DNA of 64,000 bases, taken from NCBI GenBank assembly GCA_028282805.1, contig JANQHD010000004.1:124001-188000 (forward strand), in the 5' to 3' direction. The notes below the pieces were generated by a model. It had not been told where the DNA came from and made no database searches. It saw nothing but the letters and a program-made list of their open reading frames with translations. The translations under genes and the position numbers were made by a program. The stretch is from Phycisphaeraceae bacterium. Its GTDB lineage: Bacteria > Planctomycetota > Phycisphaerae > Phycisphaerales > Zrk34. Shown here piece by piece: positions 1-64,000 of this stretch; positions within the stretch are counted from its first letter, which is position 1, and every line of letters starts with the position of its first letter.

Positions 1-1
1 G

Positions 2-295
2 AACCACAAGCGCGTGGGCACCCTGCCGGACTTCGGCAACTTCGGCAAGTACGACCGCTACCAGGGCGTCGAGGAGCTGATGCCGTGGGCCAAGGGCGTG
101 TCGGCCAAGAGCCACGAGTTCGACAAACACGGCAACGAGGTCCGCACCGATTACCGCCGCATGATGAAGATCGTGCTCGATGCGGGCTACGACGGCTACG
201 TCGGGGTCGAGTTCGAGGGCAGCAAGCACTCGAAGTACGAGGGCATCCAGCTCACGCGCGACCTGCTGCTGCGCATCCGCGACGAGATGTCGTAA
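2..295 (+). CDS. Sugar phosphate isomerase/epimerase, C-terminal part
   Basis: This is the last 97 residues of a protein whose start lies before the window. The reading frame is open from base 2 and ends in TAA. The segment [12 protein letters not shown] near the end is typical of the xylose-isomerase-like TIM-barrel (AP endonuclease family 2) proteins that isomerise or epimerise sugar phosphates. The following Ser-Lys-His and Leu-Leu-Leu helix fit the last barrel helix of that family. The substrate cannot be deduced from this fragment. A strong hairpin follows 26 bases after the stop and probably ends the transcript. Confidence 0.75.
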
Positions 296-321
296 GGTTT
301 GTCACGCAGCAAAGCCCACCC

Positions 322-351
322 AAAGCCCACCCATAGCCATGGGTGGGCTTT
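322..351 (+). terminator. Hairpin, copy 1 of a duplicated palindrome
   Basis: The 12-base stem AAAGCCCACCCA pairs perfectly with TGGGTGGGCTTT across a 6-base loop. An extra AAAGCCCACCC lies directly upstream (311-321). It sits after the isomerase stop and before the next gene, so a Rho-independent terminator is the simplest reading, although only three T bases follow. It differs at one base in 30 from the hairpin at 731-760. Confidence 0.6.
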
Positions 352-369
352 AGAGATACGGGGAACGAC

Positions 370-720
370 ATGCCCGACCAACCACCCTCATCGCCCCCGC
401 TGCCGGACCCGCCGCCGCTCGAGCCGCCGCCGTTGCCGCCCAAACAGGCGTCGCTGAGCGAGTACCAGGTCGTCGCGGACAAGGTCGGCTTCGTACCGAA
501 CCTGCGGAAGAAGGACAACCTTTACCAGTTGCTCGTGGCGGTGGCCTGCGCTGTCGGGGGCGCGATCTGGGCGCCGCACTTCGCGGCCAAGTACCTCGCC
601 GACACGCCCATGACCCAATCGCCCGCGGCCTACGTGATCGGCGGGCTCGCGGGCTTCGTCATCGGCGGGGTGGTCGCCGGCGTCGTGTTGGCGGTCGTCG
701 GGCTCGTCCGAAAATCGTAA
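370..720 (+). CDS. Small proline-rich two-helix membrane protein
   Basis: This 116-residue protein has no family I recognise. Its first 25 residues are mostly proline, aspartate and serine. A middle section of about 35 charged residues follows, then two hydrophobic segments at roughly residues 47-67 and 87-113, the second rich in Gly, Val and Ala. The ATG is chosen because a GGGG ribosome-binding site lies just upstream. The alternative GTG 27 bases earlier lies inside the preceding hairpin. The gene is enclosed by two nearly identical 30-base hairpins and stands as its own transcription unit. An inner-membrane location with a cytoplasmic Pro-rich tail is inferred. Confidence 0.6.
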   Translation: MPDQPPSSPPLPDPPPLEPPPLPPKQASLSEYQVVADKVGFVPNLRKKDNLYQLLVAVACAVGGAIWAPHFAAKYLADTPMTQSPAAYVIGGLAGFVIGGVVAGVVLAVVGLVRKS

Positions 721-730
721 TCGCAAACAC

Positions 731-760
731 AAAGCCCACCCATGGCCATGGGTGGGCTTT
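731..760. terminator. Perfect 30-base palindrome, bidirectional terminator
   Basis: The sequence is a perfect inverted repeat (15 + 15 bases) beginning AAAGCCCACCC and ending GGGTGGGCTTT, followed by TTCATTT on the plus strand. It lies between convergent genes, 10 bases after the small membrane protein and 24 bases beyond the DUF4159 gene stop, so it can end both transcripts. It is 29/30 identical to the hairpin at 322-351. Confidence 0.7.
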
Positions 761-784
761 TTCATTTCACACAATGTTGACGGT

Positions 785-3031
785 TCACTTCTTCGCCGCG
801 TGCAGCGCGATGTTGGTCATCAGCTTGCGCGACGAGTCGACGGAATAACCGAACACGCCCCACACGCGTGCGCCGAGCAGGCCCGTGGTCAGGTCCTCGG
901 CGGAGATGAGGATGCGCGGCTCGCCGTCGACCTCGACGGCCATGAGCGACGGGCGGTCGGTGTCGCCGAGCCGCTGGGTGTAGTACTCGCGGTAGGCCAC
1001 GTCCGTGCAGTCGTAGCCGCCGAAGCCGGCGCCGGTGTAGATCGGCGAGTTCATGGGCAGGCGGCGCACGCGCGCCCCGGGCACGGCCGTGCGCAGCTGG
1101 CGGGCGACCGAGTCGGTGAACGCCGTGCGACCGCCGGCCGCCTCGACCAGCACCGTGCCGCCGGCGCGGGCGAACTCGACGATCGCGTCGACCTGGTCGC
1201 CGGTCAGCTGCGCCTGCGCGGTGCCGACGACGTGCAGCAGGGCCACGCCCGACCCGGCGGCGTCGGCGGCGTCGAGCGTCTGGGTTTTCACGTCGGCCTT
1301 GCGCGCGTTGGCCGCGGCGACCGCGAAGCGTTCCCACGCCAGCGGCTCGGGGTCCCAGTTGCCCGCGTGGCGCACGCGGCCGACGGTCACCCTCGGCCCG
1401 GCCTTGCCGGCTTTGCGCTGTTCGACGTGCCGGTCGAGCTTGGCGCGCGGCCGCTGCATCTCAATCGCGTAGTGGAACACGTTGCCCATCAGGTGCCACG
1501 CCTCGGCGTCGCGCTCGCTGGACACCTGGTACAGGCCCGCCGGGTCCGACGGGAAGTGCACCACCAGGTGGCGCACGCCGTTGTGCAGCGACATCGCGCG
1601 CTGACGCTCGACGGGGCGGACGATGTTCATCAGCTCGTCGCCCTGGTCGACGCGCAGCATCTTGTAGGGGTAGACCGATTCGAGGTGTTTGCGCAGCGAC
1701 GCGGTGAACGCGCCCGAGCCGCCGTCGGCGTTGGTCACGAGCACGCCGCCGAGGTCGATGAAACGCTTGATCTTTTGCAGGCCCGGGTCGTCGGGCCCGG
1801 CAAAGGGCAGGGCCTTGTGCCCGGCGAGGTAGAGCATCGGCGCGTCGGCCCACTGCTCGGGTCGGGTGTCGAGGTCGACGACCTGCCAGTTCATCGGCGT
1901 CTCGAACTCGCGCGAGGCCCAGGTGGTGACGTTGGCCACGTCGCGCGGGCGGTTGTTCCACTGGTAGCCGTCGATCGCGAGCTTGTTGACCATCACCGGC
2001 ACCCGGCCGCGCGAAAGGAAGACCACGCTGAACGCGGTGTTGATGAGCTTGGTGCCGCCGTGGCCGCCGCCGCCCATCGAGCCGTCGCCCTTCTGCGAGG
2101 CGACGAGCTTCGCCGCCCCGGTGCGGTACCAGTCCTTGCCGTTGAAGAACTTGCGGCCCGAGGCCACGCCGACGCGCTCGATGCCCACCATGAGGTAGCC
2201 GTTGGTCGACGGCGTGTAGTGCTTGTCGAAGTACTCCAGGCCCTTGTCGATCGCCTTCTGCACGGTCGAGTTGTGCGCCACGCCGGGCGCGACGTACTCA
2301 CGCGAGTGCAGGTAGTCCTGGGTGATATAAAGCATGGCCAGGCCCGCGGCGGTCATGGACATGCGCGGCCTGCGCTGCTCGGCCTTGTGCGCGGCGTAGC
2401 CCCAGCCGCCCGAGGGCATGTCCTGGTGTTTGAGGAAGTGCTGTTCGACGGCGCGCCAGTAGGCGTCTTCCACCTTCAGGCCACGCTTCGCCGCTTCCCA
2501 CACCCCGAGCACCCCGTACTGCGTGCACGAGTGGTCCCAGCTGCCGCCGCCGAGCAGGTAGGTGTACGCCCCGGGCTGGTGTCGGCTGAAGCCGTTGGCC
2601 AGCACGTCGAGGTCGCGCCGCAGCTCGTCGAGGAAGTCGATGTCGGCCGAGCGATCGGGCAGCTTGCGCCAGACGTGCGCCCGCAGGCCGCGCGCGTACG
2701 AGCCGTTGTACTCCTGGTCGGCCAACCACTTCAGCGCCTTGTAGAGTTTGGGGTTGCCCTGCCAGTCTTCGCCGGCGCTGAGCAGCGCATACAGGCAGAT
2801 GCTCGTCCACCCGCCGTACTGCTTGTACTCCTGGTCGCCCTTGGGCTTGGGCTTGCGGTAGGTCGGCTGGTCCCAGTGGCCGGCGGAGTTCTGTTGGCTG
2901 TAGAGGAAGTTGACGCCCTTGCGGATGGCGTTGCGGATCTGCTCGTCGGTGATGTCCTGGGCCGAGGCCGGTGCGGCGGCCAAGCCGACCAGCACCACCG
3001 CCAAACCCACGCGCAGCATCGATCGCATCAA
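785..3031 (-). CDS. Secreted squalene-cyclase-like protein with DUF4159 regions
   Basis: This 748-residue protein has a clear signal peptide (hydrophobic residues 6-20, then Ala-Ser-Ala-Gln). Residues about 30-340 form a terpenoid-cyclase/prenyltransferase-type alpha/alpha barrel, recognised by repeated Gly-Gly-Trp-(Gly/Thr) and Trp-Asp motifs and Tyr-Gly-Val-Leu-Gly. Around residue 400 comes a DUF4159-like segment (YLAGHK, then a Gly-Gly-Val-Leu strand). The C-terminal part, about 610-748, has a second similar Rossmann-like half. This architecture is common in planctomycetes and its function is unknown; enzyme activity should not be assumed. It lies 25 bases downstream of sppA on the same strand and may share its transcript. 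Confidence 0.75.
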   Translation of the reverse strand: MMRSMLRVGLAVVLVGLAAAPASAQDITDEQIRNAIRKGVNFLYSQQNSAGHWDQPTYRKPKPKGDQEYKQYGGWTSICLYALLSAGEDWQGNPKLYKALKWLADQEYNGSYARGLRAHVWRKLPDRSADIDFLDELRRDLDVLANGFSRHQPGAYTYLLGGGSWDHSCTQYGVLGVWEAAKRGLKVEDAYWRAVEQHFLKHQDMPSGGWGYAAHKAEQRRPRMSMTAAGLAMLYITQDYLHSREYVAPGVAHNSTVQKAIDKGLEYFDKHYTPSTNGYLMVGIERVGVASGRKFFNGKDWYRTGAAKLVASQKGDGSMGGGGHGGTKLINTAFSVVFLSRGRVPVMVNKLAIDGYQWNNRPRDVANVTTWASREFETPMNWQVVDLDTRPEQWADAPMLYLAGHKALPFAGPDDPGLQKIKRFIDLGGVLVTNADGGSGAFTASLRKHLESVYPYKMLRVDQGDELMNIVRPVERQRAMSLHNGVRHLVVHFPSDPAGLYQVSSERDAEAWHLMGNVFHYAIEMQRPRAKLDRHVEQRKAGKAGPRVTVGRVRHAGNWDPEPLAWERFAVAAANARKADVKTQTLDAADAAGSGVALLHVVGTAQAQLTGDQVDAIVEFARAGGTVLVEAAGGRTAFTDSVARQLRTAVPGARVRRLPMNSPIYTGAGFGGYDCTDVAYREYYTQRLGDTDRPSLMAVEVDGEPRILISAEDLTTGLLGARVWGVFGYSVDSSRKLMTNIALHAAKK

Positions 3032-3056
3032 CTGTCTCCAGACCCGGCCGCACCGA

Positions 3057-4205
3057 TCACGGCCGATACAGGTACATCGCCTCCGTGCGGCTGAGCTCGT
3101 TGAACACCTCGCGGATGCTGTCGGCGTCCATCGACACCTCCGGCAGCGGCACCTTGTACTCCGCCTTGTGGCCGAACAAGACGGACATCATCCCGCCCGT
3201 CCGTGCGCGGTAGCGCACCACCATGGGTTTGACGTCGCCGAGGCCCGCTTCCTGTCGCGCATATTCGATCGCGTCGTCGAGGTAGCCGACCTCGTCGATC
3301 AGGCCGAGCTCCTTGGCCTTCGCCGCGAGGTACGCGGCGCCCGTGGTGCTCGCTGCGAACTGTTCTTCGGTCATCCGCTCGGTGGCGACCCGGCCGGCCT
3401 TCACGATGTCGAGGAAGCGGTCGTGGTTGGCGTTGAGGAAGCTCATCACCGCGTCGATGTCGCGGTCGTCCCACTCGCGGAACTGGTTGTTGGCCACGTC
3501 TTTCTCGGGCGAGCCCTCGGCGGTGAGCACCATCCACTTCACACCCAGCTTCTTCTCGAACAGGTCCTTCATCACCGGGATCGGCGCCATCACGCCCACC
3601 GAACCGGTGACGCAGGTCGGGTCGGCGTAGATGCGGTCGGCATCGCAGGACACGTAGTACCCGCCGCTGGCCGCGACCGCTTCGTAGCTGGCGATGATGG
3701 GGACCTTGCGTTCCTGCTTGTCCAGCTCGCGGCGCATGCGCTGGAAGTGGCCGTACATCAGCTCGCTGGCGTTGACCCCGCCGCCGCCGGATTGCACGTG
3801 GATGACCACGGCCTTGACGGTGGTGTCGGCGATGACCTTGTCGGCCGCGTGCCGGGCGAACTCGGCGCTGCCGCCGTCGATCAGGCCGTACACGGCGATG
3901 ACCGCGATCTTGTTGTCCAACTCGCCCTTGCGGTAGGTGTCGGTGGCGATCTGTTCGCCCGAGGCAAGCGTGAACGCCAGCGCCAGGTAGAAGCCCACCG
4001 CCACCAGCGCCGCGGCGCCGAACAACGCGCCCATGACCTTGCCCATCGTTGCCAACACGCCCCGGCGGTGCGGCGGCTGGGCGACGGCGGCGTAGCGGTA
4101 GCCCTGGTCCGGCGGCGTCGGTTGCGTGAACACCCCTTCCGTGTCCACCGGGCGGCGCGGTTCGCTGGGCGGGGTCGGGTCGGTCGGCTGTTGTGGATCG
4201 TTCAT
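3057..4205 (-). CDS. sppA: Signal peptide peptidase SppA, S49 family
   Basis: This 382-residue membrane serine protease of family S49 degrades signal peptides left in the inner membrane after secretion. A Pro-rich cytoplasmic start (about 45 residues) is followed by one membrane anchor around residues 55-80. The conserved ASGGYY segment precedes the nucleophile Ser202 in TGSVGV. The catalytic Lys is expected in AAKAKELGL (Lys296 or Lys298), as in the short Bacillus-type enzymes that use a Ser-Lys dyad. The length fits single-domain SppA. The ATG was chosen over an ATG 42 bases upstream because the Asn-Asp-Pro start leads directly into the Pro-rich region. It is the first gene of a probable two-gene operon. 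Confidence 0.88.
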   Translation of the reverse strand: MNDPQQPTDPTPPSEPRRPVDTEGVFTQPTPPDQGYRYAAVAQPPHRRGVLATMGKVMGALFGAAALVAVGFYLALAFTLASGEQIATDTYRKGELDNKIAVIAVYGLIDGGSAEFARHAADKVIADTTVKAVVIHVQSGGGGVNASELMYGHFQRMRRELDKQERKVPIIASYEAVAASGGYYVSCDADRIYADPTCVTGSVGVMAPIPVMKDLFEKKLGVKWMVLTAEGSPEKDVANNQFREWDDRDIDAVMSFLNANHDRFLDIVKAGRVATERMTEEQFAASTTGAAYLAAKAKELGLIDEVGYLDDAIEYARQEAGLGDVKPMVVRYRARTGGMMSVLFGHKAEYKVPLPEVSMDADSIREVFNELSRTEAMYLYRP

Positions 4206-4355
4206 CGGTTGGGTTCCCTGTATCGGTTCACAGCCACGACACGACATCGCCGCGACCGCGAGATACCGCTGATTCTAGCTGGACATAAGCCCGACAGCCA
4301 CAAAACCGCCCCCCGCCCGATGGCACGTGCACGTTTCGTGCCCTAACCTGCTGCC

Positions 4356-5144
4356 ATGAGTACCCACCTGCACATCGACCCCTTCGCGGGCGTCGCCGGC
4401 GACATGTTCCTCGGCGCCTGCCTCGACCTCGGCGTCGACCTCGAACAGATCGAAGCCGCGTTCGCCCCCGTCACCCTCGCCCACCCCTACCAGCTGACCG
4501 CCGACCGCGTGACGCGCAGCGGGATCGAGGGCGTCGACTTCAAGGTGCATGTGATGAATGCGGAATCCGGAATGCGGAATCCGGAATCACACGACCACCA
4601 CCACGGGCGTGATCACCATCACGACCACACCGGCTACAGCGACCTGCTGCACGTGATCGCGCACATCGACGCCGGCGAGCGGGCTAAGCAGCTTGCCGAA
4701 CGCATCGTCACCGAACTCGCACAAGCCGAGGCCGCGGTGCACGGCATCGACATCGAACGCGTGCATTTCCACGAGGTCGGCGCGGTGGACTCGATCATCG
4801 ACCTGATCGGCGCGGCGGTCGCGGTCGAGTTGCTCGGCGTCGATACCACCAGCTGCGCCCCCCTGCCGCTCGGCCACGGCACCGTCCAATGCGCCCACGG
4901 CGTCATGCCCCTGCCCGCCCCGGCAACGGCGCGCATACTACACGGCGTGCCCACGTACGGCGTCGACCGCCAGTGCGAAACCGTCACCCCCAGCGGCGCC
5001 GCGATCGTCAAAGCCCTCGCCGACGAGTTCGGCCCCCAACCGCCCATGCAAACCGACCGCACCGGCTACGGCGCCGGCGACCGCGACGACCCGGGCATCG
5101 CCAACCTGCTGCGCCTGCAACTCGGCCGGAAGATCACGCTGTAG
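4356..5144 (+). CDS. larC: LarC1-type nickel-pincer cofactor protein, N-terminal half only
   Basis: The 262 residues match the N-terminal domain of LarC, which inserts nickel into the pyridinium bis-thiocarboxylate cofactor of lactate racemase-type enzymes. Supporting motifs are DPFAGVAGDMFLGACLD at the start, VHFHEVGAVDSI in the middle and the ANLLRLQLG end. A His-rich stretch at residues 79-91 (HDHHHGRDHHHDH) is a likely metal-binding loop. Full LarC is about 400 residues and its C-terminal LarC2 part handles CTP. Here the protein stops where LarC2 would begin and nothing resembling LarC2 follows in any frame. No larB, larE or racemase gene is in the window. A 14-bp tandem duplication lies just before the His codons. 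Confidence 0.8.
   Translation: MSTHLHIDPFAGVAGDMFLGACLDLGVDLEQIEAAFAPVTLAHPYQLTADRVTRSGIEGVDFKVHVMNAESGMRNPESHDHHHGRDHHHDHTGYSDLLHVIAHIDAGERAKQLAERIVTELAQAEAAVHGIDIERVHFHEVGAVDSIIDLIGAAVAVELLGVDTTSCAPLPLGHGTVQCAHGVMPLPAPATARILHGVPTYGVDRQCETVTPSGAAIVKALADEFGPQPPMQTDRTGYGAGDRDDPGIANLLRLQLGRKITL
4557..4584 (+). repeat. 14-bp perfect tandem duplication inside larC
   Basis: AATGCGGAATCCGG occurs twice in direct succession and a third partial unit begins (AAT). It codes for the linker immediately before the His-rich loop. The period of 14 means the second copy is read in a different frame, so the two copies encode different residues. Confidence 0.85.
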
Positions 5145-5205
5145 ACACGATTCATGCCTCAGCTGCGTCGCCACGCAACCCCGGCTATGCAGCGCGCCGT
5201 TGATT

Positions 5206-5228
5206 AGTTGTTTTTCGTCGAAAATAGA
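5206..5228 (+). repeat. 23-bp boundary repeat, copy 1
   Basis: The sequence AGTTGTTTTTCGTCGAAAA followed by TAGA has an odd-centred inverted core TTTTCG-T-CGAAAA, a shape suited to a protein dimer rather than an RNA hairpin. It opens an AT-rich stretch of about 60 bases between the convergent larC and aminotransferase genes. Two further copies in the same orientation start at 6553 and 9904. The 145-base gap holds nothing else that I recognise. Confidence 0.85.
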
Positions 5229-5289
5229 GCAATCATATCGCACGCAAACCATTTTTATAGCGAAGCTTATAGCTCATAGCCGAGGGTGG

Positions 5290-6402
5290 TTACACGTAAA
5301 AATCGGCGATCGTCGACACGACTTCGCCGACCTCGTCGTCGGTCAGCTCCGCGAAGACGGGCAGGGCCATCGTTTCGTGGCTGGCCTTTTCCGACTCGGG
5401 GAAGTCGCCGGCCTTGTAGCCGAGGTACGCGAAACACGGCTGCTCGTGAAACGACAGCGGGTAGAAGATGTTGCACCCCACCTGTTGGTCTCGCAAGTGC
5501 TGCAACAGTTCGTCACGCTGCGGCACGCGCACGATGTACTGGTGGTAGATGTGCCGGCCGGGCAGCTCGGTCGGCAGCGTCACCTTGCCGTCGGCGAGGC
5601 CGGCCTCGGTGAACTTGGCGCGGTAGGTTGCGGCGACGCGCTGGCGTTGGACGATCCACTGGTCGAGGTAGTTGAGCTTCACCGACAGGGCCGCGGCCTG
5701 CATCGCGTGCATGCGGAAGTTGCCGCCGATGTGTTCGTGGCGGTATTGCGCGCTCATGCCGTGGTTGCGCAACTGCCGCACACGCTGGGCGAAGTCGTTG
5801 TCGTTGCTTGTGACCATGCCCCCTTCGCCCATCGCGCCGAGGTTCTTGGTGGGGTAGAAGCTGAAGCAGCCGGCCGTACCGAACGCGCCCGCGCGGGTGC
5901 CGTCGCGCTCCGAGCCGATGGCCTGGGCCGCGTCTTCGACGACGGGTAGATCGTGGCGGCGGGCGATGTCGTTGATCGCGGTCATGTCGGCGCACTGACC
6001 GTACAGGTGCACCGGCATGATCGCCTTGGTGCGCTCGGTGATGGCCGCTTCGATCTTCGACGCGTCGATGTTGTAGGTGACCGGGTCGATGTCGACGAAC
6101 ACGGGCCTGGCGCCCACCCGGCTGATCGAACCGGCGGTGGCGAAGAACGAGTAAGGCGTGGTGACGACCTCGTCGCCCGGGCCCACCTCGAGCGCCATCA
6201 GCGCGATGAGCAGGGCGTCGGTGCCTGAGCTGACGCCGACTGCATGGGCGACGCCGCAGTACTCGGCCGCGGCTTTCTCAAAACCCTCGACCGCCGGCCC
6301 ACCGGTGTACATGCCGCTACGGGCCACCTCGATCAAGGCCGCTTCAAGCTCGTCGCCGATCGCCGCATATTGACGCTTTAAATCCAACAGGGGCACGCCC
6401 AT
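5290..6402 (-). CDS. DegT/DnrJ/EryC1-family sugar aminotransferase
   Basis: This 370-residue PLP enzyme of the sugar nucleotide aminotransferase family converts a keto-sugar nucleotide to an amino sugar, usually with glutamate as donor. The family features are GVSSGTDALLIAL (phosphate loop), VEDAAQAIG (aspartate over the ring nitrogen) and FYPTKNLGAMGEGG with the Schiff-base Lys186. The ATG is chosen because GGAG lies upstream and the protein then starts at the canonical VPLLDLK; longer upstream reading adds an Arg-rich non-family tail. It is isolated from the main polysaccharide cluster and lies between two copies of the 23-bp repeat, so its sugar substrate is unclear. Confidence 0.87.
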   Translation of the reverse strand: MGVPLLDLKRQYAAIGDELEAALIEVARSGMYTGGPAVEGFEKAAAEYCGVAHAVGVSSGTDALLIALMALEVGPGDEVVTTPYSFFATAGSISRVGARPVFVDIDPVTYNIDASKIEAAITERTKAIMPVHLYGQCADMTAINDIARRHDLPVVEDAAQAIGSERDGTRAGAFGTAGCFSFYPTKNLGAMGEGGMVTSNDNDFAQRVRQLRNHGMSAQYRHEHIGGNFRMHAMQAAALSVKLNYLDQWIVQRQRVAATYRAKFTEAGLADGKVTLPTELPGRHIYHQYIVRVPQRDELLQHLRDQQVGCNIFYPLSFHEQPCFAYLGYKAGDFPESEKASHETMALPVFAELTDDEVGEVVSTIADFYV

Positions 6403-6756
6403 GGGTAATCTCCGGGGACTAAGGGGTCTTCGACCCAAAACCAGGGGCGGAAATGTTAGCAGAAACCGGCGAGCGACCCTATCGCCCACAACCACAAGGC
6501 AAGCCGTCCGTCTCACACCCCACCCTCAACGCGAGAATCGCGGTCACAAATAAGTTGTTTTTCGTCGAAAACAGACTATTTTTAATCACCCTATAGCCTT
6601 TGATAACAATTATTTACAATAACCAAACCCGCACATCACGCTTCCGTCAGCAATGGCGCACGCCCTGCAACCCACCCCCACACAGACCGTGAGAAATGCA
6701 TACACCCCGAATCACGTCCGCATCCCTTGGCTGTATCATCTGGCCAGGGTCATCCC
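6403..6756. other. 354-base divergent intergenic region
   Basis: This region separates the aminotransferase (minus) from the lipoprotein gene (plus). It contains copy 2 of the 23-bp repeat, then an AT-rich block to about 6632, far below the GC level of neighbouring DNA. On the minus strand TTGTAA and TATAGG are spaced by 18 bases within that block and could be the aminotransferase promoter. I see no clear plus-strand promoter and no gene. Confidence 0.5.
6553..6575 (+). repeat. 23-bp boundary repeat, copy 2
   Basis: It is identical to copy 1 apart from one base (C for T near the end). It has the same orientation, with GC-rich DNA on its left and AT-rich DNA on its right. This copy lies between divergent genes, so a terminator role common to all copies is unlikely. 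Confidence 0.85.
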
Positions 6757-8322
6757 ATGCTCAAATCGAACACACACCCGCACATCTCACCCATCTCGCC
6801 CATCACGCTCATCGCTTCGCTGGCGCTGATGATTGGCTGCCACAGCACCGCTCCAACCGAACACAAAGCCAACCGTGGCCGCCAGCGCCCCATCACCGCG
6901 CCGCCGGCGGCGTTGAAGCTCGACCCGTTCTACACCAAGTACCTCGACTGCGACGGCATCCCCGTCATCTGTTCCGACAGGGTCGACGACCGCGCCATGC
7001 ACCGGGCGTGCGCCCTGTTGAACCACGTGCTGGCCAATCGGCCCGACGTGCGCGCCGCGATGATCAACCAGCGCGTGCGCTACGTGATCATCGCCGCCGA
7101 CGAACAGGTCACCGACATCCCCGCCTACCGCCACATGAAGCCCAAAGCCTTCTGGAACGAGCGGGCACGCGGCTTCGGCGGGCGCATGACCAGCTGCGGC
7201 GAAGAGAACCTGCTCGACCTGCCCATCGACCGCTACGAGGGCGAAAGCATCTTCGTACACGAGCTGGCCCACGCGATCCACAGCCGAGGCCTGAACAAAA
7301 TCGACCCCACGTTCCAACCCAAGCTCGATCGGCTGTACGCCAACGCGATGGCCAAGGGCCTTTACAAAAACGACTACGCCGCCACCAACGCCACCGAGTA
7401 CTGGGCCGAGTCGGTGCAGGCGTTCTTCGACTGCGACCGCGAAAACAATTGGAACCACAACGCCGTCAACACCCGCCGAGAGCTCTACGCCTACGACCCC
7501 GACATCGCCGAACTGGTGCGCCAAACGTTCGGCATCACCGACGACAACGACTGGCGTTACAAGCCCGTGGTCGCTCAACGCCAGGTCACCCCGCCGCACG
7601 TAACCGTCGACACCGACGCGAAGTACACCCGTTACATGTGGTGCCGTGGCATGGACCTGCTGGGTGAACCGGGCGTGTCCGATGCGAAGATGCGGCGGGC
7701 CGACGACATCATCCGCCAGGTGTTCCGCTACCGCCACGACATCCTCAAGGCGATGATCGACCAGCAGCTCACCGTGGCGGTACACGACGGCCGCGACACA
7801 CAGCGCAACGACGACTGGTACACCGACCTGGTCGACGCCACGGCCGGGTCGCTGAAGCCCGGTGCGCTGACCGCCCCGCGCCGCCTGACGATCGGCGAAC
7901 ACGACCTGGCCACGCGCGGCTCGAAACCCGGCGGCGGCCGGCTGGTGCGCGACCTGGCGATCGCCATGTACCTCTACACCGGCTATCGCGCACACGACCC
8001 CGGCTACGACAACCGCGAGCACGTGCAGCAGTACGAACTCGGGCTCGAACGCATCGATGTTCATTTTTCGCAGCGCGTCGCGGCGTTGTATCAAAAGGCG
8101 ATGCAACAAAAATTGTGGCAAGGCACCGTGGCGGCCGACAACCCGATCGCGTATTACGCGGCCGGGGTGCGGGCCTACTTCGACGCCGGCGACGCCACAC
8201 TGCCCGACGGCTCGAAGGTGCGCACGCGCGAACAACTGGCAGCCCACGACCCGGCGCTGGCCGCGTTTGTCGGTTCGATCTTCAAGCACGGCGAACGCGA
8301 CGACTGGCGGTTGAGCGATTGA
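6757..8322 (+). CDS. Lipoprotein with duplicated zincin metallopeptidase domain
   Basis: This 521-residue predicted lipoprotein has a hydrophobic segment ending in a lipobox-like Met-Ile-Gly-Cys at about residue 28. The first domain carries HELAHAIH (His168, Glu169, His172) and a downstream TEYWAESVQAFF, whose Glu214 or Glu218 is the likely third zinc ligand, as in gluzincin peptidases. The second half, from about residue 275, aligns with the first but reads RDLAIAMY instead of HELAHAIH and IAYYAAGV instead of TEYWAESV, so all zinc-binding and catalytic residues are lost. Activity would come from the first half only. The ATG is placed so that the lipobox lies within 30 residues. The substrate is unknown. 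Confidence 0.75.
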   Translation: MLKSNTHPHISPISPITLIASLALMIGCHSTAPTEHKANRGRQRPITAPPAALKLDPFYTKYLDCDGIPVICSDRVDDRAMHRACALLNHVLANRPDVRAAMINQRVRYVIIAADEQVTDIPAYRHMKPKAFWNERARGFGGRMTSCGEENLLDLPIDRYEGESIFVHELAHAIHSRGLNKIDPTFQPKLDRLYANAMAKGLYKNDYAATNATEYWAESVQAFFDCDRENNWNHNAVNTRRELYAYDPDIAELVRQTFGITDDNDWRYKPVVAQRQVTPPHVTVDTDAKYTRYMWCRGMDLLGEPGVSDAKMRRADDIIRQVFRYRHDILKAMIDQQLTVAVHDGRDTQRNDDWYTDLVDATAGSLKPGALTAPRRLTIGEHDLATRGSKPGGGRLVRDLAIAMYLYTGYRAHDPGYDNREHVQQYELGLERIDVHFSQRVAALYQKAMQQKLWQGTVAADNPIAYYAAGVRAYFDAGDATLPDGSKVRTREQLAAHDPALAAFVGSIFKHGERDDWRLSD

Positions 8323-8394
8323 CATGACGTAACGTGCGCCGGTGTGACGCACACCGGCCGAGCCTCGTTCCCATCCAATCAGGGGCGGCACGAT

Positions 8395-9795
8395 TTGACC
8401 ACCGCGGCCTTCATCATCATCGTCTACCTGCTGGCGCTGACCGGCATGGGCGTCTGGCACACACGCCGGATCAAGACCGGCGACGACTTCGCGCTGGCCG
8501 GGCGGCGGCTGGGCGTGACCGTCACCGCCGGCACGCTCATCGCCACGTGGATGGGCACCGGCAGCCTGTTCGGCAGCCCCGAGTTCACGATCGACCACGG
8601 CATGGCCGCGTTCTTCTACCCGATCGGCGGCGTGCTGGGCATCGTCCTGCTGGGCATGATCTGCGGCCGGGCGCGCGCGCTGCCCGCCAAGAGCCTGCCG
8701 CAAATCCTCAAGCTCCGCTTCGGCCGGGCGGCGCAGGTCATCGGCGCGCTGGCGCTGATCGGCGCGTACATGATCATCGTGTCTTACCAGTACCGCGCCG
8801 GCGCACACGTCAGCGCCAAGCTGTTTCCCGATGCGCCGCAGGCCCTGCTGCCGGTCGCGTTCGCGGTGTTCATCATCCTCTACACCGCGCTGGCCGGCAT
8901 GGTCTCCGTGGCGTGGACCGACCTGGTCAACGGCGTGATCATGACCGTCGGCATCCTCGTGGCGCTGGTCTGGGTTTACTTGCAATGGAACCCGCAGGCC
9001 CAACCGCTGCCCGAAACGATGAAAGACCCGACCGGCGGCGAGTCGGCGGTGAAATGGGTCGGCTTCCTGCTGCCCGCGTTCCTGCTGGTCATGGGCGACG
9101 CGAACCTGTTCCAGCGCTTCATGTCCACCGGCTCGCCGCGCACGGCCCGGCGGTCGGCGTTCGCCATGTTCTGGGGTGTGGGGGTTTTGGAATACGCGAT
9201 CATTGCGCTGGCGCTGGTCGGCTGGCTGATTATGAAAGACAAGCCCGACAACGCCGCGCACACGATCGTGGACCTGGCCGCGACCACCCTGCCGCCGTGG
9301 TTGGGTATCCTCATCCTCGCCAGCGCCACCGCGGTGATCATCACCACGGCCGACTCGATCCTGCTCACCGCGTCAACGTCGATCGCCGTCGATTTTACCG
9401 GCGGGCTCAGCTCGCCCGGCCGGCAGCGCGTGATCGTCGTCGTGCTGGGCCTGGTGGCGCTCGCCCTGGCTTACGCGAGCGACCAGTTCTTCTCCGTCGC
9501 GCTCTACGCCTACACCCTGTACGGCGCGACGCTGACGCCGGCGGTGGTGTGTGCGTTGGTGTTCCCGCGTGTGCCGCGCGCGGGCGTGGTCGGCGGCATG
9601 GCCGCGGGGCTGGGCGTGGCGCTGGCCTGGAAAGGGCTGATCACGCTCGAATGGTTGCCCGGGGTGTTGGGGGACTGGGAGCCCGTGCTGCCCGCGCTGG
9701 CGGCGAACGTGCTGGCCATCGCGATCGCGTGCCTGCTGCTGCCCCCGCAGAACCCCACCGACACCGACGGCACCGACGATGCGGTGAAGGCCTGA
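8395..9795 (+). CDS. Sodium:solute symporter (SSS family)
   Basis: This is a membrane carrier of 466 residues with about 12-13 hydrophobic helices. The start IIIVYLLALTGMGVW, the GDDFALAGRR loop between helices 1 and 2 and the TWMGTGSLFGSPEF segment are typical of the SSS family, which couples import of sugars, amino acids or other solutes to sodium. A TTG start is preferred: AGGGGCGG lies at proper distance before it and the first helix then begins at once. A GTG 51 bases upstream is possible but would add a polar tail. The solute is not predictable. It lies 72 bases after the lipoprotein gene and could be co-transcribed with it. Confidence 0.85.
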   Translation: MTTAAFIIIVYLLALTGMGVWHTRRIKTGDDFALAGRRLGVTVTAGTLIATWMGTGSLFGSPEFTIDHGMAAFFYPIGGVLGIVLLGMICGRARALPAKSLPQILKLRFGRAAQVIGALALIGAYMIIVSYQYRAGAHVSAKLFPDAPQALLPVAFAVFIILYTALAGMVSVAWTDLVNGVIMTVGILVALVWVYLQWNPQAQPLPETMKDPTGGESAVKWVGFLLPAFLLVMGDANLFQRFMSTGSPRTARRSAFAMFWGVGVLEYAIIALALVGWLIMKDKPDNAAHTIVDLAATTLPPWLGILILASATAVIITTADSILLTASTSIAVDFTGGLSSPGRQRVIVVVLGLVALALAYASDQFFSVALYAYTLYGATLTPAVVCALVFPRVPRAGVVGGMAAGLGVALAWKGLITLEWLPGVLGDWEPVLPALAANVLAIAIACLLLPPQNPTDTDGTDDAVKA

Positions 9796-9903
9796 ACGCT
9801 CACACGCACCCGCTGCAAAACCACAAACAAGCTGCTACCGATATACGCTATTGATACCCGCCGACGCCCTCACCGCATCGCGCCGATCGTGGGCCGGGTC
9901 ATT

Positions 9904-9926
9904 AGTTGTTTTTCGTCGAAAATAGA
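9904..9926 (+). repeat. 23-bp boundary repeat, copy 3
   Basis: This is a perfect match to copy 1. It begins an AT-rich block of about 85 bases located between convergent genes. Within this block GACTATTAAAAACAGTC forms a small inverted repeat (GACT/AGTC) that could help to end transcription of either neighbour. Confidence 0.85.
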
Positions 9927-10002
9927 ATAATTGATGTCACGATAAGACTATTAAAAACAGTCTGTTACAGCATTTAACATTTTATCGCTTAAACCGGTCC
10001 GG

Positions 10003-11847
10003 TCAGCGACGGCGCTGCAGCAGGGGCAGGCCGGTCAGCAGCAACAGCGCGGCGGACGCCGGCTCGGGCACGCCGAAGTAGTCTTCGACCTCGCCGACCG
10101 ACGCGCCGCCGTAGGGGCCCAGCGCAGCACTGGCGAACGCGCCGAGCGGCGTGACGTCGGTGTGGGGCGTGATGCCGCCGAACGCCGAGCCGGGGTCGTC
10201 GACCACGGTCAGCCGGAACCGGCTGTTGAACGCGTCGGTTTCGAAGCCGAGGTTGTTGTAGATGAATTGCGTGGGCACGGCGAAGTTGAGCAGTTCATCG
10301 ATGATGTGTTCGGTGGCGTGATCGAACACACCGTCACGGTTCAAGTCAAACCACGCGTCGAGGTGGGCCGTGACGTTCGTGCCCACGATCGTTGGCTCGG
10401 CAACCACGGTCGCGCCGGCGCCAAACAGAAACACGCCGTCTTCGTCGGACTCACCCGGGTCGAGCCAAAGGTTCTTCTCATCGCCGTCGGCGTAGAGCGT
10501 GGGCTGGCCGTCGATCTCCGTGTCCCAGTCGTCGCCGAGCCGCGCCGCGCCGAGGGTGTAGTACGGGCCGTTGTTGTCGAAGGTCGTGCCGTAGCTGTCG
10601 GGCAGGTCGCCGAAGTCGGCCTGCACATCCACCGGGCCCCGCGGGCCGAACACCACGGCCCAGTTGTCGCCGTCGCGCGCCAAACCTTCCTGGTCGATCG
10701 GCAACACGAAGCTGTCCGTCTGCCCACCGCCGGTGACCCACGAGCGCACCCGGCGTTCGTCGGTGTAGTCGCTCTTGACGTACAGCTCGAGGTTGCCCGA
10801 CCAGCCCGCCTGCTGCACCTCGAAGCGGTGGATGTCGCCGCCGAGGTCGGTGTGGTTCACGGCCGGGCCGCCCGCGCCGCGCACGGTGTACGCGAACGTG
10901 TCGTACCCGGGGAACTCGAGGTCCACGTATGGCTTGCCCGTCCCCCCGGCCTTGAACGACACGCGGTAGTCCCACCAGCCCAACCCCCCCGCGTTGGCCA
11001 CCTGGTCGCCGTGCGCGTGCTCGCTGTCGAGCACCGGCCGATTGCCCGCGTAATTCGTGGGGAAATCACCGGTGACGATCTGGTTCTGAGGCCCGCCCCA
11101 TAGCCACGTCACGCCCGCGATCTCGTCGTTGTCGATCACCGATTGCGGCGCCAGCGAGTAATCGTTCGAATCGAAGCGGTAGCGGTCCATGATGTTGTCG
11201 CGGCGCGAGTTGTCGCCGAACGGGTCGGTCCCGTCGCGCTGCGGGTTGGTCGTGCCCACGACGTTGTGGTCGACGAAGTCTTCTGAGTAAGGCCCGCCGG
11301 CGAAGTCCTGGTACATGTCGCGCAGGCCGAGCATGTGACCCATCTCGTGCGCGACCACCCAGTTCAGGTTGGTCTGGTTCCACACGCTGGTCGCCCCGGC
11401 GTTCTGGCCGATGAAGATCGTGCCGAAGTTGTTGCCCGAATTGCCCCAGTTGTACGGCAGCGCGTATGCGCCGTTGGTGACGCCGGCGTCGTGGCCGAAG
11501 CGCAATATGCCCGTGTTCGCTGCGCCCAGCGCCGAGGTGTCGACGGTGATGTTGGCGTATTGCGACCACTGGTCGGCGGCGTACTGGTAGGCGCTGAGCA
11601 CCATGTTCGGTGTCACGCCCGTCGGCAGCGCCGACGTGTCGGCGCCGACCTTGCCGAAGTCGTAAGTGAGGTTCGAGTTCTGCGCAGGCCAGGCGCCGTG
11701 CGGCGCGGCGTAGTAACCGCTGGCCGCGAAGTCGGCGCGGCCGGTGCCGTAACGCAACAGGCCGTAGCCCCACGACGACTCGGCGACCACGCACACCGCG
11801 CACACGGCGACGAACAAACCAAAGGCCCGGGCAGGTGAGCGAGGCAT
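10003..11847 (-). CDS. Secreted matrixin-like zinc metalloprotease with PEP-CTERM tail
   Basis: This 614-residue exported protein has an N-terminal signal segment followed by a metzincin-type domain containing HEMGHMLGLRD (His167, Glu168, His171, Asp177), close to the HExxHxxGxxH/D zinc site of matrixins. The middle region is beta-rich, and just before the end lies GEVEDYFG, a GEVED-type module seen in secreted bacterial proteins. The last 22 residues (VPEPASAALLLL, then Arg-Arg-Arg) are a PEP-CTERM signal handled by an exosortase, which is not in this window. The ATG is chosen because AGGAG lies seven bases upstream. It is monocistronic and divergent from the decarboxylase gene. A role in extracellular protein processing is inferred. 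Confidence 0.85.
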   Translation of the reverse strand: MPRSPARAFGLFVAVCAVCVVAESSWGYGLLRYGTGRADFAASGYYAAPHGAWPAQNSNLTYDFGKVGADTSALPTGVTPNMVLSAYQYAADQWSQYANITVDTSALGAANTGILRFGHDAGVTNGAYALPYNWGNSGNNFGTIFIGQNAGATSVWNQTNLNWVVAHEMGHMLGLRDMYQDFAGGPYSEDFVDHNVVGTTNPQRDGTDPFGDNSRRDNIMDRYRFDSNDYSLAPQSVIDNDEIAGVTWLWGGPQNQIVTGDFPTNYAGNRPVLDSEHAHGDQVANAGGLGWWDYRVSFKAGGTGKPYVDLEFPGYDTFAYTVRGAGGPAVNHTDLGGDIHRFEVQQAGWSGNLELYVKSDYTDERRVRSWVTGGGQTDSFVLPIDQEGLARDGDNWAVVFGPRGPVDVQADFGDLPDSYGTTFDNNGPYYTLGAARLGDDWDTEIDGQPTLYADGDEKNLWLDPGESDEDGVFLFGAGATVVAEPTIVGTNVTAHLDAWFDLNRDGVFDHATEHIIDELLNFAVPTQFIYNNLGFETDAFNSRFRLTVVDDPGSAFGGITPHTDVTPLGAFASAALGPYGGASVGEVEDYFGVPEPASAALLLLTGLPLLQRRR

Positions 11848-12238
11848 CCGTTGCTCCTGCAAACGCCGCCCGGCTTTTCAAGGCCGAACGGTCTCGCTCT
11901 CTTGCCCGAATGTGTCCGTGAACCGGGGCATCGATACCGCGGCCGACGCTCGCGCAGCGCCGTGCTCTCTGCTCTTGCCGGCGTCGATTCCCCTTCTGGC
12001 GCGTCGGGGCGGCGCCCGACTGCTCAAAACTAGCCCGTGCGACGGGCGGGGGCAAACTTTTTTCGCCTTTTAACCGGGCAAAAACGCGATATCCACCCGA
12101 CGAATCCCGTCGCCAGCGCCGCGGGGTCCGGTAACCGTGTGCCGGGTGCGTATCGGCCGGGGCCCGCCCGCAGCGTGTGCGATAGCTGGTAAGATTCCGG
12201 GCTTGCTCGACCGATACAGCCAGCGGGAAACCACACGC
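11848..12238. other. 391-base divergent intergenic region
   Basis: This is the space between the metalloprotease (minus) and UDP-xylose synthase (plus). A perfect 6-bp stem with a 3-base loop (GCCCGT-gcg-ACGGGC, 12033-12047) is followed by a run of six T bases, but no plus-strand gene lies upstream for it to end. It might be a leader element. A -10-like TAAGAT at 12190 precedes the decarboxylase start by 44 bases without a convincing -35 box. No gene is seen. Confidence 0.4.
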
Positions 12239-13219
<981 letters not shown>

Positions 13220-13311
13220 GTACCAAGCGAGACGCATCGCGCGCAGCGGGTTGCGGTCTGGCTAATTGGTGAAATCTTTTTTCATTTACTGTGAATTTCT
13301 GTCAAAAGCGC

Positions 13312-13340
13312 TTGTTTTTCGCAAGTCGGTCAAATATATT
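13312..13340 (+). promoter_or_regulatory. Sigma-70-like promoter before the XRE regulator
   Basis: TTGTTT and TATATT are spaced by exactly 17 bases in a notably AT-rich stretch, with the regulator start 72 bases downstream. Upstream, GTGAAAT and GTGAATTTC repeats (about 13269-13300) could be operator half-sites for autoregulation. This is pattern evidence only. Confidence 0.5.
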
Positions 13341-13411
13341 CTGAATTATTCAAAGCCGACAGGAAGTCGAGCCCACCCAGCGCAGCGGACGCGCTCGACG
13401 GATTGCCGGTT

Positions 13412-13897
13412 ATGAATAAGACCCTACTAGGACAATATCTACGCCAGCTTCGCCTGGACAAAGGCCTCAATCAGCAGCAATTGGCTGATTTGTCTGGCGT
13501 TTCTCAACCCCACATCAGCAAGATCGAGAAAGGCAAAGAGGGCCCGAGCGACGCGGCCGTGCTCAAGGTCTGCCAGGCCCTGGAGCACGAAGACCCGAAC
13601 CAACTGCCCGAGTCATTCCTCCGCACGATCAAACCAGAACGGGTGTGGGCCTACTGCCCGAACGCGGACTGCCCCGGCGCCAAGAGACCGATGGTCGGGC
13701 AGAGCGATGTGATCCGGCCGAACTTCCTGGAGATCGACGAGGGCCAGACACGCTGGTGCGGTGAGTGCCGCGAGGTGTTGGTGTGTCGTTGCCCCAACCC
13801 GGATTGCCGCGCGCCGGCCATGCCGGGGGCGTTCTGCACGATGTGCGGCACGAAGTACGTGGAAAACACGAGCAAATCACCAACGCCGAGTGACTGA
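13412..13897 (+). CDS. XRE-family regulator with zinc-ribbon C-terminus
   Basis: Residues 5-60 of this 161-residue protein form a Cro/C1-type helix-turn-helix, with LNQQQLADLSGVSQPHISKIEKG as the turn and recognition helices (quoted region residues 19-41). The C-terminal half contains nine cysteines in pairs: CPNADC, CGEC, CRCPNPDC and CTMC. This fits two or more small zinc ribbons. A sequence-specific DNA-binding regulator with metal- or redox-responsive ribbons is inferred. The ATG is preferred over a TTG three codons earlier. A good promoter lies upstream, and two small membrane protein genes follow on the same strand, the first after 94 bases, so a regulator/membrane partner unit is possible. 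Confidence 0.75.
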   Translation: MNKTLLGQYLRQLRLDKGLNQQQLADLSGVSQPHISKIEKGKEGPSDAAVLKVCQALEHEDPNQLPESFLRTIKPERVWAYCPNADCPGAKRPMVGQSDVIRPNFLEIDEGQTRWCGECREVLVCRCPNPDCRAPAMPGAFCTMCGTKYVENTSKSPTPSD

Positions 13898-13991
13898 GAA
13901 ATACGCTGCTGCACGACGGATCGCGTGGGAGCAGGTGGACTTCATTTCAAGGAGGAACGTAACGATCGGCCCGCACATCAAGGGGAAAGAC

Positions 13992-14189
13992 ATGCGTCCC
14001 AACTTTTCTATCGTCGCGATGATCATCGGCTCTATCATGGTCGTGGCGGGTCTGGCGGGTATCATCCTGGCGATCGCGCTGGATCGCGATGAAGCGGTAC
14101 TCGATATCGTCTTCAAGATTACGTTGGGCGGATTGATCTTCATGACAGGCGGTGGGGTGGGGGTGGCCAAATGGTTTTCACGCGATTAG
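13992..14189 (+). CDS. Small two-helix membrane protein
   Basis: This is a 65-residue hydrophobic protein. Helix 1 spans about residues 5-28 (rich in Ile, Met, Val, Ala) and helix 2 about 38-58 (Gly-rich), separated by a short charged loop with Asp-Arg-Asp-Glu. AAGGGGAAA just before the ATG is a suitable ribosome-binding site. A stronger-looking AAGGAGG occurs 44 bases earlier but has no start codon at proper distance. I know no family for it. It follows the XRE regulator on the same strand. Confidence 0.55.
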   Translation: MRPNFSIVAMIIGSIMVVAGLAGIILAIALDRDEAVLDIVFKITLGGLIFMTGGGVGVAKWFSRD

Positions 14190-14416
14190 ACCAACTTCGC
14201 CGAATCGGGCGCTCCGGTGGAACTGCCCAACCAGAGAGCGGCACAAGGCACGCGTGAGGATTAACCGTCATGCGTCGAGTTGGCTCAAAATCCGGGTTTT
14301 CAACGCGGGAAGGGGCCGGCCTGAGTAGGTTTTCATCGCTTTTAGTTCGTTTGAGCCGATAGAATGGGGGTGCATTTCTACTTGATGGATCACATGCTCT
14401 TATCGGGAGGCCACCT

Positions 14417-14626
14417 ATGAATCGGATGATGTGCCTTGTCGGGTCTCTGGCCGGGTGGTTGGGGGCGTTGTTGTGCGTGGCGGCGGTCGTGGCGCGTGCG
14501 ATGACGAAGCAGCCGTTGTTCGGCCACGAGCTGGCGACGTACCTGCAGCTGGGCATCGCGATGATGGTGTTCGGTTGTTTCGCGAAGCTCGAGGGCGCCT
14601 CGTGCAAACGGGCGGTCAAGGAGTGA
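14417..14626 (+). CDS. Small two-helix membrane protein with cysteines
   Basis: This is a 69-residue protein with two hydrophobic helices (about residues 4-27 and 41-56), separated by a polar loop, and a Lys/Arg-rich tail. It contains four cysteines (CLV, LLC, GCF, SCK). GGGAGG lies seven bases before the ATG. TAGAAT at 14360 could be a -10 box but has no good -35 partner. The family is unknown. Its two-helix layout resembles that of the 65-residue protein just upstream, although I see no clear sequence identity. Confidence 0.55.
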   Translation: MNRMMCLVGSLAGWLGALLCVAAVVARAMTKQPLFGHELATYLQLGIAMMVFGCFAKLEGASCKRAVKE

Positions 14627-14857
14627 CCCGAACCCCAAACCGGGGCTGAGCGTGGGGGTGTGCGGTTGACGTTGCACCCGGTGCTGCGTCGCGCAATGCT
14701 GTGATAAGCGACCAAAACATTGGGGCGGGTGACCGGCTACCGCGTCACGGTCGAGCGGTGAATCTAACCGATTTCTTACAAGCCGGTGGGCGTCAAGTCG
14801 CCCGTAAACCCTGACGATAAGCCGGATAACGCGATCTGGCGGCGGTTTCGTGGTGCG

Positions 14858-14886
14858 CTGTCAGTTTGCCCGCCGGTCCCTACAAT
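14858..14886 (+). promoter_or_regulatory. Candidate promoter of ugd
   Basis: CTGTCA and TACAAT are separated by 17 bases. Transcription would start near 14893, giving a short leader that contains AGGAG before the ATG at 14920. The remainder of the 293-base gap before ugd shows nothing clear apart from weak CCCC/GGGG pairing after the small gene. Confidence 0.45.
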
Positions 14887-14919
14887 GGCCGGCTTGCGGG
14901 ATAGCCAGGAGCAGACGCT

Positions 14920-16290
14920 ATGCGGATTACGATGGTGGGGACGGGTTACGTCGGGCTGGTCACGGGCACGTGCTTCGCCAACACCGGCAACGACGTGGTC
15001 TGTCTCGACGTGGACGAGGAAAAGATCGCCAAGCTGCGCCAGGGCGTCAGCCCGATCTACGAGCCGGGCCTCGACGAGATGATCGCGCGCAACGCCAAGG
15101 CCGGCCGGCTCTCGTTCACCACCGACAAACAACAAGCCTACGCCTCGGCCGAGGCGATCTTCATCTGCGTCGGCACGCCCACCGACAAGCAGACCGGCGA
15201 GGCGGACCTGAAGTACGTGTTCAAGGTCGCCGAGGAGATCGGCCAAGCCATCGAAACCACCGAAGGCCCCACCGGCTCGGGCCCCGACGAGAAGCGCGGC
15301 AAGATCGTGATCGTCAAGTCCACCGTGCCCGTCGGCACCAACATCCGCGTGAAAAACATCGTCGCCGACCAGACCGCCAAGCCGTTTCACATGGGCTCGA
15401 ACCCCGAGTTCCTCAAGGAAGGCTCGGCGATCCGCGACTTCATGTACCCCGACCGCGTGGTGATCGGCGCCGACGACAAGGGCACGGGCGACCGGCTGCG
15501 CGACCTGTACGAGCCGTACGTCCGCCAGGGCAACCCGATCTTCATCATGGACATCCCCTCGGCGGAGATGGTCAAGTACGCTTCGAACTGCATGCTGGCG
15601 ACGAAGATCAGCTTCATCAACGAGATGGCCAACCTCTGCGAGCACTACGGGGCCGACATCGACGAGGTGCGGCGCGGCATGTGCTCCGACCAGCGCATCG
15701 GCAACCAGTTCCTCTACCCGGGCCTGGGCTACGGCGGGTCGTGCTTCCCGAAAGACGTGCAGGCGTGCATCATGATGGGCCAGGCCTCGCGGCACCCGGC
15801 GCACGTGCTGGCCGCCGTGCACGAGGTCAACCAGCAGCAACGCGCACGCTTCGTCGAGAAGATCGTCGACCACTACGGCGGCGACCTTTCGGGCAAGACC
15901 TTCGCCATGTGGGGCATCGCCTTCAAGCCCGGCACCGACGACATCCGCGAGGCGCCGGCGCTGTCGCTGATGGACAAGCTCACCGAGCTGGGCGCGAAGA
16001 TCGTGGCCTACGACGCGGTCGCGGCCGACAACTGCAAGCGGGTCATGGGCGAGCGGGTCGCGCTGGCCGACGACGCGATGGGCGCGCTCGACGGCGTCGA
16101 CGCGCTGATCATCTGCACCAACTGGGACGAGTTCCTCCACCCGGACTTCGACGAGATGGCCCAGCGCATGGCCGAGCCGGTCATCTTCGACGGCCGCAAC
16201 CTCTACAGCCTCAAGGCCATGACGGAGCACGGCTTCGCCTACCACTCGGTCGGCCGGCCGTCGGTCAATGGCGCGGATACGCAAGGGTAA
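14920..16290 (+). CDS. ugd: UDP-glucose 6-dehydrogenase
   Basis: This 456-residue enzyme oxidises UDP-glucose twice with NAD to UDP-glucuronate. The N-terminal Rossmann motif GTGYVGL, the ICVGTP segment, the STVPVGT strand and the nucleophile Cys275 in YGGSCFPKD are all in place. The C-terminal UDP-binding domain has the FKPGTDDIREAP motif. The length matches the bacterial TuaD/Ugd type. A promoter and AGGAG site precede it, so it is probably the first gene of a unit that includes the overlapping or adjacent CPBP protease gene. Its product feeds the UDP-xylose synthase encoded upstream. Confidence 0.95.
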   Translation: MRITMVGTGYVGLVTGTCFANTGNDVVCLDVDEEKIAKLRQGVSPIYEPGLDEMIARNAKAGRLSFTTDKQQAYASAEAIFICVGTPTDKQTGEADLKYVFKVAEEIGQAIETTEGPTGSGPDEKRGKIVIVKSTVPVGTNIRVKNIVADQTAKPFHMGSNPEFLKEGSAIRDFMYPDRVVIGADDKGTGDRLRDLYEPYVRQGNPIFIMDIPSAEMVKYASNCMLATKISFINEMANLCEHYGADIDEVRRGMCSDQRIGNQFLYPGLGYGGSCFPKDVQACIMMGQASRHPAHVLAAVHEVNQQQRARFVEKIVDHYGGDLSGKTFAMWGIAFKPGTDDIREAPALSLMDKLTELGAKIVAYDAVAADNCKRVMGERVALADDAMGALDGVDALIICTNWDEFLHPDFDEMAQRMAEPVIFDGRNLYSLKAMTEHGFAYHSVGRPSVNGADTQG

Positions 16291-16315
16291 ACGCTTACGG
16301 GGAAACACAGCGCAA

Positions 16316-17245
16316 GTGACCGACCACGAACCCAACCAGACCCACGCGACGAGCGACCCGGGCGCGCAAGGCCCCGGGCCCGCGCCCAGCCAGCTCGACA
16401 AGTGGATGGCCGAGCACCCCTGGCACCCGCGCATCGCGCCGGAGTTTCTGTACCTGCTGCTGCTGATGGTCGTGAAATGGGCGCGCGACTTCGACGGCCT
16501 GATGCTGGCCGCGATCTACGTCGCGCAGTGCGTGATGGTCACGGCCCTGCTGTGGCGTTACCGCAAGCTCACGCCCGAGCTGAACTGGCGGTTCCACTGG
16601 CTCTGCCTGCCGGTCGGCGTGGGGGTGTGCGCGGTGTGGGTCCTGCTGGGCGACGCGATGACCCAACTATTTCCAGAAGCATTCGATCCGAAACAGGATG
16701 GCATGCACTGGGACCCACTGGGTCGCTGGGATGAAAACGCACAGCTCTCCCCCACCGAGCAGGCCGTCGCCTGGGCGAACCTGTCGCTGCGCCTGCTGGG
16801 CATGTCGCTGGTCGTGCCCATGTTCGAGGAGCTGTTCAACCGCTCGCTGTTGCTGCGTTCGTTCAACAACCTGCGCAAGACCACGATCGGTTTCGTGCAG
16901 TTCCTCTACGACCTGCCGGTGATCGGCGACCTGATCGCCAACAAGCAGATCACCAAGAAGGCGATGAAGCACGACCGCGTGTTCGGCAACGAGTTCGAGC
17001 GCGTCGGCCTCGGCGGGGCGACCGCGTTCGGCATCGCCGCATCGACGCTGGTGTTCATGCTCGCCCACCACCCGCGCGATTACCCCGGTTGCATCGTGTG
17101 CGGCGTGGCCTACTGCCTGCTGGTCAAGTGGACCAACCGCCCCGGCGCCGAGCACGGCCTCGGCCCGGTCATCTGGGCCCACGCGATCACCAACGCCCTG
17201 CTGTGGGTGTACGTCGTGGCCTACGACGCGTGGCACTACCTCTAA
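16316..17245 (+). CDS. CPBP-family (CAAX protease-related) membrane protease
   Basis: This polytopic membrane protein of about 309 residues has six or more hydrophobic helices and the CPBP/Abi signature: FEELFNRS (the Glu-Glu pair and Arg), FMLAHHPRDY with the metal-binding His, and a later HAITNALL. It resembles the CAAX prenyl protease-related family that occurs with exosortase/PEP-CTERM systems, which fits the three PEP-CTERM proteins nearby. The start is uncertain. A GTG with GGGGAA upstream is used here; an ATG at 16268 would overlap ugd by 23 bases and add 16 basic residues. An intramembrane protease is inferred from the motifs; its substrate is unknown. Confidence 0.78.
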   Translation: MTDHEPNQTHATSDPGAQGPGPAPSQLDKWMAEHPWHPRIAPEFLYLLLLMVVKWARDFDGLMLAAIYVAQCVMVTALLWRYRKLTPELNWRFHWLCLPVGVGVCAVWVLLGDAMTQLFPEAFDPKQDGMHWDPLGRWDENAQLSPTEQAVAWANLSLRLLGMSLVVPMFEELFNRSLLLRSFNNLRKTTIGFVQFLYDLPVIGDLIANKQITKKAMKHDRVFGNEFERVGLGGATAFGIAASTLVFMLAHHPRDYPGCIVCGVAYCLLVKWTNRPGAEHGLGPVIWAHAITNALLWVYVVAYDAWHYL

Positions 17246-17257
17246 GCCGCCGCGTTT

Positions 17258-17282
17258 GGCCCGGTCGTTGCACGGCCGGGCC
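17258..17282 (+). terminator. GC-rich hairpin after the CPBP gene
   Basis: GGCCCGG pairs with CCGGGCC over an 11-base loop, 12 bases after the stop codon. No T-run follows, so termination is only a possibility. Confidence 0.3.
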
Positions 17283-17412
17283 CGCGTAACCGTTACAACC
17301 CGCACGCCCCGACATGAGCCGCGCCGTTCTACGGCGTTTGCGCGAAGGCCGCTTGCCAACCGCGCGCCGTGTGGCATGTTTCACGCGCCCAGAATCAGAT
17401 GGAGAGTTCACG

Positions 17413-18252
17413 ATGGGCCGATACCCCACGCGGGCGAGCTGGTGTTGTCTTGCGGTGACGGCGTTGGCCATGGGCTTGGCCGCTCATGCCCACGCCATCA
17501 TCATCCACCCCGACACGTTGCCGCCGGGCGATGTGCCCGACGCGGCGCTGTTGGCGTGCTGGGGCGCGAACGCCTCGGCCGTGGTCATCAGCCCCACGCA
17601 GGTGATCACCACCGCGCACCAGGGCGGCGGCGTGGGCACGGTCGTGCATGTCGACGGCGCAAGCTACCGCGTCGCGTCGGTCACGCCGATCGCCGGCGCC
17701 GACCTGCGCATCGCCGAACTCGAAACGCCCGCCGGCGACGCCGTGTCGTTCGATCGGTGGGCCACGCTCTACACCGGCAACAACCCCCTCGGCCAGACCG
17801 TGGTGATGGCCGGCTTCGGCTGGATCAACGGCGACCACGAAACCGGCGGCGTCGAGTGGGCCGAGCCTCACAACAACCCCGCGCCCGGGTTCGGCGCGAA
17901 CGTCATCGACCGGTTGACCACGATGAACCACGGGCCGTACAGCTCGCGCGTCTGGCAGACCGACTTCGACCGCACCGGCTACGTGCCCGGCGAAGCGGCG
18001 CTGGCGCGCACGGACTCCGGCGGCGGCTGGTTCGTTTACGCCGACGGCCGGTGGCAGCTCGTCGGCCTCGGCGCGTACGTCGAGCGCCTCGGTTTCACGC
18101 AATACGGCGACCGGAACTGGGCGATCGACCTGACGGCGTACGCCCCGCACATCACCCCCAACCTCACCCACCCGTTGCCCGAGCCCGCCGCGCTGGCGCT
18201 GCTGAGCCTCGGCAGCCTCTTCGTGGTGCGGCGCGAGCGGCCTAAGCATTGA
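17413..18252 (+). CDS. Secreted trypsin-like serine protease with PEP-CTERM tail
   Basis: This 279-residue exported S1-type protease has a signal peptide over residues 8-28 ending Ala-His-Ala. The catalytic triad is readable: His69 in ITTAHQ, Asp97 in GADLRIAEL and Ser202 in TDSGGGW, which replaces the usual GDSGGP. The C-terminus has PLPEPAALALLSLGSLF followed by Arg/Lys residues, a PEP-CTERM sorting signal. The small catalytic domain has no extra modules. The ATG is chosen because GGAGAG lies upstream and a normal signal peptide follows; an upstream ATG would add 33 Arg-rich residues. It lies between envelope and sugar genes and has no obvious operon partner. Confidence 0.85.
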   Translation: MGRYPTRASWCCLAVTALAMGLAAHAHAIIIHPDTLPPGDVPDAALLACWGANASAVVISPTQVITTAHQGGGVGTVVHVDGASYRVASVTPIAGADLRIAELETPAGDAVSFDRWATLYTGNNPLGQTVVMAGFGWINGDHETGGVEWAEPHNNPAPGFGANVIDRLTTMNHGPYSSRVWQTDFDRTGYVPGEAALARTDSGGGWFVYADGRWQLVGLGAYVERLGFTQYGDRNWAIDLTAYAPHITPNLTHPLPEPAALALLSLGSLFVVRRERPKH

Positions 18253-18300
18253 CTATCATGGTTGCCGTTTGATGCACGCGACGAAGCACCGACGGTGACC

Positions 18301-19662
18301 ATGATCAGGCAGCAAACCATCGCCGGCTGGGGCAACTACAAGCCGCAGCCCTGCCGAGTAACCCGGCCGCACACGCTCGAAGCGCTCGGCCGGGCCGTCG
18401 CCTGCGCCGACGCGCGCACGGTCATCGCGCGGGGGCTCGGCCGGTCGTATGGCGACGCCGCGATCAACCCGCCCGGCCACACCGTCGAAACCACCGCCCT
18501 CAACCGCATGCGCGCCTTCGACGAATCGACCGGCGTGCTGTGCGCCGACGCGGGCGTGTCGCTCGGCGAGGTCGTCGCCCACCTGCTGCCGCGCGGTTGG
18601 TTTTTGCCCACCACGCCCGGCACCAGGTTCGTCACCCTCGGCGGCGCCGTCGCGGCCGACGTGCACGGCAAAAACCACCACCGCGACGGGTCGTTCGGCA
18701 AGGCCGTCAAGCGCGTCGAGCTGCTGCTCGCCGACGGCCGGGTCGTCAACGCCAGCCGCACGGAAAACGCCGAGCTGTTCCGCGCCACCCTCGGCGGCAT
18801 GGGCCTGGCCGGCATGATCACGGCCGTCGAATTGCAGCTGCGGCGCACCGAGACCGCGTACTGCGACGTGACCTACCGCCGTGCTTCGGGGCTGGCCCGG
18901 GCGCTGGAGCTGATGGAACAGACCAACGCCGACTACCGCCACTCGGTCGCGTGGATCGACTGCCTCGCCCGCGGCGCGGCGCTCGGCCGGTGCGTGCTCA
19001 TGCTCGGCAACGACGCCGCCGTCGACGACCTGCCCGAACACCATCGCCACCGCCCGCTGCAACCGCCCCGCAGGCGCAGCAAGAACGTGCCGTTTGACTT
19101 CCCGCCGTGCGTGTTGGGCCCCACGACCGTGCGCGCGTTCAACAAGCTGTACTACGCCCGGCACGGCGACGCGCGGAAGGTCGTTGACTTCGACACCTTC
19201 TTCTACCCCCTCGACTCGATCGGCCACTGGAACCGCATCTACGGTAAGCGCGGCTTCATCCAGTACCAAGCCCTGCTGCCCCCCGACCAGGCGCACGACG
19301 GCCTGGTCGAGCTGCTCGAAGCGATCGGCGAGGCGCAGCTCGGGTCGTTCCTCGCCGTGCTCAAAAAGAGCGGCGAGTCCGGCGAAGGCCTGATGAGCTA
19401 CATGTTCCCCGGCTACACCCTCGCGCTCGACCTGCCCAACACCGGCGCGCCGCTCGAACGGCTGGTCGATAAGCTCGACCACATACTGCTCAACCGCAAC
19501 GGCCGGCTGTACCTGGCGAAAGACGCGACGACCCGGCCCGACACCCTGGCGGCGATGTACCCCAACCTCGATCGGCTGCGCCAGGTCAAGGCCACCTACG
19601 ACCCGAACCACCGCTTCGTGTCGGCGCAGGCGCGCCGGCTCGGTATCGTGGAGGACGCATGA
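18301..19662 (+). CDS. dprE1: DprE1-like FAD oxidoreductase
   Basis: This 453-residue FAD enzyme resembles decaprenyl-phosphoryl-ribose 2-oxidase, which oxidises the ribose C2 hydroxyl in the first half of the ribose-to-arabinose epimerisation. The FAD domain has ARGLGRSYGDAA and TLGGAVAADVHGKNHH. The C-terminal RLYLAKDA contains Lys407, equivalent to the catalytic Lys418 of the mycobacterial enzyme. The residue matching its inhibitor-reactive Cys387 is Ala375 here (see findings). Its stop overlaps the next start as ATGA, so it is translationally coupled to the DprE2-like reductase. The ATG is preferred over in-frame TTG and GTG codons a few positions upstream. Confidence 0.85.
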   Translation: MIRQQTIAGWGNYKPQPCRVTRPHTLEALGRAVACADARTVIARGLGRSYGDAAINPPGHTVETTALNRMRAFDESTGVLCADAGVSLGEVVAHLLPRGWFLPTTPGTRFVTLGGAVAADVHGKNHHRDGSFGKAVKRVELLLADGRVVNASRTENAELFRATLGGMGLAGMITAVELQLRRTETAYCDVTYRRASGLARALELMEQTNADYRHSVAWIDCLARGAALGRCVLMLGNDAAVDDLPEHHRHRPLQPPRRRSKNVPFDFPPCVLGPTTVRAFNKLYYARHGDARKVVDFDTFFYPLDSIGHWNRIYGKRGFIQYQALLPPDQAHDGLVELLEAIGEAQLGSFLAVLKKSGESGEGLMSYMFPGYTLALDLPNTGAPLERLVDKLDHILLNRNGRLYLAKDATTRPDTLAAMYPNLDRLRQVKATYDPNHRFVSAQARRLGIVEDA

Positions 19663-20408
19663 GCGAGAACGTGTTAGTGCTGGGCGCGACCTCGGGCATC
19701 GGCCAACCCGTCTGCCACAAGCTGGCGGCGCGCGGTTGCGCCCTCGTGCTCGCCGGCCGGCGCGAAAACGAACTGCAACGCATGGCCGACGACCTGAAAG
19801 TGCGCTACCAGGCCGCCGCGTCGGTCGCCACCTTCGACGCGATGGCGCTCGACACACACAAGGCCTTCATCGACTCGGCCATCGCGCAAGCCGACCACCA
19901 GCTCGACGGCGTGCTGCTGTGCCAAGGCTACCTGCCCGACCAGCAAGAGGCGCAAGCCGACTTCGCCGAGGCCAAACGCACCATCGACGTGAACTACACC
20001 TCGGCGGTGTCGCTGCTCGAACCGGTCGCCGCGCACATGGCCGAGCGCCGCGCCGGGTGGATCGCCGTGATCGGCTCCGTCGCCGGCGACCGCGGGCGCA
20101 TGAGCAATTACCTGTACGGCTCGGCCAAGGCGGGCCTCAGCGCCTACCTGCAAGGCCTGCGCAACCGCCTCGCCCACGCCGGCGTGCACGTGCTGACCAT
20201 CAAGCCCGGCCCGGTCGACACGCCCATGACCGAAGGCGTCGTCGACACCAACAAACCCACCGTCGCGACCGCCGAGCAGGTCGCCGCCGACATCGACAAG
20301 GCGATCCGCAAACGCAAGAACGTGCTCTACACCCCGTGGTTCTGGCGCCCCATCATGGCCGTCATCCGCACGATCCCCGAGTTCGTGTTCAAGAAGATGA
20401 AGATGTAA
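19659..20408 (+). CDS. dprE2: DprE2-like short-chain dehydrogenase
   Basis: This is a 249-residue SDR enzyme with the cofactor motif GATSGIG and catalytic Ser and Tyr-x-x-x-Lys in VIGSVAG and LYGSAKA. It reduces a keto sugar, and with DprE1 would complete the 2-epimerisation of polyprenyl-phosphoryl-ribose to the arabinose form. The C-terminal Lys-rich tail (FVFKKMKM), preceded by hydrophobic residues, is usual for DprE2 and suggests a membrane-attached position. It overlaps the dprE1-like stop codon by four bases. The SDR family alone would not fix the substrate, so the call depends on the context. Confidence 0.82.
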   Translation: MSENVLVLGATSGIGQPVCHKLAARGCALVLAGRRENELQRMADDLKVRYQAAASVATFDAMALDTHKAFIDSAIAQADHQLDGVLLCQGYLPDQQEAQADFAEAKRTIDVNYTSAVSLLEPVAAHMAERRAGWIAVIGSVAGDRGRMSNYLYGSAKAGLSAYLQGLRNRLAHAGVHVLTIKPGPVDTPMTEGVVDTNKPTVATAEQVAADIDKAIRKRKNVLYTPWFWRPIMAVIRTIPEFVFKKMKM

Positions 20409-20419
20409 CCCCTGTATGT

Positions 20420-20482
20420 CGGGTTCCGGGCCTCGGGTTCCGGGGCTCAAGACTCAGGCCTCAAGACTCAAGACTCAAGACT
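20420..20482 (+). repeat. Intergenic tandem repeats with 14- and 7-bp periods
   Basis: Two units of CGGGTTCCGGG(C/G)CT are followed by CAAGACTCAGGCCT and then three units of CAAGACT. The array fills much of the 148-base gap between the DprE2-like gene and the HAD-UbiA gene. It has no spacer structure and no coding potential. Confidence 0.8.
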
Positions 20483-20556
20483 AAACATGCCGCACACCAA
20501 AGTCTGCCGCCGCGTACAACCGATAATCAGTTCGTACTGAGGGTAAGCCTGCGCGC

Positions 20557-22035
20557 ATGAACGAACCCGATAACCCAGCCCGCCCGCTCTACGTGGACCT
20601 CGACGACACGCTCGTCGCGGGCGACACGCTGTGGGAATCGATCTCCGCGCTGATCGCGAGCAAGCCGTTGGCGTTGCCGGCGCTCGCGTGGCGGCTGAAA
20701 GACGGCAAGGCGCCCTTCAAGCGCGCCGTCGCCGAGCGTGTCGCGCTCGACCCGGCCGCGCTGGCCTACCGCGCGCCCGTCGTGGACCACGTGCGCGCCG
20801 AGCACGACAGCGGCCGGCGGGTCGTGCTCGCCACCGGCGCCGACGGATCGATCGCCCGCGCCGTCGCCGAACACCTCGGCTGCTTCGACGACGTACTCGC
20901 CAGCGACGGCCAGACCAACCTCACGCGCGCCAACAAGCTCGAGGCCATCCGCAAGCACGCCGGCGGCGAGCCGTTCGACTACGCGGGCGACTCGTTACAG
21001 GACGTGCCCGTGTGGGAAGCCTCGGCCGAGGCGATCGTCGTCGCGCCGACGCCGGGCCTGCTCGAGCGCATCCGCTCGCACCACCGCGACCCGGTCGTGC
21101 TTTGCCCGCGCCGCTCGCCCTGGCCGGCGCTGCTCATGGCCGCACGCCCGACACAGTGGGTGAAGAACGCGCTGATCTTCATGCCGCTGCTGCTGGCGCA
21201 CACCGGCGGCGTGGGCAAGGTCGCCGCGGCGCTGGGCGCGTTTATCACCTTTTCGCTCGTCGCCTCGGCCGGCTACCTGTTCAACGACCTGCTCGACATC
21301 CACGCCGACCGCCGCCACCCGCGCAAGCGCCGCCGCCCGCTCGCGTCGGGCGCGCTGCCCGTGCAGCACGCGCTGCTCGCGGTCGCCGTGATGGTCGCTG
21401 CGCCCTTGCTGGTGGCGCTGCTGGCGCTGCCGATCCTCTACACCAGCTGGCTCGCGGCCTACCTGGTGCTGACCGTGGCCTACTCGACGCTGCTCAAGCG
21501 CAAGATCGTGGTGGACGTGATCGTGCTGGCCGGGCTTTACACGCTGCGCCTGCTGGCCGGCGGCGCGGCGGTCGCGGTCGAGCTGTCGGACTGGCTGCTG
21601 GCGTTCTCGATGTTCCTCTTCCTCTCGCTGGCGATGACCAAACGCTACGGCGAGCTGCTGAGCATCCCCGGCGACGACCCGTCGGGGCGCGAACCGACCA
21701 ACCGCCGCGGCTACCTCGTCGACGACCTGCACATCCTCCGCAGCGCCGGGCTCGCCTGCGGGTACATGGCGATCCTCGTGTTCGCGCTGTACATCAACGA
21801 CAACGCCGCCACGCTCTACCACCACCTGTTCCCGCTGTGGCTGGTCTGCCCGGTGCTGCTGTACTGGATCACGCGCATCTGGGTGCTCGTCGGCCGGGGC
21901 GAGTTGGAAGACGACCCGCTCTCCTTCGCCACGCGCGACCGCAACAGCTACGCCTGCTTCGCGCTGATCGCGCTGCTGTTCCTGCTGGCCGGCCCCAAGC
22001 CCAACCCCGACCTGGTCGCGCTGGCCACGCCATAA
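20557..22035 (+). CDS. HAD phosphatase fused to UbiA-type phosphoribosyltransferase
   Basis: Residues 1-180 of this 492-residue fusion are a HAD hydrolase (DLDDTL nucleophile motif, Lys in TRANKLEA, DSLQD as motif IV). Residues 195-492 are a UbiA membrane transferase with about eight helices. Its first Asp-rich motif NDLLDIHADRRHPRKRRRP is the form seen in decaprenyl-phosphate 5-phosphoribosyltransferase, which joins PRPP to a polyprenyl phosphate. The HAD part could remove the 5-phosphate from the product. Together with the two upstream genes, this gives all chemical steps from PRPP to polyprenyl-phosphoryl-arabinose. Fusions of this type are known in the database family; the assignment here is from motifs. 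Confidence 0.85.
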   Translation: MNEPDNPARPLYVDLDDTLVAGDTLWESISALIASKPLALPALAWRLKDGKAPFKRAVAERVALDPAALAYRAPVVDHVRAEHDSGRRVVLATGADGSIARAVAEHLGCFDDVLASDGQTNLTRANKLEAIRKHAGGEPFDYAGDSLQDVPVWEASAEAIVVAPTPGLLERIRSHHRDPVVLCPRRSPWPALLMAARPTQWVKNALIFMPLLLAHTGGVGKVAAALGAFITFSLVASAGYLFNDLLDIHADRRHPRKRRRPLASGALPVQHALLAVAVMVAAPLLVALLALPILYTSWLAAYLVLTVAYSTLLKRKIVVDVIVLAGLYTLRLLAGGAAVAVELSDWLLAFSMFLFLSLAMTKRYGELLSIPGDDPSGREPTNRRGYLVDDLHILRSAGLACGYMAILVFALYINDNAATLYHHLFPLWLVCPVLLYWITRIWVLVGRGELEDDPLSFATRDRNSYACFALIALLFLLAGPKPNPDLVALATP

Positions 22036-22068
22036 CACACCCGGCAAGCGTTCCGATCGTTGGGTTGT

Positions 22069-24756
22069 TCAGCGGGTGCGCCGGCCCAGCAGCAACGGCA
22101 GGCCCGCGAGCAGGAGCAGGCCGGCGGCCGGTTCGGGGATCACGGCCACGGCGAAAGCGGCCGCCGGGGCGGCCGGGGTCGTGGGGATGGCCAGGCCGAA
22201 GTTCGCCCCGATCGTGTTCAGGTCGATCAGCGAGACCTCGCCATCGTAGTTGAAGTCGCCCATCTGCCAGGTCGGGTCGGTCGCGCCAAAGTTCAAGCCC
22301 ACCGCGTTCAGGTCGATCAGGCTCACCGTGCCGTCGCCGTTGGCGTCGCCGTTGTAGGTCGCCAGCAGGCGGACGAGGTCGAGGTCGGCGTCGCCGTCGG
22401 TGCCCGCGTCCTCGTACAACACGGCCAGCGAGCTGATCGCGTCGATCGCCGCGCCGCTCACGGCGCTGTTGTCGAACCGGCCGGTCAGGCTGTCGGCGGT
22501 GACGATCACGAACGCGTCGCCGAGCGCGGGCGTGAACCCGCCGGTTTCCAGCTCGAGCGCGCCGCCGAGCGAAGCGCCGGCCGAGGCGTTGAGCTGGTCG
22601 AAGTCGACACCGCCCACGCCGCCCGCACCGGCCAGGTCGAAGGCGATGCTGCTGCCGGCGCCGAGCGTCACGTTGTTGGTGTTGATCAGGCCGGGCGAGC
22701 TGCCGAAGGCGACCGAGCCGTCGACGACGTTCAGCGCCAGCAGGTTCTGGTCGGCCTTGAAGTCGACCGCCCCGCCGTCGACGGTGACGGTCAGGTTCGC
22801 GCCGCCTGCGCCGGCGTCGGAATCGACGCGGACGCTGCCGTCGTTGATGGTCAGGGTCGCGCCGCTGCCGTGTGTTTGCGCGCCGTCAATGCGCCACTGG
22901 CCCGAGCCGATCTTGGTGACGGCGTGGCCCGCGGCGTTGTCGAGCCCGCCGGTCGTGGCCAGCTGCCCGCCCGAAAGGTGTTCGACGACGAGGTCGTCGG
23001 CCAGCACGAGCTTCGCGCCGACGAGTTGGTCGGCGTCGCCGTGGAAGTTCGTGACGTACAGGCGGGCGTCGCCGGAGTCGCTGTCGAGCGTGATGGTCTG
23101 CGCCGCGACGGGGCTGATGGTGTAGGTGTGCATCGCGTCGAACCACATCGAGCGCAGCGTGACCGATTGGTCGAGGTCGATGGTGCGCGGGTCGGAGATC
23201 GTCTCGTGGAACGAGGCGTCGGCGTCGTTGCCGTCGGGCACGCCGGCCGTCCAGTAGGCGCCGTTGGACCACGCGCCGCCGTCGTGGCTGCGCTCCCACT
23301 GGTTGGCGGGCTTGAAGCGCCAGGCGATGGCGTAGTCCTGCTCGAACAACGTCAGCAGCGGCTTGGTCACGCGCAGCTCGTAGCGTGTGTCGGCCTCGAC
23401 GTCGGCGAAGATGTGCTCGGTGTTCTCGTCGAGCGAGTCGGAGCTGTCGACGAGCGTGGCGGTGTCGTCGTTGTACAGCGACAGGTCGAGGTTGTTGAAC
23501 GAGGCGACCGCCGCGAAACCCGCACCGGGCACGACGTCGTCGACGTCGAGGTTCCACACCAGCGACGCGACGAGCTGCGCATCGACGCTGGGCGCTTCGA
23601 GGAAGTAGGAGCCGACCTCGTTGTCGCCGCCGATGCCGCCGAAGCCCGGGTCGTAATCCCAGCCGTAGTAACCGCCGTCGGCCGCCTGGCCGTCCTGCGT
23701 GCTGTCGTGCTCGCCGGCGGTGAGGATGCGGTGGCTGTGGTAGGTGTTCAGGCTGCCGGCGCCGTACCGGCTGTCGAGGTTGTTGTCGGTGTCGACGGTG
23801 TAGTCGAGCAGGTCATCGGCGTTGGCCGTGTCGCGCGGGCCGAGCACGTGGCGGTCGGCGCCGGCCATGAGCATGGCCTTGACCACCTCGGAGCCCTCGG
23901 CGTGGTTGATCGTGCGTGTGCGGTTGGTGTAGGTGCCGTTGGAGAGCGACCCGTCCTGCGCCGTTTCGAGCAGCAGCGCCACGCCCGCGGAGACCATGGG
24001 GGTGGCCCAACTGGTTGCCAGCGAGCTGTCATTGGCGGTATAAGCGGGTGTGACCACCGTCGGCACGTTCCGGCCCGTGTTGTAAACCGTGTCGATCCCG
24101 AACGTGCCGGCGATGTGCGCCGCGTCCGTTCGACCGACGGTGATCCCGTTGTACGCGGTCTTCCAAAGCGGGAAATCGCCGTTGATCGTGTTGGGCAGCC
24201 CGACGACGTGGATCAGGTCGTCGGCATGGGCGGTGTAATCGAAGCGCCGCAGCGCGTTGCCGTTGTTTGTTGCCGAGGTGATGTAGCTGTGGTTGACGAT
24301 GCGCACGCCCGTGGTGGGCGGCGGGGGGTTGCTCCCACCGGTCGGAGTCAGGAAGCCGTCCTGTTGCCAGTCGATCGCCTCATAGAGTTCGATATCGGTA
24401 ATCCCCGGTGCGATCGAGAAGCTCAAGCCATAGAGGTTCAGCGCGACGTTCGTGGCGTGGACGCTGACCCCCGAGGCAATGGCTGACACATCCGTGATGG
24501 TCTTGCCGTTCCATTGGGAACTGGGGTTCACCAGGTAATCGCCCCCGGCGTCCGTGGCCTCCACCTGGGCCACGGCGATGCCCGAGCCGTCGGGCAGGTC
24601 GACGCCGAGGTAGTCCGTGAGAACCGGGTACCCGACCAAGTCACGGTAGACCGCCTGCGCGCGGGGGGCGGCGGCGGTCAGCACCAAGCATACAGCCACA
24701 ACCGCCCACGCCCAGCGACAGTCGGCCCCGATCAAATAGTCGCGTCTGTCTTGCAA
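22069..24756 (-). CDS. Subtilase-like protein with dockerin-type repeats and PEP-CTERM
   Basis: This is an 895-residue exported protein. After a signal peptide, residues about 40-350 resemble an S8 peptidase: HATNVA holds the His, VRIVNHSY the oxyanion Asn and ATSWATPMVSAG the Ser. The expected Asp-Thr-Gly motif is replaced by QVEATDAGG, so the Asp is doubtful. A long Gly/Asp-rich beta region, similar to autotransporter-associated repeats, follows. Two calcium-loop repeats (GDANGDGTVSLIDLN and GDFNYDGEVSLIDLN) form a dockerin type I-like module, and the tail VIPEPAAGLLLL plus Arg is PEP-CTERM. A TTG start is used because GAGGAAAG lies just upstream. Confidence 0.8.
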   Translation of the reverse strand: MQDRRDYLIGADCRWAWAVVAVCLVLTAAAPRAQAVYRDLVGYPVLTDYLGVDLPDGSGIAVAQVEATDAGGDYLVNPSSQWNGKTITDVSAIASGVSVHATNVALNLYGLSFSIAPGITDIELYEAIDWQQDGFLTPTGGSNPPPPTTGVRIVNHSYITSATNNGNALRRFDYTAHADDLIHVVGLPNTINGDFPLWKTAYNGITVGRTDAAHIAGTFGIDTVYNTGRNVPTVVTPAYTANDSSLATSWATPMVSAGVALLLETAQDGSLSNGTYTNRTRTINHAEGSEVVKAMLMAGADRHVLGPRDTANADDLLDYTVDTDNNLDSRYGAGSLNTYHSHRILTAGEHDSTQDGQAADGGYYGWDYDPGFGGIGGDNEVGSYFLEAPSVDAQLVASLVWNLDVDDVVPGAGFAAVASFNNLDLSLYNDDTATLVDSSDSLDENTEHIFADVEADTRYELRVTKPLLTLFEQDYAIAWRFKPANQWERSHDGGAWSNGAYWTAGVPDGNDADASFHETISDPRTIDLDQSVTLRSMWFDAMHTYTISPVAAQTITLDSDSGDARLYVTNFHGDADQLVGAKLVLADDLVVEHLSGGQLATTGGLDNAAGHAVTKIGSGQWRIDGAQTHGSGATLTINDGSVRVDSDAGAGGANLTVTVDGGAVDFKADQNLLALNVVDGSVAFGSSPGLINTNNVTLGAGSSIAFDLAGAGGVGGVDFDQLNASAGASLGGALELETGGFTPALGDAFVIVTADSLTGRFDNSAVSGAAIDAISSLAVLYEDAGTDGDADLDLVRLLATYNGDANGDGTVSLIDLNAVGLNFGATDPTWQMGDFNYDGEVSLIDLNTIGANFGLAIPTTPAAPAAAFAVAVIPEPAAGLLLLAGLPLLLGRRTR

Positions 24757-24959
24757 ATCTTTCCTCGCCCTGCACCAATCACAAACCGGTCGCTGCGTGG
24801 CAAGCCATCGGTCGGCCTGATTGATCGTCGCCCAGCGTCACCCTCGGACCGTGCTTGCCGCTCGTCGACCGCGGTTCACGGCCCCGCAGGGGCTGGCTGC
24901 CGCGTCGATCAATACCTCATAATAGTGCCTCGTGGTGTGCGAAAATCAAAGCAAACCGG

Positions 24960-24995
24960 CAAAAAAAAGCGTTATCAGACACTTAATTTACGCTT
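24960..24995 (-). terminator. Rho-independent terminator of the bacilliredoxin gene
   Basis: Read on the minus strand, AAGCGT pairs with ACGCTT across a 17-base loop and at once runs into eight to nine T bases. It lies about 38 bases after the ytxJ stop. The rest of the 276-base gap up to the subtilase start contains a -10-like TATTAT on the minus strand, with no convincing -35. Confidence 0.6.
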
Positions 24996-25032
24996 GTAGG
25001 GCTTGCAACGCCAGTGGCGCTCGAGCACACGT

Positions 25033-25368
25033 TTATTCCGTCCGCGTCATCGCTTCCGCCATCGTCTCGGCCGTGATCCCGCCGTGCGAGGCGTGCCAGA
25101 GCACCCGGCCGGCCCGCACCAGCAGCACCTGCGGGCTCTCGTGCCGCACGCCCGTGGTCTCGGCGATGTGCGTCGACACGTCGCGCGACCGTTGGATCAC
25201 CACCAGCCCCGCCGGCTGTCCGCCGTGTTCGGCGCAGTAGCGCTCGAACTGCGCCAAGCCCGCCGACGAGACCGGACAGGTCGTCGAGTGCTTACAGATC
25301 CATGCGGGCACGGCCGACGCGATCAGCGCGTCGGCCGCCTCGGTCGTGGTGATCGTTTCGTAGCTCAT
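25033..25368 (-). CDS. ytxJ: YtxJ/BrxC-type monothiol bacilliredoxin
   Basis: This 111-residue thioredoxin-fold protein of the YtxJ (DUF2847) family is linked in Firmicutes to reduction of bacillithiol-mixed disulfides. The active-site segment KHSTTCPVS has a single cysteine (Cys31), matching the family TCP motif. Cys25, six residues before, is an extra cysteine, and the conserved end of the fold (VLLVRAGRVLWHASHGGI) is present. The cytoplasmic protein probably needs no export. It follows the FAD oxidoreductase by 27 bases on the same strand and shares a transcript with it, ended by the hairpin downstream. Whether this organism makes bacillithiol is not shown here. Confidence 0.85.
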   Translation of the reverse strand: MSYETITTTEAADALIASAVPAWICKHSTTCPVSSAGLAQFERYCAEHGGQPAGLVVIQRSRDVSTHIAETTGVRHESPQVLLVRAGRVLWHASHGGITAETMAEAMTRTE

Positions 25369-25395
25369 GCCTGCAGCATAGGCGCGACGACCCGG

Positions 25396-27264
25396 TCACG
25401 CACCGTGCCGTGTGCCGTGCCCTTCCTTGTCACGCCCGGTCTGCGGCGGGGCCAGGTCCTTGGGGTCGACCGACTTGACCACGTCGGACCACCTCTCGCC
25501 TTCGGGCACGGTCGGCAACCGCTGCGGGTCATCGCGCAGGGCCTCGAAACCGAACAACCGCACGCGCTTGTAGCCCCAGGTTTCCTCGGCGACGAAACGC
25601 AACGCCTGCGCCCGCACGTCGCAGGGAACGACCACGAGGCGCTGGTAGTTGTTCGCTTGCTTGTGCACGGTCGTCCACTTGCCGTCGTCGCCCTGGGCTT
25701 CGATGCGGAACGCCTTGACCATCTGCTGCGGCACGAGGCTGCGGCCGCCCCGACGCGGGTAGCTGTGGGGCATGCGCTTCTTGTCTTTCAGGTTGCTGTC
25801 GAACACCAGGCGCACGGCCCCGACGCTCACGGGGCGCCGCCACGCCATGGTCAGCGCGTCGCCGATCGCGCCGTCCCACGCGTTGATCGCCTTGCCGAGC
25901 TTGCGGTCGTGGCCGTTGTTGACCGGCGCATCGGTGCTGAGCTTGGCGACCCGGGTCAGCGGGTCGACCTGCCGCGCCAAGCCCGGCAGCCAGCAGTCGT
26001 CGGCCATGAGCTGTTGCTGCAGCGCCTTGACGTGCTGCGGGTAGATGTGGCGCGGGCTGACGTTGAGGTGCACGCTCATCGCCGCGGCGGTGCCGACGGC
26101 CTGGCCGATGACCGAGCAGGTCGCCATGACGCGCGTCGACGACAGCGCCGCGTGGGTCACGGAGATGTTGCGACCGGCGAACATCAGGTTCCGCACGTTG
26201 CGCGAGTACAGGCTCCGGTACGGGATGCCGTACGGCGAGGGCGCGGGGTGGAAGATCGTCGGCTTGCCGGGGTACAGCAGGCCCGCGGGGTGGTGGTCGT
26301 CCATCGACCATCCGCCGTACGCGACGATGTCTTCGAACTTCCCGCCGCCGCGCACCTCGTTCTGGTTGAGGATGTGGCCGCCCTCGTAGCGGCGGTTCTC
26401 ACGCTTGCCCGGCACCGAGCCCAGCCATTCCAGCGCCCAGTTCTCGGCCTTCTTCTTCTCGGGCGATCGGTTCTTGATGTAATCCCACACGCCCCACGCG
26501 ACCTTGAGCAGCCGGTCGCGGATCTCTTCGGCGTCGGCGATCGTGTCGTCGAGCCCGCCGAGTTCGATCCACCAGAAGTTGCCGCCCGACACACCGCGGA
26601 TGCGGTTGGGCAAGTCCTTCGGCGACTCGAAGCGATACGCCCACCTGGGCGCGATGAACGGCTGGGGCGAATCGGTCTTGCGGATTTGCAGCAGGATCGA
26701 GTTGCCCATCGTCTTGTCATCGCCGACGGCCGGCTGGATCGATTCGTTGAACTCGCTGCGCGACTCGCGCCCGCGCCGGAACGCCGCCCCGCTCGCCGGC
26801 GCCAGCACGCTGTCGCCCGAGCAGTCGATGAACACCTTCGCCCCGATGCTGTGGTACGTCTGCGAGCTGAGCGTCCAGCACTTGATCGACGCGATGCGCT
26901 TGTCGTCGCCGCTGCCCTGCGTCTCGCAGCCGATGCACGTGGTGTTCATGAACTTCGTCAGGTGCGGCTGGAACGCGATCATCTGGTACAGCACGTTGTC
27001 CCAGACCGAGAAGTTGCCCGACGGGTTGCGGTAGCTGTTTTCCAGCTGGAGCTCTTCGAGGATGCCGGTCTCTTTGTTGTCCGACCCGTGCGCGCCGCAG
27101 ATGTGCATGCGGACCTCGCTCGACGCGTTGCCGCCGAACACCGGCCGGTCCTGCACGATCGCCACCTCCGCGCCGTGCCGCGCCGCGGCGATCGCGGCGC
27201 ACATCCCGGCCATGCCGCCCCCGACGACGCAAACGTCGAAATCGTGATGTTTGTGGTCGTACAT
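25396..27264 (-). CDS. FAD-dependent oxidoreductase (FAD_oxidored family)
   Basis: This 622-residue protein starts with a dinucleotide-binding fold (DVCVVGGGMAGMCAAIAA) followed by ARHGAEVAIVQDRPVFGGNASSE, typical of the FAD_oxidored family expanded in planctomycetes. The central part has conserved GRNISVTHAALSSTRVMATC, a second FAD contact. The last 150 residues look like a discoidin-type beta-sandwich (AVRLVFDSNLKDK and YKRVRLFGFEAL), which often binds carbohydrate. There is no signal peptide. The substrate is not known; family members are usually found with polysaccharide degradation genes. GGAGGTG before the ATG fixes the start. It is the upstream partner of ytxJ. Confidence 0.8.
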   Translation of the reverse strand: MYDHKHHDFDVCVVGGGMAGMCAAIAAARHGAEVAIVQDRPVFGGNASSEVRMHICGAHGSDNKETGILEELQLENSYRNPSGNFSVWDNVLYQMIAFQPHLTKFMNTTCIGCETQGSGDDKRIASIKCWTLSSQTYHSIGAKVFIDCSGDSVLAPASGAAFRRGRESRSEFNESIQPAVGDDKTMGNSILLQIRKTDSPQPFIAPRWAYRFESPKDLPNRIRGVSGGNFWWIELGGLDDTIADAEEIRDRLLKVAWGVWDYIKNRSPEKKKAENWALEWLGSVPGKRENRRYEGGHILNQNEVRGGGKFEDIVAYGGWSMDDHHPAGLLYPGKPTIFHPAPSPYGIPYRSLYSRNVRNLMFAGRNISVTHAALSSTRVMATCSVIGQAVGTAAAMSVHLNVSPRHIYPQHVKALQQQLMADDCWLPGLARQVDPLTRVAKLSTDAPVNNGHDRKLGKAINAWDGAIGDALTMAWRRPVSVGAVRLVFDSNLKDKKRMPHSYPRRGGRSLVPQQMVKAFRIEAQGDDGKWTTVHKQANNYQRLVVVPCDVRAQALRFVAEETWGYKRVRLFGFEALRDDPQRLPTVPEGERWSDVVKSVDPKDLAPPQTGRDKEGHGTRHGA

Positions 27265-27315
27265 GCGACACCTCCACACCACAGACGCCGGAGCGATCGG
27301 GATTGGCTCGGTTGT

Positions 27316-28635
27316 TTAAGCGCGGACGATGTGGTCGCCGTCGAAATCACGCATCGCGCCCCGGGTGTCGACCACCAGCTTGGCGTGTTCGGCGATCTGG
27401 GCGTAGTCGTAAGCCGCGTGGTTCGTCGCGATCAGCACGCAGTCGTATTTCTTCAGCTGGTCCGGGCTGATCTCGACGCTGTTCATCCGCAGGTTGTACT
27501 TGCGCATGGCCGGCGTCTCGGGCACGTGCGGGTCGTTGTACACCACGTCGGCGCCGAGCTTGGCCAAACGCTCGATCAGCTCGAAGCTCGGGCTCTCGCG
27601 CACGTCGTCGACGTCCGGCTTGTACGCCAGTCCGAGCACCAGCACCTTCGCGTCCTTGACCGCCTTGCCCTGGCCGTTGAGCGCCTCGACGGTGCGCTGG
27701 ATCACGAAGTCGGGCATCGCGTGGTTGACCTCGCCGGCCAGCTCGATGAACCGCGTCGGCAGGCCGACCTCCTTCGCCTTCCACGTCAGGTAGAACGGGT
27801 CGATGGGGATGCAGTGGCCGCCCAGCCCCGGGCCGGGGTAGAACGCCTGGAAGCCGAACGGCTTGGTCTTCGCCGCGTCGACCACCTGCCAGACGTCGAT
27901 GCCCAGCTTGGTGAGCACGACCTTCATCTCGTTGACCAGCGCGATGTTCACCGCGCGGTAGATGTTCTCCAGCAGCTTCGCCGCCTCGGCCACCTCCGCC
28001 GACTCGACCGCGATCACCTCGGTGATGGCGAACTTGTACAGCGCCGTGGCCAGCTCGCCGGAGTCGGGGTCGATGCCGCCGACGAGCTTGGGGATGGTCT
28101 GCGTGTTGTGGCTCTTGCGGCCGGGGTCCTCGCGCTCGGGCGAGTAGGCCACGAAAAAATCCTCGCCGCACTTCAAACCGCCGGCTTCGAGGATCGGCAG
28201 CATCTCGCCGCGCGTCGTGTCGGGGTAGGTCGTCGACTCGAGCGTGACGATCTGCCCCGGGCGCAGCGTCTTGGCGATCGCCCGCGTCGTGTCCAGCACG
28301 TAGCTCAGGTCCGGCTCGAAGTGCTTGCCCAACGGCGTGGGCACACAAATCAGCAGCGCATCCGGTTCCCCCAACCGGTCGAAGTCCGTCGTCGGCTCGA
28401 AGCGATCCGACCCGGCCAAACACTTGACGTAGTCTTCGCCGAGGTGCTTGAGGTAGTTCTCGCCCGCGTTGAGGGCGGTCATCTTGTTGGGGTCGACGTC
28501 GAAGCCGATCACCTTGAAGCCGGCTTCGTGGAACGCGCGGGCCAGCGGCAGGCCGACGTAACCCAAACCGATCACGCCGACGGTGGCTTGTTTGCTATCG
28601 ATGAGGGCCGCTAACCGATCCCGAACGTCGCTCAT
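27316..28635 (-). CDS. UDP-N-acetylhexosamine 6-dehydrogenase (WecC/WbpA type)
   Basis: This 439-residue enzyme oxidises the C6 of a UDP-N-acetylhexosamine to the uronic acid with NAD. It shows GLGYVGLPLA at the start, CVPTPLGKH, the LESTTYPDTT strand that marks the WbpA/TviB branch, the nucleophile Cys275 in GGHCIPIDP and YKPDVDDVRESP in the last domain. UDP-GlcNAc and UDP-ManNAc dehydrogenases cannot be told apart safely by eye. The wecB gene at 51848 could supply UDP-ManNAc. Its start lies in a 266-base divergent region opposite the VanZ gene, in which I see only isolated -10-like boxes (TATAAA on minus, TACAAT on plus). Confidence 0.88.
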   Translation of the reverse strand: MSDVRDRLAALIDSKQATVGVIGLGYVGLPLARAFHEAGFKVIGFDVDPNKMTALNAGENYLKHLGEDYVKCLAGSDRFEPTTDFDRLGEPDALLICVPTPLGKHFEPDLSYVLDTTRAIAKTLRPGQIVTLESTTYPDTTRGEMLPILEAGGLKCGEDFFVAYSPEREDPGRKSHNTQTIPKLVGGIDPDSGELATALYKFAITEVIAVESAEVAEAAKLLENIYRAVNIALVNEMKVVLTKLGIDVWQVVDAAKTKPFGFQAFYPGPGLGGHCIPIDPFYLTWKAKEVGLPTRFIELAGEVNHAMPDFVIQRTVEALNGQGKAVKDAKVLVLGLAYKPDVDDVRESPSFELIERLAKLGADVVYNDPHVPETPAMRKYNLRMNSVEISPDQLKKYDCVLIATNHAAYDYAQIAEHAKLVVDTRGAMRDFDGDHIVRA

Positions 28636-28901
28636 GTCCTGCTCCTAGGCCCTGTTTTCAAGGGGTGCCGGGTGTGTGGCTCGAAATTGAGCCGTTGTTG
28701 TAGCTATTACGCCGACCGGTGGCAAATGTTTGGCGTTTTTACCGAAGATCGGCGCTCGAGTCGGCCGGGGCCGTGCTCTTTATATTCGACCAGATCATGG
28801 CGACGGTTGATCCGTGGTTGGCCGATCCGACCGGCCGCGGTCGGCGTAAGATACAATCGATTAATCGAGCCACCACCCCGTTCCAAACGATATAGTCCAT
28901 C

Positions 28902-29777
28902 ATGCCCCCCACCCCCAACCTGTCATCCGAGGCGAACGGCGATCCCCCAGTCGTGTTCGGCGCCGGCCGGGCGGCGCGAGCGCTTCGGCTTGCCGGCGGG
29001 TGGGCGCTGGGGGCGTACGTGGTTCTGTTGGTGGTGATTGACTGGCGGTTGGGATCGGTGCTGAGCAAGTTCGATCCGCTGGGCCTTCCGATGGTCGGGG
29101 TCCGCTGTTTCGCGGGGGCCGGGTTGTTGACGTTATTGGTCGTTGCGGCGTGGCCGAGGAGGCGTACGGCGTCTTTGCGCGGCCGGGTCTTGGCGGGCAT
29201 GGCGACCAGCGGCGCGTGTGTGGTCGCGTGGGTTGTGTGGGACGGGTGGGAGACCAAGCGTTTGGATTACTGGCTGGTCCTCGTGGGTTGGGCGGCGGTG
29301 CTGTGGGTCGGCACGGTGATCGCCAGCCGACAGGCCGGCCCCTGGGCCGTCGTGGTTTGGGGGGCGCGGGTGGGCGCGGCACTCGCGCTCGCGGTGTTTT
29401 TATCGAAGTCGATCGAGGGCCAGCAGCAGATCGCACCGTTCTGGTACTACTGGCCGCACCTGGAGGTCGGGGGCAAGATCGACAAGTCGCTTCACTTTTA
29501 TGCGGCGTACGTGTTGACGCTGTTGTGTCTGTTGGCCGAACCATTGGGCACGCGTCGGCCGTGGCTAGGGGCGACGATCACGCTGGTGTTGCTGCTCTTG
29601 GTCCAACCGGTCCTGGAAAAGATACAGGTCGGGCTCGGCCGCAGCGACGAATGGCTCGACGTGGCGGGCCACAGCATCGGGGTGCTGGCGGCGCTGGTGA
29701 CGTACGCCTTGATCCGGTGCTTGAGGCACGCGGTCCGGCCAACACGCACGAGGGAGGGGGCGCAAGATGCGGCGTGA
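28902..29777 (+). CDS. VanZ-like membrane protein
   Basis: This 291-residue integral membrane protein has about eight hydrophobic helices. The VanZ-like core is at the C-terminal half: DKSLHFYAAYVLTLL, then SDEWLDVAGHSIGVL, where the Asp, His and Asp/Gly-His residues correspond to the conserved VanZ positions. VanZ-like proteins often occur in exopolysaccharide and exosortase gene clusters; their biochemical role is unknown. Its end overlaps the following pseudopilin-like gene by 11 bases, so the VanZ, pseudopilin and heparinase genes form one operon. No good ribosome-binding site is visible before the ATG. Confidence 0.75.
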   Translation: MPPTPNLSSEANGDPPVVFGAGRAARALRLAGGWALGAYVVLLVVIDWRLGSVLSKFDPLGLPMVGVRCFAGAGLLTLLVVAAWPRRRTASLRGRVLAGMATSGACVVAWVVWDGWETKRLDYWLVLVGWAAVLWVGTVIASRQAGPWAVVVWGARVGAALALAVFLSKSIEGQQQIAPFWYYWPHLEVGGKIDKSLHFYAAYVLTLLCLLAEPLGTRRPWLGATITLVLLLLVQPVLEKIQVGLGRSDEWLDVAGHSIGVLAALVTYALIRCLRHAVRPTRTREGAQDAA

Positions 29778-30702
29778 CGGCTGGACCGCGGTGGACCTGT
29801 TGTTCGTGATCGTGCTCGGCTTGCTCACGCTGAGCCTGGCGTTGCCGATGCTGTCGGCGGCGCGCTGGCGCTCGCAAAGGCTGGTCAGCGAGAGCCAGCT
29901 GGAGCGAGTTGGTCAAGCGATCGAGACTTACCGATCGGATCACGAGGCGTACCCTGGTTACTTCCCACGGTCGCACTGGAAGAGCGCCCTGTTTCGGTAT
30001 CGGTTCAACGACAGCGAAAACCTGGTTCTGTCGCTCGTTGGGGGCGTGGTAGACCGCGTGCAAGCCAAAGAGCCGTACCAGCCTCACCCGAGCATGAAGG
30101 ACCGGGCGATCGATCTATCACATTTCGGGTCGGCCGAATCGCGACGCGCGTACGGCGCGTACTTTGAGCCGCGCACCGGCGAGCTGGGCGTGATGCGGAA
30201 CACGTACCCCGGGCCGGATAACGCGATGCCGGAGCTGATCGACCGCACGACCAACTGGCCGGTCCTTTACTTCAGCCCGCAGCCGACAGGGACCAAGCCC
30301 GCGGGGCAAGCCGCCACCAACGCCACCGTTTTTTCAACCGCCTCGCACAGCAACATCCTGTTGGCCATGAACCTGATGAACCCCAACGGCGCCCGCATCA
30401 CACAGGCCTATTCGTTGTTGAGCTTCCGTCCCATGGCGTCGGCGACAAAAGCCGACGCCAGCGCAAACCTCGCGATGCTGGTGATCGACCCCGCGGCAAG
30501 CGACCTCGGGTCGGGCGGGTCGCCCAACCAAGCCAACGACGAGGACGACGCGGTGCGCGACGCGGGGTGCCTGTTGCTGGCGCCGGGCTGGGACGGGCAA
30601 TACCTCTCACGGCTTCAGCACCGCAGCGAACGACGGGTGATCGAACGCCCCGAGGACCTCGAACAGTTCGACGACGTTTGGCACTGGACCGCAAGGCGTT
30701 AG
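29767..30702 (+). CDS. Pseudopilin-like protein with unusual N-terminal motif
   Basis: This 311-residue protein begins Arg-Arg-Asp-Gly and then a 20-residue hydrophobic helix, the layout of type IV/type II secretion prepilins cleaved after Gly. The normal Phe-Thr-x-x-Glu is replaced by Trp-Thr-Ala-Val-Asp, so Asp stands at position +5. Residues about 35-60 and the end are clearly related to the pseudopilin at 62030: SQLERVGQAIETY with EAYPGYF, ENLVLSLVG and a final LLLAPGWDGQY. It is thus a paralogue with a changed processing site. It overlaps the VanZ gene by 11 bases and is 9 bases before the heparinase gene, suggesting a surface-polysaccharide role. Confidence 0.72.
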   Translation: MRRDGWTAVDLLFVIVLGLLTLSLALPMLSAARWRSQRLVSESQLERVGQAIETYRSDHEAYPGYFPRSHWKSALFRYRFNDSENLVLSLVGGVVDRVQAKEPYQPHPSMKDRAIDLSHFGSAESRRAYGAYFEPRTGELGVMRNTYPGPDNAMPELIDRTTNWPVLYFSPQPTGTKPAGQAATNATVFSTASHSNILLAMNLMNPNGARITQAYSLLSFRPMASATKADASANLAMLVIDPAASDLGSGGSPNQANDEDDAVRDAGCLLLAPGWDGQYLSRLQHRSERRVIERPEDLEQFDDVWHWTARR

Positions 30703-30711
30703 GATGACCGG

Positions 30712-32688
30712 ATGAACCCGCTCGCCCGGGCTTACTGGACCGCGAAAGGCGTGGGCTTCGACAACGTGCCCCGCCGCTTGTTGCAGGCGTGGCGCGCCCG
30801 CAGCGGTTGGTTGCGCAAACGCCTCGATCCGCAGCACTACAGCGACCCGGCCTACCGCCGGGCGTGCGGTATCGCGCCCGATGCGCAACCCGACCTGTGG
30901 CGTGAGCGCGTCGGCAAGTTTTTCGTCGTGCCCTCGGCCGAGCAACTCAAAAGCGTGACCGATGAGACGCTGTGGGACGAGCACGTGCTGAAGACGTGTC
31001 GCCGGGCGCTGGCCGGTGAGTACCCGTTTTTCAGCCGGTGGACCGGTCGGCTCGGTTGGCCGCCGAACTTCAACCGCGACCCGGTGCACGACATCGACTG
31101 GCCGGTCGGCGAGCATTGGCTGGGCACCGCCCGGTCGGGCCCGCCGCGGCACGACATCAAGCTGGTGTGGGAGCCGTCGCGCCTCACGCTGGCCTACCAC
31201 CTGGCGCGGGCCTACCGCCACAGCGGCGACGGGCGGTGGGCGCAGGCGCTGTGGGAGATGTTTGACGCGTGGGTCGAGCAGAACCCGCCGCAGCTGACCG
31301 CCGCGTGGGGCTGCGGGCAGGAGACGGCCTTCCGCTTGATGGCGATGCTCACCGGCGCCTTCGCCACGCTCGACAGCGCCCACGCCACCGCCGAGCGCCT
31401 CGACGCGCTGGGCCGCTTCGCCTGGCAGGCGGCGCTGCGCATCGAGGTCAACCTCAACTACGCGATCAGCCAGGAGAACAACCACGGCCTCAGCGAGGCG
31501 CTGGGGCTGTGGACGGTGGGCCTGCTGTTCGACGAGTTCGCCGAGTCGCCGCGCTGGCGCGACCGCGGCGCGAAGGTGATCGCCAACGAGTGCAAGCGAC
31601 AGATTTACAAGGACGGCTCGTTCGTGCAACACTCGCTCAGCTACCACCGGGTGATGCTCGACGACCTGATGTGGGCTATCCGGTTGGGCCAGATCAACGG
31701 GCACGAGCTGCCGGCGGTGGTGATGGAACGCTTCCGCCTTGCGGCGGGTTGGTTAAGTCAACTGGTCGACCCGGTCAGCGGGCGCGTGCCGAACTACGGC
31801 TCGAACGACGGGGCGAACGTGCTGCCGCTGTCGTGCAGCGATTACCTCGACTACCGGCCGACGCTCCAGGCGGCGCACCTGGTCGCGCACGGCACGCGCT
31901 GCTGGGCGCCCGGGCCTTGGGACGAGAAGGCGCTGTGGCTGTGCGGCGAGGGGGCGGGCGACGCCACCACCCCGATCGCGCGCAAGCCGAGCTGGTCGGC
32001 GCCGGACGGCGGTTACCACGTGCTGCGCGGCGGGTCGAGTTGGGTGATGACGCGCTGCTGCGCCTACACCGACCGCCCGCACCAATCGGACATGTTGCAC
32101 GTCGACCTTTGGCACCGCGGCGAGAACGTGCTGCGCGACGCGGGCAGCTTCATGTACTACCACGAGGACCCGCACCTGGCGCACTACTTCCACTCGACCG
32201 CCGCCCACAACACGGCCGTCGTGGACGGTCGGGACCACATGACCAAGGGCCCGCGGTTCTTATGGTTCCGATGGCCACGGGGCCACGGCGGGTTCGGTTC
32301 GGATGCGCGCTTCACGGGCCGGGTCGTGCTGCCGTCGGTTTCAGGGGCGCGCCTCGAACGCACGATCGAACGACACGGCGACGCGTATGTCATCACCGAC
32401 ACCATCAACGGCGGCGACCCGGCCGTGCGGTGGCGGTTGCTGCCCACGCATTGGCGGGCGTCGGGTGACCAGACCTGGCAAGCGGAGGTGGCCGGTGAGC
32501 CGTGGGCGATCCGCATCGCGCCGGCCGAGGGGCTTGCTTGCGAGCTGACCGAGGGGTGGGAGTCGCTTTACTACGGCGAGAAGACGCCGTGCCCGGTGCT
32601 GCACGTCACCGGTGCAACCGGCACGATCCAGACGCTGGTTGGGCCGCTCGACCAAATCGAAGGCATCCGGGCGGGATCGAACGCTTGA
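30712..32688 (+). CDS. Heparinase II/III family protein
   Basis: This 658-residue protein has an N-terminal alpha/alpha barrel (about 60-370) followed by a heparinase II/III-type beta-sandwich (about 390-640). Conserved points are ISQENNHGLSEALGLW in the barrel, SYHRVMLDD with Tyr and His, and HQSDMLHVDLW and FHSTAAHNTAVVDG in the beta domain. The family cleaves uronate-containing polysaccharides by beta-elimination. No signal peptide is visible, so it may act in the cytoplasm or periplasm on a chain made by the neighbouring cluster. Bi-domain dehydrogenases such as the one at 35594 commonly accompany it in polysaccharide loci. It is the last gene of the VanZ operon. Confidence 0.85.
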   Translation: MNPLARAYWTAKGVGFDNVPRRLLQAWRARSGWLRKRLDPQHYSDPAYRRACGIAPDAQPDLWRERVGKFFVVPSAEQLKSVTDETLWDEHVLKTCRRALAGEYPFFSRWTGRLGWPPNFNRDPVHDIDWPVGEHWLGTARSGPPRHDIKLVWEPSRLTLAYHLARAYRHSGDGRWAQALWEMFDAWVEQNPPQLTAAWGCGQETAFRLMAMLTGAFATLDSAHATAERLDALGRFAWQAALRIEVNLNYAISQENNHGLSEALGLWTVGLLFDEFAESPRWRDRGAKVIANECKRQIYKDGSFVQHSLSYHRVMLDDLMWAIRLGQINGHELPAVVMERFRLAAGWLSQLVDPVSGRVPNYGSNDGANVLPLSCSDYLDYRPTLQAAHLVAHGTRCWAPGPWDEKALWLCGEGAGDATTPIARKPSWSAPDGGYHVLRGGSSWVMTRCCAYTDRPHQSDMLHVDLWHRGENVLRDAGSFMYYHEDPHLAHYFHSTAAHNTAVVDGRDHMTKGPRFLWFRWPRGHGGFGSDARFTGRVVLPSVSGARLERTIERHGDAYVITDTINGGDPAVRWRLLPTHWRASGDQTWQAEVAGEPWAIRIAPAEGLACELTEGWESLYYGEKTPCPVLHVTGATGTIQTLVGPLDQIEGIRAGSNA

Positions 32689-32876
32689 AACAAGCAACCG
32701 CCGCACACCCGACCACCCCCGAAACAAACGGCGCGCATCGTGCCACGATGCACGTCGTACGGGCGGCACAACCGTTACAGCTTACGCAGTGTGACGTTTA
32801 TTCCCCGCAATCGCCTGGCCATGGCGTCTCGGCAATCCTATGCTTTTTTGCCCCGAGTCTCCCGCAAGGTGCGCCC

Positions 32877-34340
32877 ATGCCCCAACCGACACGGATGCCG
32901 AAACCATGGATCGCCGCGCTGCTCATCGCGCTGCTGGCTTTCGTAACCGGGCCCTCGCTCCGAGCCGACCAGTTCGTGGTGGAGATGGCGGAGCAGGAAG
33001 AACCGCGGAACAACGGAGACGCCAACACCGAAACGCCCTCGCAAGCAACCGATGCGCCTCACGAAGAGGACCAGCCCGCGAAAGACGGGGCCGCCGGCAA
33101 GGCGGAGCTTGACCTGGTCTTCAAGGCCCTGGACGCCTACAACGTCGGCCAGGACAGAGCGGTCGCCCGGCTGGTCAACGGGATGTCCGGCGACGAGGCC
33201 TTGGACCTGGCGGCACAGGTCGACCGACTCGCGGCCGCAGCCGAAGCACGCTTCCACGGCAAAACCAATCCGCTGGACGACTTCATCAACGCCATGCGCT
33301 TGGCGCTGGCCGACCGCAAGCGGCTCGACCGCCTGGCGCCCACCGAAGCCGAGGCCAAAGCCACCTCGGTTGTCCGCGCTTCCGCCGCCGGCGGTGGCGG
33401 TGGCGGAGCGGGCGGAAGCGTCGGTGGTAGCGGTGGTAGCGGCGGCGGTGGCGGTGGTGGCGGTGGCGGCGGCGGTGGTGGCGGTGGTCCCTCGGGACCT
33501 GGCGAAGCGGATGGCACTGGCGAAGCGATGACCCCCACGCGATCACCCAGGACGGCGCCCTTGCACCCCACAGAATCGCCAAACGGGCCGCCCAAGCTCC
33601 GTGACGAGTTCGACGTGTACGACGTCATCGGCAGCCGGGGTAAACCGAGGGACCTGAGCGAGCAGGGGCTGGTGAAAGCCAGGCTCTACACGCATGGGTG
33701 GCTGTTCGACGCAGAGACCGCACCGGACGAACCGGACGAGCAGCGCATCCGTTGGCTGGCCAGGCAGATCCCCAAAAACCAGATCGCGGTCTTGGACGTC
33801 GAAGCCTGGTCGACCGAGGCCGACGAGTTGCCCGCGACCGTGAGGAAGCTGATCCAGATCGCCGACTGGGTGCGCGACGAAAACCCCGACGCGAAGTTCG
33901 GGTTCTACGCGATCCCGCCGATCCGACAGGTTTCCCCTCGCGCCGAGTGGGTCGAGGCCTGGGAAGCGAAGCAAGAGGTCCTCCGCCCGCTCGCCGAGCG
34001 CGTCGACTACATCTTCCCCTCGGTCTACACCTTTTACCCGGACGACGTGCCGCGTTGGCGAGAATACGCCGAGCGGAACATCAAGGCGGCCTCGCGGTTC
34101 GGCAAGCCGGTCATCGTGTTCCTGTGGCCCAGGTACCACCCCAACGGCGACGCCAACCCCAAGGGCTGGGAACCGATCGACCGGCAGTCCTGGCGCCAGC
34201 AATTGCTCACGGTCTCACGCTTGGCCGACGGCGCAATGATCTACGACACCAGCGATTCGACCTGGGACGACCAAGCGGGTTGGTGGTTGGAAACGAAAGA
34301 GCTGCTCAACACACCCGTGGCCGCGATCGTCGGCGACTGA
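32877..34340 (+). CDS. Secreted glycosidase-like TIM-barrel protein with Gly-rich linker
   Basis: This 487-residue protein has a signal peptide (about residues 12-31). An acidic, helical region (residues 35-165) is followed by an almost pure Gly linker (about 171-207). The C-terminal 250 residues look like a glycoside-hydrolase TIM barrel: a strand with AVLDVEAW, YIFPSVYTFYPDD, and KPVIVFLWPRYHP. These resemble hyaluronidase-like or related barrels, but I cannot assign a family number. AAGGTG before the ATG supports the start. It lies 188 bases after the heparinase gene and may degrade or trim a polysaccharide. An enzymatic role is inferred from the fold-like pattern only. Confidence 0.65.
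   Translation: MPQPTRMPKPWIAALLIALLAFVTGPSLRADQFVVEMAEQEEPRNNGDANTETPSQATDAPHEEDQPAKDGAAGKAELDLVFKALDAYNVGQDRAVARLVNGMSGDEALDLAAQVDRLAAAAEARFHGKTNPLDDFINAMRLALADRKRLDRLAPTEAEAKATSVVRASAAGGGGGGAGGSVGGSGGSGGGGGGGGGGGGGGGGPSGPGEADGTGEAMTPTRSPRTAPLHPTESPNGPPKLRDEFDVYDVIGSRGKPRDLSEQGLVKARLYTHGWLFDAETAPDEPDEQRIRWLARQIPKNQIAVLDVEAWSTEADELPATVRKLIQIADWVRDENPDAKFGFYAIPPIRQVSPRAEWVEAWEAKQEVLRPLAERVDYIFPSVYTFYPDDVPRWREYAERNIKAASRFGKPVIVFLWPRYHPNGDANPKGWEPIDRQSWRQQLLTVSRLADGAMIYDTSDSTWDDQAGWWLETKELLNTPVAAIVGD
33388..33488 (+). repeat. GGTGGC-type simple repeat encoding a polyglycine linker
   Basis: About 100 bases consist almost only of GGC and GGT codons with a few serine, alanine and valine interruptions. 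Such runs slip easily in replication, so the linker length probably varies among strains. Confidence 0.85.
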
Positions 34341-34361
34341 CCGGCGGCCGGGCGCGTCGCC

Positions 34362-35597
34362 TCACGTCGCGCTCAGCCGCTCCAACACCCCGAGGTACTT
34401 GCCGGCCATCGCTTCACGGCTGTAGTGACCGGCGGCGTAAGCGTGACCGCTGTCGCCCATGCGCCGCATCTCGTCGGGGTTGTTCTTCAACCGGAGCAGC
34501 GCGTCGATAAACGCGTCGGCGTTCTCCGGCTCGGCGAAGTAGCCGGCGCCGGCGTCTTCGACCAGCTTGCGCGCCACGCCGTCGATGCCGATGATGATCG
34601 GCTTCTTGCAACACATATAGTCGAACACCTTGTTGGGGTAGACCGTCTTGAAGGTGTCGTTGCGCATGAGCACCGCGGTGCACGCGTCGGAGGCGTTGAT
34701 GTAGTCGCAGACCCGGTCCTTGGGTACGGCGTCGACGAAGACCACGTTGTCCAGGCCGCGCTTCTTGGCGTCTTCGACAACGCCCGGCTTCTCCATGCCG
34801 TCGCCCACGAGCATGAGGCGCACGTCGGGGTGCGGGTCTTTCAGCTTCTCGGCCACGTCGAGCAGCTGACCGACCTTGTTGGCCCGGCCGTGCGCACCGA
34901 AATAGCTGACGACGAACTTGCCGGTGAGGCCGAGCTCGGCGCGGACGTGGTTGTCGAGCGGGCCGGGGGTCATGATGTCGAGGTCGGCGCCGTTGGGGAT
35001 CATGCTGATCTTTTCGGGCGCGACGCCCTTGCGTTCGATCAGCGCCTGCTCGAAGGCGGGCGTGAGCACGTTGATCCACTTGGCGCGGCGGTAGGCCTTG
35101 GCTTCGAGCTTGTAGAGCATGTTGGCCAGGCGCCCGGGCTGGATCACGCCGGTGTCGATCGCGCTCTCGGGCCACAGGTCGCGCACCTCGAACACGGCGG
35201 GCCGGCGGCGGAACAGCGACAGCCAACGCATCGTCGTCGCCACGGTCAGCGGCGGGCTGGTGGCGATGATCACGTCGGGCCGCTTCGCCCGCAACAGCCC
35301 GGCGATCGTCGACGAGACCGCGAAGCTGAAGTACGCCCACGCCCGGCCGATGAAGCTCTTGTTGTACGACTCGCTGACGTGGCAGCGGTAAACCGTCACG
35401 CCGGGCATCTCCTGCTCGCGGACGATGTACCGGCCCTTGTAGCGGTCGGGCTTCTTGCCCGAGGCGTAGTGGACCATGCCCGCGAGGATCGTCACCTCGT
35501 GGCCGGCCTCGGCGAAGTACCGGGAGAACTGGTTCCAGCGCGAGCCGCCGGCGTCTTCCTTACCCAAAAAATACTGATGGACAATCAGGATCTTCAT
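34362..35597 (-). CDS. GT4 glycosyltransferase (WbuB-like)
   Basis: This 411-residue enzyme has a GT-B fold. The N-terminal half starts ILIVHQYF and includes RPDVIIATSPPL and VFEVRDLWPESA, typical of WbuB-like transferases acting in O-antigen or capsule synthesis. The nucleotide-sugar half has VSYFGAHGRANKVGQLLDVAEKL, LVGDGMEKP and a variant of the donor-binding loop (KTVYPNKVFDYMCCKKPII). The donor and acceptor are unknown; this type often transfers an N-acetylhexosamine or its 6-deoxy form. It is the last gene of the minus-strand cluster, and its ATG overlaps the stop of the bi-domain dehydrogenase (ATGA). Confidence 0.87.
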   Translation of the reverse strand: MKILIVHQYFLGKEDAGGSRWNQFSRYFAEAGHEVTILAGMVHYASGKKPDRYKGRYIVREQEMPGVTVYRCHVSESYNKSFIGRAWAYFSFAVSSTIAGLLRAKRPDVIIATSPPLTVATTMRWLSLFRRRPAVFEVRDLWPESAIDTGVIQPGRLANMLYKLEAKAYRRAKWINVLTPAFEQALIERKGVAPEKISMIPNGADLDIMTPGPLDNHVRAELGLTGKFVVSYFGAHGRANKVGQLLDVAEKLKDPHPDVRLMLVGDGMEKPGVVEDAKKRGLDNVVFVDAVPKDRVCDYINASDACTAVLMRNDTFKTVYPNKVFDYMCCKKPIIIGIDGVARKLVEDAGAGYFAEPENADAFIDALLRLKNNPDEMRRMGDSGHAYAAGHYSREAMAGKYLGVLERLSAT

Positions 35598-37765
35598 GCG
35601 CCCGGGCTCCCGGTCAACACCCCGGCGTACTCTTGTGCGATGTTCACGGTCCGCCCCTCGGCCGCGGCGGTCATCGCCGCGAAGCTCGCCAGCGTCACGT
35701 TCACCAGGTCGTCCAGCGGGATCAACGGCCCGCCGCCATCGGCCACACGCTCGACGAACGCCGCGAACTCGGCGCTGTGGCCCTTGTCCTGCCGCGAGGT
35801 CTTGAACTTCTTGAACCCCGAAAAGCCGTAGCCCGTGGTCCGGCGGAAGTTGTACATGTGCAGCACCCGCTGGTCGGAATACACCTCGAGGTTCTCCTTC
35901 GCGTAGGCCTTCGAGCCGTTGGCGAAGTAGTTGACGGTGCCGACCGAGCCGTCTTCGAAGCCCAGCGAGATCGACATCTTGTCTTCCTTGACCGCCACGC
36001 CCTCGCCCATCTGGTGCGCCGCGACCGAGCGCACCTTGCTGCCGGCCAGGTACGCCAGCAGGTCGATGAAGTGGCACGCCTCGCCGACGATGCGCCCCCC
36101 GCCACGCAGCGGATCGTGCACCCACACGTCCGGCGGGATGTGCCCGGCGTTGACGGTCATGGTCATCGCCAGCGGCTCGCCCCGGCCGACCAGCAGCTGT
36201 TTGATCTTCTCGATGTGCGGGCTGAACCGGCGGTTGAAGCCGACCATCACGTGCCGGCCGGGCGATGCGCTTGCCGCTTCGATGACCTGTTTAATTTCGT
36301 CGACGTTCATCGCCAACGGCTTTTCGACGAACGCGTGCTTGCCCGCCGCCAGCGCCTCGCACACGAACTTCGCATGCAGGTTGTGGCCCACCGCGATCAG
36401 CACCGCGTTCACCTCGCCGTCGTCGAGCATCATCTTGTAATCGGTCACCGCGTGGGCGACGGAGAACTTGCCGGCCAGGTGCTGCGCCGAGTCGCCGCGC
36501 AGGTCGGCGACGTACTTGAGCTGCGCGTCGGTCTTGCTCATCGCGGGCATGAGCGTCATCTTCGAGAAGTTGCCCGCGCCGATCACACCGACCACCGCCC
36601 GCCCGGCCTTCGGCGCGTCGCCCGAAGCGGGCAAGGCGATGCGTTGCGTGCGGTCGGCCGCCTCGGGGTAGTCGAGGATCACGCCCAGCGCCGCGCGGTC
36701 GGACTGCACCGTGGCGTAAGCCTCGGGCGCGTCGGCGATCGGGTAGCGGTGCGTGATCAGCCCGTCGAGCGAGAGCCGATCGGTGGCGAGCATACCGAGG
36801 ATCGCCTCGAAGTTGCGCTGCTCGGTCCAGCGGACGAAGCCGAAGGGGTAGTCGTTGCCGCCCCGCTCGTAGGCGTCGTCGTACCGGCCGGGGCCGTAGG
36901 AGCAGGAGACCTGGAAGGTGAGTTCCTTTTCGTAGAAGTCGGTGCGTCGGAGGTTGAGGCCGACCACGCCGACGAGCACGATGCGGCCGCGCTTGCGCGA
37001 CATCTCGGCGGCCTGGTGGACGATCTCGTCGGTCTTGGCCGAGGCGGTGATGAGCACGGCGTCGGCGCCGCGCGCGTCGGTCTTGGCGTTGACGACCGCG
37101 ACCGGGTCGCCCGCCGCGCCGTTGATGGCCTTGGCGCCGAACCGCTCGGCGAGCTTGAGGCGTTCGTCGTTGATGTCGATGCCGATCACGTTGCAACCGC
37201 TGGCGGCGAGCATCTGCGTGGTGATCAGGCCGATGAGCCCGAGGCCGTAGACGACGACGGTCTCGCCGAGCGTGGGCTGTGCGAGGCGGATGCCCTGCAA
37301 GCCGATGCTCGCGAGCACGGTGAACGCGGCCTGCTCGTCGCCGACGCCGTCGGGGATCTTCGCGCAGAGCAGTTTGGGCACGGCGACGATCTCGGCGTGG
37401 GCGCCGTTGGAGATCACGCGGTCGCCGGGCTTGAACTCGGTGACGTTGCGGCCGACCTCGAGCACGACGCCGGCGTTGCAGTAACCCAGCGGCAGCGGCT
37501 CGTCGAGGCGGTTGAACACCGCTTCGAGCGTGGGCATCAACCCGTCGGTGCGGATCTTGTCGAGCACCTGCTTGACCTTGTCGGGCTGGGCCTTGGCCTT
37601 GCCGATGAGCGAGGCCTGCCCGAACTCCACGAGCATCTTCTCGGTGCCCGCGGAGATGAGGGTCTTGCAAGACTGGATGAGCACGTCGTTGCCGCCGAGG
37701 CCCGGGGCGGGGACCTGGGCGACCTCCGTCGCGCCGCTACGAAGATTCTGAAGGACTTGTTTCAT
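35594..37765 (-). CDS. Bi-domain oxidoreductase: alcohol dehydrogenase plus Gfo/Idh/MocA
   Basis: In this 723-residue fusion, residues 1-375 are a medium-chain alcohol dehydrogenase fold (GYCNAGVVLEVG, TVVVYGLGLIGL for NAD binding), without a clear set of structural zinc cysteines. Residues about 385-720 are a Gfo/Idh/MocA dehydrogenase (VVGVIGAGNFSKM, FVEKPLA). Fusions with this order are common in surface-polysaccharide loci next to heparinase-like genes and WbuB-like transferases, as found here. The reaction is not established; a redox change on a sugar such as epimerisation by oxidation and reduction is inferred. It overlaps the acyltransferase gene by 29 bases and the GT4 gene by 4 bases. 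Confidence 0.85.
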   Translation of the reverse strand: MKQVLQNLRSGATEVAQVPAPGLGGNDVLIQSCKTLISAGTEKMLVEFGQASLIGKAKAQPDKVKQVLDKIRTDGLMPTLEAVFNRLDEPLPLGYCNAGVVLEVGRNVTEFKPGDRVISNGAHAEIVAVPKLLCAKIPDGVGDEQAAFTVLASIGLQGIRLAQPTLGETVVVYGLGLIGLITTQMLAASGCNVIGIDINDERLKLAERFGAKAINGAAGDPVAVVNAKTDARGADAVLITASAKTDEIVHQAAEMSRKRGRIVLVGVVGLNLRRTDFYEKELTFQVSCSYGPGRYDDAYERGGNDYPFGFVRWTEQRNFEAILGMLATDRLSLDGLITHRYPIADAPEAYATVQSDRAALGVILDYPEAADRTQRIALPASGDAPKAGRAVVGVIGAGNFSKMTLMPAMSKTDAQLKYVADLRGDSAQHLAGKFSVAHAVTDYKMMLDDGEVNAVLIAVGHNLHAKFVCEALAAGKHAFVEKPLAMNVDEIKQVIEAASASPGRHVMVGFNRRFSPHIEKIKQLLVGRGEPLAMTMTVNAGHIPPDVWVHDPLRGGGRIVGEACHFIDLLAYLAGSKVRSVAAHQMGEGVAVKEDKMSISLGFEDGSVGTVNYFANGSKAYAKENLEVYSDQRVLHMYNFRRTTGYGFSGFKKFKTSRQDKGHSAEFAAFVERVADGGGPLIPLDDLVNVTLASFAAMTAAAEGRTVNIAQEYAGVLTGSPGA

Positions 37766-38342
37766 GGCTGATGTCTAGACACCCATAAGATCGCCGGAGC
37801 TCCGCGAGGGCTTGGCTGTGTGCCCGCGATTGCTCGGCATCGAACCGTTGTTTGATCGCCTTGGCCGGGACGCCGGCGACAATGCTGTAGGGGGGTACGT
37901 CTCGTGTGACCACCGCTCCGGCGGCGACGATGGAGCCGCGGCCGATGTGGACGCCATGCATCACGATCACCCCGTGACCGATCCACACGTCGTCTTCGAT
38001 GACAATCCGCTTGTTCGTGGCGCGACCGGCCCAGACCGAAGGGACGCCCACTTCGTGGTAGTTGTGATCCCCTCCCACGAACGAGACTTGCGATGCGATC
38101 ATGACCCAGTTGCCGATCGTCGCTTCGGACGCGAGGTGGCCGTGATTGCCGATGAAGCAGTAGTCCCCGACCGTGACGCAGTTCGGCCGGACGTGCAACC
38201 CGCTGCCCAGGTAGAAATCACGGCCGACCTTGACGAACCGGTATCGGAACGTGCACAACGCCCACACCCTGATCCTTCGCAACCAGCGGAGCAACGCGGG
38301 ACGGCGGGGCGGAGCGGGTTGGGGCGTGCCGGGCCGGCTCAT
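37737..38342 (-). CDS. Left-handed beta-helix acyltransferase
   Basis: This is a 201-residue hexapeptide-repeat O-acyltransferase of the WcaF/NodL type, which transfers acetyl from acetyl-CoA to a sugar hydroxyl. Repeats run from about residue 45 (YLGSGLHVRPNCVTVG) to IVIEDDVWIGHGVIVMHGVHIG, then AAGAVVTRDVPPYSIVAGVPAK, the usual end of the CoA-binding coil. The His of the GGDHNYHE loop is the likely base. An Arg-rich amphipathic start may touch the membrane. The chosen ATG overlaps the upstream GT4 stop by four bases. It probably acetylates the polymer or a precursor. Confidence 0.85.
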   Translation of the reverse strand: MSRPGTPQPAPPRRPALLRWLRRIRVWALCTFRYRFVKVGRDFYLGSGLHVRPNCVTVGDYCFIGNHGHLASEATIGNWVMIASQVSFVGGDHNYHEVGVPSVWAGRATNKRIVIEDDVWIGHGVIVMHGVHIGRGSIVAAGAVVTRDVPPYSIVAGVPAKAIKQRFDAEQSRAHSQALAELRRSYGCLDISHETSPSESS

Positions 38343-39571
38343 GGCGTGCCCCTGGATGGCGCGGCGCTCGGGCCGGGAGCGGGAGCTCGCATCCGGTGCG
38401 CACAGCAGATGGCGTCCACGATGCCTTGCAGGTACGTGTGCACGTTGTGATGCCGCTCGATGATCTGCTTCGAATGCTGCCCCATCTTGTTGCACAGCTC
38501 GGGGTCACCGATGACGTCGGCGATCGCGTCGGCCAGCGCTTCCACGTCGTCCTCGGCGATGACGTGCCCGTTCTTACCTTCCTGGATAAGGTCGGTCTCG
38601 CAGCCGTCGGCGGTGGTGCAAACGACGGGCAGGCCGTGCGCCATGGCCTCGGATATCGCCAAGCCCCCCAACCCGGGCAACACGAACACGTCGGCGAGCA
38701 GGAAGTACTCGCTGACCTCATCGATGACGCGACCGGTGAAGTGCACGCCGGCGAGGTTGTCCGATTCGGCCTGCCGCCGCAGCTCGGGCAACGCCGAGCC
38801 GTCGCCCACGATCACCAGGGCCAGGTCGTCGAAAGACCCTTGGAGCCGCCGGTAAGCCCGCAGCAACACGCCCAGCCGCTTGGCCGGCTCGATGGCGCCG
38901 ACGAAGAGCAGGACCCGCTTGCCGGCCAGCGCCATGCGCTCGCGCAGGGGTGGTTGCACCTGTTCGGCGCGCCCGATCCGTACGAACACCCGGTCGGTGT
39001 CGACACAGTTGACGGCGCGGAATATGGGCTGGGTCAGGTTTTCGCGTTCGAAGTAATCCGTAGCGCGGGAGCTGTAGCCGAGCAGGACCGTCGACCGTCG
39101 CATCAACCGCAGCCGCAACCAGCGGTAGACCCTCGACAGGCCGCGGTATCGGCGGCCGGGGATCTCCCCGAGCCCCCACCAGATCGTGGGCACCCCGCGC
39201 CGCTTGGCCCAACGGTAGATCAACAGGTTGTTGAAGATGTTCGAGCCCCCCTCGCACAGCAACACGTCCGGCCGGTAGGCGTCCAGGTGTTTGCCGACGC
39301 CGGGGTAGAGCAACGCGGGCACGCTGCGCCCCGAAGACTTCAAGCGCAACGCGTAAGTCTTGAGTTCCTGGTGGTCCAGGCCCTTGAAATCAGCCGCGTT
39401 GATCAGCTTGGTGCCCGGGATGTCCTGCCCGTGAAATACCTTCAGCTCGATCATCGGGTGATCGGCCAACCGCTTAAAGATCGGCGCCCGCCACCCCTGG
39501 CAGACACGGTACGTGACGGCCACGCGGATCGGTCGGCGGGGCGGGCAAGGTTCTGGATCGGGGTGGGTCAT
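38339..39571 (-). CDS. GT4 family glycosyltransferase
   Basis: This 410-residue GT-B enzyme has a C-terminal half with VLLFVGAIEPAKRLGVLLRAY, VIVGDGSALPELR and GGLAISEAMAHGLPVVCT. The last contains the Ex7E pattern of retaining GT4 transferases (Glu-Ala-Met...). The N-terminal acceptor domain (RVAVTYRVCQGWRAPIFKRL) is unlike the WbuB type at the cluster end. The donor is unknown. It starts 65 bases after the polymerase gene and overlaps the acyltransferase gene by four bases, so these four last genes are translationally coupled. Confidence 0.85.
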   Translation of the reverse strand: MTHPDPEPCPPRRPIRVAVTYRVCQGWRAPIFKRLADHPMIELKVFHGQDIPGTKLINAADFKGLDHQELKTYALRLKSSGRSVPALLYPGVGKHLDAYRPDVLLCEGGSNIFNNLLIYRWAKRRGVPTIWWGLGEIPGRRYRGLSRVYRWLRLRLMRRSTVLLGYSSRATDYFERENLTQPIFRAVNCVDTDRVFVRIGRAEQVQPPLRERMALAGKRVLLFVGAIEPAKRLGVLLRAYRRLQGSFDDLALVIVGDGSALPELRRQAESDNLAGVHFTGRVIDEVSEYFLLADVFVLPGLGGLAISEAMAHGLPVVCTTADGCETDLIQEGKNGHVIAEDDVEALADAIADVIGDPELCNKMGQHSKQIIERHHNVHTYLQGIVDAICCAHRMRAPAPGPSAAPSRGTP

Positions 39572-39636
39572 GGCGTCAGTTTATACACGATTATCCGCCG
39601 CAACGGCGTCGAGAGTATGAGTTTCCGAACAAGCGG

Positions 39637-40938
39637 CTAGTACGAGTAGCCGGCGTGCGGCAAGGGGGCGAATCGCGCAGAAGCGTCGGGCGCGGTGTGA
39701 GCAACGAAACGCTGCCTGCACACGAGCGTCGCCGCGATAAAGAACCACACGTCGAAACATGCGAAGAAGCTGTTCATCTTCAGCGAACCGAGGATGGCGA
39801 AGATGCCGATCCCGGCCAGGATGGCGACCGGTATCAAGGTGCGCAGGTGCTCTCGGCACTCCGACCGCAGGCGCAGCGCCGCGATAGAAAACCACCCAAA
39901 CAACCAGCACAGGAGGAACAGGCCGAGCAGGCCGAGCTCCGCCCACACCTCGACCACGCTGTTGTGCGGATACGCCCATTCATCCCTGCCGGTCAAGATG
40001 TACGACGTGTTCCCCACCCCCCCGCCGATGATCAGGTCGAACGTCGAGCTGCCGTGCATCACCTCGTTGATCATGGCCATGCGGCCGGACACACCTTCCG
40101 ACATCGCCCCAAACCGCGTCATGCCGGCCGAGACATCCATCAACCTGATGAGGTAGAGAAAGATGAGAGCCAAGATGGGAAACAGCGCCGACGGTATCCA
40201 GATGCGCTTCAGCCGCATGACAAAGAGGATGTACAGGATCGGCACCAGCATCAGGACGACGGGGCCGCGCGTGCCCGTGTACACAAAGACGAGCACGGCC
40301 ACCGGCACGAACAACAACGGCAACTTGTTCGCTCTCATCAGCGAGGCCAAGGACGCGATCGCCCCGTTTGCCACGATGGAGGTCACCAACAGCGTGCTGG
40401 CGTACCCGGCAGACATCCGCGTGGCGCCGGTGTCTTCGACGACGTTGACGCCGAAGAACAACGTCATCACCGCCGCGAGCACGCCCCACCCGAAGAGAAA
40501 GACCAACAGCGAATGGACGTCGCGCAACCTTTGCAGGTACAGCGACGGGATGAGGATGCAGAAAGGCGTCATCACCCCAAAGATCAACAGCTTCTTGACC
40601 GCGCCGCCGGGCGCGTTGGTCAGGGGGTAAGTCAGGAGCATCAACAGGAGGAACACCCCATAGATGACCAGCAACCGCTTCGGGGCGTTGCCCCAGGCGG
40701 ACTCGTGCCGGTGTCGGCGCCAATGAAAATATGCGCCGCTAAGCGCGATCAACGCGACCGCCACGTCCACCGTGTAGCCGTATGAAAGGACCGGGGCGTA
40801 GGCGCGGATGAGCGACTTGAACAGGTGGTACGCCACGAACATGCTGACAAACAGCACCGGGAGCCGGATCGACAACAGGACGGCTGCGCCGACGACGAAG
40901 GCCGCGATGGGGATCAGGGTTTCTAGTTGATCGTACAT
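39637..40938 (-). CDS. O-antigen ligase/polymerase (Wzy-type)
   Basis: This 433-residue membrane protein has about 11-12 hydrophobic helices and one long periplasmic loop (about residues 265-330) that carries AYPHNSVVEVWAELGLLGLF, the Wzy_C/WaaL signature with the conserved His. Such proteins join lipid-linked oligosaccharide units into a polymer or attach them to a carrier. In a cluster with a Wzx flippase and no lipid A ligation genes, a polymerase role is more likely. The gene has a 156-base leader gap after the GT2 gene and 65 bases before the next gene. Confidence 0.85.
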   Translation of the reverse strand: MYDQLETLIPIAAFVVGAAVLLSIRLPVLFVSMFVAYHLFKSLIRAYAPVLSYGYTVDVAVALIALSGAYFHWRRHRHESAWGNAPKRLLVIYGVFLLLMLLTYPLTNAPGGAVKKLLIFGVMTPFCILIPSLYLQRLRDVHSLLVFLFGWGVLAAVMTLFFGVNVVEDTGATRMSAGYASTLLVTSIVANGAIASLASLMRANKLPLLFVPVAVLVFVYTGTRGPVVLMLVPILYILFVMRLKRIWIPSALFPILALIFLYLIRLMDVSAGMTRFGAMSEGVSGRMAMINEVMHGSSTFDLIIGGGVGNTSYILTGRDEWAYPHNSVVEVWAELGLLGLFLLCWLFGWFSIAALRLRSECREHLRTLIPVAILAGIGIFAILGSLKMNSFFACFDVWFFIAATLVCRQRFVAHTAPDASARFAPLPHAGYSY

Positions 40939-41094
40939 CTGAGTGTTTCTGTCTTCGCGACGGCTTGCCGGGCATCCCGTTTAGGCGTCCGGCGGGCTTG
41001 GGTATCTGTTTCCAACGGCATCCGGTCGTCCCTTCCTGTCGCCGAGCAACCCGCCAAGGGCCGGGGAACCCGCCCGACGCCGTCGCCCTCGTGG

Positions 41095-42195
41095 TCACAC
41101 GGAAGACTCGATGCCATACCTCCATTTTCGGTAGACACGACGCAGCTGGATCGCCCACCTGTCTATCAAGCGGTACAACCCCCGACAGGATCGGCGTTCG
41201 GCGCAGAAATACACGAGCTTTTGCGCGATCGGCAGGGGGGGCAGCTGCTCGCGCAGCCTCCTGATCAAGTCGACGTCACCCGCCAAGCACGCCCGGCGGA
41301 GCCCCGCCAACCCCATCCGCCGCATCTCCCGCCTAAACGCGGGGGAATCGTGCTCGTACTTCGAAGCGAAATAACGGCGCACCTCGAGGCTCTTGAGCGT
41401 AAACCCGGCCAGGTGCGCCATGCTCTTGCTCCTGCTGGACGACTCGGCGAGCCGGCGGAAGGTCGCCGTGGATTGCGCGATGTATCGAAACGCGCCCCGC
41501 CTGGCCAGTTCGAGCCAGCGGGGGATATCGCCCATCGGGAAGTAAGACCCGCGGAACACGTGATCGTCGCTGTGGAGTATCTCTTGGAGTGTGTCATACC
41601 GCATGCATGCCGTCGGTGTGTAGATCACGTCCTGGTTGCAGAGCACGCGTTCGAAACGTTCTTCGGGAGAGTGGTCGGGCTCGAAACGATACCCCTGCCG
41701 GGATTGCAGGCGTTCGACGCGGCGCTGGCGTTCCTGGAAGAGCATATCGATATCGGTATACACCAGCACACACCCCGGCTCCGCTTCGAGGATGTCGACC
41801 TGCTTCTGGAGTTTGCGGGGGTCGTGCCAATAATCATCGCCCTCGCAGTAAGCGATGTACTTGCCGCGGCACAACCCATGGACGCGCAAGCCGTTGGCGC
41901 GGGTGCCGACGTTAGCCGAGGAGGTGACCACACGGATCACATCGGGGCGCTTCTCCGCGTAGGAGCGGACGACGGCCATGGTGTCGTCAGGCGAACAGTC
42001 CTCACCGATCACCAACTCGATGGGGAAATCCGTCTCCTGCGCGAGCACACCCTCGATGGCCTCGGCGATATACCGGCCGTGGCCGTAAGTGATCATCGCA
42101 ATGCTGACCAACGGCTCCGTGGACAACGCTTGTGAGTCGCTGATCTCGATACACTCGATCCCTCCCTCAAGGGTTTTGTGTTGTTCTGTAAGCAT
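41095..42195 (-). CDS. GT2 family glycosyltransferase
   Basis: This 366-residue GT-A fold enzyme starts VSIAMITYGHGRYIAEAIEGVLAQ, followed by ELVIGEDCSPDDT and AYCEGDDYWHDPRKLQKQVD, where the Asp pair (DD) binds the metal-nucleotide complex. The GEDCSPDDT form is common in capsule and O-antigen transferases. The C-terminal 130 residues are Arg-rich and helical and may hold it to the membrane. The donor is unknown. It stands apart from its neighbours: 181 bases of AT-rich DNA separate it from the flippase gene upstream, which may contain its own promoter, though I find no clear box pair. Confidence 0.87.
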   Translation of the reverse strand: MLTEQHKTLEGGIECIEISDSQALSTEPLVSIAMITYGHGRYIAEAIEGVLAQETDFPIELVIGEDCSPDDTMAVVRSYAEKRPDVIRVVTSSANVGTRANGLRVHGLCRGKYIAYCEGDDYWHDPRKLQKQVDILEAEPGCVLVYTDIDMLFQERQRRVERLQSRQGYRFEPDHSPEERFERVLCNQDVIYTPTACMRYDTLQEILHSDDHVFRGSYFPMGDIPRWLELARRGAFRYIAQSTATFRRLAESSSRSKSMAHLAGFTLKSLEVRRYFASKYEHDSPAFRREMRRMGLAGLRRACLAGDVDLIRRLREQLPPLPIAQKLVYFCAERRSCRGLYRLIDRWAIQLRRVYRKWRYGIESSV

Positions 42196-42376
42196 AGGTC
42201 AACCGCCGTTAGCTTCTCGGCACCTCGTTCCGGTCGGCCCGGGCACACACCAATGCTATCACTTGCTCAAACGCCTTCAATCGCAGGACCGTCGAGTGCG
42301 AAGCCCAGGAAACCGGGCAGATGGCGGCATTTTTTCTGACCATACAAGCATTTACAATTACAGTATTTATCGGAAA

Positions 42377-43828
42377 TCACCCGTTTGGCTTTGAACGATT
42401 ACGCAATAAATTGGTGAAATCGTGAAAAGCCCTCAGATCGAACGCGAAACAGACCACCGCCCAGAAACCGACTCCAACCACGACCTGCCCCGCCACGATC
42501 ACCAGGTGGGGCAGCCCCCGACCCAACTGAGCAAGAACCGCCATCACTACCGCCGAGGATCCCGCCGCCAGTAATCCTCCCACGCCATCCCACAACTGAG
42601 CCAAGGCGGAGTACCGCAGGAATCGGCCCGTGTAGTAGGCGTTGATCAAGAAACTGGCGAACGCGATCGCCACTTGCCCGTAGACGATGGCCATCACCCC
42701 CCACCGCCAGGCGATGACTAAGTTCAACGCGATCAGCACCTTCTTGACCACACCGACACCCAGGAACAGGTCGCTCCGCCCCAGCGCGACCAGGACGTTC
42801 AGGTTCACCGCGCTCAGCGGATAGAACAGGGCCACCGCGGCCAGCCATTGGAAATACGGGATCGAGCCGATCCACTTGTCGCCCAACACCCCCCTGAACA
42901 GCGGTTCCGCCGTGGCAACCATCAGCGCGCAGATTAGGCCGTTGAGCAGGATCACGAGCCTGACCCCCCGTCGCATGCCGCGCTTCATGCGGTCGGGATC
43001 ATCTTGGATCTGGGCGAAGACGGGCAACGCCACACGGGCGAGCATGCCCGACACGGTCGTCGCGACCATGCGCTGCAGCCGTCGGGCGTTGAAATAGAGG
43101 CCGAGCGTGATCGCGTCGAAGATCTTGCCGACCACCAAGAAGTAGACGTCTTCGAAGATCACCGTCAGCACGTTTTCAAGCATGAGCTTGGAGCCAAAGC
43201 CAAACATCCGCTTGATCGACCGGGCGGAGTACCGCAAGCGCGGTCGCCAGTCGCTGACGATCCAGATCAGCACCACCCAGAACAGCCGCAGGCCGACCAT
43301 CTGCGCCACCAGCGCCCAGACCCCGAAGCCCGCCAACGCCATCCCCACGCCCAGCGCGCCGGAGAGCACCGTCGCCGGCACGCTGGCCAGCAGGATCCGT
43401 TTGAACCTCAACTCGCGTCGGAGCAAGGCCATCTGAACGATGCCAAAGCCGTTGATCAGGGGGATCAGCGCCAATACACAGGTCATCGGCATCAGCACCG
43501 GCCGCCCGTAAAACGCGGCGATCCAAGGCGAAGCGACACAGATCAGCCCGGCCAGGACGAAGCCCAGCACGACGTTGAAATAGAAGACGGAGTTGCAGTC
43601 GACCTCGTCGATCTCGTTCTTCTGGATCAGCGCGTTGCCGAGCCCGCCGTCCACAATAACCTGCGCGACGCTGTAGAAGATCGTCAGCATCGCCACGAGG
43701 CCGAACAGCTCCGGGCCCAGCAGCCGCGCTAGCCAGAGCTGTGTGAGTACGAGGACGACCTGTTGGCCGACGCGCTCTAACGCGCTCCAGAAACCCGCTC
43801 TCAGTGTTATCGTGGTCAGCGAGGTCAT
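42377..43828 (-). CDS. Wzx-type polysaccharide flippase (MOP superfamily)
   Basis: This 483-residue membrane protein has about 12-14 helices and is of the WzxC/RfbX type, moving lipid-linked repeat units to the outer face of the inner membrane. It begins with the family start (GFWSALERVGQQVVLVL, then LWLARLLGPELFGLVAM). Conserved Asn/Gly at GGLGNALIQKNE and LNVLVALGRSDLFL also fit. Two charged loops (RLRYSARSIKRMFGF and DDPDRMKRGMRRG) mark the cytoplasmic side. It follows the pyruvyl transferase by 19 bases. Confidence 0.88.
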   Translation of the reverse strand: MTSLTTITLRAGFWSALERVGQQVVLVLTQLWLARLLGPELFGLVAMLTIFYSVAQVIVDGGLGNALIQKNEIDEVDCNSVFYFNVVLGFVLAGLICVASPWIAAFYGRPVLMPMTCVLALIPLINGFGIVQMALLRRELRFKRILLASVPATVLSGALGVGMALAGFGVWALVAQMVGLRLFWVVLIWIVSDWRPRLRYSARSIKRMFGFGSKLMLENVLTVIFEDVYFLVVGKIFDAITLGLYFNARRLQRMVATTVSGMLARVALPVFAQIQDDPDRMKRGMRRGVRLVILLNGLICALMVATAEPLFRGVLGDKWIGSIPYFQWLAAVALFYPLSAVNLNVLVALGRSDLFLGVGVVKKVLIALNLVIAWRWGVMAIVYGQVAIAFASFLINAYYTGRFLRYSALAQLWDGVGGLLAAGSSAVVMAVLAQLGRGLPHLVIVAGQVVVGVGFWAVVCFAFDLRAFHDFTNLLRNRSKPNG

Positions 43829-43847
43829 GCGTATTGTAATGATCGCC

Positions 43848-44927
43848 TTAGGCGGGGTTCGGCCGCCGCATCATCAACTCGGACAAAGAGGCCAGGGCAC
43901 CCAGCGTCTGGCCGGTGAAACCCTCTCCAATCGAAGCAAGCCGGGATTGTAGCTGTGGGTAATCGTCTTCGATCCGTTTGATCACGGTACGGACCTCATT
44001 GAGCATGGTCGGCGAGTGGACCTCGACGTGATATTCCTCGAGCCCCAGCGACCGCATCATACCGCCCATCTTTGCGTGCGCCCCCAACGAGACGACCGGC
44101 GTACCGAACCCGATTGGGACGATTTGGCCGTGGCCGCGCACCGAGAGGACATACCGCGCGTCGCGATAGTACTTCATCACGGACTCGCACTGGTCAAACG
44201 CGTAGCTGCCGAAGTCCAACACCTCGGCCCCCACGATCCCGTCGCTGATTTCCTTGGAGATCGCGACGTCATGCAAGACGTGCGGGATAAAGATGACCCT
44301 CTGTGTTTGCGCGATTTCACCCGTGATGACCCGCATGTTCTCGATGAACTTGGCTCGTGCGGTTTCGTCGCCGTAACGCAGGCTCGATTTGTCGTCGGCG
44401 ATCTGCACCACCACAAAGTCGTCCTCGACCACTTCACCCCATTCCCGGCCTAAACCGACATGGAAACCAGGGTCGGGGAGCACCTGCGCATCGATCCCTG
44501 TGGCGTCGAGCAGGCGGCCGTGGCTCCCGTCGTTCCGCACGGAGAAATGTGCAGCGTGCCGGTATGTTTCGTGCAGATGATCGATGCCCCTCTCCGGGAT
44601 GCTACCCTCCGACTCGAAGTAGTTGTAGCCCACCGCGTAGACGATGAACGGGATTTTGATCGTCCGAATGAGCTCCTTCTCGATCAGCCAGAACCAACCC
44701 TGAGGCCAGTGGGCACCGTGAATCACCCCGCCGCCCCCGATGACCAGCATGTCGTAGAGCTTGTTGACGACCTCGTTGATGTAATACTCGTTGAACTGCC
44801 GGCCCTGGAGGTTGGTCTGGCCGATCTGTTCGATATCGAACGCGTGGCGCAAGACGTTTTTCACGCCGAATCCCAGGGCATAATCCCCCACGTTGTAATT
44901 CAGACAATAGGTATGCAATACCTTCAT
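43848..44927 (-). CDS. Polysaccharide pyruvyl transferase family protein
   Basis: This 359-residue protein of the CsaB/WcaK family transfers pyruvate from phosphoenolpyruvate to a sugar to form a ketal. It shows the N-terminal NYNVGDYALG, the GGGGVIHG loop after a hydrophobic strand, VLPDPGF, and near the end VLSVRGHGQIVPIGFGTPVVSLG, the motif RxHGxI that all members keep. Pyruvyl groups add a negative charge to the finished polymer, which often matters for surface attachment. AAGGAG lies upstream of the ATG. It follows the ATP-grasp/HAD gene by 29 bases. Confidence 0.85.
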   Translation of the reverse strand: MKVLHTYCLNYNVGDYALGFGVKNVLRHAFDIEQIGQTNLQGRQFNEYYINEVVNKLYDMLVIGGGGVIHGAHWPQGWFWLIEKELIRTIKIPFIVYAVGYNYFESEGSIPERGIDHLHETYRHAAHFSVRNDGSHGRLLDATGIDAQVLPDPGFHVGLGREWGEVVEDDFVVVQIADDKSSLRYGDETARAKFIENMRVITGEIAQTQRVIFIPHVLHDVAISKEISDGIVGAEVLDFGSYAFDQCESVMKYYRDARYVLSVRGHGQIVPIGFGTPVVSLGAHAKMGGMMRSLGLEEYHVEVHSPTMLNEVRTVIKRIEDDYPQLQSRLASIGEGFTGQTLGALASLSELMMRRPNPA

Positions 44928-44956
44928 TGCAGCGCTCCTTGTGGCATGCTCCTGGG

Positions 44957-46270
44957 TTAGCCTCTACCCACCGGTTTCTGTCGTATGCAGGTGATAGAGG
45001 CGGCGGCGTCCGGCGAGTATACAGGGATGCCGTGTGCCGTTCGCACGCTCTTCCGCTCCGCGTGGGAATCATCCACGAAGATCGATGCGGTGGTCTCGAT
45101 GTAGTTGGCCTTATTGGCGCCTTCCTGGATGTGCACCACCTCGTCGAACAGCCCGCTCAGACGGGTCTTCCCGAGACTCTCATGGATATCATCGGCGTGG
45201 CGCGTTAACAGCACCAGACGGATCCCGTGATTCGTGCAGTCGTACAGGAACCTGACGAGTTGGCTGTTGACCTTGTCGCGGATGACCAGACAGTCGTCGT
45301 AATCGCAATAGACGGTGTCGAACTCGTGATCGATCCGAAAACGGTGGTCGAAAGAACGGTCGATCTCGTTCTCGACGTCATTCTCAAGTACCTCGACATC
45401 AAGCCCCATGCGGTCATAGACGCTCAGCAACGACAGGTTCACACCGCTGTTCCGCGCAAGGGCGCTGGACCCGGCAATACGGGCGGCGACCTCCATCAGC
45501 ACGAACTCCCCGGCGTCGTTCTCCTTGACCTGGAAGAACCACGCGCCGCGGAAATCCATCGCGGAATTGATGGTCTGGGCCCATTCCCCGAACCGTTCGT
45601 CGCGCACCGAAACCGAGTTGACACTGATGCCAGTCCGGACACGACGACGTTGACGCCCGCGCGAGAACAGCAGGTTGCCGTGGCGGTCGGTGAAGCAGTC
45701 GATCGTATATTCCACGCCCGGAAGGTATTCCAGCACCATCAGATTCTCGTGGCGAGACGTGTGGTACTCGACTGTCTCGAGGTCCTTCGCGAGCACCGTG
45801 CCCTGCGAGCCCTGCCCGATCTCCGGTTTGAGAAACACCGGCAGCATATCTTCCGTGACCTCGTCGGCACAAAAAACCTTCGGCGTCATCACGATGCCGG
45901 ACAGGTGCTCGTACGTCACCCGCTTGGAGTAGCAGATGCGGTTGGTCCCTGCGCTGCTTGTAACGACCTCCGCTCCGATCCGGTCGCGGTGCTCGGAGAA
46001 GAACATCGCCACCCTGTCCAAGGCTGGGAAGACAAGATCAATCGCGTGCTTGCGGAGGATGTCGTTGAACCGGTCCAGGAAATCGTCCGCCGTGATATAC
46101 GGCATCAGGTCGGGGATGTAGTTCTCGTAGAGAAACTTCCCGGGGTTGTTTTCGACGCTGGTTGCGCCAAATACATTGATGTATTTTTCGCAAGCCAGCG
46201 ACCGGTGGATCTCGAGCGCGCATTCCGAACCGCAGGGAAAGATCAGCGCGTTTTTTACTTCGATGCCCAT
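44957..46270 (-). CDS. ATP-grasp ligase fused to HAD domain
   Basis: Residues 1-300 of this 437-residue protein form an ATP-grasp ligase: PVFLKPEIGQGSQGTVL (ATP-binding strand and loop), MVLEYLPGVEYTIDCF, and FFQVKENDAGEFVLMEVAARIAGSS with the Glu and Asn/Ala metal region. Residues about 315-437 are a HAD-type hydrolase: YCDYDDCLV nucleophile motif, LLTRHADD (motif II Thr), then FVDDSHAER as motif IV. ATP-grasp enzymes join an acid to an amine through an acyl phosphate; here an amide bond to an amino sugar is a reasonable guess. GGAGGAGG precedes the ATG. It is 14 bases downstream of the aminotransferase gene. Confidence 0.8.
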   Translation of the reverse strand: MGIEVKNALIFPCGSECALEIHRSLACEKYINVFGATSVENNPGKFLYENYIPDLMPYITADDFLDRFNDILRKHAIDLVFPALDRVAMFFSEHRDRIGAEVVTSSAGTNRICYSKRVTYEHLSGIVMTPKVFCADEVTEDMLPVFLKPEIGQGSQGTVLAKDLETVEYHTSRHENLMVLEYLPGVEYTIDCFTDRHGNLLFSRGRQRRRVRTGISVNSVSVRDERFGEWAQTINSAMDFRGAWFFQVKENDAGEFVLMEVAARIAGSSALARNSGVNLSLLSVYDRMGLDVEVLENDVENEIDRSFDHRFRIDHEFDTVYCDYDDCLVIRDKVNSQLVRFLYDCTNHGIRLVLLTRHADDIHESLGKTRLSGLFDEVVHIQEGANKANYIETTASIFVDDSHAERKSVRTAHGIPVYSPDAAASITCIRQKPVGRG

Positions 46271-46284
46271 CGCACCCTCCTCCG

Positions 46285-47409
46285 TCAGGCGTCCCGGCCC
46301 GACTCGACAATCATCCCGCAGATCCGCTCGACGTCGTCGCGCGACAGCGTGTGGTACAGCGGCAGGCAGAACACGCGCTCGGCGATCCGCCGCGCGTGCG
46401 TCAGGCCGTCACCCCTCGGGTCGCCGGCGAGCGGCGCGGTGTCGCTGAGCAGCGGGTAGAAGTACCGCCGCCCGTAGACGTTGTGCCCCTGCAACCGCCG
46501 TTCGAGCTCGCCGGTGTCGCAGCCGAACCGCTCCGGGTCGATCAGCACGGGCATGTAGCTGTAGTTGTATTCCTCGGGGTCGAACTTCTGGAACGTGATG
46601 TAGTCGAGGCCGCCGAGCAAACACTGGTACAGCTCGTACTTCTCGCGCCGCGTCCGCCGGACCTCGTCGAGGTGCTTGAGGTTCGCCAGGCCCAAACCCG
46701 CCGCGACCTCGGTCATCTTCGCGTTCATGCCGTCGTCGACGATCTCCTTGCGCTCGTCGAACCCGAAGAACCGCATCCGCCGGAGGCGCGCCGCCAGCGC
46801 GGCGTCTTCCGTGAAACACGCCCCGCCCTCGCACGTGTTGAACAGCTTCGTCGCGTGGAAGCTGGTGCACGCCACGTCGCCGTACGACATGATCGACTTG
46901 CCGTGGGCCTTGACGCACATCGCGTGCGCCGCGTCGTAGATGACCTTCAGGCCGTGGCGGTCGGCGATCTGCGCGATGCGCCGCACGTCGCACGGCGCGC
47001 TGAACACGTGCACCGGCAGGATCGCGACCGTCTTGTCGGTGATCGCTCGCTCGACGCGGTCGGGGTCGATGTTCCAGGTGTCGGCATCGACGTCGACGAA
47101 CACCGGGGTGCACCGCTCCCACTTGATGATGTTGGCCGTGGCGATGAACGAGAACGGCGTGGTGATGATCTCGCCCTCGAGGTCCAACGCGCGGATCGCC
47201 AATTGCATCGCGCACGTGCCGTTGGCCACGCAGACCGTGTCGCCCACGCCCTCGTAGGCCGAGACCTCTTTTTCGAGTTGCTGCATCAGCGGACCGTTGT
47301 GGGTCATGATCCCGCTGTCCCAGACCCGCTGGAGGTATTCGTTGAACTCCGCCAGCGGGGCCAGCGAGGGCTGGGTGACGTAGATCGGCTTGTCCGAAGT
47401 CTGTTTCAT
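46285..47409 (-). CDS. DegT/DnrJ/EryC1 aminotransferase, sugar 4-amination likely
   Basis: This is a 374-residue PLP aminotransferase of the sugar nucleotide family. The substrate loop is VANGTCAMQLAIRAL, the ring-nitrogen Asp is in YDAAHAM, and the Schiff-base Lys is in SFHATKLFNTCEGG. The FHATKLFN form differs from the FYPTKNLG form of the enzyme at 5290, so they are different branches. Lying just after the 2,3-dehydratase and the Gfo/Idh gene, it most likely aminates C4 of a dTDP-4-keto-2,6-dideoxyhexose. The chosen ATG lies 8 bases after the preceding stop; the longer frame would overlap that gene. Confidence 0.87.
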   Translation of the reverse strand: MKQTSDKPIYVTQPSLAPLAEFNEYLQRVWDSGIMTHNGPLMQQLEKEVSAYEGVGDTVCVANGTCAMQLAIRALDLEGEIITTPFSFIATANIIKWERCTPVFVDVDADTWNIDPDRVERAITDKTVAILPVHVFSAPCDVRRIAQIADRHGLKVIYDAAHAMCVKAHGKSIMSYGDVACTSFHATKLFNTCEGGACFTEDAALAARLRRMRFFGFDERKEIVDDGMNAKMTEVAAGLGLANLKHLDEVRRTRREKYELYQCLLGGLDYITFQKFDPEEYNYSYMPVLIDPERFGCDTGELERRLQGHNVYGRRYFYPLLSDTAPLAGDPRGDGLTHARRIAERVFCLPLYHTLSRDDVERICGMIVESGRDA

Positions 47410-47417
47410 CGTGTGGT

Positions 47418-48383
47418 TCACGCGCGAGCCTTCGCACGCATCTCCTCCAGCAGTCGGGCCTGGTCCAGTAGTACGTCCCAATGCTCGGCGAAGTTCCCCG
47501 CTTCGACCTCCGAGGCGAACCACCGCCACATGTTGTCGAAATGGTTGTCCGCCGGGAGCGTGAGTTCCTCGGATTCGCCCTGTTTCTCGACGAGCAGCAC
47601 CGGCTCAAACCCCGGCGGCGCGGTGAACACGCGGTTGGTCGACAGCTTGCCGACCGTGCCCAACAGCTCGACCCGGCACTGGTAGAAGTAGTCGAAGCCG
47701 AACGCGACCTGCGCGACCTGGCCGGCGTCGTTGCGGAACATCGCTTCGCCGTACTTGTCCACGCCGGTCTCTTCGTCGTCTTGGAGCGAGGCGGCGAGCA
47801 CCTCCAGGCCGGTGCCGAGCAACAGCTGCGAGACCTTGGCCATGTACGCCCCGGCGTCGAGCAGCGCGCCGCCGCCGAGGCCCTTGTTCCAGCGGAAGTT
47901 GTCCTTCGGCAACGGCGGGAAGCCGAACGTGCTGCGCACCAAATGCACGTCGCCGAGCTCGCCGCCGGCCATGTACCGCTTGATCTCGGCCCACTGGCCG
48001 TGGGTCTGAAACTGGAAGTTCTCGAACACCAGCAGGTTGTTCTCGCGCGCCACGTCGAGCATGCGCTCGGCCGACGCGTAACCCTCGGCGAACGATTTTT
48101 CCACCAGCAGGTGCTTGCCCGCCCGAAGCGCCTCGGTGCACCACTGCTCGTGCAGGCCGGTCGGCAGCGGCATGTAGACCGCGTCGACGTCGTCGCGCGA
48201 CAGCAGCGCGTCGTAACCCGCCACGCCCTCGCACCCGAACTCGCCGGCGACCTCGTCGGCCTTGTCTTGCGACCGGCTGGCCACGGCGACCAGTTCCGCG
48301 CCGTCGCAGTCGCGCAGCGCGGGGATCATGGCGCGCCGCGCAAAGCTCGAACAACCCATCACACCGACTCTCAGACCTGCCAT
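47418..48383 (-). CDS. Gfo/Idh/MocA oxidoreductase, probable sugar 3-ketoreductase
   Basis: This 321-residue NAD(P)-dependent enzyme has VGVMGCSSFARRAMIPAL as cofactor fold, PLPTGLHEQW, the Glu-Lys motif LLVEKSFAEG (Lys replaces proton donor in most members; Ser follows instead of Pro), and GALLDAGAYMAK with the Asp and Tyr. Enzymes of this shape reduce C3 of the unstable 3,4-diketo sugar made by NDP-hexose 2,3-dehydratases (as in deoxysugar pathways of actinomycete antibiotics). The gene lies 9 bases after the 2,3-dehydratase gene, which strongly supports this pairing. The function is inferred from family and context. Confidence 0.83.
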   Translation of the reverse strand: MAGLRVGVMGCSSFARRAMIPALRDCDGAELVAVASRSQDKADEVAGEFGCEGVAGYDALLSRDDVDAVYMPLPTGLHEQWCTEALRAGKHLLVEKSFAEGYASAERMLDVARENNLLVFENFQFQTHGQWAEIKRYMAGGELGDVHLVRSTFGFPPLPKDNFRWNKGLGGGALLDAGAYMAKVSQLLLGTGLEVLAASLQDDEETGVDKYGEAMFRNDAGQVAQVAFGFDYFYQCRVELLGTVGKLSTNRVFTAPPGFEPVLLVEKQGESEELTLPADNHFDNMWRWFASEVEAGNFAEHWDVLLDQARLLEEMRAKARA

Positions 48384-48392
48384 ATCGCCCGC

Positions 48393-49787
48393 CTACACAA
48401 AACTCATGCTCGACAGCAGGCAACGCGCCTGCACGTTGACGAAGTTGTTGTACTTGATGAACTCTTTGAGCTGGTTCGCCGTCATCCAGACGTAGTTGTC
48501 GGGCACGTCGGCGGGGAAGTCGTCGCCGGCGTACACGATCAGGTTGCGGTTCTCCTCGCGGTAGAACCGGCCGCCCTCTTCCGATTGCAGCGCGTCGAAC
48601 CGCACCCGCTCGGCCGGCGCGTTCAGCACGTAGTTGGTGAACGGCGGGCGGTTGGCCTCGGGCACCGTCTCGTAGCTGCCGGTCAGGCACTGCACCGTCG
48701 GCGCCATCTCCGCCACGTCGAAGTTGCCCGGCTCGACCTTGGCCTGCACCAGAAAGTGCAGCACGCCGTCGAACGCCTTGACCACGAACGCGATCAGCCC
48801 CTGCTGGTGCGCCTTGACCAACGGCTGGGTCCAGCTGAACACCTCCCGGCTGTCGGCCTCGACCGCGCACGCGATGACGCTGAAAAACCGGCCGCTGTCG
48901 TGGCGGACCTCCGTCTCCGTCCGCCGCCAGCCGGCCACGTCCTTGAGCGGCATGCGTTCGACGTCCAGGTCGAAACGGAACTTCTGCTCGGTGAACCAGC
49001 TGATGATCTGCTCGTTGGTGTGCTGCGTGGCGCTGCGCGGGTCGAGCGAGGTTAGCAGCGCCCGGCCGAACGCGCTGAGCTCGACGCCCGGGTCGGCCTC
49101 GTTGGCGAACGGGATGCACGACAGCACCGTCCGCGCGTCCATGTTGATCAGGTTGTCATGCCGCATGGTCGCCAGCACCTGGCCCAGCGTCATCCAGCGG
49201 TAGTCGTCGTACACCGGCACTTCGTCGCCGACCTCGATGATGATGTTGCGGTTGCGCTTGCGCAGGAAGCGCGCCCCTTGCTCCGACTGGAGCGAGTCGA
49301 CCAGCACCCGCGCCCGCGAGCGGTCGGTGAAATACTCGAGGTACGGCGGGCTCTTGCCCCGGTGCACGCGCGTGAAGTTGCTGCGCGTGGCCTGCAAGGT
49401 CGGCGCGAGCTGGATCATGTTGATGTTGCCCGGCTCCATCTTCGCCTGCACGAGCAGGTGCAGCACGCCGTCGATCTTGCGCGTGATGAAGCCGAGGAAC
49501 CCGATCTCGGGCTGGTTGATGATCGGCTGCTGCCAGTGCGGCACGCCGCCCCAGTTGGTCTTCACGTCGATGCCCTCGATGGTGAAGAACCGCCCGCTGG
49601 CGTGGCCGAGGTTGCCGGTTTCGGGGTCGAAGCCCCACTGGTCGAGGCGCGCAAAGGGGATCTGCTCGAGCCGGAAGCGGTGCGCTTCCTGGCGCTCGGC
49701 GAACCAGTCGAGGATGCCCAGCGAGGGGCGCAGCGCATCTTCCTGGGCGAGCGCCGAACGCAGGAATGTGTTTGGGGCGTTTTCCAT
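48393..49787 (-). CDS. NDP-hexose 2,3-dehydratase
   Basis: This 464-residue protein is made of two similar halves (about 20-230 and 245-460), as in TylX3/EvaA-type enzymes, which remove the C2 hydroxyl from dTDP-4-keto-6-deoxyglucose. Each half repeats the same signature: GRFFTIEGIDV and GRFFSVIACAV, VLHLLVQAKMEPGN and VLHFLVQAKVEPGN, LAPTLQAT and MAPTVQCL. The substrate would come from rmlA and rmlB just upstream. This family is usual in antibiotic deoxysugar pathways and less so in surface polysaccharide loci. It lies 33 bases after rmlA. Confidence 0.92.
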   Translation of the reverse strand: MENAPNTFLRSALAQEDALRPSLGILDWFAERQEAHRFRLEQIPFARLDQWGFDPETGNLGHASGRFFTIEGIDVKTNWGGVPHWQQPIINQPEIGFLGFITRKIDGVLHLLVQAKMEPGNINMIQLAPTLQATRSNFTRVHRGKSPPYLEYFTDRSRARVLVDSLQSEQGARFLRKRNRNIIIEVGDEVPVYDDYRWMTLGQVLATMRHDNLINMDARTVLSCIPFANEADPGVELSAFGRALLTSLDPRSATQHTNEQIISWFTEQKFRFDLDVERMPLKDVAGWRRTETEVRHDSGRFFSVIACAVEADSREVFSWTQPLVKAHQQGLIAFVVKAFDGVLHFLVQAKVEPGNFDVAEMAPTVQCLTGSYETVPEANRPPFTNYVLNAPAERVRFDALQSEEGGRFYREENRNLIVYAGDDFPADVPDNYVWMTANQLKEFIKYNNFVNVQARCLLSSMSFV

Positions 49788-49820
49788 CGGCGTGTGTGCG
49801 GCGTCGGCCGGGCGGCCGGT

Positions 49821-50699
49821 TCAGCCGAGCCTCTCCTCGCAACGCTCGCGGACGTACTGGAAGTACTCGCCCTTCATCTCGGCGGTCTGCTCGAGCATCC
49901 GCTTGGCGGAAACGAACCCCATCAGCACGGCGATCTCCTCGAGGCAGGCGACCTTCAGGCCCTGGCGTTTTTCGATGGCCTGAATGAAGCTGCTGGCCTC
50001 GGTGAGGCTGTCGGGGGTGCCGGTGTCGAGCCAGGCGGTGCCCCGGCCGAAGCGGTTGACGCTGAGCTGGCCCATGTCGAGGTACATCTGGTTGAGCGTG
50101 GTGATCTCCAGTTCGCCGCGCGCGGAGGGCTTGACCTGTTTGGCCAGCTCGCAGACCTGCTTGTCGTAGAAGTACAGGCCGGTGACGGCGTACTTGCTCT
50201 TGGGGTGTTCGGGTTTTTCTTCGAGGCTGATGACCTTGCGTTGGTCGTCGAACTCGACGACGCCGTAGCGCTGCGGGTCGGACACGAGGTAGCCGAACAC
50301 GACCGCCCCGCCGCTGGTGGCGGAGATGAAGGCTTTTTGGAGGAGTTCGCGGAGTCCGGTGCCGTAGAAGACGTTGTCGCCGAGCACGAGGCACGCGGGG
50401 CCGCCGGCGAGGAACGCTTCGCCGATGATGAACGCCTGCGCCAGCCCCTCGGGCTTCGGCTGCTCGGCGTACTCGAGGGCGATGCCCCACTGGCTGCCAT
50501 CGCCCAGCAGCTTGCGGTAGAGCGGCAGGTCGGTCGGCGTGGAGATGATCAGCACCTCGCGGATGCCGGCGAGCATGAGCATGCTCAGCGGGTAATACAC
50601 CATCGGCTTGTCGTAGATGGGCAACAGCTGCTTGGTGACCGGCACCGTCATCGGGTGCAGCCGTGTGCCACTGCCGCCGGCCAGGACGATCCCTTTCAT
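49821..50699 (-). CDS. rmlA: Glucose-1-phosphate thymidylyltransferase
   Basis: This 292-residue enzyme makes dTDP-glucose from dTTP and glucose 1-phosphate. It shows [13 protein letters not shown] (pyrophosphorylase loop), the Lys in [22 protein letters not shown] with the catalytic Asp, VVEFDDQRK and [20 protein letters not shown]. The length and motifs fit the short RmlA form. It lies 6 bases after rmlB. No rmlC or rmlD is present, so dTDP-rhamnose is not the obvious product. Confidence 0.95.
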
Positions 50700-50705
50700 C
50701 GCGCG

Positions 50706-51782
50706 CTACTCCTTGTGGGCGGCGCCCACGCCCAGCCGTTCGCCGGCGTACTTGTTCTCACGGATCGGACGCCACCACCACTCGTTGTCCAGATACCACC
50801 GCACCGTCTTACGCAGGCCGGTCTCGAACGTCTCGCTCGGCTCCCAGCCCAGCTCGTCCTTGACCTTCGTCGCGTCGATGGCGTAACGCAGGTCGTGGCC
50901 CGGGCGGTCCGGCACGAACTCGATCAAATCCTTGTAAGGCCCCTCGCCGTGCGGCCGCAGCTCGTCGAGCGCAGCGCAGATCGCCTCGACGACCTGGAGG
51001 TTGGTGCGTTCGTTGTTGCCGCCGATGTTGTAGGTCTCGCCGACCCGGCCGGCCTCGACCACCCGACACAACGCGCGGGCGTGGTCGTCGACGTACAACC
51101 AGTCGCGCACGTTCTCGCCCTTGCCGTAGATCGGCAGCGGCTTGCGGTGCAACGCGTTGAGGATCACCAGCGGGACCAGCTTCTCGGGGAAGTGGTAAGG
51201 CCCGTAGTTGTTCGAGCAGTTGGTGATGACCACCGGCAACCCGTACGTGTGAAACCACGCCGACACCAGGTGGTCGCTCGACGCCTTCGACGCCGAGTAC
51301 GGGCTGCGTGGGTCGTAGGGCGTGGTCTCGACGAAAAGCCCCTCGTCGCCGAGCGAGCCGTACACCTCGTCGGTGGAGATGTGGTGAAAGCGGAAACGGT
51401 CGCGCTGCGCGGCGTCGAGCCCGTCGAGGTAACCGCGCGCCGCTTCGAGCAGGCTGAACGTGCCCATGATGTTCGTTTCGATGAACACCGCCGACCCGTC
51501 GATGCTGCGGTCGACGTGCGACTCGGCGGCCAGGTGCATCACCGCGTCGGGCTGAAAGTCGTCGAACGCCTGTCGCATCGCCGCGCGGTCGCAGATGTCG
51601 GCCCGCACGAAGCGGTAGCGCGGCGAGTCGGCGACGACCTTCAACGACTCGAGGTTGCCCGCGTAGGTCAGCTTGTCGATGCACAACACCTCGGCCTCGG
51701 TCGCGCCGATCAGGTGCCGCACGACCGCGGAGCCGATAAACCCGGCGCCCCCGGTCACGATGATGCGTTGGTGAGGCGTCAT
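50706..51782 (-). CDS. rmlB: dTDP-glucose 4,6-dehydratase
   Basis: This 358-residue SDR enzyme converts dTDP-glucose to dTDP-4-keto-6-deoxyglucose. It has [29 protein letters not shown], the [13 protein letters not shown] motif with Thr-Asp-Glu, and [11 protein letters not shown] with catalytic Tyr and Lys, then [17 protein letters not shown], all RmlB hallmarks. Three start codons are in frame within 18 bases; the last ATG has AAGG at the best distance. It heads the deoxysugar module and is 65 bases after wecB. Confidence 0.95.
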
Positions 51783-51847
51783 GTCCATGCCTTGCAAAAC
51801 GTTGCCCGTTCAAACGCGTGGGTGATACAACGCCCACGCCCGGCGGC

Positions 51848-52933
51848 TCAGCCCGCCAGCGTCTCCGCGATCCGCACGGCGGCTCGGCCGTCCCATAGGT
51901 CCGGCACCGTCGGGCTGAAACCGTTGTCGCCCACGACCCGCTCGTACGCCGCGACGATCTTCTGCGGGTCCGTGCCCACCAGCTGGTTGGCGCCCACCTC
52001 GATCGTGATCGGCCGCTCGGTGTTCTCGCGCATCGTGATGCACGGCACCTTGAGGATCGTCGTCTCCTCCTGGATGCCGCCCGAGTCGGTCAACACCACC
52101 TTCGCCCCGCTCATCAGCTTGAGGAAGTCGAGGTAACCCACGGGGTCCAACAGGCGCAGGTTGACCATCGCGTCGACGCGGTCGGCCAGGCCGAGCTTGC
52201 CGAGGTTGTTGCGCGTGCGCGGGTGGATGGGGAACACGACCACCATGTCGTTTTGCACACGCTCGATCGCGTCGAGGATGCGCCCGAACACCGCCGGGTC
52301 GTCCACGTTGCTCGGCCGGTGCATCGTCAACGCCGCGTAGTCGACGCCGTTGAGGTCCAGCTCGTCGAGCACCTTGGACTCGTCGGCCTTGGCCTTGTTC
52401 TTCAAAAGCGTGTCGATCATCACGTTGCCCACGAGGAAGATCTTGTCCTCGCTGACACCTTCGTTCTTCAGGTTCTCCACGCCCGACGGCTCGGTGATGA
52501 ACAGGTAGTCGCTGATCGCGTCGGTGAGCACGCGGTTGACTTCCTCGGGCATGTTGCGGTCGAAGCTGCGCAGCCCGGCCTCGACGTGGATCAGCTTCAC
52601 GCCCAGCTTCACCGCCACCAGGCCGCAGGCGATCGTGCTGTTCACGTCGCCCACCACCAGCACGGCGTCGGGCTTGTGCTCGAGCACGACCGGCTCGAAC
52701 TTCTTCATGATCTCGGCCGTCATCACCGCGTGCGACGCCGAGCCGACCTCGAGGTTGATGTCCGGCTCGGGGATGCCGAGCTGCCGGAAGAACAGGTCGC
52801 TCATCTTCTCGTCGTAGTGCTGGCCGGTGTGCACGAGCATCGGCTCGATGCCCGGGTGCGCGGCGAACGCGTCCATCAGCGGCGCGATCTTCATGAAGTT
52901 GGGCCGAGCGCCGGCCACGTTGATGATTTTCAT
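51848..52933 (-). CDS. wecB: UDP-N-acetylglucosamine 2-epimerase, non-hydrolysing
   Basis: This is a 361-residue enzyme interconverting UDP-GlcNAc and UDP-ManNAc. The start VAGARPNFMKIAPL, then HTGQHYDEKMSD, VVGDVNSTIACGL, HVEAGLRSFDRNMPEEVNR, TMHRPSNVD and LTDSGGIQEET are the WecB set, including the active-site His and Glu. With the UDP-HexNAc 6-dehydrogenase at 27316 it could provide UDP-ManNAcA. It has a 214-base leader region after the sugar transferase gene, which is AT-rich around 53000 and may hold an internal promoter (TAATAA on minus), though no -35 box is clear. Confidence 0.93.
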   Translation of the reverse strand: MKIINVAGARPNFMKIAPLMDAFAAHPGIEPMLVHTGQHYDEKMSDLFFRQLGIPEPDINLEVGSASHAVMTAEIMKKFEPVVLEHKPDAVLVVGDVNSTIACGLVAVKLGVKLIHVEAGLRSFDRNMPEEVNRVLTDAISDYLFITEPSGVENLKNEGVSEDKIFLVGNVMIDTLLKNKAKADESKVLDELDLNGVDYAALTMHRPSNVDDPAVFGRILDAIERVQNDMVVVFPIHPRTRNNLGKLGLADRVDAMVNLRLLDPVGYLDFLKLMSGAKVVLTDSGGIQEETTILKVPCITMRENTERPITIEVGANQLVGTDPQKIVAAYERVVGDNGFSPTVPDLWDGRAAVRIAETLAG

Positions 52934-53147
52934 GGCAAATCACTTTCTGCTTTGCCGGTTGGTTCGGTCCTTCGATGGGCTGACTACCCTGTAAACTCGT
53001 TTTATTACGCCGATCGCTTGAGAAAAGGTCGGCTAAAACGTGCGGGTTTCGTCCTTGAAGGCCGGGGATTATAGGGCATCGGCCCCTCACGCACTACGCG
53101 CGCCGCCCCGCCGCAGGCCACAGGGTCCACGCGCGGTTATCCAACGG

Positions 53148-53810
53148 TTAACCCAGCGACTCGGGCCGCGGCGGCATCCCCGCCAGCCACTTCTCGTGCA
53201 GCCGGCCGCCCGGCTTGAGCACCGCCAACGCCGTCAGCAACACGATCTTCATGTCCAGCCACAAGCTCTGGTGCTCCTGGTACCACAGCTCCAGCTTCCC
53301 CTTGTACGGCGCGATGTCCTCGCGGTACACGTCCGCCGGAGGCTTGTTCGCCCGCTCGGTGATCGACTCCTCGTCGCGGAAGACGATCGAACCGATCCCC
53401 GTCAGCCCCGGCTTCATGTTCACGATCTTCTCCTGGACCTCCGGCGGGTAGTAGTCGAAGCTCTTGGGCATCAGCGGACGCCAACCCACCACGCTCATGT
53501 TCCCGATCAAGATGTTGATGATCTGCGGCACCTCGTTCAGCTTCGCTTTGCGCAACACCCGTCCCACCGGCAGCACCCGCGGGTCGTTGCGCAGCGTGAT
53601 GTCCTTGTTGCCGACGAACTCGCTGTCCGACTGCATCGTCACGAACTTGAACACCTTGAACTTCTTGCCGCCCTGTCCCACGCGCTCCTGGAGGAACCAC
53701 ACCTTGTGCTCGCCCGTGCACTTGAGCACCAACATGATGACCAGCAAAGGCACGGCCAACAGCGTCAGCCAGAACAACGCGAACAATATGTCGAACAGTC
53801 GCTTGATCAT
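53148..53810 (-). CDS. Initiating sugar-1-phosphate transferase (PglC/WcaJ-type)
   Basis: This 220-residue monotopic enzyme of the bacterial sugar transferase family places a sugar 1-phosphate on undecaprenyl phosphate to begin repeat-unit synthesis. It has one N-terminal membrane-entering helix, the VWFLQERVGQGGKKFKVFKF core, KLNEVPQIINILIGNMSVVG and PGLTGIGSI. The catalytic Asp-Glu pair of the PglC type (Asp93-Glu94 in Campylobacter) reads Asn92-Glu93 here. There is no large N-terminal four-helix part, so it is the short PglC/WecP-like form. The gene lies 6 bases after the dehydratase, which points to a 4-amino-4,6-dideoxy-HexNAc type substrate. Confidence 0.87.
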   Translation of the reverse strand: MIKRLFDILFALFWLTLLAVPLLVIMLVLKCTGEHKVWFLQERVGQGGKKFKVFKFVTMQSDSEFVGNKDITLRNDPRVLPVGRVLRKAKLNEVPQIINILIGNMSVVGWRPLMPKSFDYYPPEVQEKIVNMKPGLTGIGSIVFRDEESITERANKPPADVYREDIAPYKGKLELWYQEHQSLWLDMKIVLLTALAVLKPGGRLHEKWLAGMPPRPESLG

Positions 53811-53816
53811 ACGTCT

Positions 53817-55016
53817 CTACATCTTCTGGTCGAGGTACTTGCCCGTCTCGAGGTGGTCGAAGTTGCTCAGCGTCCGGTTGAACAGCTCGACGATCGGCGC
53901 CTTATCCCACGTGCCCGCCGCCTTCAGCTCGGCGATCGTCCGCTCGAAGTGCGCCAGGGCGTCGGCGTCCCAGCCCAGGTCGCAGGTGACGATGCCCAGG
54001 TCTTTGAACCGCTCCCAGTCCACCGACTCGGCGTCGGTGTAAAACTCCTCGAAGTCCTTCTCGCCGGTCGTGTCGCTTTCGAAGAAGAAGCACGGCCACT
54101 TCTTCTGCGCCGCCAGCTCGTCGACGCGCGCCCGCGCCTCGTCTTCCGAATCGCACGCCACCGCCTCGTAGCCGACCGACTCGAGGTACCGCACCGCGAT
54201 CTCGCTGAACTTCGTCAGGTGCAGCTTGTCCGACAGGCGGGGGAAGAATATCTCGCGGTTTTCGCCGAAGCAGATCGACATCAGGCACAAAATCGCGCCC
54301 TCGGTGTCGGTCACGAAGTACCGCCGCACGTCGTTGGGGGCGGCCAGCGGCTGGCGCTTGCGGATGCGCTGCGTCCACGCGAACGGCAGCGACCCGTCGC
54401 TGAACGCCACGTTCGCGAACCGCGCGCTGCTCACCGTCACGTCCTCCGCCCGCCGCATGAGGAACAGCTCCATGATGCGCTTCGACGCGCCCATCATGTT
54501 CACGGGGTTCGACGCCTTGTCGGTCGACACGCAGAAGTACTTCTTCGCCCCGGTCTCCGCCGCGTACCGCGCGGTGCGGTCGGTGTTGAAGATGTTCACG
54601 TCGATCATGCGCATCAGCGTGTAGGGGTCGGACTCGCTGCGCACGTGCTTGAGAGCGGAGAAGTTGAGCACGTAGTCGTACGGCCCGCACGCGGCGGTCA
54701 TCGCGTCGAACGTCGGGTCGCCGCAGTCCAGCGCGAACGTGCGGAAGTCGCCGTCGATGTAACCGGCCGAGCTGCGGATGTCGCGCACCACCTCGGCGAG
54801 GTTGTTCTCGGAGATGTCGACCACGTGCAGCACGGCGGGGTTGCGGATGAAGACCTGCTTGACCACGGCGCTGCCGATCGAACCGGCGCCGCCGATGACG
54901 AGGAACCGGCCGCCGCGCACCGCCTCGTCGAGCCGATCGCCGTACGTAGCGAGGTCCTGTTCGAACAGCCCCTGCTCGCGCCCGATGATCGACAGTAGTC
55001 CTTGGTGGTGACTCAT
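53817..55016 (-). CDS. UDP-GlcNAc 4,6-dehydratase-like SDR (PglF/CapD type)
   Basis: This 399-residue soluble enzyme of the polysaccharide biosynthesis SDR group is related to PglF, CapD and LegB. It has VIGGAGSIGSAVVKQ as cofactor fold, NFSALKHVRSESDPYTLMRMIDVN, STDKASNPVNMMGASKR, where Met replaces the usual Tyr while Lys remains (as in the PglF/WbpM branch), and SVRFANV-like ARFANVAFSDGS. It would form the UDP-4-keto-6-deoxy sugar that the LegC-type aminotransferase uses. The ATG at the MSHHQG start is chosen because upstream sequence is Arg-rich and not family-like. It lies 240 bases after the HAD gene; that gap holds no clear feature. Confidence 0.87.
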   Translation of the reverse strand: MSHHQGLLSIIGREQGLFEQDLATYGDRLDEAVRGGRFLVIGGAGSIGSAVVKQVFIRNPAVLHVVDISENNLAEVVRDIRSSAGYIDGDFRTFALDCGDPTFDAMTAACGPYDYVLNFSALKHVRSESDPYTLMRMIDVNIFNTDRTARYAAETGAKKYFCVSTDKASNPVNMMGASKRIMELFLMRRAEDVTVSSARFANVAFSDGSLPFAWTQRIRKRQPLAAPNDVRRYFVTDTEGAILCLMSICFGENREIFFPRLSDKLHLTKFSEIAVRYLESVGYEAVACDSEDEARARVDELAAQKKWPCFFFESDTTGEKDFEEFYTDAESVDWERFKDLGIVTCDLGWDADALAHFERTIAELKAAGTWDKAPIVELFNRTLSNFDHLETGKYLDQKM

Positions 55017-55256
55017 GGTGTTGCGATATCCGTTTGTCGGCCAAATAACGTGCCTGCGTCCACCCCCGCCGGCGGGCAGTATAGTCTCTGATAGGTCCGG
55101 TGGTGACGATCCACGCCGCCCGCGGGAACCCGCGGCTTGCACCTTCCTCAACGCTGCGTACAGAGCAAATATCGTGAATCGGCCCACCCGAGTTCAGTCG
55201 GCCCACACGATCCCCTCCACGAAAGTACGCCATGCGCCGCAAAAGGTTCGCCGCCG

Positions 55257-55934
55257 TTACAGGCCGATCGCCGCGTCGACCTGTTCGCGGTCGGCCAGGG
55301 TCTCGACCACGCAGGTCGCGCCGGCCGCTTCGAGCTGCTCGGTCCGATAGTTCCCCGTGGCCACGGCCAGCGACCGGCAGCCGTGGGCCTGGGCGCACTG
55401 CACGTCGCGCGGCGTGTCGCCGACAATCAACACCTCGTCGGGCGTCACGCCGTCGCCGCACCGCGTCATCGCCACCGCGACCAGCGCCGCGCGGTCGTCG
55501 CCGTCTTCGGCGCACACGACGCAGTCAAACAGGCCCGGGTCGAACCCCGCCGCGGTCAACTTGATCTCCGCCGCCCGCCGGTAGTTGCCCGTGAGCACGC
55601 CGATCGCCAAACCGTCGCGCGCGTGCAGGTCGGCCAGCAGTTCCCGCACGCCCGGCATCACCGTCACGTCATCACGCCGTGCTTCCAGTTCGTCGGCCAG
55701 CGCGGCGAAGTACGCCCGCTGGTAGGCGTCGTGGTGGTCGTGCGGGTGGTCGATGCCGTTGTGGGCGCACAGGTCCGCGAAGATCTGCGGGTCGAGCGTG
55801 CCGACGGTGATCGGCCCCCACTCGAAGTCGTCGCCGAACACATTTTTGCAGGCGCGCAAGATGCACCGGCTGCCCGCGCCCTTGGTGATCATCAGGGTGC
55901 CGTCGATGTCGAACAGAACCAGCTTGGTGGCCAT
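55257..55934 (-). CDS. HAD-superfamily phosphatase
   Basis: This 225-residue hydrolase has a phosphoglycolate phosphatase-like layout: LVLFDIDGTLM nucleophile motif, a helical cap (about 18-85), VLTGNYRRAAEIKL as motif II region with Thr and Lys, and EVLIVGDTPRDVQCA as motif IV. It removes phosphate from a small molecule, possibly a sugar or acyl phosphate. It is 12 bases after the PglD/ATP-grasp fusion gene and clearly in its operon. The same two activities, ATP-grasp and HAD, are fused in one chain at 44957. There is no signal peptide. Confidence 0.85.
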   Translation of the reverse strand: MATKLVLFDIDGTLMITKGAGSRCILRACKNVFGDDFEWGPITVGTLDPQIFADLCAHNGIDHPHDHHDAYQRAYFAALADELEARRDDVTVMPGVRELLADLHARDGLAIGVLTGNYRRAAEIKLTAAGFDPGLFDCVVCAEDGDDRAALVAVAMTRCGDGVTPDEVLIVGDTPRDVQCAQAHGCRSLAVATGNYRTEQLEAAGATCVVETLADREQVDAAIGL

Positions 55935-55946
55935 GGGCGTGCGTGC

Positions 55947-57692
55947 TCAGCGGGTGATCGGGCTGCGGCGGGTGCGGCCGACGGGCATGGACAGGCCCGT
56001 CTCGCTGCGCGGCAGGAACAGTGCATCGTCGTAGCGCAGCATGACCAGGCCGTTAGTCCACTCGTTCTCCACGGCGGTCAGCGGCAGGCCCATCGCCTCT
56101 TCGATCATCCACTGCGACATGGGGGCGCCGGCCTCGTGGCTGAGCGGGTAGCCGCCGCCGAAGCGGGGGTTGATCTCGATGACGTTCAGGTCGTCGGTCG
56201 CTTCGTCGTAGAAGATCTGGATGTTCATCACGCCCGCGCCGCCGGGCAGCGCCTCGGCCACCGCGCACGCGGTGTCCTGGAGCTTCTGGTTGCGGACGGT
56301 CATGCCCTTGTTGACCTCGCCGCCGCGCGTCTCGATGCGCAGGCGCGGCACGCTGCACCGGCACTTGCCGTCGCGGTCGATGTACACGTCGCAGGTGTAT
56401 TCCCGGCCGCGGGCGAGGCTCTGCACGATGAACTCGCGGTTGGCCGTGGCCATGACCAGCTCGTCCTCGTTGCGCACGACGACCGCGCCGATCGAGCTGC
56501 TGCCGCGGCGCGGCTTGACGAACAGCGGGTAACGCCAGCTGTCCGCGTCGGCCAGCGCCCGCTTCGGCGACGTCTGACGCACGGTGGGGAAGCCGCTTTC
56601 GACCAGCCACTCGTGCGTGGCGATCTTGTCGTTGCCGATGGCGATCGTCTCGGCGGCGGAGACCATGACCCGCGTGCCGACCTGTTCGAACCGCGCGTGG
56701 TGCTCGGCGTAAAACGGCAGGTCCGGGTCGATCGTCGGCACGATGATCTTGATGCGGTACTCCTGGCAGATGCGCAACAGCTCGTCGAGGCAGTGCGGGT
56801 CGGAGTAGTTGGGCACGATGCGGGCGACGTCGGCGTCGTGGAACGCCGAGCTGTGCCGCGAGATGTCGGTGGCGATCACCTGGCCGGCGAGGCCCAGATC
56901 GCCGAGGCTGCGCCGCAGCAGGCGCAGCAGGGCCACGCGTCGGCCCGCCGCGGAGAGCATGATGTTGCACTCGCGGTCGGACCTGCCGGGGGCGGGGGCG
57001 ATGCGCGGCGGCGCGCCGGGCTTTTGGGCCAGGGGCTTGGCGGGCACGCCCACGGCCGTCACGCCGTCGGGCAGGTCGCGGACGACCGAGGCGCCGGCGC
57101 CGACGACGACCTCGTCGCCGATGCGGATCGCGTGGATGACGGTCGCGCCGGTGCCGATGTGCGTCGAGTGGCCGACGTGGACGTTGCCGCTGAGGGTCAC
57201 GCCGGGCGCGACGTGGGTGTGCGGGCCGATGACGCAGTCGTGGTCGACCGAGGCGTTGGTGTTGATCAGCGCGTTGCGGCCGATCGCGGCGTTGGGCTGG
57301 ATCACGCAGCCGGCCATCACCTGCGCGCCGGGCTCGATGCGCGCCGTCGGCGCGATGACCGCGCTGGGGTGCACGACCTGGCTGAAGGTGTAGCCCTTGG
57401 CGGTGAAGCGTTCGAAGACCTCGCGCCGGGCGGTCGGCACCTGGACGGAGCCGACGGCGTTGATGAGCAACACCTTGTCGGGTTCGTGTTCGAGCACGAG
57501 CTCGTCGCCGCCGGCGACCTGGATGCCGTGGATCGTTTTGCCGTGCAGGTCGGTGTTGAAGTCGGTGATGTACAGGGCCTCGCGGTCGAGCAGTCGGAGC
57601 ACGTCGATGAGCACGCGCGCGTGCTCGCCGGCGCCGATGAGGATGATCGGCTTGTCGCTGCTGATCGGGTAGATGTCGGCGTTCTGTTTCAC
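55947..57692 (-). CDS. PglD/NeuD-like acetyltransferase fused to ATP-grasp enzyme
   Basis: Residues 1-225 of this 581-residue fusion match sugar N-acetyltransferases of the PglD/NeuD/LegH family: PIILIGAGEHARVLIDVL (UDP-sugar fold), then hexapeptide repeats with NTNASVDHDCVIGPHTHVAPG, the His base, and GAGASVVRDLPDGVTAVGVPAK. Residues about 240-560 are an ATP-grasp domain of the carbamoyl-phosphate synthase-like type: LFVKPRRGSSSIGAVVV, FIVQSLARGREYTCDVYID and NVIEINPRFGGGYPLSHEAGA with metal ligands Glu and Asn. The start is GTG, with AAGGACC upstream. It is 18 bases after the LegC-type gene. The fusion suggests that one amine is acetylated and another group ligated on the same sugar. Confidence 0.87.
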   Translation of the reverse strand: MKQNADIYPISSDKPIILIGAGEHARVLIDVLRLLDREALYITDFNTDLHGKTIHGIQVAGGDELVLEHEPDKVLLINAVGSVQVPTARREVFERFTAKGYTFSQVVHPSAVIAPTARIEPGAQVMAGCVIQPNAAIGRNALINTNASVDHDCVIGPHTHVAPGVTLSGNVHVGHSTHIGTGATVIHAIRIGDEVVVGAGASVVRDLPDGVTAVGVPAKPLAQKPGAPPRIAPAPGRSDRECNIMLSAAGRRVALLRLLRRSLGDLGLAGQVIATDISRHSSAFHDADVARIVPNYSDPHCLDELLRICQEYRIKIIVPTIDPDLPFYAEHHARFEQVGTRVMVSAAETIAIGNDKIATHEWLVESGFPTVRQTSPKRALADADSWRYPLFVKPRRGSSSIGAVVVRNEDELVMATANREFIVQSLARGREYTCDVYIDRDGKCRCSVPRLRIETRGGEVNKGMTVRNQKLQDTACAVAEALPGGAGVMNIQIFYDEATDDLNVIEINPRFGGGYPLSHEAGAPMSQWMIEEAMGLPLTAVENEWTNGLVMLRYDDALFLPRSETGLSMPVGRTRRSPITR

Positions 57693-57710
57693 CCGGGCCG
57701 GTCCTTTTGT

Positions 57711-58889
57711 TTATGCCAGGTACGCACTGCTGGGCACGTTGATCACGCGTGCCGCGAGGTCCATGGTGACCGACAGGTCGTCGGCGGGGCAACCGCGGTA
57801 CATCTCCAACGTGTGCATCGGCCGCCAGATGGGGCGGGCCTGAAGTTTTGCCTCGTTGAGGGCCTCGATCACCGGGTTGCGCAGCTCGGCGCAGCCGGGG
57901 GCGAGCACGATCGCGTTCAGCCAGCAGTTGCACTCGGCGTGGTCGGGGCCGGTGAACAGGTCGATGTCGTCGAGGTCGGCGAACACCTCGGCGTAGCGCG
58001 CGTGCAGGCGGCGCTTGGCGGCGACTGTTTCGTCGAGCTGTTTCATCTCGGCGCAGCCGATCGCGGCGTTGACGTTGGGCATGCGGTAGTTGAAGCCGGC
58101 CCGGTCGTGCACGTACTCGTAGGGGTGCGGGGCCTTGGCGGTGGTGGTCAGGTGGCGGGCCTCGTCGGCCAGTTCGGGGTCGTTGGTGAGGATCATGCCC
58201 CCGCCGCCGGTGGTCAGTATCTTGTTGCCGTTGTAGCTGAGGATGCCGATGCGACCGAACGTGCCGGTATGCCGGCCGCGGTAGGTCGAGCCGAGCGATT
58301 CGGCGGCGTCTTCGACGATGGGGACGCCGTGCTTCTCGGCGACGGCGAGCAGGCCGACGATGTCGACGGGGTGGCCGAAGGTGTGCATGGGCACGATCGC
58401 GGCGATGCGTCGGTTGGTCTGCTTGTTGTACAGGCCATCGCTGCGCCGCTCGCCGATGGTTTCGAGGCGGGCGTCGAGCTTGGCGGGGTCGAGGCCCATG
58501 GTGGCGGGTTCGACGTCGGCGAAGTGCGGTATGGCGTGCTGGTAGGTCGCGGCGTTGGCGGTGGCCACGAAGGTCAGGGCGGGCATGACGACCTCGTCGT
58601 CGCGCCCGACGCCGGCGAGGCGCAGGGCCGCGTGCAGCGCGGCGGTGCCGTTGACCACGGCGATCGCGTGCGCCGCGCCGGTGTACGCGGCGGTGAGGTT
58701 TTCGAACTCGGTCACGAAAGCGCCGCCGCTGGACACCCACCCGGTGGTGATGCAGTCGCGCAGGTTGCCCATCGACTCGTCGGTGAACTTCGGCGCGTGC
58801 AGGGCGACCGGCCGCTCGGCGTTGCCCACCACCTCGCCCACCGCGGTGACGATCTTCTCGGTCAGGTCGGCGCGGGTCTGTTGTCCCAT
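57711..58889 (-). CDS. LegC-family sugar nucleotide aminotransferase
   Basis: This 392-residue PLP enzyme of the DegT group, LegC/PglE branch, aminates C4 of a UDP- or GDP-linked 4-keto-6-deoxy-N-acetylhexosamine. The TTGWVSSGGAFVTEFE start, VVNGTAALHAALRLAGV, VEDAAESLGSTYRG and SYNGNKILTTGGGG with Schiff-base Lys223 are typical. It is the first gene of the minus-strand cluster. Its start lies 166 bases from the divergent DUF2723 gene, in a region with a -10-like TATACT at 58939-58944 on the minus strand. Legionaminate synthesis is not supported because no NeuB-like synthase is present; the context suggests a bacillosamine-like product. Confidence 0.88.
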   Translation of the reverse strand: MGQQTRADLTEKIVTAVGEVVGNAERPVALHAPKFTDESMGNLRDCITTGWVSSGGAFVTEFENLTAAYTGAAHAIAVVNGTAALHAALRLAGVGRDDEVVMPALTFVATANAATYQHAIPHFADVEPATMGLDPAKLDARLETIGERRSDGLYNKQTNRRIAAIVPMHTFGHPVDIVGLLAVAEKHGVPIVEDAAESLGSTYRGRHTGTFGRIGILSYNGNKILTTGGGGMILTNDPELADEARHLTTTAKAPHPYEYVHDRAGFNYRMPNVNAAIGCAEMKQLDETVAAKRRLHARYAEVFADLDDIDLFTGPDHAECNCWLNAIVLAPGCAELRNPVIEALNEAKLQARPIWRPMHTLEMYRGCPADDLSVTMDLAARVINVPSSAYLA

Positions 58890-59055
58890 AACTACGGGCC
58901 TCTTGGCAACGGTGTGAGTGAGCAAACGCTTGATAGGTAGTATATCAGACGACCCGGCGCGCCACTTAAGGCGTACAAGCTGTCGGTGCCTGTCGATGCG
59001 GCGGGCCGATGACCGATAAACGATCCAGTTCACACCCCGAGACACGAAACGCACG

Positions 59056-60570
59056 ATGCCCAACGCTGAACCAACCCGCCCCGCTGACGAGTCTCGCAAG
59101 CGGAACAATACTACGCCGACCGCGAAGGCGTGGTTTGTTGTTTTTTGCTTGGCCGCGCTGCTGTACCTGCCGACGTGTGCGCGGGTGATCCAGTGGCAAG
59201 ACCCCGGCCATTTCGTGCTGCGCGTGGTGAGCGACGACCTGCGCGGCGAGCTGGGCCTGGCGCTGAGCCACCCGCTGCACCATTGGCTGGGCAAGGCGGC
59301 GGTGTGGGCCTTGCCGGTCGAGCCGGCGTGGGCGGTGGCGTGGGTCAGCGCGCTGTGCGGGGCGGTGGGCGTGGCGAACGTGTTCGGTGGCGTGCGCGCG
59401 ATCACGGGTCGCACGGCGGGCGCGGCGCTGGCCGCGGCGTCGCTGGCGGTGGCGCACACCTACTGGCGCATGGCCGCGATCCCCGAGGTGTACACGCTCA
59501 CCGTTGCGCTGCTCAGCGCCGAGCTGTGGTGCCTGGCGTTGTTCTGGCAGAGGCGCAAGGCGCGCTGGCTGGTCGCGGCGTGCTTGTTCAACGGGTTAGG
59601 CCTGGCGAACCACAACCTGGCGCTGCTGACCGCGCCGGTGCTGCTGGCGTGCGGGGTGCTGGGTTGGCGCTGCTGCCGGCCGGTGGTGGGGGTGTTCGTG
59701 TTGGGCTGCGTGGCGTGGGCGGTCGGTTCGCTGCCTTATACCGCGCTGGTCGGGTACGACATGGTCCAATCGGGCGCGTACGGCCCGACCTTCCACTCGG
59801 CGCTGTTCGGCAACGGCTACGCCGATGAGGTCATCGGCGTGCCGAGCGACTTGCAGCCGCTGATCACCAGCGCCGCGTTCACGCTGCTGAGCTTCCCGAA
59901 CCTGACGCTGGTCATGGCGGTGGTGGGCCTGTTCGCCGCGAAAAAGGTGGGCGTGAGCAAGGGCCTGTACCGCGCGCTGGTCGCGGCGGGCGCGATCCAC
60001 CTGCTGTTCGCGATCCGCTACGACGTGGTCGACGTGCACACGTTCTTTCTGCCAACGTACCTGGTCGCGGCGCTGCTGGCGGGGGTCGGCTTCGACCACG
60101 CGCTGCAACGACGCCCCCGGCTGGCGGTGTGGGCGGTGGCGCTGATCGTGTTGACACCCGTGCTCTACGCGGTCACGCCGACGCTGGCGAAACGCTCGAA
60201 CGCGCTGGGTTCGCTCGAACGGTACCGGCCATACCGCGACGATTACGTGTACCTGTTCTGGCCGTGGGCGGTGACGGAGCGGTCGGCCGACGTGATGAGC
60301 CGAAAGGCCGTCGAACTCGCCGGGCCCGAGGGCGTGATCATGATCGGGCCGTCCATGGCACGGTTCGCGGTCAAGTACCGCCTGCACGAAGAGGGCATCG
60401 ACGGCGTCGGTGTCTACCGAGCCGACGATTTCGGCGAACTGACCCCGCCGATCGACCGCACCAAGCCCATCGTGCTTGTGCCACAGCACACCCACAAGCC
60501 GCCGCCCGCCCCGCCGTTCGGCGTGTGGCGGGCCAAAGGCGACCTCTACGTCCTCGATCCCGGGGGGTAA
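59056..60570 (+). CDS. DUF2723-family membrane glycosyltransferase
   Basis: This 504-residue membrane protein has about 10-11 helices. The first periplasmic loop holds QWQDPGHF and LSHPLHHWLGK, the DUF2723 version of the acidic motif and the His-Pro-x-His segment of GT-C transferases; HTYWRMAAIPEVYTL is a second landmark. Members use lipid-phosphate-linked sugars and act on the outer face of the inner membrane. The polyprenyl-phosphoryl sugar from the DprE set could be a donor, but this is only an idea. It is divergent from the polysaccharide cluster and probably a single-gene unit. Confidence 0.8.
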   Translation: MPNAEPTRPADESRKRNNTTPTAKAWFVVFCLAALLYLPTCARVIQWQDPGHFVLRVVSDDLRGELGLALSHPLHHWLGKAAVWALPVEPAWAVAWVSALCGAVGVANVFGGVRAITGRTAGAALAAASLAVAHTYWRMAAIPEVYTLTVALLSAELWCLALFWQRRKARWLVAACLFNGLGLANHNLALLTAPVLLACGVLGWRCCRPVVGVFVLGCVAWAVGSLPYTALVGYDMVQSGAYGPTFHSALFGNGYADEVIGVPSDLQPLITSAAFTLLSFPNLTLVMAVVGLFAAKKVGVSKGLYRALVAAGAIHLLFAIRYDVVDVHTFFLPTYLVAALLAGVGFDHALQRRPRLAVWAVALIVLTPVLYAVTPTLAKRSNALGSLERYRPYRDDYVYLFWPWAVTERSADVMSRKAVELAGPEGVIMIGPSMARFAVKYRLHEEGIDGVGVYRADDFGELTPPIDRTKPIVLVPQHTHKPPPAPPFGVWRAKGDLYVLDPGG

Positions 60571-60600
60571 AAGGCTTTCAACCGCCTTGCCGGCGGGGGT

Positions 60601-60628
60601 TTGTGTCTGCCGGGCGGGTCACTATACT
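60601..60628 (+). promoter_or_regulatory. Candidate promoter of sat
   Basis: TTGTGT and TATACT are spaced by 16 bases, 61 bases before the sat ATG. Just upstream, CCGCC and GGCGG form a small hairpin after the DUF2723 stop that may end that transcript. Confidence 0.45.
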
Positions 60629-60688
60629 GCCCGGTCCCGGTCGCGAGGCGGCCGAGGCGCCGCAACGTTCAACGCAGAGGATTGACCC

Positions 60689-61942
60689 ATGGCTGACCTG
60701 ATCCAACCGCACGGCGGGGTGCTCATCAACCGTTTTGCCGACGACCCGCAGGCCCTGCTGGCCCAAGCGGCCGACCTGACCAAGGTCCCCGTCGCCAGTG
60801 GCGACCTGTCCACGGTGTACCGCATCGCCGACGGCACGCTCTCGCCGCTCACCGGCTTCATGACCGAACACGTGTACAACACCGTGCTCGACGGCAAGCA
60901 CGTCGAGGCCAACGGCAAGAAGCTGGCGTGGACCATCCCGCTGAGCCTGCCGGTCACCGCCGACCTCGCCGGCCAGCTCGAAGTGGGCCAGACCGTCGCC
61001 CTGACCAACCCGAACGGCGATATCGTCGCCACGCTCGACGTGGCCTCCGTCTTCGAGTGGGACAAGCCGCGCTACATCGAGAAGGTCTACCTCACCGACC
61101 GCACCGACCACCCGGGCGCCGACATCGTGCTGACCCACCCCGACAACGCCGACAAGACCCACCTCGTGGGCGGCGAACTGTCGGTGGTCAAGCTCGACGA
61201 GCACCCGGAGTTCGGCGACCACATCAAGTCGCCCGCCGAAACCCGCCAGCTGATCGCCACCAAGGGCTGGGACGCGGTCGTCGCCTTCCAGACCCGCAAC
61301 CCCCTGCACCGGGCGCACGAGTACGCTTTGGTGTACGGCCTGGAGTGCCTGCTCCGCGACGGTAAAAACGCCGGCGCCGTGCTCAACCCGCTGCTGGGCG
61401 AGACCAAGGGCGACGACGTGTCCGCGGTCGTCCGCATGGAGACCTACGAGAAGCTCATCGAAGACGGCGAGATGGGCGACGGCGACTCCGACACCGAGCT
61501 GTGGAACAAGGTCGGCGACACCGTGCCGAGCCGCGTGCTGCTGCTGGGCCTGGACATCAAGATGTTCTACGGCGGGCCGAGCGAAGCCGTGATGCACGCG
61601 ATCTACCGCCAGAACATGGGCTTCACCAACATCATCATCGGCCGCAAGCACGCCGACGCGCCCTACGCCGACGGCACGGCGATCTGGGGCGACTTCGATG
61701 CGCACGAGATCTTCGACAACCTCGCCGGCGAGCTGGACATCCAGCCGGTGAAGGTCGGCTTCGCCGCGTACTACGAGTCGATCGGCCGGGTGGACCTGAT
61801 GGAGAACCACTCGGAAGAGAAGCCGGTCTTTATTTCCGGCAAGCAGGTCCGCGCGATCCTTCAGGAAGGCGAGCAGGTCGACCCGCGCATCATGCGCCCC
61901 AGCACCAGCGCCATCCTCGCCGCGGCGATGAAGCAGAACTGA
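60689..61942 (+). CDS. sat: Sulfate adenylyltransferase (ATP sulfurylase)
   Basis: This is a 417-residue homomeric ATP sulfurylase making adenosine 5-phosphosulfate from ATP and sulfate. The ATP-binding motif [11 protein letters not shown], the GRKHADAP motif (usually GRDHAGxG), and the N-terminal PUA-like region with LSPLTGFM are present. There is no APS kinase domain at the C-terminus and no cysD/N-like subunit. AGAGGA lies before the ATG and a promoter-like pair upstream. It may serve assimilation or sulfation of polysaccharide; no sulfotransferase or APS reductase is in the window to decide. Confidence 0.93.
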
Positions 61943-61959
61943 CCACCACAAAAACACCG

Positions 61960-62027
61960 CAATAGCCGGCACCATACTTGGTGCCGGTTCCAGACCGGCA
62001 GCAGGTATGCTGCCGGCTAATCTGTTG
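61960..62027. repeat. REP-like double hairpin, left copy
   Basis: Two imperfect palindromes follow each other: GCCGGCACC-ATACTT-GGTGCCGGT and ACCGGCAGC-AGGTAT-GCTGCCGGC, joined by TCCAG and framed by AATA and TAATCTGTTG. It lies between the convergent sat and pseudopilin genes and might end both transcripts. The element at 63053-63120 is its near-identical inverted copy. Confidence 0.85.
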
Positions 62028-62029
62028 TC

Positions 62030-62992
62030 TTACTTCGTGCCGCCGATGAAGACCGGGTCGTCGTGGGCGTCTTTCACTCTTTCGAGTTCGTCGAGGTCGC
62101 TGATCGTGGTGTCCGAGGGGTCGGGGTTGTTGTTCTTGTCGAAGTACACGCCGTCGGTGCCGGACGAGAGCAGGACGAAGCCGCCGGCGATGACGTCCTT
62201 GGCGTCGTTGTTGGGGTCGTTGCCGGTCAGGTCGCTCTGCTCGGGTTCGATCAGCAGCCACGCGAGGTTCCTGTTGGCCGAGGAGCCGAGCGACGAGCTG
62301 AGCATGGACTGCGCGCTCTGGTTGAAGGCGTTGCCCTTGGTCGAGACCAAGTCGGTCGCGTCGAGGTACATGGCGTTGTTCTCGCGGCCGACGCGCCCGC
62401 TGGCGCTGCCGCCGGGCACAGAGTCGTCGGCCACGGGCTTGACGTTGGTGCTCAGGCGGTAGTAGAGGACGGGCATGCCCGAAGCGGGGTCGACGAACTC
62501 GGGCATGTCGTTGTCGTTCTTGGCGCCCTCGACGACGACCAGCTCCTTGTTCTTCGGCGTGTAGAACGCTTCGCGGGGCCGGCCCGTCGGGCCCATCGGG
62601 CCGGCGCCGACCGCGTCGAGGTCGACGTGGTAGCCGGTCGGCAGCGTGAACGAGCCGCCGAGGTTCAACGCCCGCAGGGGCTTGTTGTTCACCTGGCCCA
62701 TCAGGCTGAGCACGAGGTTTTCGGTTTCGCTGAAGCTGTTGCGGTTGGCGCCCTCGGCGAACTTGGCGTTGGCGAAGTGCCCGGGGTACTCGCCGCCGTA
62801 GGTGCTGGCGTACGACTCGCACGCGGCGCCGATCGCTTCGAGCTGCGACTGGGCCGCACGCAGCCGGGCCGACTTGCGGACCTCGCCGATCACCGGCAGC
62901 GCGATCGCCAGCAGCAGCGCGACGATGCCGATCACGACCAGCAGCTCGACCAGGGTAAACGCCCGGCGGTTCAACGGTTCACGGGTCAGCAT
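62030..62992 (-). CDS. Type II secretion-type pseudopilin
   Basis: This 320-residue protein has a canonical prepilin start: a basic leader ending Arg-Arg-Ala, then FTLVELLVVIGIVALLLAIALPV with Glu at +5. The position before Phe is Ala rather than the usual Gly. A helical stalk (AAQSQLEAIGAACESY) and a beta-rich globular head with Pro/Asp loops follow. GGAGG is 7 bases before the ATG. It is a paralogue of the protein at 29767: EYPGHF, ENLVLSLMG and GGFVLLSSGTDGVYF match the same sites. No secretion ATPase or secretin gene is in the window; it is a lone gene enclosed by REP-like elements. Confidence 0.85.
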   Translation of the reverse strand: MLTREPLNRRAFTLVELLVVIGIVALLLAIALPVIGEVRKSARLRAAQSQLEAIGAACESYASTYGGEYPGHFANAKFAEGANRNSFSETENLVLSLMGQVNNKPLRALNLGGSFTLPTGYHVDLDAVGAGPMGPTGRPREAFYTPKNKELVVVEGAKNDNDMPEFVDPASGMPVLYYRLSTNVKPVADDSVPGGSASGRVGRENNAMYLDATDLVSTKGNAFNQSAQSMLSSSLGSSANRNLAWLLIEPEQSDLTGNDPNNDAKDVIAGGFVLLSSGTDGVYFDKNNNPDPSDTTISDLDELERVKDAHDDPVFIGGTK

Positions 62993-63052
62993 GGGTAAGC
63001 CTCCATCATCGCCCACATCGTAGAACCGGCCCGGGCGCCGAGCAACAAAACG

Positions 63053-63120
63053 CCCCGCAACAGCCGGCGGCATACCTGCCGCCGGTCCGGGACCGGCACC
63101 TGTAAGGTGCCGGCTATTGC
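63053..63120. repeat. REP-like double hairpin, right inverted copy
   Basis: Palindromes GCCGGCGGC-ATACCT-GCCGCCGGT and ACCGGCACC-TGTAA-GGTGCCGGC are joined by CCGGG and framed by CAACA and TATTGC. The reverse complement matches the left copy nearly base for base, with paired changes that keep the stems intact. It lies in the divergent space between the pseudopilin and murC, where a terminator role is unlikely. Confidence 0.85.
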
Positions 63121-63151
63121 CCGCGGCACGGCGCAGGTCTAACATCGCCGC

Positions 63152-64000
63152 GTGGCGCCCGAAACCCAACCGAAGCCGCTGGTCCTCAACGGCCGATCCC
63201 TGCACTTCGTGGGCATCGGCGGGTGCGGCATGTCCGGCCTGGCCCGCATCAGCCGGGCGCTGGGCGCGGCGGTGAGCGGCAGCGACATGACCGAGACCGA
63301 CGTCACCCGCGCGCTGATCGAACAGGGCATCGACGTGTCGCACGAGCAGACCACCGACACCCTGCCCGACGGGTGCGACATGCTCGTGGTCAGCGCCGCG
63401 ATCAAGGCCGACCACCCCGAGCTGCTCGCCGCGCAAGGCCGGGGCATCGACGTGATGAAGTACGCCGAGCTGCTCGGCCGGCTCATGCTCGGGCGCACGG
63501 GCGTCGCCATCGCCGGCACGCACGGCAAGAGCACCACCACCGCCATGCTCGCCCACGTGCTGATCCGCTGCGGGCTCGACCCGACGTTCATCGTCGGCGC
63601 CACCTGCGCACAGATCGGCGGCGGAAGCCGGATCGGCCGGCCCGATGTGCTCATCGCCGAGGCGTGCGAGTACGACCGCTCGTTCCACAACTTCCACCCG
63701 ACGCACGCGGTGGTGCTCAACGTCGAAGAAGACCACCTCGATATTTACGGTTCGCTGGACAAGGTCGTCGAGGCGTTCAACGGCTTCGCCCGCCTCGCCG
63801 CGCCCGACGGGTCGCTTTTGATCGGCCACGACGGGGCCTACCGCACCAACGTCGCCGCGGGCGCCGCCTGCCCCGTCGAAACCATCGGCTACGCCCCCGA
63901 CGCCGACTGGTCGCTGACCGTCAAGCCCCGGCCTGAGCGGAGCGAAGGCCGGGGGCCCCGGGGGCCCCGGGGGTCCGTCGTCACCATCGCCCACCACGGC
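63152..64000 (+). CDS. murC: UDP-N-acetylmuramate-L-alanine ligase, N-terminal part
   Basis: The first 283 codons of MurC, which adds L-alanine to UDP-MurNAc in peptidoglycan synthesis, run off the window end. The UDP-binding domain begins LHFVGIGGCGMSGLARIS. The ATP loop is AGTHGKSTTTAML, followed by AEACEYDRSFHNFHP and VVLNVEEDHLDIYG, the Mur ligase Glu-Asp-His motif. The start is GTG, the first codon in frame after the divergent region. Around residues 258-275 there is a Pro-Arg-Gly-rich insertion encoded by a palindromic GC element. The gene shows that this organism makes a peptidoglycan precursor. Confidence 0.93.
   Translation, partial: MAPETQPKPLVLNGRSLHFVGIGGCGMSGLARISRALGAAVSGSDMTETDVTRALIEQGIDVSHEQTTDTLPDGCDMLVVSAAIKADHPELLAAQGRGIDVMKYAELLGRLMLGRTGVAIAGTHGKSTTTAMLAHVLIRCGLDPTFIVGATCAQIGGGSRIGRPDVLIAEACEYDRSFHNFHPTHAVVLNVEEDHLDIYGSLDKVVEAFNGFARLAAPDGSLLIGHDGAYRTNVAAGAACPVETIGYAPDADWSLTVKPRPERSEGRGPRGPRGSVVTIAHHG
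63926..63975 (+). repeat. Palindromic GC-rich insertion inside murC
   Basis: CCCCGGCCT pairs perfectly with AGGCCGGGG across the 11-base loop GAGCGGAGCGA. Then GGGGGCCCC-type units are repeated about three times. The reading frame stays open and gives a Pro/Arg/Gly-rich loop not expected at this place in MurC. Confidence 0.75.

Follow-up and report, generated by a model that had tools for sequence, protein, structure and literature searches.

An acetyltransferase-ATP-grasp fusion in a planctomycete polysaccharide gene cluster, and its candidate role in N-acylation of the polymer-starting diamino sugar

The window studied here, that is, the whole stretch of 64,000 nt in whose positions all coordinates are given, carries a planctomycete surface-polysaccharide gene cluster in which a NeuD-type acetyltransferase and an ATP-grasp ligase form a single protein, encoded directly before a HAD phosphatase. 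Considering the gene content, the fusion itself, its intact motifs, the recurrent pairing of ATP-grasp with HAD genes, and the exchange of this pair with NeuD or formyltransferase genes among relatives, we hold with slightly better than even confidence that the six genes serve to synthesise and prime a 2,4-diamino-2,4,6-trideoxy sugar bearing an N-acyl group: the ATP-grasp domain would couple a phosphorylated acid to the 4-amine group of the UDP-2-acetamido-2,4,6-trideoxy sugar, and the HAD enzyme would then strip the phosphate. All genes of the module lie on the minus strand, and the aminotransferase, acetyltransferase, dehydratase and PglC-type genes, which an earlier note on this DNA had described as one run on that strand, were all recovered in place:

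57711..58889, minus strand, LegC/PglE-type sugar aminotransferase (TIGR04181, 494.4 bits against a cut-off of 420; PF01041)
57018..57692, minus strand, fusion residues 1-225, the NeuD/PglD acetyltransferase half (TIGR03570 over residues 16-219, 224.5 bits against a cut-off of 160.8)
55947..56978, minus strand, fusion residues 239-581 and stop codon, the ATP-grasp ligase half (PF21360 and PF02655, both over cut-off)
55257..55934, minus strand, HAD phosphatase, type HAD1 (PF13419, 70.8 bits)
53817..55016, minus strand, SDR assigned to the soluble UDP-GlcNAc 4,6-dehydratase type (PDB 3pvz, 543 bits)
53148..53810, minus strand, short PglC-type initiating phosphosugar transferase (PF02397 over residues 3-199 of 220, 168.5 bits)
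51848..52933, minus strand, WecB-type non-hydrolysing UDP-GlcNAc 2-epimerase, a downstream neighbour with a putative role in the module (TIGR00236, 344 bits against 210)

The fusion gene (55947-57692, minus strand) is one unbroken frame of 581 aa, in agreement with the earlier description of an acetyltransferase running into a full ATP-grasp domain, and its residues 243-560 correspond to PylC-like_N plus ATP-grasp_3, and also to PRK12767 (PRK12767.1-4, 296 bits). Its stop codon is separated by 12 bases from the ATG of the HAD gene, the spacing previously noted, and 240 bases separate the HAD gene from the dehydratase. Relatives were found by an alignment-based scan of genome contigs, a single-protein scan having given no match. 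The fusion is present in three genomes, namely that of the window, G003 (73% identity) and G057 (55%), with identical partner genes each time, and its recurrence in two further genomes rules out both a chance frame and an assembly error. Among 201 genomes of the order and 392 of the phylum, no fusion was found in an unrelated context; the earlier note had taken wide occurrence without sugar amination genes as an argument against a module, and the fusion was found only alongside such genes.

The best PDB matches of the NeuD half are a perosamine N-acetyltransferase and the acetyltransferase domain of Neisseria PglB, and the DHD motif, which holds the probable catalytic His, is retained in fused and unfused copies alike. 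In the ATP-grasp domain, K155, E268, N270 and R272 (domain numbering) are conserved; its closest solved relative, by sequence as well as by fold, is 2pn1, and a structure model of mean pLDDT 78 displays an ATP-grasp fold nearest to 2pn1 that does not reveal the substrate. We know of no solved relative with a known substrate in this subfamily, 2pn1 being merely annotated. These features bear on a plainer account, in which the product is N,N'-diacetylbacillosamine, acylation is due to NeuD, and the ATP-grasp and HAD genes are decaying or serve an unrelated step. The intact NeuD motif and the existence of a chassis with NeuD only (L218) are compatible with this account, which we nevertheless regard as very unlikely, given that the catalytic residues of the ATP-grasp domain are conserved, that its identity to G003 (77%) exceeds that of the NeuD half (69%), and that the close relative L103 retains ATP-grasp and HAD genes with no detectable NeuD.

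With regard to the remaining enzymes, the aminotransferase falls in the LegC family, the PseC model reaching just 219 bits. The dehydratase had been taken for a PglF/CapD-type enzyme, an assignment that we revise: the match to 3pvz covers its whole length, PF02719 gives 126 bits, the motif STDKA...MGASKR is present, and the PglF, WbjB and CapE structures score far lower (about 50-70 bits), so that from its sequence it is predicted to be of the soluble UDP-GlcNAc 4,6-dehydratase type and not the membrane type. The earlier note would have abandoned the module had this enzyme grouped with those acting on other substrates; its grouping is with a UDP-GlcNAc 4,6-dehydratase, and its orthologues elsewhere (L219, L220, L226) lie beside LegC aminotransferase, NeuB, NeuC, and NeuD or formyltransferase genes, neighbours that tie the dehydratase/aminotransferase pair to the bacillosamine/legionaminic route. 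In those legionaminic acid clusters the pair is orthologous to that of the window, which in contrast has no adjoining NeuB or NeuC and has PglC and a WecB-type epimerase instead. NeuB is absent from the cluster, NeuB-family genes being confined to other contigs, and the NeuC model gives only 81 bits with the epimerase; synthesis of legionaminic acid by this cluster is thus ruled out. Bacillus subtilis EpsC/N/M/L and Campylobacter PglF/E/D/C make and prime UDP-diNAcBac. These modules share with the window, by family, the activities of dehydratase, LegC/PglE aminotransferase, NeuD/PglD acetyltransferase and PglC-type phosphoglycosyl transferase (PGT), whereas the additional ATP-grasp and HAD genes and the soluble type predicted for the dehydratase set the window apart.

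The N-acylation step of this chassis looks like a swappable slot, since the chassis occurs with NeuD, with a formyltransferase, or with ATP-grasp and HAD. The order aminotransferase-NeuD-SDR-PglC without ATP-grasp is found in G524 and L218, and L103 carries aminotransferase-ATPgrasp-PglC-HAD-SDR. Both ATP-grasp and NeuD are present in unfused form in G029, G060, G078, L117 and L108, and in fused form in the window, G003 and G057; the 3pvz-type dehydratase was not found in G029, G060 and G078, and the RmlB-like genes of G029, G060 and G004 are well under the LegB cut-off. An ATP-grasp neighbour accompanies NeuD genes adjoining PglC or an aminotransferase in 3 of 23 loci, all three of them the fusions, and most ATP-grasp/HAD loci have no NeuD nearby. 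ATP-grasp and HAD occupy the position held elsewhere by NeuD or formyltransferase; judged by gene content, the window, G003, G057, L103 and distant loci all have an ATP-grasp at the N-acylation step of a diamino sugar pathway primed by a PGT. This position strengthens the earlier proposal of an ATP-dependent amide on the first diamino sugar, while for the chemistry and the identity of that sugar we infer no more than the conditional scheme given below.

The presence of both acylating activities in one protein could also mean that they act in series, the ATP-grasp domain adding an amino acid (e.g., O-phosphoserine, dephosphorylated by HAD) to the 4-amine, after which the amine of that amino acid would be acylated by NeuD or, in other loci, by a formyltransferase. 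We consider this rather unlikely: it accounts for an N-acyl transferase beside ATP-grasp/HAD in the fusion, G029, G060 and L117, as well as for the order formyltransferase-ATPgrasp-HAD in Palleronia and Ensifer, but NeuD is missing near most ATP-grasp/HAD loci, L103 included, and to our knowledge the known NeuD enzymes act on the sugar amine.

The HAD protein displays DxDGT, TGN and GDTPRD motifs, with 2hcf as best solved relative; the earlier note had assigned this gene no role. Of the 93 non-edge loci of ATP-grasp relatives, which come from many phyla, 69 have a HAD gene at most 2.5 kb away, and just one HAD match of this kind occurs elsewhere in the ATP-grasp flanks. Two very different HAD types stand beside ATP-grasp genes, and as their mutual identity is 14%, phosphatase activity rather than a single gene lineage seems to be conserved. 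The PRxRxExRxGEVxKG motif of the ATP-grasps, mostly identical in both sets, fails to separate HAD-linked from HAD-less loci. Named examples of the pairing include Segatella copri, Priestia filamentosa (aminotransferase - sugar transferase - ATP-grasp - HAD, tightly packed) and a gammaproteobacterium (PglC-ATPgrasp-HAD-aminotransferase). Metabacillus niabensis is a further carrier, as is a Paenibacillus with the order PglC-ATPgrasp-HAD-aminotransferase, and numerous loci have the ATP-grasp gene immediately after PglC with a LegC-like aminotransferase close by.

A comparable relay is known from Campylobacter jejuni, where Cj1438C ligates a phosphorylated partner and Cj1435, a HAD enzyme, then dephosphorylates it (PMC11800397, PMC11800379); both have an ATP-grasp amide ligase and, encoded in the same cluster, a HAD phosphatase, these activities being predicted in the case of the window. 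Cj1438C is a TupA-like ATP-grasp fused to GT2 and joins a phosphorylated amine to the glucuronate carboxylate on a growing chain, whereas the window protein has PylC-like_N and ATP-grasp_3, no TupA or GT2 domain (Pfam), and a proposed polarity that is the reverse. This being the sole characterised capsule ATP-grasp/HAD relay that we found, the window pair might likewise modify the carboxylate of another sugar of the polymer, with the NeuD fusion merely keeping two decorating activities together. That the locus makes several unusual sugars, and that some relatives have no aminotransferase in the stretch read, would agree with such a uronamide; however, it appears unlikely in view of the frequent position of ATP-grasp directly after PglC and near a LegC-like aminotransferase, the different ATP-grasp type of the Campylobacter ligase, and the lack of any recognisable uronate dehydrogenase in the scanned set of window genes.

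The nearest precedent for the product is Neisseria PglB2, an 'ATP grasp/phosphoglycosyl-transferase' that makes the glyceramido sugar GATDH (PMC11130364, PMC6959607), its product being UndPP-GATDH, a 4-glyceramido-2-acetamido trideoxyhexose; for some Neisseria, a HAD hydrolase is also listed among the genes of the pgl core locus (PMC6959607). Both pathways have an ATP-grasp in the N-acylation slot and bacillosamine-type priming with dehydratase, aminotransferase and PGT, a likeness of gene content. In PglB2 the ATP-grasp is fused to the PGT and replaces the acetyltransferase, whereas in the window it is fused to NeuD, thus joining the acetyltransferase, and PglC is a separate gene. Genomes sampled from the class to which an Endozoicomonas genome belongs yielded no PGT/ATP-grasp fusion. 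The NeuD fusion is new but of a partly known kind, an ATP-grasp fusion in glyceramido sugar synthesis being known already from PglB2.

We infer the acid, the acceptor, the bond, the phosphate relay, the sequence of reactions and what the acetyltransferase half does as follows. Going by family membership and gene neighbours, UDP-GlcNAc would be converted by the dehydratase and the LegC-type aminotransferase to UDP-2-acetamido-4-amino-2,4,6-trideoxyglucose. The ATP-grasp domain would activate a small carboxylic acid as an acyl phosphate and couple it to the 4-amine. Most likely this acid bears a phosphate, 3-phosphoglycerate being our best guess, and removal of the phosphate by the HAD enzyme after ligation would leave an amide such as glyceramide. 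The fused NeuD could acetylate the same amine from acetyl-CoA, and the fusion may be either a two-way N-acylating enzyme or one whose NeuD part chiefly holds the UDP-sugar. PglC would finally transfer the completed phosphosugar to undecaprenyl phosphate, starting the polymer. Several observations speak against this favoured explanation: the fusion keeps a NeuD that simple replacement would make unnecessary, and unfused NeuD plus ATP-grasp recurs (L117, L108); in 24 of the 93 ATP-grasp loci a nearby HAD gene is missing, and certain ATP-grasp/HAD pairs, as in Labrenzia, have no aminotransferase within the stretch read; and the Campylobacter ligase differs in type and polarity.

The unfused ligase-phosphatase pairs of many bacteria, which take the place of acetylation there, suggest a widespread and mostly unassigned way of decorating amino sugars. 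More tentatively, and at somewhat less than even confidence, ATP-grasp and HAD may together form a cassette of general use that spans phyla, attaches phosphorylated acids to the amine of UDP-4-amino sugars in an ATP-dependent manner and can be exchanged for acetyl or formyl transfer; its fusion to an acetyltransferase in this lineage would give one enzyme able to furnish the polymer-starting sugar with one or the other of two acyl groups, or with both in succession. If true, this would provide a function for two genes that commonly occur as a pair in the polysaccharide clusters of many phyla and carry the database labels 'ATP-grasp domain-containing protein' and 'HAD family hydrolase', would make N-acyl groups predictable from sequence, and would offer a route to the glyceramide of the Neisseria pilin sugar that includes the phosphatase step.

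The earlier note had placed an aminotransferase, an acetyltransferase, a 4,6-dehydratase and a PglC-type initiating transferase in a single minus-strand run, and all four were located at 53148-58889 of the window, with a HAD phosphatase among them, in this transcription order:

57711-58889, minus strand, LegC-family aminotransferase
55947-57692, minus strand, 581-residue NeuD + ATP-grasp protein
55257-55934, minus strand, HAD phosphatase
53817-55016, minus strand, SDR dehydratase (full-length relative, PDB 3pvz)
53148-53810, minus strand, PglC-type transferase

As claimed, a complete NeuD/PglD acetyltransferase (residues 16-219; TIGR03570, 224.5 bits against a cut-off of 160.8) runs into a complete PRK12767-group ATP-grasp protein (residues 243-560; PylC-like_N, ATP-grasp_3), and the HAD gene starts 12 bases past the stop of this fusion, the spacing reported before. 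The proposed PglF/CapD-type 4,6-dehydratase held in its predicted activity but not in its type: the enzyme matches PDB 3pvz, labelled UDP-N-acetylglucosamine 4,6-dehydratase, over its full length (543 bits), whereas PglF, WbjB and CapE structures score near 50-70 bits, ruling out a membrane PglF or CapD identity.

Downstream, the module is followed by a WecB-type epimerase, then by RmlB, RmlA, an NDP-hexose 2,3-dehydratase and an oxidoreductase, and farther on by a second DegT aminotransferase, an ATPgrasp_Ter protein, a pyruvyl transferase, a flippase, a Wzy-type protein and glycosyltransferases; with the module, these constitute a whole polysaccharide locus. RmlA, RmlB, the 2,3-dehydratase and the Gfo/Idh oxidoreductase (47418-51797, minus) are likely a dTDP-2,6-dideoxysugar set. 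The ATPgrasp_Ter gene, encoding a second ATP-grasp protein (64.8 bits; 44957-46270, minus), is flanked by the DegT aminotransferase (46285-47529) and the polysaccharide pyruvyl transferase (43848-44927). A single 723-aa frame at 35594-37765 (minus) encodes a zinc alcohol dehydrogenase domain fused with a Gfo/Idh/MocA domain. Between PglC and WecB, the congeneric genome G003 carries a TviC-like epimerase (L100 8038-8961, plus; 219 bits, below cut-off), with none at that place in the window.

The NeuD/ATP-grasp fusion is real and rare. A search for the same domain order recovered an uninterrupted frame in the window, in G003 (73%) and in G057, from another family of the order (55%), and no further fusions in 201 genomes from the order or 392 from the phylum. 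All three lie next to genes for the aminotransferase, HAD, dehydratase and PglC, and in the genomes covered the fusion occurred only together with sugar amination genes; in three other genomes (G029, G060 and G078), NeuD and ATP-grasp are separate genes within one region. In a tree of 97 ATP-grasp sequences, the three fusions group with the planctomycete loci L103 and L104 (support 100/100), which lack an upstream NeuD, so either a fused ancestor shed its NeuD part or fusion happened twice. Both halves look active, since fused and unfused copies retain the NeuD DHD motif, with its likely catalytic His, and the ATP-grasp Lys, Glu, Asn and Arg. Decay of the ATP-grasp half is disfavoured because it is well conserved (77% to G003, versus 69% for the NeuD half).

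The putative acylation genes vary around the aminotransferase, dehydratase and PglC. G524 (L218) has aminotransferase-NeuD-dehydratase-PglC without ATP-grasp; L103 has aminotransferase-ATP-grasp-PglC-HAD-dehydratase with no detectable NeuD; G029 and G060 carry ATP-grasp-HAD-aminotransferase, NeuD and PglC, all unfused, with no 3pvz-type dehydratase in the stretch read; and the window, G003 and G057 possess NeuD and ATP-grasp in fused form. Elsewhere in the phylum, dehydratase orthologues usually adjoin a LegC-like aminotransferase. After this pair come a formyltransferase with NeuB (518 bits) and NeuC (451 bits) at L219, NeuD with a NeuB-like synthase at L220, and a fused cytidylyltransferase/NeuB with a NeuC-like epimerase at L226. 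Such neighbours connect the pair with the bacillosamine and legionaminic routes through their 4-amino sugar, rather than with enzymes of other substrates, and show that the step filled in the window by NeuD and ATP-grasp is elsewhere one of acetyl or formyl transfer.

A domain alignment search yielded 80 further loci, among the matches listed, from genomes with titles; as loci were selected by similarity to the query, the following fractions are not population frequencies. Of the 97 ATP-grasp sequences compared, a HAD of the window's type lies within 2.5 kb in 7/97 and one of another type in 62/97, with 24/97 lacking a HAD within that distance and 4/97 at a contig end; a single HAD match elsewhere in the flanks marks the pairing as specific. 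The two types share 14% identity, each barely recognised by the other's profile, so the conserved element seems, on this comparison, to be phosphatase activity rather than one gene. Within 7 kb, ATP-grasp at the loci compared is also commonly accompanied by PglC-like genes (56 frames) and aminotransferases (43 loci); of 23 loci where NeuD lies beside PglC or an aminotransferase, only 3 have ATP-grasp next to it, and these are the fusions. Annotated records agree in Priestia filamentosa (aminotransferase-sugar transferase-ATP-grasp-HAD, tightly spaced) and Segatella copri (another ATP-grasp/HAD example), and one gammaproteobacterium has PglC-ATP-grasp-HAD-aminotransferase. Six planctomycete loci (L150, L156, L168, L170, L177, L182) carry, directly after ATP-grasp and in place of the HAD gene, a conserved, probably membrane-bound protein of ~390 aa. 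On the IncR plasmid of Escherichia coli MINF_8D (L188), an O-antigen-like cluster piece with RmlA, an aminotransferase, a GNAT and a PLP enzyme includes an ATP-grasp gene of the window's family, with no HAD gene in the stretch read.

Judging by gene order, formyltransferase is a third N-acyl partner of the pair, as formyltransferase-ATP-grasp-HAD occurs in the Alphaproteobacteria Palleronia and Ensifer (L183 4982-7577, L184 4903-7528). Such coexistence of ATP-grasp with NeuD or formyltransferase would be accounted for if ATP-grasp attached an amino acid whose amine is then acylated by either enzyme, which leaves L103, with no detectable NeuD, unexplained.

ATP-grasp ligases form an acyl phosphate and then hand the acyl group to an amine. 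A phosphatase would be needed if one ligation partner were carried as a phosphate ester, and the most likely reading, drawn from combined precedents, is that ATP-grasp would ligate a phosphorylated acid, 3-phosphoglycerate as a best guess, to the 4-amine of the UDP-sugar, after which HAD would strip the phosphate and PglC would transfer the finished sugar. Both the components and the principle are known from other systems. Bacillus subtilis EpsC/N/M/L (dehydratase, aminotransferase, acetyltransferase and phosphoglycosyl transferase) jointly make and prime diNAcBac (PMC10653937). The Neisseria variant PglB2, an "ATP grasp/phosphoglycosyl-transferase" accompanied by an ORF8, yields the 4-glyceramido sugar GATDH in place of diNAcBac (PMC11130364, PMC6959607), and some Neisseria have a HAD hydrolase as well as a formyl transferase listed at their pgl core locus (PMC6959607). 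Just such a ligase-then-HAD relay, with one partner carried as a phosphate ester, operates in Campylobacter jejuni: glucuronate is coupled by Cj1438C to (S)-serinol phosphate or ethanolamine phosphate, and Cj1435, a HAD enzyme, then takes off the phosphate (PMC11800397, PMC11800379). That case is paralleled by a uronamide reading, in which ATP-grasp and HAD act on a sugar carboxylate, but this reading does not explain why the genes so often accompany PglC and LegC-like enzymes. In the open papers searched, which represent a portion of the literature, the fusion appears undescribed, as do the employment of two dissimilar HAD types and the wide occurrence of the pair. Returning to ligation at the 4-amine, with the NeuD half intact, acetyl and the other acyl group may be alternatives on one amine or may be added in series.
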